Source of the DNA: Odiellus spinosus
Lineage: Eukaryota; Arthropoda; Arachnida; Opiliones; Phalangiidae
NCBI GenBank assembly: GCA_963920705.1
Contig: OY987230.1
Span: forward strand, 4,092,001 to 4,156,000
DNA length: 64,000 nucleotides
Direction of reading: 5' to 3'
A program made the position numbers and the translations under genes. The notes beneath the pieces were generated by a model, which was not told where the DNA came from, searched no databases, and was given only the letters and a program-made list of their open reading frames with translations. Within the stretch, counting starts at the first letter, position 1. The number at the start of each line of letters is the position of its first letter. This document shows, piece by piece, positions 1 to 64,000 of this stretch.

Positions 1-3000
1 GGACTTTTGTGGAGAATGTACTTGCTGAAAAATGCCGATAGCCACATGAGCCAAGCTGACGACGAGACGCGTAAAAGAAACTCAATCCTGAGATTGGAAG
101 TGGTGACTTTGAAAACGTGTCTTTCTTTCTTCCAGACCTATCCCGTGCTCTATATGTGTTCGCTTTACTTCACCAGTTCCTACTTTAACCCAATAATGGG
201 TTTGCTACTAACGTTTATCGTGGCTATCATCGCGGCTTCTTCGTGTTTCTGCGTCCTAGTTTACGTAGGCGATTGTGTAGGTGACATGAAACCCAATTGG
301 TTGTCAGTTCTGGAACCGTCAGTAATCGCTACGAACTCAAATTCAGAGTCATCAACTCGGTTGCTAATATTGGTTAGGCTCTTTGTCTTCTCCCAATCGT
401 TCGTGTTTGAAGTAGGACGTTTGGTGACGATAACGTCCTTATCAAATTTGTTAGGCTTAGCTATCTTTGTCCCCGTGGTTTTAGTGAGATTAAGTTTGGC
501 AGGTTTCTGCCTGGCGAAAAATATGTACGCCGAGTTAGGTTTAACTTCGTGGGACTTGCGCCGTCACAGTACGGCCATTGGTCGATTGCTTTATTTGTCC
601 TACTTAACTCTTTTTGATTGGCAAGTTAATAGGGATAATCAACGCGGTACCAACTTAGGCGCGAATGCCAAGACAAAACAGGCAGTGGTGTATTACGCTT
701 TATCCACCGCGGAATCGGTAGCGGTGACGGTCATTTGGTCACTGACTTCGTGCAATAACATTGGTGAAAATGACTGGTTTCGAGGGGCTCGATTCGCTTC
801 AATCGCGATTGCGTGCAATTTGGTGTCGGCAGTTTTAATTGTGTTCATTCTGATGATGTTGCATTGGGATAACCTTAGGATCATACCTCGTATCGAAACT
901 TTTAATTGCGATGATCGAACCACCGATATGCTAGGATGTTCTAATCCAGCCATGGATTATACTGAAAATGGTAAATGTCCTTAATTTTAAATATCTTCGA
1001 AAATATATTTTATATTAAATTTATTTTTCAGCGATATTGTTTGTAGATTAAGTTAAATCATTTTAATGTTTTTAATTATAATTTAAATGAATATTAGGTT
1101 TCAATTCGTTAAAAGAAATAACGCTAGAAGGCTAAAAAAGACTCGACTTTAAAGCGATACTATAGAAGGCATTCGTGTAGCTACAATAAAAAACAAGAGA
1201 GTAACGGTAACTGCACTACAAATGAGTCGTAGAGGGCTTACCTTGACAGCGAGGTGGAAATAAATAACCTTAAATATGAATTTAAATGGAAATACGAGCG
1301 CCATAGTTATTACGTTTTCTTCCGATTACGTAACTGGGAACACCGCGAACAACACACACATAGTCGAAGACAGAACCTCTTCGTGTAGTAAAGTTCACTC
1401 GGAGAGATTTTAAAAATCCGGGGAACGCAATGATTTATCTCTGACAGCCATCATTAATCTCAGTGACTTTTAATAATATATTGGTTAGGTAAAATGAACA
1501 CTAAACCCTAACATTTTGTAAGCTATTATTCAAAAATTATACTTTAGGCTGGAACTTTTTTTTTTTTTCTTTTTAAATCACCGAAATGTATTTTTATAGT
1601 GTGAATTTCTGATTTTATACACATTGTTGAACTAAATCGATTACAAACCAATTTTACGGTGCATACAGTTTAAGATTATTTTCTAGATGTAAATTATTAC
1701 TCATAATTAAGTGAATGATTAAATATATTTTACCAAAAGTAGGATAATTGAATTCCCATAACTATGCCACTTCCAAAAAGTATGCCACTTCACATTGTCG
1801 TTAAATGGAAATCCTATTTTCACAATGGTTTAGCTCTTTTCCGTGTCACGTGAGCAACGTATCATTTCAAAAATATTGGGTCGAGATCGGTGATTCGCCA
1901 CACTTTTTTATACTACTACTACTTCCTATGTATTCAAACAAGATGTATACGACGCATGCATTTTAGGCACATAAAAAAGGCTAAGTTCCTTTGATATTAA
2001 ATCCGCGCCCACGCTCGCATCTTCGAAGCTCGCTTCCCATATAATCATACTATAGATTTATGCTACGCATCTTAGGCATTAGTATCTAGCGAAGGCTTAG
2101 TCACCTATTACCACATCGTTCTGCTGAGATCTAACCCGCTCCCACGCTCTCACCTTCGGTGCTCTATATAAGCGTATATGATGTTCACATTTAATGCACT
2201 TATATCCCGCAAAGGCTAAGTCGTCGATTACGATACCGTGCAGCTAAAATCTAAACAAACTTTGCCACTCGCTTCGTTCCCTTTCTATATAATCACCCTA
2301 TAAATCTATGGCGCATGCATTTTAGGCATTAATATCCCACTTTTTAAGCTATACTTTTAAGGTATTTAACTTTAAAATGTGATGATACTTCAATCTCTAT
2401 TATTATGTTTTGCGTTCTTTATAACAGGGCTAAGAATAGTTACGGAACCGAATCCAAAGACGACTAGCTCCTACGTCGACTTTAAAGACTTGGATGACGA
2501 CGAGATTGTACTTTTCGTAGCGAAACCCAATGGCAACAAACCCTCCTGCGAAATCTCGGTTACTGAGGGGACATCTTCCGGTTTAACCAATCACAATCCT
2601 GTTCGCCTTATAAAGCAAAGCAATCAAAAGAAAAATTCGCGATCCTGCAAGATGGGTCTGCATTCTCTACTGCTGCAAAGGGACACTACTTTCCCTAACA
2701 ACGTTGTGCCAGCTGAAGTGAAGAATAGGTTGCGAGAGAGACGAAAATCTTACGAAGTTGTTACTACGATGGTGTCCCGGGCGGATTTCGGATTCGTCGT
2801 CGAGGAAGAATCGAGATTGGCTTTCCGAGAAAACCAGTTTTCGGTGGAGAGTCTGAACTCGCCTTACGCCAGGAGTATTCGGACGATGAGTTGGCCGATT
2901 ATGTGGCCGCTCTGCAACGGGACGTCGTCTCAAACTGTATTCCCTCTCAGATGGGAAGCGGAGCAAACGCCAAACGAAGATGCATCCTGCTCTAATTTTG

Positions 3001-3053
3001 AAATATCACGAGTTACGTGTGAGAATAAAAGTGATGATGTGTTTTACGTGTAG
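1..3053 (+). CDS. XK-related-like membrane protein, 3' two exons (5' part outside window)
   Basis: The frame is open from base 1, so the gene starts upstream. Exon a (1-970) encodes about 323 residues with roughly seven hydrophobic segments. An arginine-leucine segment (ILRLEVVTLKTCLSFFQTYP) sits where XK/XKR proteins have their LRLFE...SAPQL motif, and YYALSTAESVAVTVIW matches the late XKR helix with a conserved glutamate. The frame ends soon after 970 unless spliced: GTAAAT at 971 is a donor, and a pyrimidine-rich acceptor ends at 2427. Both junctions are phase 1 (g|gg = Gly), and the frame then runs on for 208 residues to TAG at 3051-3053. The added tail is hydrophilic, as expected for a cytoplasmic C-terminus. 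XKR proteins are plasma-membrane proteins, some of them caspase-activated lipid scramblases; that role here is only inferred. Family similarity is by eye and moderate. A stand-alone gene starting at the ATG near 2379 is the weaker alternative. Confidence 0.6.
985..1135 (+). mobile_element. Fragment of dispersed hairpin-ended (HINE-like) family
   Basis: This AT-rich stretch (taaatatcttc..., ...taattataatttaaatgaatatta..., ...ttcaattcgttaaaag) aligns by eye with the same module at 8640, 42957 and 48075. There it precedes the CA microsatellite and the 3' hairpin. Only the internal part is present here. Confidence 0.6.
1930..2345 (+). repeat. Degenerate tandem repeat, units about 105-125 bp
   Basis: The phrase GCATGCATTTTAGGCA and its variants recur near 1958, 2064, 2188 and 2311. 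Each is followed by an AAGGCTAAGT-like phrase and a CCCACGCTCGC-like phrase. Related single units are seen near 30770 and, inverted, near 42860, so the unit is also dispersed. Confidence 0.75.
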
Positions 3054-3440
3054 GCTCCATTAGAGTATATGTAGACCAGGGGCTCCCAACTGGTGGTCCG
3101 CGAAACCTTTGCCAGTGGTCTGCGGTAACCAGCTTGCATAATATAATTAAATTTCATATTTTAGTTCAGTCCAATCGCGCTGTAAGACGGCGTTAGGTCC
3201 TTGAATTTATTCGGACGAATTCAGAGATCGTTTACTCGGACTTTGTACTAATCTGGCTTTGAAAAGAGAGGACAATAACAAATATTTCGTATGTGCCAAC
3301 CCGAGTTGTGTGGCTTTGAGCAGCAGTCTCAACCAAAGAATATTGCAGTTACTTCAGCAAATGTAGTTTGAAATACTCACCCCATGAAATTTCATTTTCG
3401 TTCCTTCATTTCAGATCACTGACTAAGGAAAAAATTCCGG

Positions 3441-3603
3441 AACTGGACAATTGGGCGCCGACACTTGGGCACCGGGACATTTGAGCCCCGGGACATTTTA
3501 GCGCCAGGACATTTGGGCGCCGAGACATTTGGGCGCCGAGACATATGGGCACCGGGACATTTAGGCACCGGGACATTTGGACGCCGGCGCATTTGAGCCA
3601 CAT
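3441..3603 (+). repeat. GC-rich minisatellite, about 16 bp unit (left arm)
   Basis: About nine copies of a unit close to GGACATTTGGGCGCCG with word-like variants (GGGCACCG, GAGCCCCG, TAGCGCCA). Its reverse complement forms a second array at 4255-4562, so the two arrays bracket about 650 bp as inverted repeats, as in foldback elements. Confidence 0.85.
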
Positions 3604-4254
3604 TATCGGTTAGGCTGAGCAAAGCTTACAATCCCTGTGGAGGTTTTTCGTTCGAATGGGTTTCGGCCTAATGTCTCCCAATAATGAAAATGAAAATTAT
3701 ATTTTTCTTTTCTTTTCTTATATTAAACTGAATAATCCGAAGAATATTTTAAGAATTCTAGAAGGCAGACTCGAATCTAGAATTTTCAAGCATAAATATT
3801 TTCATTGCATACGTTTAAAAATCTTAACGTCCGAAATGTCTGCTGTTAAGATTTCAAGAAACAGGATATTTCAATTACATTAAATCGGTTCCAACAGTCT
3901 CTCTTGTAACCTTTTAGGTAAGGTTAGGTTATTATTATTAAGATAGGGGTGGCGGGGCAAATCCGGCCAAGCACGTCGTCTAGGTTAGATAATTACACGA
4001 ACTAGCCCGTTCCTCCAACTAGTTAATTACTCGGTCTAACACGTTCGTCTTGTAATATTTTAGGTTAGGTTAGGATAGGTTAGGCTATTTTGGGCTATGT
4101 TGGGATAGGTTGGGTAAGGTTGGGCTAAGATGGGCTAGGTTGGCTTAAAGCGCATTAGGCGGCACTCAGCGGAGCCTGACTATGAGTAGGGAAATATATC
4201 AGAGGGCGCCGTTCGGTGCGTAGCCGGCGCTCAGGTAAAGATACTATATCAGTG
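3604..4254 (+). other. Segment between inverted minisatellites, with TTAGG-like runs
   Basis: No gene is seen. From about 3915 to 4150 the sequence is made of degenerate GGTTAGG/GGTTGGGCTA words, including a copy of the dispersed phrase about 'tagttaattactcg'. The rest is AT-rich. Confidence 0.5.
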
Positions 4255-4562
4255 GGCACCCAAATGTAATCCATCTTTTCCGATGATTGCGCCCAAATGT
4301 CTTGGCTCTTGGCTAGAGATCGGGGTTTGGACAAGATAATATACAAATATAAGTTAATCATAAAATTAATCTGTTAAATATTCGAGATTATAGACTTCCC
4401 GTGGATAATTTCAAAGTATGAATAAAGATAAAATAATCAGAAATACCTTGTTCTAGACTCGGCGTCCAAATGTCCTGGCGCCCAAATCATGTCAACGCGC
4501 CCAAATGTCTCGGTGCCCAAATGTCCCGGGACCCAAATGTCTCGGCGCCCAAATGTCACGGA
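4255..4562 (-). repeat. GC-rich minisatellite, about 16 bp unit (right arm, inverted)
   Basis: The unit GGCGCCCAAATGTC recurs at 4255-4310 and 4457-4560 and is the reverse complement of the array at 3441-3603. About 140 bp of AT-rich sequence separates the two clusters. Confidence 0.8.
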
Positions 4563-5182
4563 TCGAAAAATACTTTATACACGAGACGAAACGTATTAAA
4601 TAAATATTTTCTAAATATTACGAATTTGAGATTTCGTGAGATGATACGTGAACAGATGATTTGAACTTCGATTGGATTTTAATCCTTCAAATCGATTTGG
4701 ATACGCTACTGGGAACGTAGTACGGGTGATTTTATTTCGATTCGATATCATTTAAATAAGCTTAATTAACTTGAAAAACGATTTGGGAAACCAAAATAGT
4801 ACCTCTTGATCTAACCTTATATAAAATATAAGGGTGTCTGTTCATAAATAGGACGACGAATATTCGATGTTAAAACGGTTGCTCACAGACCAGATTTCAT
4901 GGTTTTCCCACCCATAGACTTCTATGAACGTATGTCTCTACGCGCAGTGCCAAGGCATTTTTGTTTTGACATCAATAACCATTCAACTTTTAAAAATGAT
5001 AATTAAATTTTATTGTAAAATATTGTCTAAATACGAATTTACACTTGTACTCATTTCCGAATTGCGAATAAAATTTGTCATTATATCCGATATACTCTTT
5101 AAGACTCTTGACCGTCACTCTTCTTCCCTTAAAACGACGTTTTACAGGGTGTTTCGAAAATTGTGGTAGGTCCGAGCTACAG
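4563..5182. other. Mostly unannotated AT-rich stretch
   Basis: No gene is supported. At about 4783-4805 TTGGGAAACCAAAATAGTACCT resembles the 5' end of the hairpin-ended element family (compare 45270 and 23946), but the similarity stops soon after, so this is an eroded fragment. Confidence 0.4.
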
Positions 5183-5690
5183 TGGGTTCTATGGGTCACC
5201 CTTAAAAAATGAAACTTTTCATATATATAGGGGTGGCGCAAAAAATAACAGGTACAAGGGTGGATTCTACTATAGGGAGTCAGCAAGGGAGACATTGATA
5301 TGTCAGAGGTTTCTATCTCTCACCTCGATGTCTCATCCCACTTACAAACGCTCCCCCAATAAGGGGGTTCCACGACGTCAGGCTTTCTTTCCCCCTTGGC
5401 TCTTTGCTATCGCCCTATAGAATGACTACATAATTTAAACTTTCCATAGGCCAACTTTATAGTTTTTTTTTTGTATAATTTTTATTCATATTATCATCTA
5501 AAAGTATCACTTCCTAATTCCTTAGACTGTGGCTTTCATATTTCTTGAACCGTTTATATTTTATTTCTGATCCTTCACGGTTTTGAATTTTTAATTTCGG
5601 CACGTTTACGGCTTTGGTCGACCATCGTTGGATATAAATGCACTTTTTAAGAAGTGCGAAGCAAAGCTACGTTTTTGTATAATTTAATTA
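5183..5690 (+). mobile_element. Palindromic MITE family A, partial copy
   Basis: It shares with 12110-12590 the markers GGTGGATTCTACTATAGGG, a CTTTGGTCGACCATCGTTGG-type phrase and the end module AAGTGCGAAGCAAAGCTACG. Only the right arm and core are clear; the left arm is missing. Related copies lie at 11920, 18846 and 40347. Confidence 0.7.
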
Positions 5691-6420
5691 AATACGCGAA
5701 TAGAAACAATTATTATGTTAATAATTATAGTTTTCAGTCCCGAAACCAATTTTATATATAAATATAAGTGTGCTTATTCTGCTTATATTAAATACAAAAA
5801 CTTTTTTTTTTTATTGCGGAAATAAAAAAAAAAAAAAATTTCCGCAATACTACGAGATTATTCTTTCACGCGGTTTTTTCGCAAAAGCTCTTAATTCCAA
5901 AAGTCCTACCTTTCGTATGACACCTCAACACAGAGGATTAAAATTTAATATGACGTTTTAATGGTATGATAAAACTAATAATATAATCCGTAGGCATTCG
6001 TAAAAAATTGAGACAGCCTCACTTTAAGAAATACAATCCGTATATTTTTTTCCTCTTTGAAGAGCAATTTTCATTTTCCGCAAAGAAAATCGCACCATAG
6101 AAACCAATAACCTAAAAAATTCATTTTAATGAGGGTATGGATACAGTGTCACAATAATTTGGAATTTGGTTCAACCTTGAAATCAATCACGTTAACTTTC
6201 TCATAAAACAAAATAATGTCAATGAAATTCCAAAATAATTGTTACACGGTCTTTATATTCAACGAACTAATTACTGCGGGGACGAACACACCCTCGAAAA
6301 GAATGATATAATAACGAGTTTATCGTCTATTACGTCTTGATTTGTTCTTATGGATAAGGTTCCGCTGTATGAAGTGTTTAATTATAAATAATAGGTGGTG
6401 CTAAACTATCCAAGTTGAGT
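5691..6420. other. AT-rich intergenic stretch
   Basis: No gene, tandem array or inverted repeat of note apart from a poly-A tract near 5825. It may hold upstream control sequence for the cuticle gene, but I see no specific site. Confidence 0.3.
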
Positions 6421-6429
6421 AAAATATCG

Positions 6430-6437
6430 TATAAAAG
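6430..6437 (+). promoter_or_regulatory. TATA box of the cuticle protein gene
   Basis: TATAAAAG lies about 95 bp upstream of the start codon. An initiator-like TCACAA follows at 6461, about 30 bp downstream, which gives a 5' UTR of about 60 bases. Cuticle genes commonly have such strong TATA promoters. Confidence 0.7.
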
Positions 6438-6524
6438 CAAAAGTCAATTCAATCTAAATATCACAAAATAAGTTGGCTTCAATTCTTCAACACACTAAAG
6501 AATAAAACGCTCATACAATCCACC

Positions 6525-7053
6525 ATGATCGCTAAGGTAAGGAAACTGTGATACAGAAATCATACGAAGTTGTAATTGCATAAGTACTTGCGCCACTTAG
6601 ATGACCATCTTCGTCGCCCTTTTGGGTTTGGCCTACAGCGGAATTGGAGGTGGAGTCAGTAACACTTACAGGAAACAAGGAGTTAATATTATTATATCAA
6701 TTTCTAAAGATTCAGCTACCATTGCCTATCTTCTCGTCTTATTTTTTTAGCCTCATGGTAACTACGCTTTTGGTTACGATATTGTCGATCATATCGGAGC
6801 CCAGAACAGCCGACACGAACAAGGAGGACCAGGACACGCCACTGGATCGTATCAAATTCACGATATCGATGGCCGCGCTCGTACCGTCAGCTACGTTGCT
6901 GATGGTTTAGGATTCCGTGCCAAAATCTTGACCAACGAACCAGGAACCGTTCAACATTACGCCGCCGCCGCTATATACGCTGGTCCACATGCTGTTCCAT
7001 CCATCGGTGGTGTTCAGTCTGGAAGACATGATGGACAAATTGGGGGATACTAA
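6525..7053 (+). CDS. Cuticle protein with chitin-binding R&R-type domain, complete, three exons
   Basis: Exon 1 is 6525-6536 (MIAK, then GTAAGG). Exon 2 is 6601-6654 (MTIFVALLGLAYSGIGGG). Exon 3 is 6751-7050 plus TAA at 7051-7053. All junctions are phase 0; the second donor is the weaker GTCAGT, and both acceptors end in AG after a T-rich or mixed tract. The product is 122 residues: a short signal peptide split by intron 1, as is typical of arthropod cuticle genes, then YAFGYDIVDHIGAQNSRHEQ, the core GSYQIHDIDGRARTVSYVAD, GFRAKILTNEPGT, and a Gly/Ala/His/Pro tail ending GQIGGY. The core matches the extended Rebers-Riddiford chitin-binding consensus in its chelicerate form (spider and tick cuticle proteins). 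It would be secreted by epidermis and bind chitin in the exoskeleton. TATA box and AATAAA flank it at normal distances. Confidence 0.93.
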
Positions 7054-7105
7054 ACAATTTAATTAAAATTATTATGATAATATTGAGTGTTTTTTTAAAA
7101 AAAAT

Positions 7106-7111
7106 AATAAA
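7106..7111 (+). terminator. Polyadenylation signal of the cuticle gene
   Basis: AATAAA lies 53 bp after the stop codon, followed by an AT-rich stretch, which gives a short 3' UTR. Confidence 0.7.
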
Positions 7112-7489
7112 TTATTGAACTGAAGTATTTTTCGATTGTCTTAAATTGTTTCGGATGTGAGAAAAATGTTTAACATTTCTGGATGGCAAGAAATACAGTA
7201 TCAAGGATTAATTCCACTTTGATAATACTTATCTTAAATAATAGAAATTGATGAAAGTGTACATATTTGATGATTACAGAACCTTAGGGTATTTAGGTAG
7301 GCCACTAAACATATCAAGTTTTGTTGATATACTGAGAAGTACTATGATGAACGAATTTATGAAAGCATGAAGTTTTGTGTTTTGCAAAAGAAACTAGATG
7401 TCATTAAAATTAGTCCATTAAAATATTTAAATTTAAATTTAATAGCTAAACAATGAGAGAGTGATAGATAGGTAAGGTTACAATTGCTG
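7112..7489. other. AT-rich intergenic stretch downstream of the cuticle gene
   Basis: No gene or repeat recognised. Confidence 0.3.
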
Positions 7490-7640
7490 AGTTCCCACAA
7501 GCGCATTTCTTTTTGCACGGTTTTTCATTTCCGCAGTTCTCATTTGCGCTTTTTTTCTTTTGCGCAAAGTTCATTTTCAGGTTAGTTAATCACTCGAGCT
7601 AGCCTGTCCCTCTTGTTTTATTATATTTAAGGTTAGGTTT
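7490..7640 (+). repeat. Short phrase repeat (TTTGCGC / TTCATTT words)
   Basis: Degenerate units such as CATTTCCGCAGTTCTCATTTGCGC are joined to the dispersed phrase 'gttagttaatcactcgagctagcctgtccctcttg', here quoted only for its first and last words (GTTAGTTAATC, CCTCTTG). The same joined pair appears inverted near 23750-23940 and in part near 27190. Confidence 0.55.
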
Positions 7641-8310
7641 GAAATTAGCCCGATTTCTCAAAATAGAAATGTAAATGTAAATAGGCAAAATTATTTTTCG
7701 GTAATTTAAGAATATTTTTATCTTTTAAACTATAAATTTTAAATTATATTTTAAAATTTGTTTCAGTGTTAACCACTAAATTATTATAAGTCTCGCAAGA
7801 TTTTCCGCTAGATTTCATATTTGCTGCCCCGGGCATTTTTTTTTTTTTTTTTTTTAATTCAATCAGGGATATTTAAACAAAGTTTCAAGTCCCTTTTCTC
7901 AATTGGAACGTTTATTTTCCAAAAATGCGATTATTTTTCCTAGTAAATACCGAAAATTAGCTTTATTTTAATTATCAAATATTTCCATTATAAGTATGTC
8001 ATCTTTTGTAAATATCAATTACGTGCTCCATTCGCGTTGCTATGAATTAAAAGTATATTGGAAAAGAGGTATTTAACTAACATTGACAAAAATGTCTTAC
8101 GTTAATCCATTTGTTTTTTAGTTTTCGTTTAGAAGATAAGTTAAACAACTAATTTAACACATGCTTCAATTATTCTAGTTTTAAATAGTGAAAACCGTTT
8201 GTTTTTGCGGATTTTAGTTTTTCCCTAAGTAGTTCAGAAAAACGATTTGATTTCTGCACTAACAACTAACTATATTCCCCCTTAACAATGGACGGATATC
8301 TTATTATATA
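7641..8310. other. AT-rich stretch, no gene
   Basis: It contains a poly-T run near 7837-7855. Nothing else was recognised. Confidence 0.3.
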
Positions 8311-8425
8311 TACAAAAAAGAGGTTGCTTCGCACCCTTAAAAAAGCTGTTTATCTAACTCGAATCAAACCCGTGAAGGGACACAAATTAATTGTTAGAGA
8401 AAGAGCAATTTTATATCTTTAAAAT
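8311..8425 (-). mobile_element. MITE family A, terminal fragment
   Basis: TATACAAAAAAGAGGTTGCTTCGCACCCTTAAAAAA-like sequence (read in pieces) followed by CCCGTGAAGGGACACAAATT matches the left arm of the copy at 40347. Confidence 0.55.
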
Positions 8426-8559
8426 TATAGTTAGTAGATTTAGTCTACTACTTCAAAGATTTTATTATTATTATATATTTTCCAAAAAACGGATAAAGAC
8501 GATCTAGGACTAATGATCTATATATATACATTAAAGGAACTCCATCTTTAGCTAATTTT

Positions 8560-9411
8560 ATTAGTGATACTGAAATATATTTGGAAAATAGCTTAGCGCG
8601 TGCTGCCTTCTCAAACTGGTATTAAAGGTCTCATTTCATTAAATGTTTGAACAATATTTTAAATATCTTCTAAACTATCTCGAATTTTAAATTGATTTTT
8701 CGAGTATATTATTAATTAGATTAGTTTAACCATTTAGATATTTTTAATTATAATATAAATTAATATTGCGTTTCATTTCCCTAAACGATATCATACCATA
8801 AGGCTCATTTGCATTCATTCCAAAAAGGTAGTATATAAACCTTTCGAAGGCCTTTATTAATCAAGCGATGTGGCCATGAAGTTGGAAAGAAAACCCCTTC
8901 CCTCCAAAGTCTTGTTGATTCTTTATCTCTAGGCGCTTGGTTCGCGAAGCTAATTTACCCATTGTTAAATTTGTAGAGTGGAAGGTTGATGTGGACCATA
9001 TTAGTCGCTAATATGGCCTGCTGAGATCGGAATTTGGAAGTTGGACCTTGGTTTGGGGATGGTCGGAGGTGATTATAACAGTGGGAGACGTCCCATTGCG
9101 TATAATCGCCTTCAACTGTGCAGCATCGAGGTACGACCGTAAACTGGATGGTCGAAGGCGATAATATCCAATGTGAGACGTCCTGTTGTATATAATTGTA
9201 CGACGCCTGAAACTCAATGTGGCAGCCATGCTTAAAGGAGGTAATTCCATTAAAGGGTAACCGAATTGAACGATAAGCTGGCATGATTACGTCTCTAGAC
9301 TTTTTGCTCCACAAGCTAGGTCATGTGATATCCGGTTACACCGGAAGTGACAAACACACAGATCGACCAGTGTAAAACCTCCCCCTGAACTAAAGTTCAG
9401 TCGGGGAGGTT
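8560..9411 (+). mobile_element. Hairpin-ended (HINE-like) element, 3' module
   Basis: About 850 bp shared with 47870-48863 and, inverted, 27225-28075. Order: GGAAAATAGCTTAGCGCGTG phrase, AT-rich module, a GC-rich core with an internal near-duplication (GGGAGACGTCCCATTG / GTGAGACGTCCTGTTG), a short CACACA stretch, then a 3' hairpin at 9378-9409 (CCTCCCCCTGAACT/AGTTCAGTCGGGGAGG). No transposase is present. The end structure resembles Helentron/DINE-1 non-autonomous elements, which have a 3' palindrome preceded by a microsatellite. An antisense frame at 9008-9250 is open and recurs in the other copies. Confidence 0.75.
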
Positions 9412-9419
9412 AAAAAGGG

Positions 9420-9560
9420 GTGTACCCCATAGGAGCAGTTCCCAATACAGCAGCCTCGATTTCCAAAAAACAGCGGCGAAGCTCAAAACTGCTCTTTTAA
9501 TAAGAGCGACCGCTGTTTAGGGAATTGGCGGCCGCTCTTTTGGGAAATAGCAGAGTTTTT
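9420..9560 (+). repeat. Phrase minisatellite, AACAGCGGC family
   Basis: Degenerate 14-17 bp units built from AACAGCGGC, GAGCAGTTCCC and their reverse complement (GCGACCGCTGTTT). Relatives are at 11735-11920, 30040-30250 and 31250-31710. Confidence 0.65.
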
Positions 9561-9589
9561 CTAGACCTGTGAGCTTTTCTCTAATATAC

Positions 9590-11645
9590 GAGGTTCGGCT
9601 CAGATACAACCTTGGGAATGGACCTATTACCTAGCCCAATACGAGGTATACGTCCTTCATCCAACGTCTTACCTAACCTTAACAAGCCAAACTATTACAA
9701 AGAAATCGTCCTTCAGCCAACCATGGGATTATGTATGTCCTAACGCAACCTAACCTAATCAAATACGAAGTATTCGCCTTTCATCAAACCTTGGAAATGG
9801 ATATCTAACCAAACCTAACCAAACCCTGCCAAACCATTACGAAGTATTCGTACTTCATCCAAACACAAGAATGGATACCTAACCTAACCTAATCCAACCT
9901 TACCCAGTACGAAGTATTCATCCTTCATCTAACCTTGGGAATGGATGTCAACCTAACTTTACTAAACTCAGCCAAAACCAATATGAAATATTCGTCCTTC
10001 ATCCAACCTTGGGAATCGACGTCTTACCTAACGTAACCAAAACAAACCATTAAAAAGTATTCGTCTTTAATCCAACCGTGGGAATTAATGTCTATCCGAA
10101 CCTAAACCCACCTAACCCAACCTAACTTATACGAAGTATTCGTCCTTCATCTAGCCTTGGGAATGGATATCTGACCCTGTTAATGGACATCTTACCTTGT
10201 TAATGGACATCAACCCTAGGAATGTACATCTATCCTTGGGAATGGACGTCTAACCTAACCCAGCCAAACCATTAAAAAGTACTCGAGCTTCATCCAACCA
10301 TAGGAATGGATGTCGATCCGAACCTAGCCTAACTAACCTTACCTAACCCAACGTAACCCAAAACGAAGTACTTGTCCTTGATCCAAACTTGGGAATTGAT
10401 GTCTATCCTAACCTGACTTAACCAAGCCAAACCAATACGAAATATTCGTCCTTCATCCAAGCTTGGGAATGGACGTCTTACCTAACCAAGCCAAACCATA
10501 ACAAATAATCGTCCTTCATCCAACCATGGGAATTAATGTGTATCCTAACCTAACCTTACCCAATACAAAGTATTCGTCCTTCATCAAAACTTTGGAGTGG
10601 GTGTCTAGCCTAACCTAACCCTGTCAAACCGTTACGAAGTATTCGACCTTCATCTAACTTTGGCAATTTACGTCTAACCTAACCCAGTGAAACCATTACG
10701 AGTGTCCGTCCTCCATACAACCTTCGCTTCTATCCTAACCTAACCTTACCCAGCCAAACCATTGCACAGTATTCGTTCTTCGTCGAACCTTCGGAATGGA
10801 TGTCCTCACCTAACCTTAGAGCTCGGAATCTGATATCCATTTTCTATAATTCGTATCTTTCTAGATATTTTATTTTCGGATAAAATTGTTTGTAACTTAA
10901 AAATGAAATTTGTATGTTCGTATAATTGTTAAATGCATAAGGTTTACCCGAAGATAATTATTTGGCTCTTTATCTACGAGCAAACTACTCGTATCCAAAT
11001 GTATAATAATGGGTAAGAAAATTCACATTTCCAGAATTTAATCTAAAATATAAGAAAAATATTTCAAATTGACTTTAAATTTGAAGAATATAATTAAAAC
11101 AACGAAACTAAGATTATAAACCCTTTTTTATTTATTAATTTTCAGGAAAATAAATTTTCAATTCGTCCTTATTCCAACCTCGGGAATGTATGTCTATCCT
11201 AACCAAACTTAACGTAGCCTAACCGTGCCAAACCATTAAAAATTATTCGTTTTCTTTAAATTTTGGGAATGGATGCCTATCATTACCTAACATAACCCAA
11301 CCAAACAATTACAAAGTATTCGTCCTTCATCCAACCTTGGTAATGGATGTCTATCCTAACCTTAACCAATACGAAATATTCGTCCTGTATACAACCTTGG
11401 ATGTCTAACCAAAACCTAATCTAACCCAGCCAAAACATTTCGAAGTTTCCGTCCTTCATCCAACCTTGAATACGAGTTATTCGTCCTTCAAAGCCTAACC
11501 TAAATTTTCCTTACCCAATACGAAGAATTCGTCCTTCATCTAACTTTGGGAATGGATGTTTAAACTAAACTAACCTAATACAACCAAACCATTGAAAGTA
11601 TACGTCCTTCATCCAACCTTGGGAATGTACGTCTAACCTAACACT
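9590..11645 (-). repeat. Telomere-word satellite, unit about 75 bp, about 2 kb
   Basis: More than twenty degenerate units of the order TACGAAGTATTCGTCCTTCATCC, AACCTTGGGAATGGATGTCT, CCTAACCTAACC, CAGCCAAACCATT (each quoted part is shorter than one unit). A unit measured at 9760-9833 is about 74 bp. Embedded CCTAA words are the complement of the arthropod telomere repeat TTAGG. The array is interrupted by about 345 bp of unrelated AT-rich sequence at 10815-11157. Divergence between units suggests an old array. Confidence 0.9.
10815..11157. other. AT-rich interruption inside the telomere-word satellite
   Basis: It lacks the satellite words and resumes cleanly into 'TCAATTCGTCC'. I could not identify it, and no terminal repeats are obvious. 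Confidence 0.5.
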
Positions 11646-11734
11646 TGTGTAGATTGATATAAGATGTAGGTCAACATTCTAAAAATCGTACCTACAGCCC
11701 ACTAAAATTCATCAAGTGCTTCAATCTGCTACTT

Positions 11735-11920
11735 CGGGGAACGTAGTACCGCTGTAATGGGAACACTGCGTTTTTGGGAACCACTATAATGGGAACTGTT
11801 CTAATGAATAAACTGCGTTTTTGGGAACTGCTGTAATGAATAAACTGCGTTTTTGGGAACCGCTGTTTTGAGAACTGCTGATTTGGGAACCGCGATTATG
11901 GGAACTGCTCATATGAGGGC
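11735..11920 (+). repeat. Phrase minisatellite, GGGAACCGCTGTTTT family
   Basis: About eleven degenerate units of 14-17 bp (GGGAACTGCTGTAAT, GGGAACCGCTGTTTT, GAGAACTGCTGATTT). Same word family as 9420 and 31250, opposite reading sense to 30040. Confidence 0.8.
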
Positions 11921-12590
11921 TTCCCTAAAAAAGTGCATTATACGCAACGATGGTCGACCAAAGCCGTAAAGGTACAGAAATTAAAAATTAACGGTTAAAG
12001 AAATAAGAAAGCCACAGTCTAAGAAATTAGGATGTTATACTTTTAGATATTAATATGATTAAGAATTATACAAAAAATAAAGACGTATAAATTGGCCTAT
12101 GGTAAGTTTTAATAGTAGATTCACCCTTAAAAAAAGGAAACTTTTTAAATATAGAGGGGTCGCGTAAAAAATAAACGGTCCAACGGTGGATTCTACTATA
12201 GGGTAGACATTGATACGTCAGATTTTTCAATCACTTATATCGGTGTCATCCCTCTTAGTGAGGGAGTTACAGTATTAGGGGCTCCTTGACGTTAGGCTTT
12301 CTTTCCCCCTTGGCTCTTTGCTGTCTCCCTATAGAATGACTACATAATTTAAACTTTCCATAGGCCGAATTTATGTCTTTTTTTGGTTTCATTTTTATTC
12401 ATATTAATATCTAAAAACATCCTAATTTCTTAGACTGTGGCTTTCTTATTTCTTTAACCGTTAATTTTTAATTTCTGACCCTTCACGGTTTTGAATTTTT
12501 AAAATCTGTACCTTTACGGCTTTGGTCGACCATCGTTGGATATAAATGCACTTTATTAGAATTGCGAAGCAAAGCTACTTTTTTGTATAA
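11920..12590 (+). mobile_element. Palindromic MITE family A, near-complete copy
   Basis: The left arm (11920-12120) is the inverted complement of the right arm (about 12340-12570). Shared landmarks are AACGATGGTCGACCAAAGCC / GCTTTGGTCGACCATCGTTG and the AAAGTGCATTAT-type end. The core carries GGTGGATTCTACTATAGGG. No coding sequence, so it is a non-autonomous foldback element. Confidence 0.8.
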
Positions 12591-14104
12591 TTAAAGAATA
12601 TCCAGCTTTGTGTGACATAAGACAGGTATGTAAATATAATTAAATGTGGTATAGAGTGAACTTCAGGGTATGAGGCGAAAGCTCTCAATTTTTTAAAGGG
12701 ATAAGTAAACTTTCCAACAAGTATGGTATTTTATTATGAGCATTATACCAGAAACTACTAAATACATTAAAAAAATTATATCCTTTGGAAATTATAAAAT
12801 TAAAAATCAATATTTTTAATTATCATTTAAATTGTTAAAAATCTGAACTTTTTCTTGAGGCATGTGATCATTTAACGCGGCTGTCTATGAGATTCTTTTC
12901 CTAAGATTTGAATTATCAAAATACTCCGATTAATCAAAGAGTCTAATCTTCAATATTGAATATAATTCGTAGTTTTAGGTATTATAACTTTTATAACATA
13001 CTGAAAAATAATTGTTCGATAATTTAATTTTCCTTTTATTATTCGCGTCAATGAGATAATCACGAATGAATATTTTACATCTGCAAGAAATATTATCCAG
13101 CTGTAAGTTGTGTTAATACTTGGATTTCTTACTAGACCTATATATTTATAGTTTCTGTTAGAATTTCAAAGGATCAAAAAAATTGATGGGGAGAAAGAAT
13201 AGATGGATACGCTTAAAAAACATCGCGAAAAGATATGGGAAATCACCCCAATTTCAATAAAAGATATGAAGAACAAATTGCTGGGTGAAATAAATGAAGT
13301 TGACAATTCAATTGAAACAAAACGTAAGAATTTTTTCTTGAAAAAGGTTAAAGGAACTCTTGAGTTCAAATTCATTTTCACCCTCCCGTTTAAAGGATAC
13401 TTAAATCACTTAAAATAGTGTAAATGGGGAATTTAGCTTTTTTATTTTTTTTTGACATTTTTAAAGCATATAAGAAGAGCTTAATATAGAAGCTTATATC
13501 AAATTCATTTAGGTATCTGATTTTTAGGCAAATCAGGTTAAAACAAAAAGCTTGATTTTAATACTATTCCAAAAAACTCGATTTAAACTTGGGTTTCTCT
13601 TAAATGTTTTTGGTGCAAAAACTTGACTTTTGCCCTAAAACGCGGTTTAAGTTAATTGAGCTATTTTTATACCTTGTTTTTCTATATAGACCAAAAACAT
13701 TGTGGAGCACTTCTTCTCATTCCGGGAATAGTGAAAGAAAAGATGCAAAACATTTTTTAAAAAAAGATAACGATGAGCTATTAAGAGTGGATCCTGTTTT
13801 GGTGTACCATGGTTCTTATTTAAGAAGTGCTTCGTACATTTTGCATGTGGATAAAATTAAAATATTAGAGGTCAACGAGTTGTCTAAATTTAGCAATATT
13901 GGCTTGGTTTTGTTCATTTTGGGTTTTCAACCTTGAATATTTAGATTGTTTGTCAAAAAGTTTGGCGGTTTTTTGAATATTTTGTTTTAAATGTCAGCAA
14001 GATAAAGGCAAATGCGTCTATTTAGGCTCTTCTTGAAAAATTTCATTAAAAATTTGAAATTGAATTTTCATTGTTATATAAATATTATTTAGAATGATTA
14101 AGTT
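12591..14104. other. AT-rich intergenic stretch
   Basis: Short open frames on both strands at 13166-13418 and 13604-13936 have no recognisable motif, and their composition matches the surroundings. Between 13540 and 13690 words such as AAAACTTGACTTTTG and AACTCGATTTAA recur loosely. Confidence 0.35.
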
Positions 14105-14450
14105 TATTCTAGAGAATAATTCTACCGCAAGTAAAATGCTTCTACACCGCGAGTGGAATCCTTCTACCCCTCGAGGGGATCAATCTACCCCTCGAGGGGA
14201 ATCAATCTACCCCTCGAGGGGAATCAATCTACTCCGCGAGGGGAATCATTCTACTCCGGGAGAGGAATTATTCTACGCCGCAAGGGGAATCATTCTACTC
14301 CGCGAGGGGGAATCAATCTTCTTCGTGAGGGAAATCAATCTACTCCAGAAGGGGTATCATTTTACTCCATAAAAGGAATTCCTCCAATTCGTCTGGGAAA
14401 AAATGAACTACGCAAAGGGTATAGCTTTACTCCCTTTGGGGAGTATTTTT
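14105..14450 (+). repeat. Minisatellite, 22 bp unit CTACTCCGCGAGGGGAATCATT
   Basis: About thirteen units with changes mainly in the GC-rich half (CCCTCGAGGGG, CCGCGAGGGG, CCGGGAGAGG). The 22 bp period is not a multiple of three, which leaves several frames open without meaning; I do not call a protein. Confidence 0.9.
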
Positions 14451-16119
14451 AGATTCAAAAGGGTGTGAAATCTGAGACAAACGAAAACTCCCTAAAGGGA
14501 GTATTTTTACACTGCCATTTCTTAGAGTGTGGGATTTAACATTACGGTTTCCGAGGAAATTAGAGGCCAAGCTTATATTAATAAGCAACCCTTTTTGGAA
14601 GAAAGTAAGAAAGTACGAAACGTATTAAATATCCTGTAACATAGATTTTCGCAGAAATCGATCAGCGGATCGAAACACCACTTTACTCACCTGAAATAGT
14701 TCCACCATTTTTACCCGACCAAACATTTCCTACTTTCGCTTCTGAAAGTATTTTCGGTGGAGACCGAGTTGTGCGTGTGGCACGCGACTATAACGCCTTT
14801 TTATTTTCCAATGAGATTTTTTAAACCCAAAGAGTCAAACATATTTGTGTTTAGCGAGTTAGGATGTCCGCGGCGAAAACCTTTTTAACGTTAGTATTAC
14901 GAGTGATTTCAAATTTTTCCAAAGGGTTTCTCATGTTTTTCTGGTATGACTAAATAACTATAACGCTTGTAATAAAAGATTGGGTTTTTTTATGTATTAC
15001 GTTATTCAAACACTGCTCTTCCGAGTAGTTTATAAATATTTATATATTTGAATATATCTCGAGTATTACCACGTACTTTCATGTCCCAGTTTTCCCGGTC
15101 GGATACGTGTATAATAAGTGTATCCAACGAGATAATTAAACATCGATTAACTACTTAACCATCGGGCATTCCTCGCCGTTTAAAGCGTCGGTTTCAAAAA
15201 GGGAAAGATGGAATTTTCGAGTACACCGGGATGAGAGGATGACTTAAAGATCTCATCGATAAAAATTAAATAAAAATAAAGTAACTCGGTGATAAATAGC
15301 GCGCGTCGGCCAGCGGTACCACCCATCGAATTAAAGATTTGCCCTCGAAACATCTTTAATATTCTCACGATTCAAGCCCGATACTTAAAAATTCAAGGTG
15401 CTGGCCACGCCGCTTAAATTATACCCTCTATGGAAATTGCCATCCAACCACGTCTTCGGCGTCAAACGGACGTAAGTCCTTTTTTCAAAAATATCACGCG
15501 GTATTATATCCAGTTAAACTCTCAAACGTGTCCCAGGAGGTCACCATTTTAGCGACCTTACGCGGTTTGGTATTAATTTTCCTACGGTATTTCTTTTATA
15601 GATAGATCATATTGGTTTGTTTTAAAAAAGAAATGAATGTCTAAAACAGTTATTGATATATACTTTTGATCTAATTTAAATATATAACAATTAGTACAGT
15701 AATATTTTATTAAAAATAGAGTGATCGGTGTACAGCCTTGAATGTACTCACGTAACGGGCATTGCGAAAGCTGTATTTTGAACGTAATTGCACAGTTGGT
15801 GTACATATTTTATGGAAGGAACTAACACCTTGAATTTTCATGATAAAGATCTATTCACTCGAAATGTAAAATTCTAACTGCGAGTGATACCTACCAAGCT
15901 TTCTTGTAAGACAGCTTAAACTACCTGTGGTCCAACTTTTTAAAAATTCGAAAAATACACTCTTAGTATTCTTTGTTGGGCATTTTTGTAGTAGTATTGG
16001 TTTTGTTTTGGAGTATTTGTTTGGTCTTCCACTTTCAATCGAAAATAAATATCAGGTTTTTCTCGAAAATTAATAAACAACCTCCAGTTGAGGTTATTAG
16101 GAGACACACGGCCGTGATC
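14451..16119. other. Intergenic stretch, no gene recognised
   Basis: Mixed composition with no tandem or inverted structure of note. A segment near 15170-15560 is somewhat richer in CpG but shows no convincing frame. Confidence 0.3.
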
Positions 16120-16640
16120 ACAAATGTACTCTAATTTAAGGTAGTGTGAAATGTAAGAAGGCTTTTTGAGGGTACAAGAGTTTCTCTAGTTGAACACAGA
16201 TTTAAACAATGAAACATTGATAAGGTGTATGAAGCAATAGATAGTAATTTGCCTGAATGGTTTACAAAAGGGTTAAAACATAAGCTTAGCCCACCTTTAT
16301 TAATTGCTTCTAATTGATAAACAAAATTTTATTTCTTAAACAGTAGAATGATAAGTAATATCCATTGAATTCGAGTAAGAGAGATAGCATAGTTTGGAAA
16401 AAATTTAAGGCTTTTATTGGGTGCGAGTGCTTCTCTCAGTTAATAATGAAAGATTGATAAGTCATATGAATTAATAGAGAAACAGTTAATAGAGAAAAAG
16501 AAGCCTGAATGGGTTATGAAAAGGTAAAAATGTAAGCTTAGCCAAGCTTCATTAATTGCTTCTAAAATGACAAACAAAAATTTAATTTATTAAACAGTAG
16601 ATAAGCCATATTTATTCATGGAATTTTTTATCGGTAATTG
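16120..16640 (+). repeat. Two tandem copies of an about 240 bp repeat
   Basis: Markers recur in order in both units: GAGTTTCTCTAGTTGA-type, ATTGATAAGGTGTATGAA, GCCTGAATGGTTTACAAAAG, TTAATTGCTTCTAA, TTAAACAGTAGA. The same repeat appears inverted at 24140-24910. Confidence 0.8.
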
Positions 16641-16788
16641 AAAATTACATACACTGGGTTCTACTACTCGGTAGAACTCTTCAGCTCTTTTTGTGAGATT
16701 ACTCCGGAATATAGGCCAGTCAAAATAGGTTTTGAACCGGAACTAATTAGGTACAAGCAACTCTCGACGGTTTCGGGGTCTGTTAGGG

Positions 16789-18657
16789 GTACTGAATGGG
16801 CAAAAACGTTTTCCACTTTTTGAGAAGGGCAACATGTCTAAAAATGGCCGCCATTTTGTCAATTTTCTCTTTTTTTTTTTTGGTTTTTTATATGAAGTAT
16901 GCAAATTTGAAGTATACTTACAGTTGGAAGATTGTTTTGCTGATGATTTCCTGTCATTTGGTGTTTTATATGATGTTATAGCGTTAGTTGCATCTAGTGT
17001 ACATATATGGACCTCATGTCTGGACATACAACTTTTAGGTTACTATTTTTTAATATGCTGAATATGAGATAATTTTATTATTCTAAATAATAAATACACG
17101 TAATTTTAATTATTTTTACTAACAATGGTAAATGTTATGGATTCACATTTGATCGTAATCTGATCCATTTTCATTTCCTTCCTCGTCTTCTTTAAAGGCA
17201 TTATGACAAACAATCCCGTTACATTCATTGCACATGGCCTAACAATTCATTACATATTTACGACATGTACAAGATTTGGTACAATTACTCGCTTTGCATC
17301 CACGGAATATTAGATTCAAAATCCTCAAAGGAGCAGGCGCTTTTTCACAACAAATGGGTTCCAAAATTTGTCCACTCCTTTTAAAACCCCGCAACTCGGG
17401 TTTGAAATTGTTTCCTAGCCAATATTGCGTTTGGTAGTGTACCCTTTCAATATGATGTTTTGAGGCTCGCGATGTTGGAGGAAATGAAGCTAGTTCAAAT
17501 GAGTTTTTCAGAAGTTGTTTCGAAGCTAATTTGTTATACGTAAAATATCGGTGCTCGTTAAGAGTTTTGGTTCGTACATTTGCACCGTAAAGTTTAAGTG
17601 TAATTCTTTCCCAAGCTTTAATAAACATTTGACGATCAGATTTACTTTTGTTAAATATCATTGCTGTTTCAATCAAATCTGGATGAGCAATGAAAAGCTT
17701 TAACTCGGTGTTCTTCCATTTCTTGTAGAAAGATGACGTAGTATCACAACCCGAAAGGCGTGGATAAAAGGCAAAATTTAGCCATATCCCTAAGTTTTTT
17801 CTTCAAACAAGATATATCAGTCATTTTGTCACACGAGGAACCTTTCCCGCGGAGAAACCTTGAAGATGCCATCTTGTTTACAATAGTAAATTAGCAAAAC
17901 CCTTATGTCGGTGTCATCAGCAACGACAAATACGAAGTTCTTCTTTCATTTAATTTTCAAACTAGTGGCAGTGCTCCCTACTAGAGTATCCGCGTCAGAG
18001 GGGGCATGAACAACACGTATATTGGCCATCTTTAAAATTTCAGAGAGTTCCTTCACGAGTGACCTTCGGTTTTTTAAATTAGATAGAAAATCGCTTTGAG
18101 GAAAAGAGCAGAATAATCCTGGTTGTATAAGTATATCTGAAATATTCTTAGCTCTTAAAATGCTCTTCCGACTTAGTACTTGTGTATTCTTGTTCGTATC
18201 CGTCAAATACAACAATGACGATCGTATTCGATCCAAAGTGATATTTCAGGTGTTGAACATATTGATCAAAAATATTTGAGTAAGTGGGAGGTCGGAGCAA
18301 ATTAAGCACTCCATCGCTCGCCCCACTACGCGTTAATTTCAAAAACGTTCTTGTTATGCCTAGAAAAATGTAAAATGCACAGAGTTTTACACTTTGAAAC
18401 GTTTTCTTAAATTTTCTCTACTGACGACCTATGGTGCAAATATGCTGCCAGGCGTCGCTGAAGCCATTCTAATCTATGATACATCAAATGATAGGAAATC
18501 GTATGCTTAATAACTATTCCAAATGTAGTATTGATCTATCTAGGGCCGTTTTACCGAAATTGGCAAAAACCTGAAAATAAACAAAATGGCGGCATTTTTA
18601 GACATGTTGCCCTTCGCAAAAAGTGGCAATCGGTTTTTATCCATTAGACTGGGGTAC
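16789..18657 (-). mobile_element. TIR element (1.87 kb) carrying a PIN-like/CXC gene relic
   Basis: Terminal inverted repeats of about 80 bp, roughly 85 percent alike. Left 16789-16866 contains CACTTTTTGAGAAGGGCAAC and TGTCTAAAAATGGCCGCCAT. The right end (18575-18657) is the complement, with AAATGGCGGCATTTTTAGAC and GTTGCCCTTCGCAAAAAGTG. Both ends begin GTAC when read inward, and TAGGG flanks each side (16784-16788, 18658-18662), a candidate 5 bp target duplication. The inside is filled by one decayed minus-strand gene, described separately. I cannot assign a superfamily. No transposase other than this gene is visible. Confidence 0.75.
17185..18342 (-). pseudogene. Relic of metazoan PIN-like nuclease / CXC-domain protein
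   Basis: Pieces on the minus strand occur in the order known from a family of uncharacterised proteins abundant in cnidarian and arthropod genomes. They are: YVQHLKYHFG...VVFDGY...STKSEEH (18190-18300); an ADADTL-like site, here PSDADTL (about 17985); VVADDTD (about 17915); GCDTTSSF (17730-17753); FPPTSRASKHHIERVHYQTQ and WLGN (about 17410-17500); and a Cys cluster CKASNCTKSCTCRK...C ending 17239, with CNECNG...CHN continuing to 17190. The Asp-rich motifs suit a PIN-like nuclease fold, and the tail resembles a CXC (TSO1-like) zinc-binding motif. The gene is broken: an in-frame stop lies inside the Cys cluster at about 17236, and at least two frame changes lie further up, so it is not functional. 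It may be the mobilising protein of the element or cargo. Confidence 0.7.
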
Positions 18658-18845
18658 TAGGGAGTAGATAAGTAAAAGCGGGGCTTGTAACTTCTTACGC
18701 TCTGTAAATATAAGGTTGAATAATGATCTACCATGTCTAAGGTTAGAGAAAAGCAATAGAGAGAAATGCAAAAAAAAATGGGAAGCTTGAAGAGTATGTA
18801 TGAAGTTGAATTAAAACTAAACTCTCTAATTATTTAAATTGTATA

Positions 18846-19112
18846 GTAGAATCAACCCTTGGAAAGTGCAACGTTTTACAATGTTTCTGCCGTAAAAATT
18901 TTACCTTTACGAGTGTGGATTCTACTAGAGGATGACTTCGACACAATTTAAAGTTTCGATAAGCCGAGTTTTACGTAATTTTTTACGCCAATACTTTTTT
19001 TTCCGTTCACGGGTTTGAATTTTTAATTTCTGTCCCTTCACGGGTTTGAGTTTCATTCCTATAAATGCACTTTTTTTGAAGTGCGAAGCAAAACAACGTT
19101 TTTGTATGATTG
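18846..19112 (+). mobile_element. MITE family A, right-half copy
   Basis: AGAATCAACCCTTGGAAAG, GTGTGGATTCTACTAGAGG, CCCTTCACGGGTTTGA and the end AAGTGCGAAGCAAAACAACG match the right half of the copy at 40347-40780. Confidence 0.7.
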
Positions 19113-19964
19113 AAATCTTTAACTATGAGGAATCATACCCGATAAAAACCTTAGTTTATTTCGAGGGTTTATTTTTCTACCTTTGAACTCGAATTCAATA
19201 CATTTTTTATCTTTCTACTGTTTTACAATGAATTGTTTGGAATTTCAACGCAATTAATAAATCTCAGCTAAGCAGGTTTTAAAACCCATTTATTTGGAAA
19301 TCACTTTTGGACACTTATTTTATTCATCCTATTTTACGTGATTTTTCTATTCCGAAAAAAATATGTAAATATTATTTTTTTAATAATTTTGTTTGCATAT
19401 TTGAAAATAAAATCGAAGCTGTTCCATCTTTAGTGCACATCGAAAAAATCTAATTTTTCCCCAAATTTATCCGTTAGAAAATACTTAAGTTATGGTTAAA
19501 GAACTTTCAATTTCATTTTATTAGTAATTGTTTATGTGTTGTATTCGCCAGGATTCAGTGTAATTTCTAAAATCAATTAATTCCATATTTTAAAATGTAT
19601 AACTATTCGGATTATTCCATTATTCAAGAAAAATATGTTAGGTTTAGCAAAAAATGTAAGTTTTGAAACATCTCTAATTTCCCCCCTTTTTTTGAACAAT
19701 ATGGGAGCCCGGTTGAGATAGAGTAGATTAAACCAGGGAATACCTGCGTTAGGTATGACAATGAAAATGGGCAAAGGCGAAGGGTATGTGAAAAGGACCG
19801 AGATTAAGGGCGGGCAAAAGGATCGAGAGAAAGGTAGGGCAAAAAGAAGTGTCATTGGTGTAGCTATTGGTGACCATCTTGTTAACTTGAGATTCCAAAA
19901 ATCTTCCTTCTTACTCGCGTTCAATTTAACTTGAGACTAATATATCATAGAAAAACAAAATTTA
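19113..19964. other. AT-rich stretch with a short AAGGGCGGGCAAAAGGATCG phrase run
   Basis: No gene. At 19775-19850 three degenerate units resemble the 26 bp minisatellite at 42337 (AAGGGCGGGC..AGGATCGAG). The rest is AT-rich without structure. Confidence 0.45.
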
Positions 19965-20444
19965 CAAAAATGCCAAGTCTCCCAACGAAATGCTTCCAGC
20001 GTAAAAAGTTGAGAGATATAATGTAAAGCCAAGTCAGTTACTTTACTTCTTATGATGCACCCATTCAACAACATTGTCATAAATTGCTTCCTAATTAGTT
20101 AATTACCTACATCTACTGGCTTTATTTCTATAATAGATATAGTCACTTGGCAATCGCGAGGCAACATAATAATATAAATTTATTAGCGGTCTGATAAGGT
20201 ATTACCTCCCAGCAGCGCTTTATTTGTTGCCTCGCGTTTGCCAAGTGACTATATTTATTATAGAAATAAAGTGTCTTATATTAATACAGTCAGTAAATGT
20301 AGGTAAGTAACTAATTAGGAAACAATTGATGACAATGTTGATGAATTGGTGCATCATAAGAAGTAAAATAACTGACTTGGCTCTACATTATATATCACAC
20401 CTTTTTACGCTTTAAGCATTTCGGTGCGAGACTTGGCATTTTTG
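19965..20444. mobile_element. 480 bp palindromic MITE with TA target duplication
   Basis: Arms of about 205 bp (19965-20170 and 20232-20444) are inverted complements. Left begins CAAAAATGCCAAGTCTCC and right ends with GAGACTTGGCATTTTTG. TA flanks both sides (19963-64 and 20445-46). Arm landmarks: AAGTCAGTTACTTTACTTCT / AGAAGTAAAATAACTGACTT. No coding capacity. Tc1/mariner-type mobilisation is suggested by the TA. Confidence 0.88.
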
Positions 20445-20502
20445 TACTTTCGAATCCATTCCAGGAGCGCTTATCCGATTCGACACTATTACTACGCCCC
20501 GA

Positions 20503-20998
20503 ATAACGTATAATAATAAAATATTTTACGAGACAGCTAGACAGCTACTGCATGGTTAAAACAAACAGTTTATTAATAAATGTTTTATGGAGAGCTTTTG
20601 TACTAGACTACTAGTAAGTATAGTGACTCCCTTTTCAATCCTTTTCTACTCTAACGTAACAAAATTTACAAAAATAACAAAAATACGTCCGAAAGCACTC
20701 CTAAAAACGTTTATTTAATAAACTGTTTCTTTTTAAATATGAAGTAGCTGTCTCGGCTCTCGTGAATTATTTCAACATTATAATATAGTACTTGGGGTTT
20801 TACAATACTTTTGGGTAGGACTAGGACGTATGAAAATGCTTTTTAGGGTAAAATAAAAAAAAAACATTATCATATATGCCCCCCCCCCCTCCCATCTGAA
20901 ATAGGAGTATGTTTGAAAATAATTTTCAATGTAGGAACAAATCAAAATAAAATGCGTATTTTGCGCCCCTCCTCCAATCTGAAAAACGTTCCTACATA
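20503..20998 (+). mobile_element. Truncated copy of the hAT-like element at 25736
   Basis: It matches 26430-26935 throughout: AACGTATAATAATA, CAGCTACTGCATGGTTAAAA, ACTCCCTTTTCAATC, AAATACGTCCGAAAGC, GGGTAGGACTAGGACGT, C-tract plus TCCCATCTGAAA, AACGTTCCTAC. Its own TIR-like inner pair (ACGAGACAGCTAGACAGCTA and TAGCTGTCTCGGCTCTCGT) spans 20520-20770. The CGCCCCTG terminus and the 5' half are absent. Confidence 0.75.
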
Positions 20999-22489
20999 AT
21001 AAGTTTCCAGAAGCCTCGATCTTAAATGCGTCTTAAAAGGGGTGTCGAAAATGTAGACCCTTTAGGATAATCATTTGTGCGTGAGCATAAAAATGTGAAG
21101 TCGAAAAATTACGATTGGAAAAATGACGAGCCGAAAAATGAATAGGCCATATTATAAATTCCCATGGCATGCTGGGTAACTTTTCTAGTTCGGTATAGTT
21201 CAGTAGGTCAGTTAAGATCCGTTAATCAGAACTGCCAGTTGGGCTGTTTCCCGCCTAAATTGGGCTTTGTAAGTTTGGATTGGGCGAAAATTTCAAAACG
21301 AATCTGGCAACTCTGGGTTCTACTAATAACCTCGTATGAGGGATTACCTAATTTATTTTTAGCATAAAGAAAGTTTACATTGAAATCTTTCCTTGAGTAT
21401 TATTTTTAAACCTTATGTTACGTTTTATTATACAAATAAGCTTCTAAACCCTAATTTTGTTTATGAAATAGGTTCGTTTTGAAAAGATTTCTCTAACCCT
21501 TGGTTTTTTTAGCGAACGTATAAGGCCTACGTTTAGTTAAAATTACATTGTATATTAAACCTCCTAAATATCGGTATAAAACAATACATTACCTCTATAA
21601 TTTTTCGGATAACCGTAATTCCATTTTCGACTAAATATTTTAATTGAGAACTTGAATGCATTAATTTAAAATATACATGTACTTCTAAATTTATTAAAAC
21701 CAGAATAAGCTAGCAGTAGCGGACGAAAAATTAGGCTTCCCTGTTTTGCTTTTTGTGACGTGTTTCCGGGAAAATATTAACAAGTTGCTCAAGACCAATA
21801 TAATTTATAATACGGCCTATTGGCATTGGTGTAGTTATTCTTATGGGCTTAGCCTCTGGTATGAGATGTATAAAAATATTTAGAGATAGGGACCTAGTTT
21901 TAAATTCAAATTCGAATTGTTTGTAATAAGAGTTAAAGATGTAAATAAAACGTTTTTTTTTGTTTAATATTATCGAGTCCTATCCTTAGTTAGTTCTCAA
22001 AGTTAATCAACTTAATTGTATTATAATCGTAAGAATTACGTAAATGCATTTTTTTGTCGGTAGGTATTTTGCCGTAATTAGCTCTATTACAAGCTAGCGG
22101 CATAACAATCCGTTCGTTTATATCTTGGTCAGTTATTTTGGAAATGAAAAGGAGTTTTTCAGTGTTTTTTGGTTTTGCGGAAAATCGAAGGAAAATTCCG
22201 TTAAAAATCCGCCTAGTTAATTTTACAAAACTAAATATAATTCATGGACTTCACTTTAACAATAATTTGTATCTTTAATCGAAATTCCCCATGGCTACGT
22301 GGTTAATATTGCCATTGTACGTCCAATTTTCAAAAAAATGTTATCGCATATACTGACTCTTTTCGATAGATACATAATTTTTCCACTAAGATTAATACTA
22401 GCTAGGAGCAAACGTAGTTCATCAAAGATACGAATACCGGTCAGATTAAAAAGTAATTATATATAGCGTATACCCCATCACTCCCGTGC
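20999..22489. other. AT-rich intergenic stretch
   Basis: No gene supported. The open frame at 21164-21367 has no motif. Short phrases such as CGAAAAATGA recur near 21080-21150. Confidence 0.3.
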
Positions 22490-22700
22490 CGTGCAGGGGT
22501 TAGCAGTTTAGTCGTCGTTTTAAATCGCAAAATCCTAAGAGACCACCCAAGACGACCTCCGGAGACCAAAGCGGTCGCGTGACCGATCTTCGCGCCCTCG
22601 GGTGTCGAACAGCGAAGAAAAACGCCATCTTCTTCGTCTTCAAAAACACGTCGGGCTTTATATTATACTCCCGACGGTGTGTGCATTTTTTATAGCGCGC
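22490..22700. other. CpG-rich island of unknown role
   Basis: This 210 bp is far richer in G+C and CpG than its neighbours (CGACCTCCGGAGACC, GGTCGCGTGACCGATC, CTTCGCGCCCTCGG). No terminal repeats and no tandem structure. One forward frame stays open for several tens of codons but shows no motif. It could be a promoter/first exon, or a fragment of a coding exon or structured RNA. Confidence 0.35.
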
Positions 22701-22819
22701 TAATAAAAATAATCTCGCGAATTGCTAACAAGACTTTTTTCTTATTTTTTTGGGGGTCGGAGGATTTTTAGGGATGATTGTCGCGCCGCCTCTGATTATC
22801 CCAAGCTTCTCTTTTCGGT

Positions 22820-22842
22820 GAAAAAAAAAAAAAAAAAAAAAA
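22820..22842 (+). repeat. Poly(A) tract
   Basis: An uninterrupted A run of about 22, a possible remnant of a retroposed tail. Nothing upstream is recognisable as a retroposed gene. Confidence 0.7.
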
Positions 22843-23008
22843 CTTTCTCATCAAAGGTGGGTTTCATAAACCCTCAGGACGTTCAGAAAGTTTCGGAAGG
22901 AAACTTTCACTCGTACCGTAAGAATACTCTTATAGGACTTCGTAAAATATATTGTACACGTCGAAGCTATATAAACGGCTGATCTATTGTACTTGACTGT
23001 AGTATGTA

Positions 23009-23279
23009 CCAGGCTGGGAAATAAGGATTATTTTTAAACTGGACTTGTGGCCAGTAGAGCCCAATTAAGCAGTTTAATTAAAAAACTGGACATTGGCCAG
23101 TTACAATTTTCATGAGCTTGACAATCTGTCATTATGACGTAGGACTATGACGTTGGCTAAGAAACAAAACAAAATTTTGGAATTAATTAACTGGCCCCAA
23201 GCATTTAATTTTTAAACTGGCCCAGCTAATTTTTAAACTGGACTTTTGTCCAGTAAAACCAACTTATTTCCCAGCCTGG
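23009..23279. mobile_element. 271 bp MITE with 6 bp direct repeat TATGTA
   Basis: Ends CCAGGCTGGGAAATAAG / CTTATTTCCCAGCCTGG are perfectly inverted over 17 bp. Inner TTTTTAAACTGGACTTGTGG / TTTTTAAACTGGACTTTTGT motifs are repeated. TATGTA flanks both sides (23003-23008, 23280-23285). Non-coding. The internal word CTGGCC/GGCCAG recurs. Confidence 0.9.
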
Positions 23280-23409
23280 TATGTACGTAGGTATCTGGAA
23301 AAGAACGAGCGAAAATGACTATAGATTTTCACATCCACCATAAAATATCCTAGAAGCGGTCTCCCGACTAAGTAGCGTCAGCTTATTTTTTTGAAGTCAT
23401 ACATCCGCG

Positions 23410-23575
23410 CTAACGAATTACCTACATCTAAACCATTACTTACATCTAAACCATTACCCATATCTAAACAATTACCCACATCTAAACAATTACCCACATC
23501 TAATCCATTACCTACATATAAGCCATAACCTACATCTAAACCATTACCTACATCTAAACCATTATCTATATAAAA
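23410..23575 (+). repeat. Minisatellite, 18 bp unit CATTACCTACATCTAAAC
   Basis: About nine units with single-base variants (CATTACCCATATCTAAAC, CATAACCTACATCTAAAC). Confidence 0.92.
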
Positions 23576-23739
23576 ATATGAAGATCTTGCGAGTGGTTAG
23601 TAAATGAGCACTTATTTTAAAATAAAATTTAAAATTCATAATTAAGAAGATAAAATATTCTTAAATTACCGAAAAATACCTTTATAAAGCGAATTACCGA
23701 TTTACATTTCTAGTTTGAGAAATATTAAAATCGGGCTAA

Positions 23740-23915
23740 CTTCAAACTTCCACCTAACCTAACCTTAATTAACAAGAGGGACATGCTAGTTCGAGTGATT
23801 AACTAACCTAACTTATAATATAACAAGAGGGACAGGCTAGTTCGAGTGATTGACTAACCTAACTTATAATATAACAAGAGGGACCAGCTAGTTAGAGTGA
23901 TTATCCAACCTAACC
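23740..23915 (-). repeat. Three tandem units of about 60 bp with CCTAACC and GCTAGTT words
   Basis: ATAACAAGAGGGACAGGCTA plus GTTCGAGTGATTGACTAACC recurs three times. The reverse complement occurs singly near 7578 and, degraded, near 3965 and 32065. Confidence 0.8.
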
Positions 23916-23940
23916 AGCAAATGAATACTGCGCAAAAGAA

Positions 23941-24130
23941 ACAAGCTGGGAAACAAAAATAGTACCTCCCCGACACCCACATGATGTAACCCAACCTAAC
24001 CTAACCTTACTGAAAATATTAAAATTTATGGGATTGGTGGAAGACGAAGATTGGAAGCAAAAATAAATAATATTTCAATTAAACACAAAATATATTAAAC
24101 CAATAATGAATGTAATTTTCAGTTATCGGC
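23941..24130 (+). mobile_element. Hairpin-ended (HINE-like) element, 5' module
   Basis: ACAAGCTGGGAAACAAAAAT followed by TACCTCCCCGAC (23963-23974) and then GGTGGAAGACGAAGATTGGA matches the 5' end at 45265-45430. The 12-mer is the inverted complement of GTCGGGGAGGTA at the family's 3' end. Confidence 0.75.
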
Positions 24131-24139
24131 AAAAAATAC

Positions 24140-24910
24140 CATTAAAAATAGCTTATCTCCTGTTTAATAAATTAAATTTTTGTTTATCAATTTAGAACCA
24201 GTTAATAAAGCTCGGATAGGTTTATGTTTTAACCTTTTCGTTACCCATTCGGCCACCTTTCTCTCTATTACTTCATATACCTTATCAGAAGCCGATGAAA
24301 CCCTCCTTTGAAGTCTACTACTCCAATGTTCCATATAGCGCTCCTCTCTGTATGGATAAAATTACCAATTTTACGAGTTAGAAGGGGTCCTACTTCATCC
24401 CCCCTGTCTACGGAAAATTGGAAATTCTCTCTCCACAAACGACGACGTTTTTTGGACGAACTCCAAGGCTGCTGGAGATATTCGCTCGACGAGCTACCGC
24501 TCCGTAAACATCTACCGTTAGGAGGCGTACGAATCGCGCCTTTTGAGAATAACCCATACAGAGAGGGGTAGACAAGACCCGGGAGTAATAGACTTCAAAG
24601 GAGGGTTTCATCGGCTTCTGACCTTATCAATCTTTCATTATTGAAATCTTCGTTTAACAAAGAGAAGCACTCGAATTCAATGGATATTCCTTATTATTCT
24701 ACTGTTTAAGAAATAAAATTTTTGTTTACCATTTTCAAGCAATTAATAAAGCTCGGCAAAGCTTATGATTTCACCCTTTTGTAACCCATTCAGGCACCTT
24801 ACGTTCTATTACTTCATATATTTTATCAATATTTCATTATTCTAATCTGTGTTTAATTAGAGATACTCTCGTACCCGAAAGAAGTCTTATCAAATTTTGT
24901 CAAAGTACCT
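24140..24910 (-). repeat. Inverted copies of the about 240 bp repeat seen at 16120
   Basis: TTAATAAAGCTCGG..., TTGTAACCCATTCAGGCACC, CTTCATATA..TTATCAAT.TTTCATTATT and CTGTTTAAGAAATAAAATTT occur in reverse order to 16120-16640. One unit is interrupted by the MITE at 24286-24620. Confidence 0.8.
24286..24620. mobile_element. 335 bp hAT-like MITE, 7 bp target duplication ACCTTAT
   Basis: Ends CAGAAGCCGATGAAACCCTC / GAGGGTTTCATCGGCTTCTG form a TIR of about 38 bp. ACCTTAT lies directly on both sides (24279-24285, 24621-24627), and the uninterrupted repeat copy at 16220 (minus strand) shows the empty site CACCTTATCAATG. The CAG start and 7-8 bp duplication suggest hAT-type mobilisation. A second copy is split at 45187/49123. 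Confidence 0.9.
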
Positions 24911-25735
24911 TTGTCTGTATTAATTCGAATTCAGTGGACGGTGGGAAGAATAAGACGATTTCAGTTATCAATCGCCGCGGATCCATTGAAAAATACATTA
25001 CGATTTCTGATGAAATTCGAGTTTAGATAAAAGTATACACACAAATGTGTGTATAAGAATATTTTCATACTATTTTTTTATCGGTAACTGAAAGATACAT
25101 TCACTTTGTTCTTTTATTCGGGTAGCACTCTTCAGCCCTTTAATTTTGACTATTATATTATATCAGGGGTAAGCAATTAAATTCACAGTAAACCGTAGAT
25201 AAAGGATATGGTTAACAATTTAGTTTTTGAATATGATTGGCTTGAGCGAAATTTGAAATAAAATGAAGTTAAAGAAAGAATAAAAGGGAAAATTACATTT
25301 ATATTTTCAATTCTTGTATAAAACTGAATAATCCCTAGATTTTTAGAAATTCTCAGAATGAAAACTCCCAAAAATTTTGTTAACGAATTTTTTCCAATAA
25401 TATGAATACGATTTGACTGCAGTCGCGACCAAAAATTGTAATTAGAATTGGATCGTTGAATACTTGTTATCTCTTACGAAATTCAAAATCTTAAAATCGC
25501 CACAGTTCACAATATCGATATTACACAATGCGGATAGGACATAATCTTGATGCGTCACGTCCTGGCTAGCACATAATCTTGATGTATATTATATTAAAAT
25601 GACCCAATATCAATGGTGCAATATCTAATGTACACTGTCGAAAGCTTGTCCTAATAGCGCAAATAAATACCCCAAACTTTTTTTAAAATATTTCGTGGAT
25701 CTTTTAAAACTGATCCGTTGTTTGTCAGTTTTTTA
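24911..25735. other. AT-rich intergenic stretch
   Basis: No gene. A short phrase near 25080-25145 (TATCGGTAACTGAAAGATAC, GTAGCACTCTTCAGCCC) repeats 16628-16690. CATAATCTTGATG occurs twice near 25548 and 25572. Confidence 0.4.
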
Positions 25736-26940
25736 CAGGGGCGTAACAACTAGGGGGGCACAGGGGCATTGCCCCATCCAATGTTGATCTTGCCCCCTGC
25801 AATAAATTCGGTTGCTCCCTGCAATGTCGAACTTGCCCCCTCCAAAATATTAAGATTGTCGCCTCTATTGTAGAAGTAAAACATTTTACCTGCTAAACAC
25901 CCAATAATTTTCAAAAAAATACTTCTAATTATTCTATATTGTGAGAAATATTTTATATCAAAATCTTCCAGCTCTAAAAATGTATTTCCTTGGTAACTAC
26001 TAGACCTAGTTCATTATGTTCATATAAAATTTTTTTACTGCTATCAAAAAACCACCGTATTTTAAAGAGGTGGTTACTTTTCGGCTAAGACCGAAGAAAA
26101 ATTACTAAGGTAAGCCTTCAAGGCTGGTAAAGCATAATACATTGACATTCCCACTCTTCCCTTTAATCACTTAAGCTAAAACTAAAAGTATACTTCAAAA
26201 AAATAAAGCCCAAAACTAAAACTTTTAGTGAAAAACATAAACCCCCGAATCTCAGCCCTGACTAGATTAGACTCGCCTTTGGGCTGTAGTAAGAATTTTC
26301 TACGTTTAAGGTTTTAACTTTTGAAATGTTTATAATAAGAAAACTGGCGGACTATTTTGTGGACATAAAATCCAAATATGAAGGTAAATACAATGCATGG
26401 GCTTTACACAAAATTTGTTGACCAACTTGACCATGGTAAATAACGTATAATAATATTAATAAAATAATTTAAGAGTCAGCTAGTCAGCTACTGCATGGTT
26501 AAAAGAAACTGTTTTATGAGAGCTTTCGGATGAACTGGAGCAGTAACTCCCTTTTCAATCATTTTATACTCTAACATAACAAAATTTCCAAAAATAACAA
26601 AAATACGTCCGAAAGCTAACCTGAAAACGTTTTTATTTAATACACTGTTTCTTTTTAACCATCCAGCAAATGTCTCGACTCTAGTGAATTATTTCAATAG
26701 TGTTATACAATACTGGGGGTTGTACAGTACTTGTGGGTAGGACTAGGACGTCTGTATTTGAAAAATTAAAATACCTTTTAGTGTAAAAAACAAAATTTTG
26801 ATATTTGCCCCCTCCCTCCCATCTGAAAAAGGTATGCATTTGAAAATAAATTTCAATGTAGGAAAAAAACCAAAAAAATTGTCACATTGGCGGATTTTGC
26901 CCCCCCCCCCTCCCATCTCATAAACGTTCCTACGCCCCTG
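25736..26940. mobile_element. Non-autonomous hAT element, 1.2 kb, 8 bp target duplication
   Basis: Ends CAGGGGCGTA / TACGCCCCTG are the classic hAT start. Flanks are GTTTTTTA (25728-25735) and GTTTCTTA (26941-26948), an 8 bp duplication with one change. A C-rich subterminal tract is present near both ends (TTGCCCC words at 25770-25850, poly-C at 26899-26910). No transposase frame. The 26430-26935 part is repeated at 20503. Confidence 0.9.
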
Positions 26941-27224
26941 GTTTCTTAACTGCAATTCCGTGCAATATCTAAGCTGAATTCGGATTTTGAAGCGTAAATG
27001 TTTTCAAAGCTTATGTTTAAAAATGTTAAATAATCTTTGCAATGTCTGTTTTTTAAACATAAAAAAGTTGAATATTTTAATTATATTAAACTGGTTTTAA
27101 CCAGGCTATTTTTTCGATTGTATAGTCTAGCCCTTCCCTCCCTCCTCTAATATTTGTTAAGGTTGCAATAACGCAATTCCCTTTTGTGCAGGTTTCCATT
27201 TCCGCAGTTTTCAGGGGATGTTTT

Positions 27225-28075
27225 ACACTGGTCGTGTTTGTCACTTCCTGTGTAACCGGAAATCACGTGACCTAGCTCGTGGAGCCAAAAGTCTAGAGAC
27301 GTAATCATGCCATTCAACGGGAATTACCTCCTTTAAGCATGGCTGCCATATTGAGTTTCAGGTGTCGTGAAATTATATACAACAGGACATCTCCCATTGG
27401 ATATTATCGCCTACCACCATCCACTTTGCTGTCGAACCTCGATGCTGGACAGTTGAAGGTGATTATACGCAATGGGACGTCTCCCACTGTTATAATCACC
27501 TCCCACCATCCGCACACCAAGGCCCAGCCACCAGTTTTCGATCTCAGCGGGCCATATTAGCTACCTTCCACTCTCCAAACATCGCCCCACCTGGGTAAAT
27601 TAGCGTTGCCTGCCAAGTGCCTAGAGATCAAGAATCAACAAGACATTGGAGGGGATTTTCCTCCCAACTTCATGGCCACATCGCTCGATTAATAGAGCCT
27701 TCGAATGGTATATATAGTATCTTTTTGAAATGAATGAAAATGAGCCTTATGTTGTGATATCGTTTAGGGAAATGAAACGCAATATTAATATACATTATAG
27801 TTAAAAATACCAAAATAGTTAAACTTAATCTAATTAATAATGCAGTTGAAAAATCAATTTAAAATTCGAGATAGTTTAGAAGATATTTAAGAAATTGTCC
27901 AAAAATTTAAAGAAATGTGACCGTTTAATACCAGCTCTAGTTGGCAGCATGCTCTAAGCTATTTTCCATATATATCATTTAGTCAAAAAAGCAAAGGTAT
28001 AACGGGCAGTATAGGCTCAGTCTTGCTGCAAACTTTAGGATTGAAGACTCCAAATAAAGATGCGTTTGCACGTAT
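27225..28075 (-). mobile_element. Hairpin-ended (HINE-like) element, 3' module, minus strand
   Basis: Reverse-complement match to 8560-9411: ACACTGGTCGTG, CACGTGACCTAGCTCGTGGA, GGACATCTCCCATTGGATAT, then CATATATATCATTTAGTCAA at the far end. The terminal hairpin is eroded on its outer arm. Plus-strand frame 27339-27560 is the counterpart of the antisense frames in the other copies. Confidence 0.8.
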
Positions 28076-30039
28076 ATGCAGGATAGAAACGACGCTAGAC
28101 CGAATTAATTTACTAATAACACAATCAGTACGTTTTTCAATAATTGTAATACTTACGTCCTAACCTACTTATGATACCCAAAATATAAAATCAAACAATT
28201 TCAGTCTCATAGGTCAACTCAATTTTTTTAAGATGTACTCATCGATTGGTTGATCAATTTACCTCGAGGAGTCTCACACCTAACATTTTACTTTTTCGTA
28301 TTTTGGAGAGATTTTGAGGTTTGAACTTTAACTATGAAGTAATTACGCAGTCTGTAGTCAGTTACCCTAATCACGTAGTTGGTGTATAATTTTTCGGAAG
28401 TGACTAGTTGATTTAAAATTATCCGCGTTTTGTTTCTTCCAAAAAATTAACAAGAACCCCTGACGCCAAAACTCATCAAACATTTTATTTAAAAGCGATA
28501 TTCATCTAATTTCCGCCCTCTCCTCGCGAAATCCGAGGTAATTTCGATTCGTACTTGGGAGGTCGTCTTAAATAATGAAGCAATTTGTATGAAAAGTAGA
28601 TTTTAAGTCGGTGCCGAAAAGACGAAAAATGATATATTTCTCGCTCGATGCGTGGTTTCTTCGGCGATTTCGAACTCCGCCTATCAGCGTTAAAATGTTT
28701 CTAATTTATAGCGCCTAGCAGCGGCAATATAGTCGACCAGAAATTTTAAATTACATCCGAAAAATTAATATAAATGATCATAGTTATGGCCTATTTTATT
28801 ACTACTAAACTATAAGCCGCCTGTTAAGGGAATGTGGAAAGGAAAATAAAGCCCAATGTTTAAAGGGCAAGGTTTGTACTTGGAAAACCAATTTCCCTGA
28901 TTTAACGCTGCAGTGAATTTCCCTTGATATTTCCACTTTCCAGATGCACTAAACGTTTTTAAAAACCCTTATTAAATCTAAGGATTAAGCTGACTACGTA
29001 TTGGCATTGCCATTATTAAGAAGTTGATAACCAAGTACTCTTACTTCAAAATATACCCACATTTATGCCAAATATTTAGAGTGTTCAACATTCAAATTTC
29101 CTCATATATTCAGGTATTCAAGGTTTTTCTGCTAACCGAGAAAAAAACATGATTAAAAATTCCTTGAGTTTTTACTGATTAATATATAAAATTTTTGTTG
29201 AAAATGATAGAAGTAATTAATAAGCTAAGTATATAAGCTTATAACTTGTTCAATATACCTTCTCAAAATTCTAATTTCTTAATTTTAAAAACAGTCAGTT
29301 CCATGGTAAAAAATATTTTAAAATATTTAAAAGAACTAATAGGAAATTTTTTTTTTTAATTTTATTTAAAATAAAGACTAGTTAACTTTCCATTGATCTA
29401 TGTAAAGTCTACTTTCAGAAGTCTACTTTTCAGAGTTAAAAATGAGTTTGCGCATTTACGGAATCATCGTGCCAAACTATTATTGGGCACGTTTTTGGTG
29501 TTTAAATTAATTTTTTGCGCAGATTAGGAAAATAAGTTCAAAATCCCTTCCATTTTTAGAGCATAGTTTCCCTTTTAATATTTTTTAATGAAAATAGGTA
29601 TATACGCGTTTCATCAGAAGCGCGTCACTTCATTTTACAGAATATGTAATATCCATGGTAAGTGGGAAAATTATTTTTCTCGTCGTGTGAATTATATTTG
29701 ACATTTAAAAGACTTGATTTTCCTTTTCACCTTGCCTATAAGGATACGCGAGTAATACCTGACACGCCTAATTTTTTACAATTTCGTGATCTTAACGAGC
29801 TTGGAAACGCGTTTTATCAGTCTTTATTTATTGCCGAAGTTTTTAATCGAGATGGCATTTAATAATACGGGGTTGATCGCGCGCGCCTCTATTCTAGCAC
29901 CTGTTTTACCTTGAAACGTAAAATGTTTTATGGCTCGTCTCCGCCTTCGCGAGTATCTACTATATCAAAACGAAAATGGTCGAGTAAAAACTAGAGTTAA
30001 CGAAAAATTACTCTCTAAACCATTTTCCGAGGAGAAGGA
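28076..30039. other. Intergenic stretch, no gene recognised
   Basis: AT-rich with a CpG-richer patch near 28500-28740. At 29400-29560 a segment (GGGCACGTTTTTGGTGTTTA) distantly resembles the palindrome at 49441. The 66-codon frame at 29662-29862 has no known motif. Confidence 0.3.
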
Positions 30040-30250
30040 GAGGCTGTAGGGTCTACTGCCAATTGAGCAGTTTTCAAAGGAGCAGTTCCCAAAACAGCGC
30101 CGTCTTAACATAGCGGCTCTCAAAACAGTAGTTCCCAAAACAGCGGCGTCCCAAAACAGCGGCGTCTCAACATCGCGTTTCTCAAAACAGCGGCGTTTCA
30201 ACAAAGCGGTTCTCAAAACAGCGGTTCCCAAAATAGCAGTGTCTCAAAAG
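30040..30250 (-). repeat. Phrase minisatellite, AACAGCGGCGTCTC family
   Basis: About fourteen degenerate units of 14-16 bp (CCAAAACAGCGGCG, TCTCAAAACAGCGGC, TTCCCAAAATAGCAG). Reverse sense of the 11735 array. Confidence 0.85.
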
Positions 30251-31065
30251 GGCGGTTTCCGAAACTCTCTCGACGCTTAAAAATAACAAAAAATAAATGA
30301 ATATTTTAATGGGGTGCTCAAAAACTATAAAAATTAAGTAAAAACGTTTTAGGAACTGGGGTCAAGTGTCATCTTCAATTTGTTTAGTTTTAGAATGATA
30401 CATTAGGCAGTGTACACCCTTTAAATATAGCTTCATATTTGAAACCTATAATTACCTATAGTTTAAGTAATTCTCCTATAGGCAAAAAGGCAGACCGACT
30501 TCCATATACTTAAACCTAACCTAACGTAGCCTAACCCAACACAAAATAACTTTTTTAGATTAGCCTTAAGGTAAGGTGATCTAACCTATTTTCTCCTTCA
30601 TATATTTTCATATATTAAAAAAATATTCGTATAAAAAGGGTTCACTATGAAATATAGAAGATGGCGGTATCTATGGAAAATTTCGTGTTTTCCAAAATTT
30701 TGTTTTTTAGATTTTTCTTGTGGTTATCCTACGGTTACTTCCTTATATATATAACATCGTGCCCACACCCACGCTCGCTAAATTTAAAATTACTCTATAG
30801 ACATATGCCGCATGCATTATTTTCCTTGAAATCTTACTTATAACATTACTTAACGGTAAATATTTGATAGGAATTGACTAATGAGGCGAGTTCACTATTA
30901 AAAACAAAACGTGGAATGGAATAAAAAAGACTACTTACAAAAAAAAAGTATTACCACAACTTCCTAATTTTCCAGAAACTTCTCCTGATTATTAACGATT
31001 TCAATAGCGCAAGAATAGCAGTAACGTATTAAACTTGTACTTATATTTGACTTTATTTAAACATA
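30251..31065. other. Intergenic stretch with one dispersed repeat unit
   Basis: Near 30735-30845 the words CCCACACCCACGCTCGC and GCCGCATGCATTA match the tandem repeat in the XKR intron (1930-2345). CCTAACCTAACG occurs near 30520. No gene. Confidence 0.45.
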
Positions 31066-31071
31066 CCTTTG

Positions 31072-31137
31072 TGTGGATTTGAACCTGTCATCTTCTGATT
31101 CAAAGTTCAACGCTCTTTAGTGTCCGCCATGAGTCTG
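31072..31137 (-). pseudogene. tRNA-Gln-like sequence (SINE head or tRNA pseudogene)
   Basis: On the minus strand: AGAGCGTTGAACTTTGAATC, GATGACAGGTTCAAATCC. The T arm is good and the anticodon loop is CTTTGAA (TTG, Gln). The acceptor and D arms are not intact, so it is unlikely to be a working tRNA. Confidence 0.6.
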
Positions 31138-31249
31138 GTGGTAACCGAATCGTTTGATATTTTTTTACCTCTTACTTTTGACAAGGGTCCATCTCAATCG
31201 CTAAGGCGCTGCTGAAGCCACGTGACATTCGTAACACAATATTTGCGTT

Positions 31250-31710
31250 TAATAATTTAATTAGAGGAACTGCCGATTTAGGAACCGTTGAACTAATTAT
31301 CCGTCGTATAAGGAAAAGTCCAATTGGGAACTGAGGTTTTTGCTACTTCTAAATTAACTACCACTATTTTGGGATTTGCTCTTTTACATACATCCCCAAC
31401 TAGGAAACGGCTTAAGTAAAAAACTGCTTAACTAATAACCCGCCGTATTAGGAAAAGCCCAATCGGGAATTGCGTTTATGCGAAATTGCGGTTTTCGGTC
31501 ACCGCTAAATTGACAACCGCTATTTTGAGTGTTGCACTTTTACATACACCCCGAATTGGGAACCGCTGAAATAAAAAACTGCTTAACTGATAATCCGCCG
31601 TATTAGGAAAAGACCAATTGGGAGTTGCTCTTATGCCAAACTGCGGTTTTGTCACCACTGAATTGACAACCGCTTTTTTGAGGATTACTCTTTTACATAC
31701 ACTGGGGCTG
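31250..31710 (+). repeat. Higher-order repeat: three units of about 155 bp built of short phrases
   Basis: Each unit contains AACTAATAACCCGCCGTATT-like, AGGAAAAGCCCAATCGGGAA-like, TTGACAACCGC and CTTTTACATACA phrases in order. CTTTTACATACA ends near 31392, 31551 and 31700. The inner words belong to the GGGAACCGCTGTTTT family. Confidence 0.85.
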
Positions 31711-32597
31711 TAGGACATATATTCTACCTCAGTTGTCGACACACCCAAAACTAAGCTCGCTATTCGCACAGTGTTTCAAAAATACTAGCTAAAATAATAT
31801 TTTAAAAAGACAATTGGCTCGTTGGGGTCAAACCAGCAAAGAGAATTGGCAATATTTCTGAAAATAGAGCTTGTTTTAGTTCACTATTCCGAATTATTAA
31901 AATGTTTAAGAAAAATGGGTAATTTAAACCTCGCTTGTTTCGATATAAAACAAAATGTAGAGCTCGGAGTTCGTATAACACTCGTTAATTGAATAAGGCT
32001 ATCGCGAATGTCAATCAAATATTATCCGTTCGCGAAAAATATCCAATTCATATTCGAGTTATTGTTAGGTTAGTTAATCCCTCCAACTAGCCCATGACTA
32101 CAAAAATGTACGTACAGTCGCGGACAAAAGTTTCGGGCCGTTTAGTTTCGGCCGCCATATTATTTGTATATATGCTAGCACCGTCAAGAACTTTTTTGAG
32201 AGCTACAAGACTTGTATAATATTCTATCAAAATAAATATAATATTCATTCGTGAACGAAATTCGCGTGATAAAAAGTGGACCCCCGCGAAAATAACATAA
32301 TGAGAAATGACCAAATAATTTCGGGAATTATATCAATCGACGTAGCTTTTCACTCTGCAAGCTAATTTACAAACAAATTTGATATCGATTAATAATTGAG
32401 AGAGTAGTGGTCAAAATAGTGGCCAGAATATTCGTATTTTATAAGCCTAATTGATAATAATAATTATTTGTTGCAACCCAAGTTCAAAGCAAAGAATAAT
32501 TTTGCTATAACAAGATGCTGAAAACTTTAACTACACCATTTCCAAAACGATAGTATATGTAAACCGAGTAGCGGGAATTGGCGAAATTCGACGTCTA

Positions 32598-33443
32598 AAG
32601 CTTGGTTTCCACTAGCGCGCGCAAAAGCATACGTGCGTTAAAAAGCGTCAGATTTACGTAATTAACTTTTTATGCGACGCTTCCAGCGATTTCCACTACT
32701 ATTATTTTTACGCATCATTTTGGCGGGAAATTTTAAAAGCCTGAAAGTATTTCACTCAGCCTGTTTTAAAAAAAATAAATGGGCATAGGGACTATCGCGA
32801 AAGTTTTTTTCTCTGGCAAGTCTGGGTACTAATTTAGAACATAATAACTTTGGGATTAGAATTTTTAGTATCGAATAAACTCCGAAAAAAATTAAAGAAG
32901 TACCGAAAATCTTTTTGGATTAGGGGAATGTTTCAAAAGCGAAGTCAACGGGGCTAGTTACTACGCAAATTTGGTTCAAGAAATACGCGAGGGCGACGAT
33001 TAGAGCCGTTTTAGGTTTGTAAGTAAAATATCTTTTGGCGAAAATATGGTTAGAATACAAACTTTTCGGACATTTTGCCGGGAAATTGATTGTAATACCT
33101 GGACTGGTATCGAGCAGATTATATCGCCCTCTAGATAAAGCTACTGGAATCTTATAAAGGATGGCGAGTGAAACTGAAAATTTATTTAAATTAATTACTA
33201 GGCATACATTTACTTTAAAAGATAATATTAAATTATTTTTGTGTCGGGTCTCGCTTTGACACGTTATTAAAGTTCTACTTTCGAGCGAAACTGTTCGCGA
33301 TAAAATTACGCAGCGTCAAATTTAGAAATTTGAATACGCGGGGCGTAAAGCGCCATATCGTATCGCAACGCGCCAAAATTTGACGCTTTTTGTCGCGCGT
33401 AGGCACTTATGCGTCGTTACGCGCGCTAGTGAAAACTAAGCTT
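32598..33443. mobile_element. Nested 846 bp TIR element with TA flanks
   Basis: Ends AAGCTTGGTTTCCACTAGCG / CGCTAGTGAAAACTAAGCTT, continuing as CGCGCG..., with TA on both sides. CpG-rich ends (GCGTCAGATTT / AAATTTGACGC) differ from the AT-rich middle. No coding region. The absence of this block from the right arm of the surrounding foldback element shows it is an insertion. Confidence 0.85.
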
Positions 33444-33558
33444 TAGACCATCATTAAAGGGTAAATGAAAACTGCTACATCACTTTCTTGATTTTACGTT
33501 TTTTAAGCATCTCCTAAATATGATAAAAAAGGTTTTAAAGATCGGACTTAGTTGTCTG

Positions 33559-33710
33559 TGTAGTGTTTACTCACTATCGCGGCTATCTAATACAACGGTC
33601 AAAGGTTATAAACAACTTTATTCGCGGAACTCCGGGGTCACTCTACCTACACGTTACATTGTTCTCTTTTATTACAACTCGTATTCGCCGCCTAGCGGTA
33701 GGATCTTACA
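33559..33710 (-). repeat. 3' LTR of the Gypsy element
   Basis: 152 bp, TGTAG...TTACA on the plus strand, near-identical to 37609-37754. Confidence 0.95.
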
Positions 33711-33949
33711 TCTCTTCCTCCGTTTTTTTCTTTTGCATATAGACAACCATTAACATAAAATAATTGTTATAAAACAATTAATATAATCCAACACATATTT
33801 TTTTTTCCCGGATGTATAACAATCGAACAAACCAAAACACTAACAAGCAACTAATAGAAAACCATTAATATAAAACAGTTATTATAAAACAATTATTATA
33901 AACCAATTCGAGTTCAAGTTCAACTGTCCCCATAGCACACGGGTGGAAC

Positions 33950-36700
33950 GCCACGGTTGTCTCTGACCGTATATCTTCTCTGAGGTGGATCTGCCGGTAT
34001 CTCAGCAGGAGCAATGCCAGGAACTGGACCCTGAATATGATCGTCTTCAAAGCTCGGTGATTCTCGCCACTTTCCCGCTGCCTCAGCCGAAAATAGCTTA
34101 AAGAACGAGGAGTTCCGTTCGATTCGCTTTCCCCGGCGGTGAGCCGTGATCTGCGACCCCTTGACCGCAGTTACGGTATAGGGAAATGGATCATAAAACG
34201 AAGAGAGTTTATTACGCCTATCCGCGCGCACCAGCACGAAGTCACCCACACCAATGCCGTGCGGTGTAGACAGTCTTTTACCGTCCGCATATGATTTCAT
34301 CTTCGCTTTCTTGGAACCATCAGCCTGACGGACCCGAAAGTCTTGCTCCGGGGAACCAACATCCGGAAACCATGTTTTCAGCTTACGCCCAAAACAAGAG
34401 CTCACTTGGAGACCTCCCCGTAGTAGCGTGAGGAGTTGCGCGATATGACATGAGAAAATTCCGTAGGTCTTTAGCCCAGCATATGCGTTCGATAGTAGCG
34501 GTCTGTATGAATTTATTTAGTGTCCTCATGAACCTCTCCGCTTCCCCATTAGCTTGCGGCCAAAGCTTCGTAACCTTGTGATGATAACATCCGAGCTCCT
34601 CTAAGCATAGCGTGAATTGAGAAGCGTTAAAGGGAGGGCCATTGTCCGTTTTTAATCTTTCAGGAAACCCAAACATGGCGAAAACGACCTCCAGCTTGTC
34701 AAGTATATTTGTGCAGGTAAGCGACTGAACCGTTTGGACCACCGGATACCGTGAGTACTCATCAATGAGCACCAACGCATGGCACCCGTCCGGAAATGGA
34801 CCAGCGAAATCCATAACCAGATGACTCCAGACCTTATCCGGCAGCACGGTCATCTGTAATGGAACTTCATGGACACCCTTTACCGCCGCTTGACAAGCAA
34901 GACAACCTTTCACCAGACTCTCTACCATCTCATCAATCCCTGGGAACCAGATCTTCTCTCTCAACAGCATCTTTGTTTTTACTAATCCTTGATGTCCTGT
35001 ATGAGCCAGCTCCACACATCGACGCTGCAGGGCTCTAGGCATCACAATTCTAGTACCTCGTAATAAGATGCCGCTCTGGTGAACCATTAGTTCCCGTCGG
35101 ACGCCCTTGAATGGTATCAAACCTTCCTCTTTAAACCCGCAGTCGTCCCTACCAGGCTTTTGCACCTCGGTAATTACTTTCCTTAGTATTGTATCTTTAG
35201 CTGTCTCTTCGGCAACCAGCGAGGTAGTAAGAGCCTTGGGAATTGACTGCTCAACGACATAGTTGACGTATTGTTCTAAGTCATCCTCATCGCTCTTCGA
35301 CGCAATAGGATGACGAGAAAGATAGTCTAAAGGATTGTCCTTTCCAGCTTGGTATACTACGTCGAAGGTATAAGGTTGCACCTTAACGCAAAGGCGTTCA
35401 AGTCTCGCAGAAGTCTTGAGGTGCGGCTTCGTTAAAATGTGTATCAACGGCTGATGGTCGGTGTAAACTGTAAAACGTAGTCCATAGACAAATAGGTGAT
35501 AATGCTCGATCGCCCATTGAACTGCTAATAGTTCCCGCTCAATCTGGGAATAACGACTTTGGACCTCCGATAGCGCCTTGCTGCCATAAGCCACGACTTG
35601 ATTCTGAGACGTAGCTGGGTCTTCTTGACTCAGGCCAGCGTCCTGAAACCTCCGAAGAACTGACTCCAGCGCCCGATCATGGTCCTCAACAGTGACCCCA
35701 TAAATCAGTACATCGTCACTAGCATTTAACGCTCCGTTAATACCAGCAATGACCTGCGAGATAATATCTTGAAATAGCTCCGCAGCTGACGTAATTCCAA
35801 AGAATAGCCGCTTGTACCGTCTCAGTCCAGTATGCGTAGAGAAAGTAGTAATTACCCTTGACTCTTCATCCAGCTCTATCTGGTGGTAACCCATTTTGAG
35901 ATCGATTTTCGAAAACATAACTGCTCCATTTACCGCAGCCAAGATATCTTCCGCAGTTGGCGTTATGTGTCTCTCTCTCTCTTAATGGCCGCATTCGGAA
36001 GGCGCATGTCGACGCACATGCGGTAGACAACTTTATCTTTCTCCTTAGGCTTGGGCGTTAGGACTATCGGCGAAACCCAAGGCGTCGGTCCCGTTACATG
36101 CTCAATTATATCTTCGCGCTCCAGCTTATCCAGCTCTTCCTCAACCACCTTATGCATGGCAAACGGGATCCGTCTGTGCGGTTGAACTCGACCAGAAATT
36201 GACTTGTCGATATGGAGATGTGCTTTGTAACCCACCAACTTGCCAACACCCTCAAAGAGCTTCGGGAATCTTGCCTTCCAGTCGCCACCATTACCTACGG
36301 GAGACACCATATTTACTGCCGCACAGTCGTCCTTCCAGACACTGATTAGGCCCAAGGCCTCTGCCGTACGGAAACCCAGCAAAGGGTTACTCTGACAATC
36401 TACAACATACAGGTACGCTTCCTCTGTCCTGCCATGTTTTCCAAACGTCACCCTGCAACTACCAAGTAAAGGCAGGCACTGTTTTGACCCATAGGCCCTT
36501 AATTCCACCTTAGTCTTCGTAAGAATCGGCAGCCCAAGTCTTGTATAGGTGCCCACGCTGACAACATTCACGGTAGCACCCGAATCAATGGTTACCTTCA
36601 ATTCCTTCCCATTGACCGTGATAGCCACTTGCGGGGGCCCTTGCATCTGCCCTTTAAAGGTGTAGACGTAGAAAACCTCTTCAACTCCTCCTTGGTCCTT
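33950..36700 (-). pseudogene. Pol region of the Gypsy element (approximate bounds)
   Basis: Protease DSGATVNVV near 36.57 kb; reverse transcriptase from about 36.2 to 35.7 kb; RNase H with VYTDHQPLIH near 35.45 kb; integrase zinc finger HTGHQG...CLACQ near 35.0 kb and core DFAGPF / DNGPPF between 34.8 and 34.6 kb; C-terminal integrase region to about 34.0 kb. Confidence 0.9.
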
Positions 36701-37600
36701 TGGACCAGACGCTTGAAGTACCCGTATTCCATGACGCTTATTCTTGTCTCCTTTGGGCTTGCCGGCGCTTCTACAACATATGGCAAAGTGGTTACGTTTC
36801 TGGCAATTTGAACAAACTTTCCCCTTAGCGGGGCAAACCGTCCCCTTATGAGGCCATTCCTTCCCGCAGTCGAAACACTTTTTATCTTCTGCCTTCGATG
36901 CGCGAGCGTGATCTGTTCGACTTTGACCCCTCGTGGGCCGCCCCTGCCGAACCGCCTCGACTCTAGCCAGCGCCGCTTCCTGACCGACCGTTTTTTCCAT
37001 AACGGACGCCTGACGCTCAGTTGCCTCAAACAGCCGTCCTTGCTCCAGAACCGCTGTCAGAGTTAAATCCGGATCCCGCAACGCGAACTTGCGAAGCCGA
37101 CTGGACTTGACCCCGTATATTAACTGCGATTTTATTTCTCTGTCGACGCTGTGAAATTAACAGAACTTCGATAACTTCCTCAAGCGCGTATGAAACTCGT
37201 CAAGCGTTTCAGCATCCAACTGTGTGGATTGGCGAAACAAGTATATCTCATACTCCCGATTCCGTTGTGGCGCAAAATAAGCCGTTAAAGCGGCAGCAGC
37301 ACTCAAGTACGTAACTCCCACGTCACTTAAAGTAGAAAAAATGTCAAATACCTCCTCCCCCGCGTAGTGAAGGAGCATCGCCCTTTTACGATTGTCCACC
37401 GTAACGTCCATTGCCTGAAGGTAAATCTCAAAACGCGAAAGCCATTTATGCCAATGGAGTGAAACCGATGCTGAGTCACTGTGAGGGTCAAACGCCGCAA
37501 AACCCGGAAAATTCGCCGCTGCCATTCCGACTAAGAAACCGATACCGACAACTTCGACTCCCCGAAATAAAAAACCCGATACCGACACATTTATCTCCGT
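36700..37600 (-). pseudogene. Gag region of the Gypsy element (approximate bounds)
   Basis: Capsid-like start with PHSDSASVSLHWHKWLSRFE (position near 37480) and nucleocapsid with two zinc knuckles near 36.8 kb (CFDCGKEWPHKGTVC and CSNCQKRNHFAICC). Confidence 0.85.
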
Positions 37601-37608
37601 CGCCAAAA

Positions 37609-37754
37609 TGTAGTGTTTACTCACTATCGCGGCTATCTAATACAACGGTCAAAGGTTATATATATTCGCGGAACTCCGGGGTCACTCTACCTACACGTTA
37701 CATTGTTCTCTTTTATTACAACTAGTATTCGCCGCCTAGCGGTAGGATCTTACA
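37609..37754 (-). repeat. 5' LTR of the Gypsy element
   Basis: 146 bp; differs from the other LTR mainly by a 6 bp length difference in its first half. Confidence 0.95.
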
Positions 37755-38949
37755 GTCTGCTACAAAAAAGCACGGAGCCCCTGTGTTTCAATTTCCGAGG
37801 TAGGTATCGAACCAATAGGCGCTCTCGGGAAATCCCGCGTGCTCATGTATAGTATAGTTTATATTACCATAGCCTCCTAGATAGCGCGTAAGTTTGAAAT
37901 TCATTTACGTTTTAGGTTTGATTTAGGCTTAGCATTTTTAAAAGATTATACATTTTTACTACGCTTAAGCGGGAGTTGCGACTTAAATAAATTTTATTAG
38001 ATGAAATAATGCTTTTTAAATAAAGGAAAACACAATTTCGAGCAGTTATTTCGCTATCAAAGGTATTTAGCCTGATTATATATATGATATATATGGTTTC
38101 TCTGGGGTCACGTTGTTTAAACGGCCCCTATTGGTCGGATACCTACCTCGGAAATTGAAACACAGGGGCTCCATGCTTTTTTGTAAGAGACAACTAAGTC
38201 CGATTTTTAAAACCTTTTCTATCATATTTAGGAGATGCTTAAAAATAAGAGTGCATATTTTTCTTAGGTTTTCGATAACGTAGATTCAGAAAAACGTAAA
38301 ATCAAGTGATATAGCAGCTTTCATTTACCCTTTAAACTTATTGACCAGACAGAAGGCTAGAAAGTCTGCTGTCGGGTCTTTAGGGTGAACGGTTGGTTAA
38401 AAGCCTTCTAGTCTACTCGGTTTACATATACTATCGTTTTGGAAATGGTGAAGCGAATGTTTTCAATTGATAATCTAATACAGTTGAACTGTTAATAATT
38501 CAGTATAAAAAGGCATGAACCATATGCCAAACCATCAGTCGAAAGTTTTCCACGTTTATGACCATCTTGCTATATCGCAATTCTTCTTTGCTTTGAACTT
38601 GGGTTGCAACAAATAATTATTATTATCAATTAGGCTTATAAAATACGAATATTCTGGCCACTATTTTGACCACTACTCTCTCAATTCTTAAACGATATCA
38701 AATTTGTTTGTAAATTAGCTTGCAGACTGAAAAGCTGCGTCGATTGATATAATTCCCGAAATTATTTGGTCATTTCTCATTATGTTATTTTCGCGGGGGT
38801 CCACTTTTTATCACGCGAATTTCGTCCACGAATGAATATTATATTAATTTTGATAGAATGTTATACAAGAGTCTTGGAGCTCTCAAAAAAGTCCTACAAA
38901 TAATATGGCGGCCGAAACTAAACGGCCCGAAACTTTTGTCCGCGACTGT

Positions 38950-39600
38950 ACATTCGTACGTAGGTAGATAGGTAGCAATCTATATACGCATCTATATATT
39001 TGTAATTTTAAAAGGCATTTCATTTGGTATGCAAGACCGTGATTTACTTATTAAAACAACGCCGGTTTCGTTGAGAGAAAGAATAACCTTGGGCCGATCA
39101 ATTGCCGTTAAGATTCTCGAAGATAGAAGGTTCATTTTGAAATCACGCAAATAACCTTAGATATTGGGAAAGTGTTTTTTAGCCTAGTGGTGTAGGCTTT
39201 TACTACGCTGTCTCAAGTCTTCGATCCCAAAATTAAAACCCCAAATAACCCCTAATTAACATAAATTGTCTTAAATTGAATGCTAATTACATTAATTTAG
39301 ATGAATAAATTAAAGAATTGCATTCGTCAACTCATCCTCAATGCATCCATGGAATAGTAGTTTTTCCATTTCGTCCCACACGCCAGGATTCGAACCTAGA
39401 CTATAAACTTTATATTAGAGTTGCGCACATTTAGATGCAACAACTACAACCATTCGGCCACGCCGCCGCTAGGCCTAAAATATTCCATAATTCATATATA
39501 TAATAAATTATTCTCAAACGGGAAACAAGTAATCGCATATAACTAAAAAAAAATTCCTAAAAACATTCCAAACCATGGATTATGAAAAACTTCAATAAAC
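38950..39600. other. Intergenic stretch with two SINE-like tRNA heads
   Basis: On the plus strand near 39179-39232, TAGCCTAGTGGTG (A box-like) and GTCTTCGATCCC (B box-like) are spaced as in tRNA-derived SINEs. The better head at 39380-39470 is listed separately. The rest is AT-rich. Confidence 0.45.
39380..39470 (-). pseudogene. tRNA-like (Leu/Ser-type) sequence, probable SINE head
   Basis: Minus strand: GGCGTGGCCGAATGGTTG (A box) and GGTTCGAATCC (B box), about 55 bp apart as in class II tRNAs. The anticodon stem GTTGC/GCAAC has an overlong loop, so it is not a functional tRNA. Confidence 0.6.
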
Positions 39601-40135
39601 ACGGAGGATGTCAAACTTCAATAAACATGGAGGATGCTAAACTTCAATAAACATGGAGGATGGTGGAGGCTATGCAAATGAAAAATTTTGTCGTGCAAAG
39701 AGAAAAAGTTTGTCGTGCAAAAAGAAGACGTTTGTCATGCAAAATGAAAAAGTTTGTCATGGTAAATGAAAGTTTGTCATGGTAAATGAAAGTTTGTCAT
39801 GGTAAATGAAAGTTTGTCATGGTAAATGAAAGTTTGTCATGGTAAATGAAAGTTTGTCATGGTAAATGAAAGTTTGTCATGGTAAATGAAAGTTTGTCAT
39901 GGTAAATGAAAGTTTGTCATGGTAAATGAAAGTTTGTCATGGTAAATGAAAGTTTGTCATGGTAAATGAAAGTTTGTCATGGTAAATGAAAGTTTGTCAT
40001 GGTAAATGAAAGTTTGTCATGGTAAATGAAAGTTTGTCATGCAGAATGAAGAAGTTTACCTTACAAAATACAAAGGTTTGTCATAGAAAATGAAAAGTTT
40101 GATGGAAAATGAAAATGTTTGTCGTGGAAAATGAA
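39600..40135 (+). repeat. Minisatellite, 20 bp unit AGTTTGTCATGGTAAATGAA
   Basis: About fourteen identical copies at 39763-40035 with degraded units on both sides (GTCGTGCAAAGAGAAAAAG), preceded by three copies of CTTCAATAAACATGGAGGAT. The homogeneous core between decayed edges points to recent expansion. Confidence 0.97.
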
Positions 40136-40346
40136 AAGGTGTGACCAGGAAACTGCTTCCATTTTATATATATGTGCAAATATATACAACTTTTTGAGGC
40201 GTTGTTTATTTATACCTAGCTTAATATATACATTATACGTCTAAGGCACTTCTGAATTAATATTGATAAAACGAAATTATCTGAAATTTATGAATGAAGC
40301 AGAGATGCTAAGAGTAGTGGCGTACTTCTTCAAAAAGCAAACACAA

Positions 40347-40780
40347 ATTATACAAAAACTTTTTTCTTCGCGCTTCATAAAAGTGCATATGTAGGCAAGA
40401 AATTTAAACCCGCGAAGGGACAGAAATTAATAATTCAAACCCGTGAAGGGACAGAAATTGAGAATTCAAACCCGTGAAATTCATAATGTAAAAAATGACG
40501 TATAAATTCCGCTTATCGAAACTTTAAATTGTGTAGAAGTCATTCTATAGTAGAATCCACCCTTGGAAAGGGTAACTTTTTAGTGGTGGCGTAAAAAGTT
40601 AACCTTTCAAAGGGTAGATATAGAATGTTTTTTACGGAATTTGTAGTTTCGATAAGCCTAATTTATACATTATTAATTTCACGGGTTTGAATTATTAATT
40701 TCTGTCCCTTTACGGGTTTACATTTCTTCCCAATATATGCACTTTTTTGAAGTGCGAAGCAAAACAAGTCTTTTTATAAT
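40347..40780. mobile_element. Palindromic MITE family A, complete copy
   Basis: Ends ATTATACAAAAACTTTTTTC / GTCTTTTTATAAT are joined to CTTCGCGCTTCATAAAAGTGCAT and its inverted partner. Arms continue with CCCGTGAAGGGACAGAAATT / CTGTCCCTTTACGGG and meet at a short core with GTAGAATCCACCCTTGG. The phrase CAAACCCGTGAAGGGACAGA is duplicated in the left arm. No clear target duplication. Confidence 0.85.
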
Positions 40781-40789
40781 ATACATTTA

Positions 40790-42336
40790 TGGGTAATTTA
40801 CACATTTTGCAAAACGAATGGGCGCAACCCGCCTCCCGGGCTATGGGAATCAATATTAGACAATTACGGAGCGTTGCGAGATTTAACCGAATGTGAATGT
40901 CACAGAGTTAGTATTAGTAAAAATTCAACTCACGTAAAAAGAAGATTCGAGTCGTTGAACTAATTCGCTCGTGGATCGTTTATCATCCTTGATAAACCTC
41001 GATGTTATCGAAACTTCACATTTTCCGAAAGTAGACATTTTTGAAGGGTTAAAGTAGGTCTAAATATTTAAAAGGCCGGAATGCAGTAAAACTTCCCCTA
41101 TAATTTTTCAGCTTTTCATCAGTTAAACACTGGAAAAACAAGTCTGAAAATGATCTCGAATAATATTTAGTACGGCGCAAAGTCCAACTTTAAATTCGCT
41201 TACGCTGAATAGGTTACTTCTGATTAATATATAATAACTATCCAAAATGAGTAATATTCAAAAATTGCGGAATAATGCAAATACGCGGTTTGTGCACATG
41301 GGGTTTGAAGATATCGGAGAAGTTTCATTTCATTTCGTATCTAATTTTGCGAAAGATTTCCTTATTTTAAACCTATTTATGGGAGATGTTTTTTATTATT
41401 AAATTTGGGCCTTAAAAAATGTGCGATTTAGATATTCCAGAAATAATTTTTAGCCCTTAGAGTAAGCGTGAGTAATTTAGTAAAGCGCGACCCCTCCTCA
41501 TAAACTCAAAACCGAGAAAGCTTCGCACAAGCGAATATAATTATGTTTCTCTTCTTGAACTCACGAGGTTTGGACGCGATGCCTTAACGGGAGTCGTTAA
41601 TTAGACCCGGAGACTACAATTATATCAAATTAACATCGACGAAGTATTAAACTTATACAAAAAAATAGCATTCCTCATTCGTCAAAATGACTCGATCTGC
41701 GCGACATTGGTAATTCCGAAGCTCGTCGCTGCTGGCCATAAAACTCTAATCACACCGCTATTTGGTCCCTAATCATAAAGGGAGTCTTTATCGTTCGAAT
41801 TTTTAAATTGAAGATACGAGTGAATTTAAATTATTTAAACGCACTTTTATTAACGTTTAAGCAAAGGTTAGTAAAGAGATTCTGACGTCAATCATAAAAG
41901 AACGTGACCGATAGGAATTTTCGCTTAAAGTTCCACACGCAAACCTTTAAAGTTTATTGTAAATCGAAAGATGCCAGTCAAATTCAATACAAGCGCAACC
42001 TACTTCTTGTTTTCCAGTAGCGCTTTATTTAAAAATCATTTCAACTAGTTATATTTTAAAAGAAATAGCTGGAAGAAAGAAAGTATATGATTATACCACA
42101 GATCTTAATAATTTATAATCATAATAAAAATCTACATTGATTACATTATTTCTATACTTTTTAAACTATTTAGTACATATTGAAAGCTTGATACAATTTG
42201 CTCTACTTGATGGCTCACTTCCCGATAGTTATTCGACACTTCGTTTTAACTTTTAAAATTCGATTTGACCCATTAACTATTTTTGGGTAAGATTAACTAC
42301 TCGCGAGTATCCTCCCCGATACTCTCGGGCGACGAG
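40790..42336. other. Intergenic stretch, no gene recognised
   Basis: AT-rich with no tandem or inverted repeats of note. Confidence 0.3.
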
Positions 42337-42665
42337 GCTCGAGATAAAGGACGGGTGACGAGAACCGAGATAAAGGGCGGGCGACGAGGATCGAGAATAA
42401 GGGCGGGCGACGAGGATCGAGAAAAAGGGCGGGCGACGAGGATCGAGAAAAAGGGCGGGCGACGAGGATCGAGAAAAAGGGCGGGCGACGAGGATTGAGA
42501 TAAAGGGCGGGCGACGAGGATCGAGATAAAGGGCGGGCGACGAGGATCGAGATAAAGGGCGGGCGACGAGGATCGAGATAAAGGGCGGGCGACGAGGATC
42601 GAGATAAAGGGCGGGCGACGAGGATCGAGAAAAAGGGCGGGCGACGAGGATCGAAATAAAGGGAA
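42337..42665 (+). repeat. GC-rich minisatellite, 26 bp unit
   Basis: About twelve units of GATAAAGGGCGGGCGACGAG plus GATCGA with A/T variation (GAGAAAAAGGGC, GAGATAAAGGGC). It is purine-rich with GGG runs and lies in an AT-rich neighbourhood. Both strands show long open frames only because the repeat lacks stops. Confidence 0.97.
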
Positions 42666-42949
42666 GTCGAAAAAAATGAAAAGTCGAAAAAGGCTTATCT
42701 CCGGGCTCTTTTCAAATATGGGCTTCCCCATCTTGTTATTCCCCACATTATAGTTTTAACTTCTTCAAAACAGTTTTTAATAGTGAGGTCACCTCATTAG
42801 TCAATTCCTATAAAATTTATTCCGTTAAGTAAACGTTACTAGTAAGATTTTAAATTTTAGCGAGCGTGGGCGTGGGCTAGATCTCATCGGCACACTGTTA
42901 TAAAGGAAGTAAACGTAGGATGACTACAACAAAAACCTTGCGTTTGTCT

Positions 42950-43162
42950 TAAATACAAATCTTTAATATTTTCTAAACTATCTTTTATATTGAATGAATT
43001 TTTCAACTATATTATAAATTAGATTAAGTTAAACCATTTTAATACTTTTAATTATAATTTAAATGCATATTACTTTTCTATTCACTAAAAGGAGTAAACG
43101 TGGGTCTAATACGATAATTTCTCTTTTCATATCACACGTGATATCCGTGTACACCCTAAGTC

Positions 43163-43204
<42 letters not shown>

Positions 43205-43250
43205 CGATCAGAGTAAAACCTCCACTGAGCTAAAGTTCAGTCGGGGATGT
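42950..43250 (+). mobile_element. Hairpin-ended (HINE-like) element, short copy with (CA)n
   Basis: AT-rich module 42957-43110, then CACGTGATATCCGTGTACAC, a CA microsatellite at 43163-43200 and the 3' hairpin at 43219-43249 (CCTCCACTGAGC/..AGTTCAGTCGGGGATG). The GC-rich core of the longer copies is missing. Confidence 0.8.
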
Positions 43251-44399
43251 AAAAGCCTTAAGAATTTCCCGCGGCTATTTCTATGTCTTGGCCGTATCAA
43301 TTATCCGTCAGATAATTTTTTTAATCTTATATTTCTCTCTCTTTTTCTTGATGTATCATTAACTAGATCGTCCTTGTTTTCAGTTAGCTCGTCTCGTAAA
43401 AGCGTGGCTATACCATTCCAGGCAAAATGTATAACTCGATCCGGGTGGTCTAAACCTCTAAATAGCCGTCGAGCGTACCATCCTGCCAGATTTACACCCT
43501 AGTCCCGTCTTCTTCGAGATTTTTCTCGCGCTACCCGCCAAACTACTTCGACACTTTTTTATTAAACACCAGGCTATCATCCCCTCGTTTCTATAAATCG
43601 TTTTTTATTTTTTATTCGGGGGTCTCTGGGGGAGGGATGATAATAATTCGATTTTAATTCAGTCTACGGTTACAAAACGTATATTGGATAATTTAGGAAC
43701 GAGTTTATCTCTCGGGGTCTATTTGGAAAAGAAATCGAATTGATTCGCGCGACGTACGATCATTTGTCACGATTTAAAGAGGACTAAGAGGTGCGGTGAC
43801 TAAATCGCTTTTTGATAAAGATTAGGCCCGTTTCGCATATAACATTCTATTCCAACTGCTTAGAACAACTTTTAGCGAGAGGTAATTTGAGTGTCGTTCT
43901 GTACAGTCGTATGGTCGGCAATCAATCGAAAGGTGTGACGTTTGATGGAATGGTCAATTTATCGATATGATCAGAAATAGGTTAAAATGATCGAGTTTTG
44001 AGTAATTTGAGTCATCTGACCGAAAAAATGTATTTTTGATGCATTTCATCGAATTCTTTATTAATTGGACCATAGATTTAAATATATTCTTGATTGGACA
44101 TAAAGACATCACTCTAAAAAAAGGCATTGATCTTGGTTTTTGAGGTTAGGTTTTAATATCTAACTTAAAAGTCCAATTTTTGATTTCACGTATGAATTTT
44201 GTTAGGAAACGAATTTAGTTAGTTTCCTAAAGTCTAAGAGTCATATTGCATTATATTAACAACATAGTTATATAGTAAGGTAACTTTAGGTTAGGTTACG
44301 TTACGATAGGTACGTAACGTGAATTCATTAAAACGTCAACATATATCGGACGTATTCCATGAATAAACAATCCCAGTTTATGAAATTCAATCAAAAGAC
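43251..44399. other. Intergenic stretch
   Basis: A CpG-richer segment at 43370-43560 shows no frame I can support. TTAGGTTACGTTACG-like words occur near 44280. Confidence 0.3.
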
Positions 44400-44620
44400 A
44401 TTCCATCATTTGTCACGTCCCAGCTCGAACAAATGTTTTCCAATGAATCGTCATAAAATTAGGAGTCTACCCATTGGAACAAATCCCATTTGTCCGAAAA
44501 TTTCTAGCCAATGTTTTAAAATCTAGCCCAAGGGCTGGTTTCTATTAAATGAGAATATTTTCCCACTCTACCAAATCCTATTGGATCGAATTCCATTGGA
44601 ATGAAAATTTCAAGCATATA
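44400..44620 (+). repeat. Degenerate phrase repeat, CCATTGGAACAAAT words
   Basis: Units such as ACATTCCATCATTTGTC, CCATTGGAACAAATCC and CCTATTGGATCGAATTCC recur every 20-30 bp with heavy decay. Confidence 0.5.
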
Positions 44621-44679
44621 GTAGTATAAAATCAAATTTAGTCAAAAAAGCTCGAATAAATATATTAGATTTCAATAAA

Positions 44680-44735
44680 GCGTTGGACCATCTCACGGAA
44701 AATCTTGGTTCGGGTCCCGCCTTGGGACGGAAAAT
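44680..44735 (+). pseudogene. tRNA 3'-half-like sequence
   Basis: AGCGTTGGACC...CTTGGTTCGGGTCCCG has a B box and a partial anticodon arm; the 5' half is absent. Probably a SINE head remnant. Confidence 0.4.
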
Positions 44736-44879
44736 TTACTAAAACTGAATTATAAATCTTATGAAAAATCGCTTATAATCAAAATTAAAAATGTATTAAT
44801 ACAATAATATTGCGGAGCACACAAAGTTGAGGTTAATAATCTAAGCGGGGCCTTGGCTAGAAAATGGGGTTTTTGGTGG

Positions 44880-45186
44880 GTTATATTTTTTGGATAACCT
44901 TTTTGTTTCTCTATGCAGGACTTCAGTTAATAACATGGTTTTTGGGTGGGGAAGAATTTATTCAAGTGGATGAGAAATTTAAGGAAAGTTTTTCTTTGAG
45001 AAATCCATCTATTTAGATCAGATTAGAAAAAGGTACGTTAGGTTAAATAAAGGTTGTTTAAATTAGGTTGGGTAAGGCTAGGTTGGGTTTGTTTGGGTTA
45101 GGCTAGGTTACGTTGTGTTAGATTTATGTTGGATTTTAGGTGAGGTATATTATTTTGGATAACGTTTTTGTAATAAGGACTACAGC
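44880..45186 (+). repeat. About 250 bp tandem duplication; second copy split by insertions (continues 49124-49260)
   Basis: TTTTTTGGATAACCTTTTTG, GGACTTCAGTTAATAACATG and GGGGAAGAATTTATTCAAGT at 44880-45000 recur as GGATAACGTTTTTG at 45155 and AATAATATGGGTTTTGAG plus GGGGAAGAATTTATTCAAGT at 49131-49170. The second unit was opened at CTACAGC by a MITE. Confidence 0.8.
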
Positions 45187-45264
45187 CAGAAGCCGATGAA
45201 ACCCGCCTTTGAAGTCTATTACTCCTGGGTCTTGTCTACCCCTCTCTGTATGGGTTAGTTTCAA
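45187..45264. mobile_element. hAT-like MITE, left part (split copy)
   Basis: CAGAAGCCGATGAAACCCGC through CTACCCCTCTCTGTATGGG matches the right end of the MITE at 24286 in reverse. Preceded by CTACAGC (45180-45186). Confidence 0.88.
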
Positions 45265-46840
45265 CAAGTTGGGAAACCAAAATAATACCTCCCCGACAAC
45301 CACGTGATGTTAACTAACCTAACCTTACCTAAAATATTAAAATTTATGGCATTTGTGGAAGACGAAGATTGAAAGCAAAAAGAAATAATATCTCAATTAA
45401 ACACTAAATATATTAAACCAATAATTCAGATCAAAAATATACTTCTTATCAAGATAAATTTGAATGCAAAAGAATCAAACTTAATTCAAAATAAAATTTT
45501 GAGAACCAGAGTCGGAAAAAAATTTGCTGAATAATGAATTAATTTTAATATAAATGCGTATCGAGTAAAATAAGCAAGGTCAAGGTTCTTCTTTTAAAAC
45601 CATATAATAATTTTGAAGGCTCTAGAGTTTTTGCAGACCAAGTAACGCCAATAGGCAAAATATTATATCACATTGAACCTATAAGCATTTCTTCAGTATA
45701 CCAACACAACCCTAAATAATTCTCTACTTAAAACCAAACCTAACTAGAGAAAAAAAGGAAAATAAATAAGATATAACCACATAGATTTCAAGATAAATAA
45801 TCCAGTCCATAATTCAGTATTAAAACAAAAAAGTCAGAATTAAGACAACTGAAATTAGCAACCTTTGGTAATATGTAAAATAGCCCTTACACGAACAATT
45901 TAAGTAAAGCAAATTATCAAATAAACGCCAAATAAGTCAATTAATTAAAATGAAAAATATTAATCTTACCACTACCAAATAGCGGGCAGAAAACACAGAC
46001 ATCAAGATAACATTAGCAAAATAAATTTTCAACACCGGTAATCCTGAGAACTAGGTTCTACAAAATCTTCCTGAATAATAAATTTATTTTAATCTAAAAA
46101 ATATAAAATCTTAAAAAAATATATATACAAATAACATATTGATAAACCAATTAAAATTAGATGCGAAAAACATTTAATCTCGATATGAGATTAAATACAC
46201 AAGGTCAAGGTTCTTCTTTTAAAACCATATCAGAATTTTGACGGTTGTAGAGTATTTGTAGACCAAGTAACGTGAAAAGGCAAAATGTTATATCACATTG
46301 AACCTATACATGGCTTCAGTATACAACACAACCCTAATAAACCTATCAATAAACAACTAACGCATTGGCTTTCCGTATATCAGGTTAAACTAAAAATTAC
46401 GATGTAAAATTTCGCTTATTTGCGCTACTCGGTCTACATATACTCTACTTGTCTGTACAGAAAGTTTTAAGTAACCTTTTTTTAAGTTAACCTTCTTTGT
46501 GGATTAAGGCTGTGAGTGAAGAATAAAATATATTCTTTTAAGGCAGGACAGATCAGAGTAAAATTACACCAAGTTGGGAAACAACGTCATATGACGACAA
46601 ACTAACTAGAATATTTTTCAAAATATTTAAGGCCTGGTTCTTCGCGCGACTTTCGTCGATTTGCCGGAAATGGGCGCTTGTCTCATAGCCGCGCCGACAT
46701 CTTTTTGCAGTAACAGGTTGCCAGACTATTTCTAATTTTATTTCCCACAAACCAAATTCAAGTTGTTAGTCCAACACCTCCGATATGATAAAATATAGGA
46801 GGCGTTGGTTAGTCTGTCGCTATATTCACACTACAAAAAG

Positions 46841-47035
46841 ATGGCGGACGATCACGTGACAAAAGTTTTCCCCGCCAAAATTTTCGCGAGGGTCTCTAGA
46901 CTTCCGGTTTTGGAAATCGACCAGGACTATACTGCAAATCCAGCGCTTCTCCTGACACACGCGAAATTTAAACCCTCGCGCGAGTTTCAAGCATATTTGA
47001 TTTCTCGAACAACTTCAATGTGCATCCGCTTATAG
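46841..47035 (+). CDS. Possible captured first-exon fragment (MADDHVTKVF...)
   Basis: AAGATGGCGGAC, a strong metazoan start context, opens a 64-codon frame in a CpG-richer patch (46620-47040) inside the 3.6 kb insertion. No known domain. A minus-strand frame 46553-46750 faces it. Helitron-type elements often capture host promoters and exons, which would explain the patch, but chance is equally possible. Confidence 0.2.
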   Translation: MADDHVTKVFPAKIFARVSRLPVLEIDQDYTANPALLLTHAKFKPSREFQAYLISRTTSMCIRL

Positions 47036-47789
47036 AATTTTTGCAACTTGTCGAGTGTAAACCGGCTCGATCTTTTCGCGGGATCACAGTTGCGAAGTTT
47101 GTACAACTTAAAGCAAGTTCGCAAATCGAACAAGTACTCTAGTGAACTAATTGCAGACCGGAAGTGTGTGGCGGCTTATTGAACTTGCCTACCTTAATTA
47201 CCGTATAGCCTATCCTAGTAGTAGGAATGGGGCTGCTATTGAGTATAGTTGTCCATTTATTAAAGTCTGGGTCTATACTCTATAGCACATCCTAGTCGCG
47301 GGACTCAAATACATTTATAAATAAAGTAGAGATTAGGAATTTAAGTATAATTGAGCACTTGGTGTAGGATGTCCAACTTGATCGTATTTTTTTTCCCTAT
47401 TGTAAAGTCATACTTGCCTTACAGTCTAAGAATTGCGAATCAAGTCGCCGAAAAATAGGTACTTGCAAAGGGTTCTTGCAAGAAGTACGTGCCTTATTTA
47501 AACACACTACTCAAAATATGTGATAATAGGTGCGTTTTACCACCGCCTTAGCAACCAAGAGCCGTTGCCGAATCAATGAGGCAACACCGCTAGCGTGAAA
47601 GCCTAACGTGAACCTCTCCTCGCCCTACACAAGGTTATCATTGAGTGGGAAAAATGATAATCTCGCTTATTTATACCCCGAGAAGCGATGCTTATACAAA
47701 GTTAAAAAATATATCTAGTCTACTTTTTAACCAAAAATAGATAAAAAACAAAAGTATACAAATTGGTCTATAATGTTATTTAAATTCTT

Positions 47790-48060
47790 CAATCCACCCC
47801 GAGTTTGCAGAAAGCCAAAACCTATACTGCCCGTTATACCTCGGCTTTTTTTACTAAATGATATATGGAAAATAGCTTAGCGCTTGCTGTCAACTCAAGC
47901 TGGTATTAGTATAGAAATTGGCTTAAATTTTTCAATCCACCCCGAGTTTGCAGCAAGCCTAAGCCTATACGGCCCTTTATACCTTTGCTATTTTAACTAA
48001 ATGATATATGGAAAATAGCTTAGCGCGTGCTGTCAACTCAAGCTGCTATTAAACGGTCAA
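47790..48060 (+). repeat. Tandem duplication of about 140 bp in the 3' module
   Basis: CAATCCACCCCGAGTTTGCA ... GGAAAATAGCTTAGCGC...GTCAACTCAAGCTG occurs twice. The copies at 8560 and 27225 carry a single version. Confidence 0.85.
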
Positions 48061-48863
48061 ATATTTAGAGAATTTCTTAAATATCTTCAAAACTATCGCC
48101 AATTTAAAATTTAATTTTCAGCTACATTATTAATAAGATTAAGAGACATAATTATAATATTTTGAATTATATTTTAAATTAATATTATGTTTCAATTCAC
48201 TAAAAGATATCACGCCATAATGCTACAATGTACTATACTTCCAAAGAGACTATATAAGCGAATCGAATGCCATTATACAGTATCCGATTGTGATAAGATC
48301 TGGTGGAGATCCCACCTTATCAATGCTCAGACGTTTGTCGTAACCCTGAGTGCTCACGTGTCGGCCAATTTACCCTTGGGGGGCGATGTTTGGAGAGTGG
48401 AGGGTCGATGTGGACCATATTAGTGAGGGACGCCTCGCTAGTATGGCCCGCTGACATCTGACACTAGTGGTTGGACCTTGGTGCGTGATGGTCGGAGGTG
48501 ATTATAACAGTGGGAGACGTCCCATTGCGTATAATCGCCTTCAACTGTCCAGCATCGAAGTTTGACCGTAAAGTGGATGGTGGAAGGTGATAATATGCAA
48601 TTGGAGACGTCCTGTTGCATATCATTGCACGACACTTGAAACTTAATGTTGCAGCCACGCTTAAAGGAGGTAATTCCCGTTAAACGGAATTGAACGATAA
48701 GCTGGTATGATAATGTCTCTAGACTTTTGGCTCTACGAGCTAGGTCACGTGATATCCGCGTACACAGGATATCCGGTTACACACACACACACACAGACAC
48801 ACACACACACAGACACGACCAGTGTAAAACCTCCCCCTGAACTAAAGTTCAGTCGGGGAGGTA

Positions 48864-49123
48864 AAAAGCGCGATTCGTACGCCTCCTAACGGTAGATATT
48901 TTCGGAGCGGGAGTTCGTTGAGCGCATATCTCTAACAGCCTCGGAGTTCGTCGAAAAAACATCGTCGTTTGTGAAGAGAGAGAATTTCCAATTTTTCGTA
49001 GACAGGGGGTATGAAGTAGGACCCCTCCGATCTCGTAAAATTGGCAATTTTACCCATACAGAGAGGAGCGCTATATGGAACATTAGAGTAGTAGACTTCA
49101 AAGGAGGGTTTCATCGGCTTCTG
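48864..49123. mobile_element. hAT-like MITE, right part (split copy)
   Basis: It starts GCGCGATTCGTACGCCTCC, exactly where the left part stops in the intact copy, and ends GAGGGTTTCATCGGCTTCTG followed by CTACAGC (49124-49130). The two parts together equal one MITE with its own 7 bp duplication. Confidence 0.9.
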
Positions 49124-49259
49124 CTACAGCTAATAATATGGGTTTTGAGTGGGGAAGAATTTATTCAAGTGGATGAGAAGGGAAACTTTTTCTTTGGGAA
49201 ATCCATCTATTCTTTGCATTAGAAAAACTTACGTTAGGTTAAATAAGGATTGTTTAAGT

Positions 49260-49420
49260 TAGGTTGATTGGGTTTGGGTTGGTTAAGTTAGGTTAGGGTT
49301 GGGTTAGGTTTGGGTTAGTTTACGTTGGGTTAGGTTTGGGTTGGGTTGTTTGAGTTAGTTTAGGTTGGATTATGTTAGGTTTACGTTGGATTATGTTAGG
49401 TTTACGTAATTTTTAGCTTT
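49260..49420 (+). repeat. Degenerate TTAGG-like tract
   Basis: GGTTAGGGTTGGGTTAGGTT and similar 5-7 bp words. A similar tract lies at 45040-45150. Confidence 0.8.
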
Positions 49421-49440
49421 CATGGCGAGAGGGAACCATG

Positions 49441-49950
49441 TAAACTAAGACTTATTTTGTTTAAAGAGAAACTTGAAGCGAAAAATCGAACAGCTTTTGA
49501 ATTTATTTTCGGAATCACCATGTCAAAATACGTGTTTGAGAATTGGTTCATAATTTTTAGACACGTTATAGGTGTTTAAATTAATTTCTAAAGTTTGGTA
49601 AAATTCGAATAAATAAATATAAATTTGGAGCAATCATATTATTTCAGCCTTCGACGGAGCTTGTAATGTATTAGCATTAAAATCATGGTCCGGCGTTTGA
49701 CGCATAAGGCATTAAACGCCAGCCTATTATTTTAATGTTAGGACATTACAAGCGCTATATTGAAAGCTGATAATATGATTGGTCCAAATTTATATTTCAT
49801 ATTATTCAAATTTTACCAAACTTAAGAAATAAATTTTAACACCAAAAACGGCTCTATAATTGTTTGAAAATTCTTGAACACGTTTTTTGGCCCAGCAATT
49901 CCGAAAATAATTTTAAAAGTTGTTACATATTAGCTCCATGTTTCCCTTTA
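49441..49950. mobile_element. About 510 bp palindromic MITE
   Basis: Arms of about 230 bp: AAGTTTGGTAAAATTCGAAT, ATATAAATTTGGAGCAATCA and GCTTGTAATGT on the left are mirrored by ACATTACAAGC, TGATTGGTCCAAATTTATAT and AAATTTTACCAAACTTAAG on the right, about a centre near 49705. Arms are about 80 percent alike, so the element is old. No target duplication identified. Confidence 0.8.
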
Positions 49951-51689
49951 AATCTTAATAATTACTCAAAAAAATATAAATGAAATAAGTCCGTTTATTT
50001 TTCAATTACATATTATTTCAAAAAAATAACATTCGTCGCATAAACGTTTTGATGGGAATATAATAGAGCAGTTTTTTAGATCAAAATATTTAAATAACTT
50101 ACCGCCCAATTTGGCTAATCGGTCGATTGGCCAGGAACATAAAATTTGGCCAAAAGAAGGTAAAACAATAGCAGAAAAGATAACCGTTTAGATCATTTGG
50201 CCCTACGAAGCTCTATCTAATTCGATCAAATAACTTTCGATTCAAAGTCACCTAATCGATTTGTAATGCTGGGTTTGCGCCACTTTGCGTAAAGGCATTC
50301 GTAAGGAATCAGCGCGGCGAGTGGGCTGGGTGGGAGAAATTGCGCGTGAATTGATTTTACAGTCTCCGCCTATCTAAACCGAATATGGTCAAAGAGCAAG
50401 CTCTTTCCGAAAAGCCAAGGGGGGGGGGGGGGGGAGCCTGTGCACAATTTTTTTCCCCGTAAACGAAATAGCACTGATGCTACCGAGTGGCTGAGATACT
50501 CTTGTTATTAGCTCTAGTTCCTTTAATGTAGAATTAGCTTAGATAAATTACCATTATTATTTAAAACAGTATATAATTAAGAAACTTTTTATTTCGTATT
50601 GTAGGCCTACTTAAATTTTAATAATTTTAGTAAAATGTATTTTAATTTAAAATTCCATGATTCTTAAAGATTTTGTCCAATGATCGAACTTTTAAAAAAA
50701 TGCAATGGCACTTTCCCGACGAATTAGCTCAATTTCCAAAACCTCATACCTTTAATATATCTTAACTTTACCCCAACTTTTCTATTTCATTTTTCCGATT
50801 TCCGGGTATTTCTTGACTTTTCCACTTAGCCAAATTTATAAATTTTCTAATTTACCCCGATTTTTGCCCTATTTTTCTAATCAAGTAACTTTACTCATAT
50901 TTTTGGTAAATTTTTTTAAATTTCCTGGCCAAATTTTTCTTGACATTTTGCTAACCATTTAGCCTTATTCCTTGACTTTCACAAATCCTTATCTTTGAAA
51001 ACCCAATTTTCAAACATTCTAACTTTTCGAGGATTTTGATGACCCGCCCCTGGCAACCGTGAGTTTTAGTGTTAAGAAACTATAAGAAAGTATTTGGCAA
51101 TTAAAAATATTTATACACTCTCATCCAACTATTAAGCTAGCCTGTTAATTCAGAAATCATAGTGTTTTTTCATAAACTTTGATACCCGCTAACTAAACCC
51201 CGCTTGAATAAACGGGTTTCAAGATTTAAAACTAGAATAATTGAAGTATTTAGTAATTATCTATATACTCTATATATACACATATTACTATATATATGTA
51301 AATTAAAATACTAATAGTGAGTCGGTCACGGACTTTTCACGAACTCCAAATGGAAATTGAGTAGCATTTTCGAAATAATCGATAAAACTCCACTCAAATA
51401 TATCATAGAACAAAATTACCGTAAAAATTAATACATTCATTACAGTAAAAATTCAAATTTTATAATCGCCATTTTCAATATTTAAAAATAAAAATATCCG
51501 TAATACTACGTCATAAAGTATATTCATGTGGCTATTGAAGAGTATACAGTTGATTCTCGCGTGTTCTGCCACGTGATAAGGTCGCTTTTGCGCCGTCTTT
51601 TTAGTCCTACCTTTCGTATGAAAATTATTGTTAATTAGGTTCCAGGAAAAATTACTTCTAACTCGGGTCAAATCCCTGAGGGGACACAA
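49951..51689. other. Intergenic stretch with G16 tract and pyrimidine-rich prose-like repeat
   Basis: A run of 16 G at 50419-50434. From 50690 to 51010 units such as CCCGATTTTTGCCC, TTTCTTGACTTTTCC and CTAACTTTTCGAGG recur loosely. No gene supported. Confidence 0.4.
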
Positions 51690-52500
51690 ATCTAGGAAGC
51701 CAAGCTTTTATATTATATGGGTTGTGGTGTTCGGCTACTTTTGGTTTTTACAATATTATCTAGTTTTTGTAACATTTCATTTAATTTAGTTTTACAAATT
51801 AATTTTCTTCCTATATTAATTGAAATTTATCTTATTTGGAGTTTGAAGCGAAATATTCAACACGCCATAAGGCTAATATGCCATTACAACAAAAAGATAG
51901 TATATTGTATATAGGCTCCGAGGAGTTATGTTAGTCAAGCGAGAAGCCGTGAAGAGTGGTGGAGACTGGAGATCCCACCATCTCAACATCTAGAGGTAGT
52001 TAATTCATAAGGCATTCGGTAACTCCACCACAAAGAGGAGTGGATGATGGACAGTTTGTGAGGTGGGAGTTAATTTCGGATCACTGTCGGCCAGGTGGTT
52101 TGAAGTTATCGTGTGCCGATTCCGCATGGAAGTTTGGTGGTTAATTTGGATTAAAATTGGCCGATTGGTTTCAAATTAATTAGTCACTGCTGGATGGACG
52201 TGTGGGATTGGCAGATTCCGCATTGAAGTTTGGTGGTGGTCTAGTTAATTTGGTATCAAATTGACCGATTGGTTTCAAATTAATTAGTCATTGCTGAATG
52301 GACAAGTGGATTTCGGCAGAAAGGTGGAAGGGAACTGATCAATCTTGGCCAAGTTGGTTACGTTTACTACACACCTTAAGAGGTTTCTTTTTTAACGTAT
52401 GGTTGCTTCCATCCCACACAAGATCCTCGTTCGGGGGTTTGGGTAAGGCAATTACTTTTTTAAAATCACGCGGTAGGTCACGTGATATCAGTAAATAAAA
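51690..52500 (+). mobile_element. Diverged relative of the hairpin-ended family
   Basis: AACACGCCATAAGGCTAATA, GGAGATCCCACCATCTCAAC and GGTCACGTGATATC correspond to phrases in 48190-48760, but the middle differs. It has its own internal tandem of about 110 bp (GGTTTCAAATTAATTAGTCA twice, 52165-52190 and 52270-52295). No terminal hairpin. Confidence 0.45.
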
Positions 52501-52519
52501 AATGAGAGTTGACTATCAC

Positions 52520-53086
52520 GGGGTGGCAGTTTTGATCATGGGTTCTATGGGGTGGTAATGTTAATTTTCCTTCGACGGACATTTCCCCGGATATTCTCCC
52601 GGCAATTGAAAGGCGGTATAGCCGCAGACCTATGCCAGCGACACCCCGCAAAGGGGTGTGATAAGACGCCGCTGTTTCGGAAGCTCACAGCGGCAGATAA
52701 GAAATCGTGAATATCGGGGTGGTAGTTTTTGTTTTGGGTGCTATGGAGTGGCAATGCTAATTTGGCTTCGACGGGTAAGAGCGCCGATTTAACGTCGGGT
52801 AGAGAAGAGCGTTCACCCCGTGGAGAGCTACCCTTGGTTCTACGTATAGAGGGTGTGATAAGACGCCGTAGTTTCGGAAGCTTACAACGGCAGATAAGAA
52901 ATCTGGAATATCACTAGTTCCAAATGCTTATCAGCGTTCGAGTTCGGTGTTTATCTTTTGAAATAGAGCTAATAGGGAAAGAAGGCTGCTATGATTAAAC
53001 GAATTATTTATCCTTAAAGTCTTAAAACAGAGGAGAGGGCGAAAGGGTGGCATCCCGCGACACGTTGGAAATTAACCGCGCGCCTT
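52520..53086 (+). repeat. Copies of a dispersed about 450 bp unit outside the proven palindrome
   Basis: GGGTGCTATGG.GTGGCAATG, TTCGACGGGTAAGAGCGCC, GGGTGTGATAAGACGCCG, TTTCGGAAGCT and AAATAGAGCTAATAGG occur in order. Related units lie at 53290-53620, 54100-54680 and 55080-55450. The GGGTAAGAGCGCCGATTTAA part looks tRNA-like (D and anticodon arms), only weakly. Confidence 0.7.
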
Positions 53087-53289
53087 ATAAATTAGAATCG
53101 GTAGATTTCGACGGGAAAACGGAAACATTTCAATCTGAAAATCTTAATAGGCTTAACCGTTAATAAGTTTTAGGCTTATACAACAGGAGATGGGTGATGT
53201 TTTCAAGAGGTAATGTAAACAAGCGGTTAACCCGAAAGAAAACATTTGGTAGTATAAAAAGAAATATACCATTTAGTTTTTGCTAATGT

Positions 53290-53620
53290 TAATTTTAATT
53301 CGATGGGTAAGAGCGCTGATTTGACACCGGCTATAGGAATATGTTTTCACCGCAGAGAGCGGTTCGACGGGTAGTGGCTCCGATAAGACATCGGAATTTT
53401 AAGAGTTCACGCAGGTTGATAAGGAATCGATCATACCGCTGGTTCCAAATGCCAGACAAGACCGAGTTCTGCGTTTATCTTTTGAAATAGAGCTAATAGG
53501 AGGAAGGGCTGTTATCTCTATTATTCACACTTAAAACAGAAGAAAAGGTGAGGGTGTCATCCCGCGCATCCCGCGACGCGTCGAAAATTAACCGCGCGTG
53601 TTATAAATTTGAATCGTGCG
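53290..53620 (+). repeat. Dispersed about 450 bp unit, copy in left arm (mirror 63467-63797)
   Basis: Contains GATGGGTAAGAGCGCTGATT, GGTTCCAAATGCCAGACAAG, AAATAGAGCTAATAGG and CATCCCGCGACGCGTCG, the same order as at 52740-53080. Confidence 0.7.
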
Positions 53621-53959
53621 CCCCAGCGACTTCCACCCATTGTTACCAGCCCTCCAATTAAACATATAATTAAGGTAAGATGGGGTGGGTGTTATAGGGA
53701 GACAATGTTTATTTGACTTTGACGGGCTACAGTAGGTTTAACGGCTAATATTCTTTTAAAATTCACCAACGTGGGTGTTAGAGGGTGGTGATGTTAAACT
53801 CTCTCGATATTTCACACGTAAACTTGAAATTGTTGCAATTCCTCAGGCTAAAACAGAACTAAAATTCAAATCGATTTTTGTAAAGGAGCTAAACTTTTTA
53901 ATAATATTAATCCGTCAAGCATAATGACACTTACTCTTTTTATTAACTAATCAACCAAA

Positions 53960-54081
53960 AGCCTTGTAAAAACTAACTTTGAACAATTAAGAGGCATAAA
54001 AGTCGCTTGCGACTTAGCCTCCCCGAAAATGTACTAATTTTTTAGAGTAGACAATAAAGATATATTATTATTATTATTATT
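53960..54081 (+). mobile_element. 3' tail of a LINE or SINE, (ATT)n end (mirror 63006-63127)
   Basis: A hairpin-forming AAGTCGCTTGCGACTTAGCC is followed by GACAATAAAGATAT and (TATTAT)n. Such AATAAAGAT-(ATT)n ends are typical of arthropod non-LTR elements. No coding part. Confidence 0.55.
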
Positions 54082-54099
54082 TGAATTAACCAACTTGTG

Positions 54100-55500
54100 A
54101 AAAACTTCCGTTTACCGCAGACGCATGCCAAAGGCACCCAGCCAAGTGGTGTGATTTGGGGTAGTAGTTTCGGGAACCCAGAAAGAAAAATAGGGAGTAG
54201 GGAAAACCGCTCGTTCCGTCGGGGAAATGAAAATTTTACACACCGGAAATCCGTGTGGACACAACTGGTATATATTAAGAGGAATATTTTAAGTTGTGAA
54301 ACTGTATATTTTAATTATTTGGATGAGAGGACTCGAGAAATCAGTTCCTCTATCGAGATTTCTCGGTGGTGACGATGGAATCAAAGTCATAAGGGTTTCC
54401 GAAATTAACGGGTCATACGCTTGAACCACTAGAAAATGGCAACTTCCATAAACAGAACACCCCGTGTGACTTGTTTAAAGCAATTAATTTGCCTTCGACG
54501 GACATTTTCTCGAATATTTTCCCCGCAATTGGAGTTCCAAATGCTTATCAGGGTTCGATTTCAGTGTTTATCTATTGAAATAGAGCTAATAGGAAAAAAA
54601 AAAAAAAACTGCTATCTCTGTTAAACGATTATTTATTCTTAAAGTCTTAACACATGAGCAGGCGAAGGGGTGCCATCACGCTGAAAGAGAGCCCCGTATT
54701 TACAAATAATCGCGAGATCCATAATCGAAAATAAAAACTTACACCAACAATGTTTGTTAATGAGACAAGTTTTTAGCCGTAACGTTTACCATCATCTATA
54801 ATCGAATACAAAATGGCTCTCTCGCGTTAAATCTATACAATGGGAACGACTAGTTCCCGTTTGATGTTTTAGATAAGATCAAGGTTATTTCAATGTATCA
54901 CTGAAAATCCAAATGACCGATATTTGGTAGCATCTTGTATTTCGAAAATACAGGTTTCGGATCAAGGTATTTTTTCCATCAACGATGAAACGAACGTTTG
55001 TAAAAATGTTTGATGCCACGAAAGTTTAAAAACAATAAACGCCATTTCGTGTTCAATAATATATTAGTGAGGGGGTGCAGGTTTTTGGGTGTGGGTGCTA
55101 TGGGATGCTAATGTAAGAGTGGCGAAAAGGCTACAGAGTAACGTTTTCACCTCAGAGATCTTCCCTCGGTTCCACGTATAGTGGGTGTAATAAGACGTCG
55201 CAGTTTCGGAAGCTCACAATGGTAGATAAGAAATCGAGAACGAGGATGGCGGTTTTGGCATTGGGTGCTATGGGGTGCTAATGTTAATTTCACTCCGACG
55301 GGTAAGAGCGATGATTTGACATCGGCTAGAGAAGAGCGTTCTCTCAGGGGGGTGCTATCCTTGGTTCAACGTATAGTGGGTGTGATAAGAATCCGAAATT
55401 TAAAGAGTACGCGACGACTGATAGGGAATCGAGAATATCGTCTTTAAAAGTATGCTTATGATAAGAAATTCCATAGTGAAATAATCGGATTTCACCGCAT
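54100..55500 (+). repeat. Further dispersed-unit copies and unidentified sequence in left arm (mirror 61587-62987)
   Basis: 54100-54180 and 54480-54690 hold parts of the unit (GGTGTGATTTGGGGTAGTAG, AAATAGAGCTAATAGG). 55080-55450 holds two more starts (GGGTGCTATGGGGTGCTAATG, CACTCCGACGGGTAAGAGCG). 54690-55070 shows nothing recognisable. The 91-codon frame at 54097-54372 lies in this degenerate repeat and is not called. Confidence 0.6.
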
Positions 55501-55625
55501 CCCCACCCCAGTTCTATAGTACAAAATATATCGAGATAGACGAATAAGTAAATAGAAACATATTTTATTATTATACACGATATGCGACGATGTGTTACAT
55601 CAAATTAGACGTAGTATTCGTATGT

Positions 55626-56381
55626 TCAGATGCTGGGATAATATAATGGATATTCAACCCCATGCCCTGAACATACAAATACTACGTCTAATTTGATGTA
55701 ATACACTGCCGTACCCGAGTGTATACACTCTACATTTTCGCAGTACAAGGCGCGAGCATTCTCATCGCATGTGCTGACATAGTCTATAATTGCCATCCCA
55801 TCCCCTCCGCACCATATACATATAAATTTGTCGCCGACCAGCGTACAGCGTCCCATATTATACAATGCGTCAAAGTCCCATCCACTAGAAAAAAAAAAAA
55901 AAAAAATAAAAAAAAAAATAAAAAAATAAAAAAATAAAAAATCTAAATCTATAGTTATTCTAAAATAATTTCAAAACATACGGTATAATGTCGGCATCCA
56001 CCTCCGCAATATCCTCGGTACTACCCCCACTCTCATAACCGGCGTCATCACCATCACCATCATCATTGAATAGTTCCTCGTCGCCGATGTCGTCGTGATT
56101 TGGTAGGTTCCACCCTACGGCATCGATAACTACACCCTCGCCGACCGCTGGCTCTCCAACCGGCGCAACATCTACCTCGATATCGAACCTGTACGAACAT
56201 ACAAATAAATTAACAAAACATACAAATTAAGACGAATTAAACCGAAATCTACTTACAACTCGTTCAGTGGGGGCTGTAATATAGCATCCACATCCCACAG
56301 AACCTCGTTGGGAATTTGACCAGCGTTGTCTTGGTCGACGTGTGGGCATGGGGAAAATTGGGATCGTGGACATACATTCAT
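55626..56381 (-). CDS. Unknown three-exon gene, left-arm copy
   Basis: Mirror of 60706-61461. On the minus strand: exon A 56257-56381, exon B 55982-56188, exon C 55626-55884, with the same splice signals and the same 196-residue product. I do not recognise the family; see the right-arm copy for the description. The two copies face away from the axis, each reading outward, separated by about 4.3 kb that holds four copies of the internal repeat S. Confidence 0.7.
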
Positions 56382-56397
56382 TTTAAATGTAAGACTG

Positions 56398-57117
56398 TCG
56401 AATGGTTTTTACACACATTTCCGACGTTATTTATACCCCAAATCTGTGTATGTAGATCATGACAACATGATTGTCATTATTTACATGGATGAACGGAATT
56501 TGACCGACTGACCTCACAACTATATAAATGGCATAGTTTAATCTGCATTTCTTAACACTATATAGCTTTCATTTAGAAATCTTCTTAGCCATAGCTGGTA
56601 CAGAATTAACTTATAAAGATAAACAGAGAAATTCGGCAGTTGATAAGCGTCTCTTGATTTATTATTTATCCACAAACTTAATTTATAGACTTTAAACAAG
56701 CGACATAAGGTGTTCATTTCGTAGTATTTACAGCTCTCAGGCTGTTCAAATACCACATTTTTAAATAGTAAAACGACTTTTCGAGTCCCATCATCCAAAT
56801 CACATTTCTACATCCTATATTTAAAATTTTACTATTGTACTTAGTTTCACCTATTTTACTTAAATCAGGTCATTTAAATTTTCTAAAATCAAAGATAGTG
56901 TAAACTAGAAATATAATATTGAGATTTTTCTTTTTGTGTTCCTAGAAATACTTATTTATAAATATGTAAACCCGAGATATAATATTGAGAATTTCCTTTT
57001 TCTGTTTCTAGAAATACTTATTTTAAAATACGTGATTTAGAGATATAATATCGAGAATTTTCTTGTTACGTTTCTGGAAATACGTTTAAATTTAAAATTC
57101 AATTTTTTATATATAAA
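56398..57117 (+). repeat. Internal repeat S, copy 1 (four copies in the palindrome)
   Basis: About 720 bp. Inverted and shortened copy at 57998-58419, direct copy at 58420-59089, inverted copy at 59970-60689. Copies 1 and 2 differ at a few percent of sites, so the smaller inverted repeat predates the large one. Confidence 0.88.
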
Positions 57118-57724
57118 ATTCCACTTATTGTTATTGGTTATGTTCCGCCATCGGATGTAGTTAGATCCGATGGCGGAACCTATCACGTGATCGAAAATTT
57201 TAATTTTAAAGTTCGAAGATATTTTAAGCATGGGGAGTCGGAAAACCGTAAGATTTAGGGTTTCCACTGTTTACGTCACACCCTATGAAGAATTCCGTCA
57301 ATCCTGTATGTTTGTAATGCGTATAAAATGTTTATACGAACCAATGCTAAATCCAAATCGGAAGCTGAAACTAGAAAAACTGAACAAGTGCGTTGGAATT
57401 CTCAAGTAAACTGAAAAAACTCATGACGTCTCAGGGGAGAACCCGACAAGAACATATTTTCACGTTGGAATTAACGGTGTTAAAGTATTAAGGGGGTAAT
57501 TTTAAATTTGACACCGTAGTTCCAGGAGCTTACAACGGTAGAGTGGAAATCGGGAATACAGGTCGTTCCAAATGTTGGATAAAGCTTATCAACTCTGAAC
57601 TACGGATATCAGGTTTTACACAAAGTCGTAAAACCTGGTAAACCTGGAAATCTTCGGGGGCATAAATTAAAAACTAAATATTCAGGGAAACTTTAAAAAC
57701 ATTTCGGTGAAAGCCAGGGAATTA

Positions 57725-57758
<34 letters not shown>

Positions 57759-58275
57759 GATATTTAAATTACACAGATAAACCATAAATTGAAAATAAAT
57801 TCTCTTATTGGAAGTTTACGGTACTCTACGGAAAAACTTCGGGGGTATATGGCAAACATCATCCTGATTTAGAATGTAAATAATTGAAGTGTCCACGTAA
57901 AAAACGTTTTCTGATAGTTACAATTGTCAAGTTTAAGTAGAAGGGGTGACAATTTAAGCATAAAAGATGTCAATTATAGTAAAATAGGTGAAGCTAGACA
58001 CAATAAGTGGAATTTTATATATAAAAAATTGAATTTTAAATTTAAACGTATTTCCAGAAACGTAACAAGAAAATTCTCGATATTATATCTCTAAATCACG
58101 TATTTTAAAATAAGTATTTCTAGAAACAGAAAAAGAAAAATCTCAATATTATATTTCTAGTTTACACTATCTTTGATTTTAGAAAATTTAAATGACCTGA
58201 TTTAAGTAAAATAGGTGAAACTAAGTACAATAATAAAATTTTAAATATAGGATGTAGAAATGTGATTCGGATGAT

Positions 58276-58533
58276 TTGACTCGAAAAGTCGTTTTAATAT
58301 ATAATAATGTGGTATTTGAACTGCCTGAGAGTTGTAATTACAACGAAATGAACACCTTATGTCGTTTGTGTAAATCCTATAAATTAAGTTTGTGGATAAA
58401 TAATAAATCGAGAGACGCTTCGAATGGTTTTTACACACATTTCCGACGTTATTTATACCCCAAATCTGTGTATGTAGATCATGACAACATGATTGTCATT
58501 ATTTACTTGGATGAACGGAATTTGACCGACTGA
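58276..58533 (+). CDS. Chimeric open frame across the palindrome junction, doubtful
   Basis: Its first 49 residues come from the inverted S copy and the rest (NGFYTHFRRYLYPKSVYVDH...) from the direct S copy. The frame is continuous through the join at 58419/58420. Formed by rearrangement; no evidence of expression. Confidence 0.2.
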   Translation: MTRKVVLIYNNVVFELPESCNYNEMNTLCRLCKSYKLSLWINNKSRDASNGFYTHFRRYLYPKSVYVDHDNMIVIIYLDERNLTD

Positions 58534-58667
58534 CCTCACAACTATATAAATGGCATAGTTTAATCTGCATTTCTTAACACTATATAGCTTTCATTTAGAA
58601 CTCCTCTTAGCCATAGCTGGTACAGAATTAACTTATAAAGATAAACAGAGAAATTCGGCAGTTGATA
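58420..58667. other. Central spacer of the palindrome
   Basis: 248 bp without a partner across the axis. It is not unique: it equals 56398-56647 in the left arm with a few changes (MDERNLTD frame, then the AAGCGTCTC junction). The axis therefore joins two copies of the internal repeat at different offsets. Confidence 0.9.
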
Positions 58668-59328
58668 AGCGTCTCTTGATTTATTATTTATCCACAAACT
58701 TAATTTATAGACTTTAAACAAGCGACATAAGGTGTACATTTCGTTGTAATTACAACTCTCAGGCAGTTCAAATACCACATTATTATATATTAAAACGACT
58801 TTTCGAGTCAAATCATCCGAATCACATTTCTACATCCTATATTTAAAATTTTATTATTGTACTTAGTTTCACCTATTTTACTTAAATCAGGTCATTTAAA
58901 TTTTCTAAAATCAAAGATAGTGTAAACTAGAAATATAATATTGAGATTTTTCTTTTTCTGTTTCTAGAAATACTTATTTTAAAATACGTGATTTAGAGAT
59001 ATAATATCGAGAATTTTCTTGTTACGTTTCTGGAAATACGTTTAAATTTAAAATTCAATTTTTTATATATAAAATTCCACTTATTGTGTCTAGCTTCACC
59101 TATTTTACTATAATTGACATCTTTTATGCTTAAATTGTCACCCCTTCTACTTAAACTTGACAATTGTAACTATCAGAAAACGTTTTTTACGTGGACACTT
59201 CAATTATTTACATTCTAAATCAGGATGATGTTTGCCATATACCCCCGAAGTTTTTCCGTAGAGTACCGTAAACTTCCAATAAGAGAATTTATTTTCAATT
59301 TATGGTTTATCTGTGTAATTTAAATATC

Positions 59329-59362
<34 letters not shown>

Positions 59363-59907
59363 TAATTCCCTGGCTTTCACCGAAATGTTTTTAAAGTTTC
59401 CCTGAATATTTAGTTTTTAATTTATGCCCCCGAAGATTTCCAGGTTTACCAGGTTTTACGACTTTGTGTAAAACCTGATATCCGTAGTTCAGAGTTGATA
59501 AGCTTTATCCAACATTTGGAACGACCTGTATTCCCGATTTCCACTCTACCGTTGTAAGCTCCTGGAACTACGGTGTCAAATTTAAAATTACCCCCTTAAT
59601 ACTTTAACACCGTTAATTCCAACGTGAAAATATGTTCTTGTCGGGTTCTCCCCTGAGACGTCATGAGTTTTTTCAGTTTACTTGAGAATTCCAACGCACT
59701 TGTTCAGTTTTTCTAGTTTCAGCTTCCGATTTGGATTTAGCATTGGTTCGTATAAACATTTTATACGCATTACAAACATACAGGATTGACGGAATTCTTC
59801 ATAGGGTGTGACGTAAACAGTGGAAACCCTAAATCTTACGGTTTTCCGACTCCCCATGCTTAAAATATCTTCGAACTTTAAAATTAAAATTTTCGATCAC
59901 GTGATAG

Positions 59908-59945
59908 GTTCCGCCATCGGATCTAACTACATCCGATGGCGGAAC
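59908..59945. repeat. Perfect 15 bp hairpin GTTCCGCCATCGGAT (mirror 57142-57179)
   Basis: GTTCCGCCATCGGAT and ATCCGATGGCGGAAC with an 8 bp loop, GC-rich in an AT-rich setting, next to a CACGTGATAG. It lies at the inner end of repeat S. Confidence 0.9.
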
Positions 59946-60279
59946 ATAACCAATAACAATAAGTGGAATTTTATATATAAAAAATTGAATTTTAAATTTA
60001 AACGTATTTCCAGAAACGTAACAAGAAAATTCTCGATATTATATCTCTAAATCACGTATTTTAAAATAAGTATTTCTAGAAACAGAAAAAGGAAATTCTC
60101 AATATTATATCTCGGGTTTACATATTTATAAATAAGTATTTCTAGGAACACAAAAAGAAAAATCTCAATATTATATTTCTAGTTTACACTATCTTTGATT
60201 TTAGAAAATTTAAATGACCTGATTTAAGTAAAATAGGTGAAACTAAGTACAATAGTAAAATTTTAAATATAGGATGTAG

Positions 60280-60549
60280 AAATGTGATTTGGATGATGGG
60301 ACTCGAAAAGTCGTTTTACTATTTAAAAATGTGGTATTTGAACAGCCTGAGAGCTGTAAATACTACGAAATGAACACCTTATGTCGCTTGTTTAAAGTCT
60401 ATAAATTAAGTTTGTGGATAAATAATAAATCAAGAGACGCTTATCAACTGCCGAATTTCTCTGTTTATCTTTATAAGTTAATTCTGTACCAGCTATGGCT
60501 AAGAAGATTTCTAAATGAAAGCTATATAGTGTTAAGAAATGCAGATTAA
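60280..60549 (+). CDS. Open frame in repeat S (mirror 56538-56807), doubtful gene
   Basis: About 89 codons: DDGTRKVVLLFKNVVFEQPE ... NTLCRLFKVYKLSLW. The related frames at 58276 (plus) and 58811 (minus) keep the reading frame despite many amino-acid changes (DLTRKVVLIYNNVVFELPES). No family recognised and no good start codon (the first residue is TTG or an upstream AAA codon). It may be an exon of the neighbouring unknown gene, a transposon protein remnant, or chance. Confidence 0.25.
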   Translation, partial: KCDLDDGTRKVVLLFKNVVFEQPESCKYYEMNTLCRLFKVYKLSLWINNKSRDAYQLPNFSVYLYKLILYQLWLRRFLNESYIVLRNAD

Positions 60550-60705
60550 ACTATGCCATTTATATAGTTGTGAGGTCAGTCGGTCAAATTCCGTTCATCC
60601 ATGTAAATAATGACAATCATGTTGTCATGATCTACATACACAGATTTGGGGTATAAATAACGTCGGAAATGTGTGTAAAAACCATTCGACAGTCTTACAT
60701 TTAAA

Positions 60706-61461
60706 ATGAATGTATGTCCACGATCCCAATTTTCCCCATGCCCACACGTCGACCAAGACAACGCTGGTCAAATTCCCAACGAGGTTCTGTGGGATGTGGA
60801 TGCTATATTACAGCCCCCACTGAACGAGTTGTAAGTAGATTTCGGTTTAATTCGTCTTAATTTGTATGTTTTGTTAATTTATTTGTATGTTCGTACAGGT
60901 TCGATATCGAGGTAGATGTTGCGCCGGTTGGAGAGCCAGCGGTCGGCGAGGGTGTAGTTATCGATGCCGTAGGGTGGAACCTACCAAATCACGACGACAT
61001 CGGCGACGAGGAACTATTCAATGATGATGGTGATGGTGATGACGCCGGTTATGAGAGTGGGGGTAGTACCGAGGATATTGCGGAGGTGGATGCCGACATT
61101 ATACCGTATGTTTTGAAATTATTTTAGAATAACTATAGATTTAGATTTTTTATTTTTTTATTTTTTTATTTTTTTTTTTATTTTTTTTTTTTTTTTTTCT
61201 AGTGGATGGGACTTTGACGCATTGTATAATATGGGACGCTGTACGCTGGTCGGCGACAAATTTATATGTATATGGTGCGGAGGGGATGGGATGGCAATTA
61301 TAGACTATGTCAGCACATGCGATGAGAATGCTCGCGCCTTGTACTGCGAAAATGTAGAGTGTATACACTCGGGTACGGCAGTGTATTACATCAAATTAGA
61401 CGTAGTATTTGTATGTTCAGGGCATGGGGTTGAATATCCATTATATTATCCCAGCATCTGA
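60706..61461 (+). CDS. Unknown three-exon gene, right-arm copy (acidic, Cys-rich)
   Basis: Exon A 60706-60830, GTAAGT donor; exon B 60899-61105, entered by TTCGTACAG and left by GTATGT; exon C 61203-61461, entered after a long T tract and CTAG. Both junctions are phase 2, and the frame stays open through all 197 codons to TGA. ATG at 60706 is the first start in a frame opening at 60679. The product starts MNVCPRSQFSPCPHVDQDNA. Exon B is strongly acidic (HDDIGDEELFNDDGDGDD). Exon C is Cys-rich (CTLVGDKFICIWCGGDG, then CDENA..YC..VEC and VCSGHG). No signal peptide or membrane helix, so it is probably intracellular. Family unknown to me. AATAAA at 61518. Coding sequence near the stop lies in a 35 bp hairpin stem. 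An upstream exon cannot be excluded. Confidence 0.72.
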
Positions 61462-61492
61462 ACATACGAATACTACGTCTAATTTGATGTAA
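61386..61492. repeat. Long hairpin across the stop codon of the unknown gene (mirror 55595-55701)
   Basis: Stems 61386-61420 and 61458-61492 are inverted complements over 35 bp with one mismatch (TTACATCAAATTAGACGTAG / CTACGTCTAATTTGATGTAA); the loop is 37 bp. The left stem codes for the last third of exon C, and the TGA opens the right stem. Confidence 0.92.
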
Positions 61493-61517
61493 CACATCGT
61501 CGCATATCGTGTATAAT

Positions 61518-61523
61518 AATAAA
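61518..61523 (+). terminator. Polyadenylation signal of the unknown gene (mirror 55564-55569)
   Basis: AATAAA lies 57 bp after the stop codon. Confidence 0.6.
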
Positions 61524-64000
61524 ATATGTTTCTATTTACTTATTCGTCTATCTCGATATATTTTGTACTATAGAACTGGGGTGGGGATGCGGTGAAATCC
61601 GATTATTTCACTATGGAATTTCTTATCATAAGCATACTTTTAAAGACGATATTCTCGATTCCCTATCAGTCGTCGCGTACTCTTTAAATTTCGGATTCTT
61701 ATCACACCCACTATACGTTGAACCAAGGATAGCACCCCCCTGAGAGAACGCTCTTCTCTAGCCGATGTCAAATCATCGCTCTTACCCGTCGGAGTGAAAT
61801 TAACATTAGCACCCCATAGCACCCAATGCCAAAACCGCCATCCTCGTTCTCGATTTCTTATCTACCATTGTGAGCTTCCGAAACTGCGACGTCTTATTAC
61901 ACCCACTATACGTGGAACCGAGGGAAGATCTCTGAGGTGAAAACGTTACTCTGTAGCCTTTTCGCCACTCTTACATTAGCATCCCATAGCACCCACACCC
62001 AAAAACCTGCACCCCCTCACTAATATATTATTGAACACGAAATGGCGTTTATTGTTTTTAAACTTTCGTGGCATCAAACATTTTTACAAACGTTCGTTTC
62101 ATCGTTGATGGAAAAAATACCTTGATCCGAAACCTGTATTTTCGAAATACAAGATGCTACCAAATATCGGTCATTTGGATTTTCAGTGATACATTGAAAT
62201 AACCTTGATCTTATCTAAAACATCAAACGGGAACTAGTCGTTCCCATTGTATAGATTTAACGCGAGAGAGCCATTTTGTATTCGATTATAGATGATGGTA
62301 AACGTTACGGCTAAAAACTTGTCTCATTAACAAACATTGTTGGTGTAAGTTTTTATTTTCGATTATGGATCTCGCGATTATTTGTAAATACGGGGCTCTC
62401 TTTCAGCGTGATGGCACCCCTTCGCCTGCTCATGTGTTAAGACTTTAAGAATAAATAATCGTTTAACAGAGATAGCAGTTTTTTTTTTTTTTTCCTATTA
62501 GCTCTATTTCAATAGATAAACACTGAAATCGAACCCTGATAAGCATTTGGAACTCCAATTGCGGGGAAAATATTCGAGAAAATGTCCGTCGAAGGCAAAT
62601 TAATTGCTTTAAACAAGTCACACGGGGTGTTCTGTTTATGGAAGTTGCCATTTTCTAGTGGTTCAAGCGTATGACCCGTTAATTTCGGAAACCCTTATGA
62701 CTTTGATTCCATCGTCACCACCGAGAAATCTCGATAGAGGAACTGATTTCTCGAGTCCTCTCATCCAAATAATTAAAATATACAGTTTCACAACTTAAAA
62801 TATTCCTCTTAATATATACCAGTTGTGTCCACACGGATTTCCGGTGTGTAAAATTTTCATTTCCCCGACGGAACGAGCGGTTTTCCCTACTCCCTATTTT
62901 TCTTTCTGGGTTCCCGAAACTACTACCCCAAATCACACCACTTGGCTGGGTGCCTTTGGCATGCGTCTGCGGTAAACGGAAGTTTTTCACAAGTTGGTTA
63001 ATTCAAATAATAATAATAATAATATATCTTTATTGTCTACTCTAAAAAATTAGTACATTTTCGGGGAGGCTAAGTCGCAAGCGACTTTTATGCCTCTTAA
63101 TTGTTCAAAGTTAGTTTTTACAAGGCTTTTGGTTGATTAGTTAATAAAAAGAGTAAGTGTCATTATGCTTGACGGATTAATATTATTAAAAAGTTTAGCT
63201 CCTTTACAAAAATCGATTTGAATTTTAGTTCTGTTTTAGCCTGAGGAATTGCAACAATTTCAAGTTTACGTGTGAAATATCGAGAGAGTTTAACATCACC
63301 ACCCTCTAACACCCACGTTGGTGAATTTTAAAAGAATATTAGCCGTTAAACCTACTGTAGCCCGTCAAAGTCAAATAAACATTGTCTCCCTATAACACCC
63401 ACCCCATCTTACCTTAATTATATGTTTAATTGGAGGGCTGGTAACAATGGGTGGAAGTCGCTGGGGCGCACGATTCAAATTTATAACACGCGCGGTTAAT
63501 TTTCGACGCGTCGCGGGATGCGCGGGATGACACCCTCACCTTTTCTTCTGTTTTAAGTGTGAATAATAGAGATAACAGCCCTTCCTCCTATTAGCTCTAT
63601 TTCAAAAGATAAACGCAGAACTCGGTCTTGTCTGGCATTTGGAACCAGCGGTATGATCGATTCCTTATCAACCTGCGTGAACTCTTAAAATTCCGATGTC
63701 TTATCGGAGCCACTACCCGTCGAACCGCTCTCTGCGGTGAAAACATATTCCTATAGCCGGTGTCAAATCAGCGCTCTTACCCATCGAATTAAAATTAACA
63801 TTAGCAAAAACTAAATGGTATATTTCTTTTTATACTACCAAATGTTTTCTTTCGGGTTAACCGCTTGTTTACATTACCTCTTGAAAACATCACCCATCTC
63901 CTGTTGTATAAGCCTAAAACTTATTAACGGTTAAGCCTATTAAGATTTTCAGATTGAAATGTTTCCGTTTTCCCGTCGAAATCTACCGATTCTAATTTAT

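What the first reader, a model, noticed from the sequence alone, without database searches (positions are those of the whole stretch)
53087..64000. A near-perfect palindrome of at least 10.9 kb fills the right end of the window
Arms of at least 5333 bp around a 248 bp spacer pair base for base (x with 117087-x). Even fast-mutating tracts (T29 at 57727-57755, its A29 mirror, mixed A/T tracts) have equal lengths. Real palindromes of this kind occur on sex chromosomes and at gene-amplification sites, where gene conversion keeps arms identical. The same picture also arises when a long read misses its hairpin adapter and is assembled as a fold-back. About six differences next to the spacer, and the asymmetric join, argue for some biology, but equal homopolymers make an artefact a serious option.
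Basis: partly seen in the sequence, partly recalled or inferred. Interest (0 to 1): 0.85.

Follow-up and report, generated by a model that had tools for sequence, protein, structure and literature searches.

The report
Jumping palindrome: a mirror-image Polinton transposon
The 12-kb mirror-image stretch is not an assembly error but a mobile DNA element, a gene-poor relative of the virus-like Polinton transposons, whose two halves are copies of each other, and at least nine such copies sit in this genome.

Summary
The palindrome is real and larger than reported: a 12,108-bp mobile element, window 52490 to 64597 (597 bp beyond the window). Its 5,931-bp arms differ at six sites, all within 70 bp of a 246-bp spacer. 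At least nine palindromic copies lie on seven contigs. All eight with both ends readable carry a perfect 6-bp target-site duplication, each a different sequence, around 5'-AGTAAATAAA termini. That rules out a fold-back read artefact and a locus-bound palindrome.
Polintons/Mavericks have 6-bp duplications and AG/AGT ends. The outer 740 bp are 94-95% identical to the ends of ~14.8-kb elements; the one I read has an rve integrase. So this is a non-autonomous, almost wholly palindromic Polinton derivative.
Lineage-specific changes, often even A/T-tract lengths, are shared by both arms of a copy (77 cases against 7). Four centre types occur, three with joints at 1-2 bp of homology or a T run. I infer snap-back origin on a displaced Polinton strand, arm equalisation before insertion, and centre remodelling; mobility and family are shown. 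Eight open-access searches listed no palindromic Polinton.

The parts
52484..52489 (.). left 6-bp target-site duplication GATATC (its partner follows the right end, at 64598-64603, beyond the window)
52490..58420 (+). left arm of the palindromic element; terminus 5'-AGTAAATAAAAAATGAGAG
52490..53229 (+). outer 740 bp of the left arm, 94-95% identical to the terminal inverted repeats of ~14.8-kb Polinton-type elements
56398..57131 (-). internal repeat E, copy A; its 89-aa frame weakly resembles the end of the first open frame of the 14.8-kb element
57132..57999 (+). 868-bp segment X between the two E copies of the left arm; forms the spacer in copies C4b and C4c
58000..58420 (+). internal repeat E, copy C, truncated at the joint
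58420..58421 (.). asymmetric centre joint (1 bp of shared sequence); identical joint in copy C1
58421..58666 (.). 246-bp spacer: the body of repeat E copy B, present on one side only
58421..59087 (-). internal repeat E, copy B; its inner 316 bp resemble copy A, the rest is the mirror of copy C
58667..64000 (-). right arm (continues to 64597, 597 bp beyond the window)
63858..64000 (-). part inside the window of the mirrored outer 740 bp (63858-64597)

Best explanation
It is a non-autonomous Polinton/Maverick derivative made almost entirely of two inverted copies of one ~5.9-kb segment that ends in a Polinton terminus. SHOWN: it is mobile (nine dispersed palindromic copies; 6-bp duplications of eight different sequences), its ends match those of ~14.8-kb elements, of which the one read bears an integrase, its arms are near-identical within copies, and its centre exists in four forms. 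INFERRED: integrase and protein-primed DNA polymerase from full Polintons move it in trans, because it keeps their ends. The palindrome arose when a displaced Polinton single strand folded back on itself, with inverted E repeats as the likely pairing sites, and was copied into a mirror image. Arms are equalised before insertion, by heteroduplex repair in a hairpin or cruciform or by arm-to-arm exchange. The exposed centre is repeatedly broken and rejoined, which leaves asymmetric spacers.
For: Dispersed inverted pairs at 98-100% (40 of 73, 40 of 126 and 40 of 244 candidates scored, so counts are lower bounds). 6-bp duplications in 8 of 8 palindromic copies with both ends readable, and in the one 14.8-kb element read. 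Outer 740 bp shared with six inverted pairs 14.7-14.8 kb apart. In the one read: rve integrase E 8.5e-14, plus chromodomain (E 0.005) and A32-ATPase (E 0.017) matches below their cut-offs. 161 matches to polymerase family PF03175 in the same genome (77 of 571 candidates scored), many in frames of about 1,300 aa. Arm-shared versus single-arm substitutions outside repeat E: 77 versus 7 copy-level cases, majority base taken as the reference. Tract lengths often equal within copies and different between lineages. Direct arm-to-arm strings: C6 80 of 80 segments identical, other copies 46-69 of 47-72, C15 50 of 50. Joints. Published analogue: AAV snapback genomes, symmetric or asymmetric with a loop (PMC8235507, passages).
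Against: The arms carry no recognisable Polinton gene: Pfam gave only weak chance-like matches and the protein match to the 14.8-kb element is weak (50% over 26 aa, E 8e-5 for one of 55 frames tried). I found no non-palindromic Polinton carrying the whole arm, so the progenitor is missing. Polymerase-like fragments of the 14.8-kb copy gave no Pfam match. The ends begin AGT but are not the exact (AG)3 or (AGT)2 motifs of vertebrate Mavericks. C4b and C4c share two unequal arm sites, 52668 and 52860, so equalisation is not complete at every transposition. No reads, expression or movement were observed.
Confidence: 0.85

Rival explanations
1. Cut-and-paste palindrome plus gene conversion: the palindrome formed once, moves as an ordinary element, and arms are kept alike by gene conversion or crossover in the chromosome, not by any replicative snap-back intermediate.
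For: Arm exchange must occur: C4b and C4c, at different sites, carry the same two unequal alleles on opposite arms relative to the same centre. All centres could be deletions of one larger palindrome.
Against: Four closely related copies (C17, C3, C4a, C90) share lineage changes on both arms although their flanks differ, so homogenisation preceded insertion. Single-copy, single-arm substitutions (53006 in C90; 54021 and 54507 in C4c) and tract-length differences show drift after insertion.
Confidence: 0.3
2. Assembly or sequencing artefact (missed hairpin adapter, fold-back read, or whole-genome-amplification chimera).
For: Near-perfect arms with equal homopolymers at C6; two of nine copies (C17, C3) have 200-N gaps in or at one arm, so palindromes may trouble this assembly.
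Against: Nine copies, eight with different perfect 6-bp duplications and non-matching flanks; the palindrome ends at termini shared with non-palindromic elements; arms differ in length in six copies: C1, C17, C3, C4a, C90, C4c.
Confidence: 0.01
3. A foldback-type element of another DNA-transposon superfamily (FB, Galileo) that merely resembles Polinton ends.
For: Long, internally repetitive inverted ends and no transposase gene are typical of foldback-like elements (PMC3573991, abstract and passages).
Against: 6-bp rather than 7-bp duplications, AGT ends, and 740-bp ends shared at 94-95% with a 14.8-kb element holding an rve integrase and a weak A32-like ATPase match.
Confidence: 0.04

Closest known systems
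Polintons/Mavericks (autonomous, 15-20 kb)
   Same: 6-bp target duplications, AG/AGT start of the termini, and 740-bp ends shared with an integrase-bearing 14.8-kb element in the same genome
   Different: 8.6-12.3 kb, no recognised Polinton gene, and inverted repeats covering most of the element instead of only its ends
AAV snapback (defective-interfering) genomes
   Same: one end of a linear genome duplicated as a mirror image, symmetric or asymmetric with a loop (PMC8235507, passages)
   Different: those are packaged parvovirus subgenomes; these are dispersed chromosomal insertions of a protein-primed-polymerase lineage
Foldback-like transposons such as Galileo
   Same: non-autonomous copies made largely of long inverted repeats
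   Different: Galileo ends are 18 bp to about 1.26 kb, with 7-bp duplications (PMC3573991, passages); here arms reach 5.9 kb with 6-bp duplications
Fold-back inverted duplications of human chromosomes
   Same: inverted copies around a single-copy spacer, with short homology or inverted repeats at the joint (PMC3907307, abstract and passages)
   Different: one-off chromosomal rearrangements, not mobile elements

Membership tests
Polinton/Maverick (as derivative) | 6-bp target-site duplication | tested here: met
   8 of 8 palindromic copies with both ends readable; the ninth runs into an N gap
Polinton/Maverick (as derivative) | terminal inverted repeats beginning AG or AGT | tested here: met
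   AGTAAATAAA at all 17 readable ends of the nine copies. The published vertebrate motifs are (AG)3 and (AGT)2 (PMC8097293, passage); only the first three bases agree, the exact motif does not
Polinton/Maverick (as derivative) | termini shared with an element encoding an rve integrase | tested here: met
   94-95% over 740 bp; rve E 8.5e-14 in the one 14.8-kb element read, of six such pairs
Polinton/Maverick (as derivative) | protein-primed DNA polymerase B in the element that shares its ends | tested here: inconclusive
   frame fragments look like PolB by eye (recall) but Pfam gave no match; PF03175 is abundant elsewhere in the genome
Polinton/Maverick (as derivative) | capsid, protease and ATPase genes in the element that shares its ends | tested here: inconclusive
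   Pox_A32 match E 0.017, below its cut-off; capsid and protease recognised only by eye, from recall
Autonomous Polinton | 15-20 kb with its own replication and integration genes | tested here: not met
   8.6-12.3 kb; longest stop-to-stop arm frame 121 aa, and seven arm frames without credible Pfam match
Galileo/P superfamily foldback | 7-bp target-site duplication | tested here: not met
   6 bp in 8 of 8 copies tested
Sex-chromosome or amplification palindrome | locus-bound palindrome without transposon ends or target duplication | tested here: not met
   dispersed on seven contigs with target duplications

The most novel reading that the evidence does not exclude
These elements are integrated snap-back subgenomes of a polintovirus-like element: half-genome hairpins that replicate by borrowing a full Polinton's polymerase and ends, are re-equalised in a self-paired stage before insertion, and behave as defective-interfering-like parasites. 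Read-through transcripts would fold into dsRNA; 454 of 720 of their end 21-mers also occur in the 14.8-kb element, so they might silence it too.
Probability: 0.3. Interest if true: 0.78.

Novelty: new variant of a known kind. Interest (0 to 1): 0.56.

Why it matters
How Polintons replicate is known mainly by inference (my own knowledge). A family of natural, mobile, nearly perfect palindromes with Polinton ends looks like a record of strand fold-back in that cycle, and it makes the idea of snap-back or defective-interfering forms in a transposon/virus lineage testable. It is also a practical warning: a perfect palindrome in an assembly can be a true mobile element, and the test is termini, target duplications and dispersed copies, not arm identity.

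Tried and rejected
Rejected: read artefact (dispersed copies and target duplications). Rejected: the differences beside the spacer as sequencing errors; five of the six are bases of internal repeat copy A, and the sister copy C1 with the same joint has only two of the six between its arms. My first working idea, fold-back priming at one chromosomal locus, was dropped.

No use: Rfam and tRNA scans (none); exact-pattern scans of genome contigs and viral contigs (none); PHROGs (nothing meaningful). The adapter scan timed out without output and was not repeated.

Counts not used or corrected: (arm-against-arm BLAST by pieces) is distorted by repeat E cross-matches (36 mismatches for C6, 35 for C1, 22 for C4c) and piece borders (C4a only 410 columns, no row for C4b). 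In one search the apparent arm differences of C4b (25) and C4c (22) lie mostly in repeat E; outside it they are 2 and 4. The indel columns are inflated by gap placement; comparing the strings directly (repeat E and the A-rich tract left out) gives arm length differences in C1, C17, C3, C4a and C90, and adds C4c; C6, C15 and C4b have none in what was compared.

Progenitor search: diverged single-armed fragments on contig C17 (4950200-4953421; 1181199 onward; 1155683 onward). Beside the first of them the frames of the 14.8-kb element matched only the terminal-repeat and repeat-E parts, so they are not shown to be the source; the third was not read.

Literature: ten searches of the open-access library. 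Eight bear on palindromic or foldback Polintons and transposons: 20 of 44 papers listed; 25 of 32; 15 of 15; 2 of 2; 15 of 67; 15 of 24; 12 of 544; 12 of 355. No listed title or abstract start describes a palindromic Polinton; the unlisted ones were not seen. Two sought adenovirus-type palindromic defectives. Beyond listings I saw only passages of PMC8097293, PMC4028283, PMC12368964, PMC2884549, PMC8235507, PMC3573991, PMC6431247 and PMC3907307. Subscription papers and repeat databases could not be searched.
Full report
OBSERVATION. The mirror symmetry is exact. Positions x and 117087-x pair without a mismatch for 5,264 positions from 53087 to 58350, followed by six mismatches up to 58410 and a 246-bp spacer at 58421-58666. 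The window cuts the feature. The window is C6:4092001-4156000 of a 443-Mb, 286-contig genome. With the next stretch of that contig (L009) the arms are 5,931 bp each, 52490-58420 and 58667-64597, and no further mismatch appears. Just beyond 52490 the symmetry collapses: 66 of 90 positions fail to pair.

WHAT IT IS. A search of the genome with 1,301 bp of the arm returned inverted pairs at 98-100% identity elsewhere. Reading those places gave nine palindromic elements: C6 (this window), C1, C3, C15, C17, C90 and three on C4, called C4a, C4b and C4c. All nine left ends begin AGTAAATAAAAAA and the eight readable right ends are its reverse complement. Those eight copies carry a perfect 6-bp duplication: GATATC, TATGTA, GGTTCC, AAAATA, CGCGGA, GACGTC, ATAATG and AGTATA. 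The ninth (C17) runs into a 200-N gap. Lengths of the eight are 8,614 to 12,319 bp; C3 contains another 200-N gap. These are independent insertions of a mobile element, so the palindrome is neither a read artefact nor a locus-bound feature. The searches scored 40 of 73, 40 of 126 and 40 of 244 candidates, so nine is a lower bound.

FAMILY. A 6-bp target duplication together with ends that begin AG or AGT is described for Mavericks (PMC8097293, passages); the exact published vertebrate motifs, (AG)3 and (AGT)2, are not met. The outer 740 bp (52490-53229) match, at 94-95%, the ends of other elements that form six inverted pairs 14.7-14.8 kb apart and one 10.1-kb pair. I read one of the six in two pieces (C8:4766600-4781380, 14,781 bp, duplication TATAAT). 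It has an rve integrase frame of 356 aa (E 8.5e-14) with a weak chromodomain match, and a weak A32-type ATPase match. Its polymerase, protease and capsid genes I recognise only by eye, from recall; Pfam did not confirm them. The genome holds 161 matches to the polymerase family PF03175 (77 of 571 candidates scored), many in open frames of about 1,300 aa, so helper functions are probably at hand. The 10.1-kb element is an ordinary internal-deletion derivative, not a palindrome.

ANATOMY. The longest stop-to-stop frames of the arm are 121 aa (in the outer 740 bp) and 114 aa. Seven arm frames gave no credible Pfam match and five none in PHROGs. The arm contains degenerate copies of parts of the terminal repeat and an internal repeat E: copy A at 56398-57131, copy C at 58000-58420, and copy B at 58421-59087, which includes the spacer. 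The short frame in E resembles, weakly, the end of the first open frame of the 14.8-kb element (50% over 26 aa, E 8e-5), and another arm stretch resembles the middle of that frame. This hints that the arm derives from one end of a Polinton, but I did not find a non-palindromic element carrying the whole arm.

THE SIX DIFFERENCES. They do not look like random errors. At five of the six sites the right side carries the base of repeat copy A; at the sixth (58351) it differs from both A and C. Copy C1 has the same centre joint but only two of the six differences between its arms. The natural reading is exchange among E copies inside the element.

ARMS EVOLVE TOGETHER. Outside repeat E, departures from the majority base occur on both arms of a copy in 77 copy-level cases at 44 sites, and on one arm in 7 cases at 5 sites. 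Cutting the arms into short segments between shared anchors and comparing the strings directly, C6 is identical in 80 of 80, C15 in 50 of 50, C1 in 69 of 72, C17 in 56 of 57, C3 in 46 of 47, C4a in 69 of 71, C4b in 48 of 49, C4c in 46 of 49 and C90 in 69 of 71. The A-rich tract at 55889-55941 is the same in both arms of five of the eight copies where both could be read (53/53 in C6, 47/47 in C1, 33/33 in C3 and C4a, 36/36 in C4b), and unequal in C17 (35/33), C4c (36/37) and C90 (25/33). The T tract is 29/29 in C6 and 28/28 in C1, but 37/35, 35/37 and 35/36 in C17, C3 and C4a. C6 and C1 share a centre joint yet their left arms differ at 15 sites and in tract length, and at those 15 sites each matches its own right arm. 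Arms were therefore equalised after those two lineages split. Single-copy, single-arm changes show that arms drift apart after insertion. C6 and C15, with no difference in what was compared outside the centre, look like young insertions; this is an inference.

CENTRES. Four forms exist: (i) C6 and C1, spacer 246 bp; (ii) C17, C90, C3 and C4a, limits 58343 and 58178, in either orientation; (iii) C4b and C4c, one copy of the 868-bp segment between E copies; (iv) C15, limits 57747 and 55906. Joints show 1 bp shared (i; C6, and the same joint in C1), 2 bp shared (ii; C17 and C90 read) and a T run (iv). C4b and C4c, in different target sites, carry the same two unequal alleles (52668, 52860) on opposite arms relative to the same centre. 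That implies arm-to-arm crossover or centre inversion, and it shows that equalisation is not complete in every cycle.

MECHANISM. Best supported: one end of a Polinton was duplicated as a mirror image by snap-back synthesis; the product kept two good ends and is moved in trans; arms are equalised before insertion by pairing with each other; and the hairpin-prone centre is cut and rejoined. Mobility, family, concerted arms and centre variety are shown. Snap-back, trans-mobilisation and the equalising step are inferred. The nearest described process is AAV snapback genomes, symmetric or asymmetric with a loop (PMC8235507, passages); fold-back inverted duplications with spacers are known in human chromosomes (PMC3907307, abstract and passages).

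NOVELTY. Ten open-access searches, eight of them on this question, listed no palindromic Polinton; several lists were capped, and subscription papers and repeat databases were out of reach, so this is not proof of absence. I rate it a new variant of a known kind. A second, unrelated and larger inverted duplication that spans polymerase genes of another Polinton-type element lies on C4; its ends were not reached, so whether it is mobile is open.

Noticed in passing
L033, L034, L035 (C4:1727062-1752000): A second, unrelated inverted duplication: arms of at least 11 kb, pieces 98.5-100% identical, spacer about 1,030 bp, a PF03175 polymerase in each arm, a weak ATPase-like frame across the spacer and what looks like a copia-type retroelement (by eye) in both arms. 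Ends not reached; mobile palindrome or segmental duplication is open.
   Followed up: partly
L028 (C17:4950200-4953421), L031 (C17:1181199-1184455), and hits at C17:1155683 onward: Older relatives of the arm (main pieces 92-96%), single-armed, at three places on one contig; frames near the first look like insect ionotropic receptors by eye, but Pfam gave no match.
   Followed up: partly
L032 (C8:9526725-9536827): A 10.1-kb internal-deletion derivative of the 14.8-kb Polinton family, lacking about 4.6 kb; the ordinary way to become non-autonomous, in contrast to the palindromic form.
   Followed up: yes
L021 (C17:2955376-2955575) and L022 (C3:7887170-7887369): 200-N gaps at two of the nine palindromes, perhaps a sign that these elements are hard to assemble.
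   Followed up: no
window 54686-55071: A ~386-bp piece of the arm matches many dispersed sequences in the genome at about 81%.
   Followed up: no
window 33923-37636 (- strand): Retrotransposon with reverse transcriptase, RNase H and integrase domains and a gag-type protease match just below its cut-off (frames at 34386-37156 only).
   Followed up: partly
window 19963-20446, 49460-49952, 40437-40719: Imperfect palindromes of 280-500 bp, 75-80% symmetric; they look like small foldback or MITE-type elements.
   Followed up: no
window 49229-49402, 39705-40136, 42326-42663: A degenerate TTAGG-like array (telomere-type repeat of many arthropods, from recall) and two tandem arrays of 20-bp and 26-bp units.
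   Followed up: no
window 58249-58410 against 56398-57029: Differences between E repeat copies are crowded into about 150 bp of an otherwise nearly identical repeat, with no gaps there; cause unknown.
   Followed up: partly
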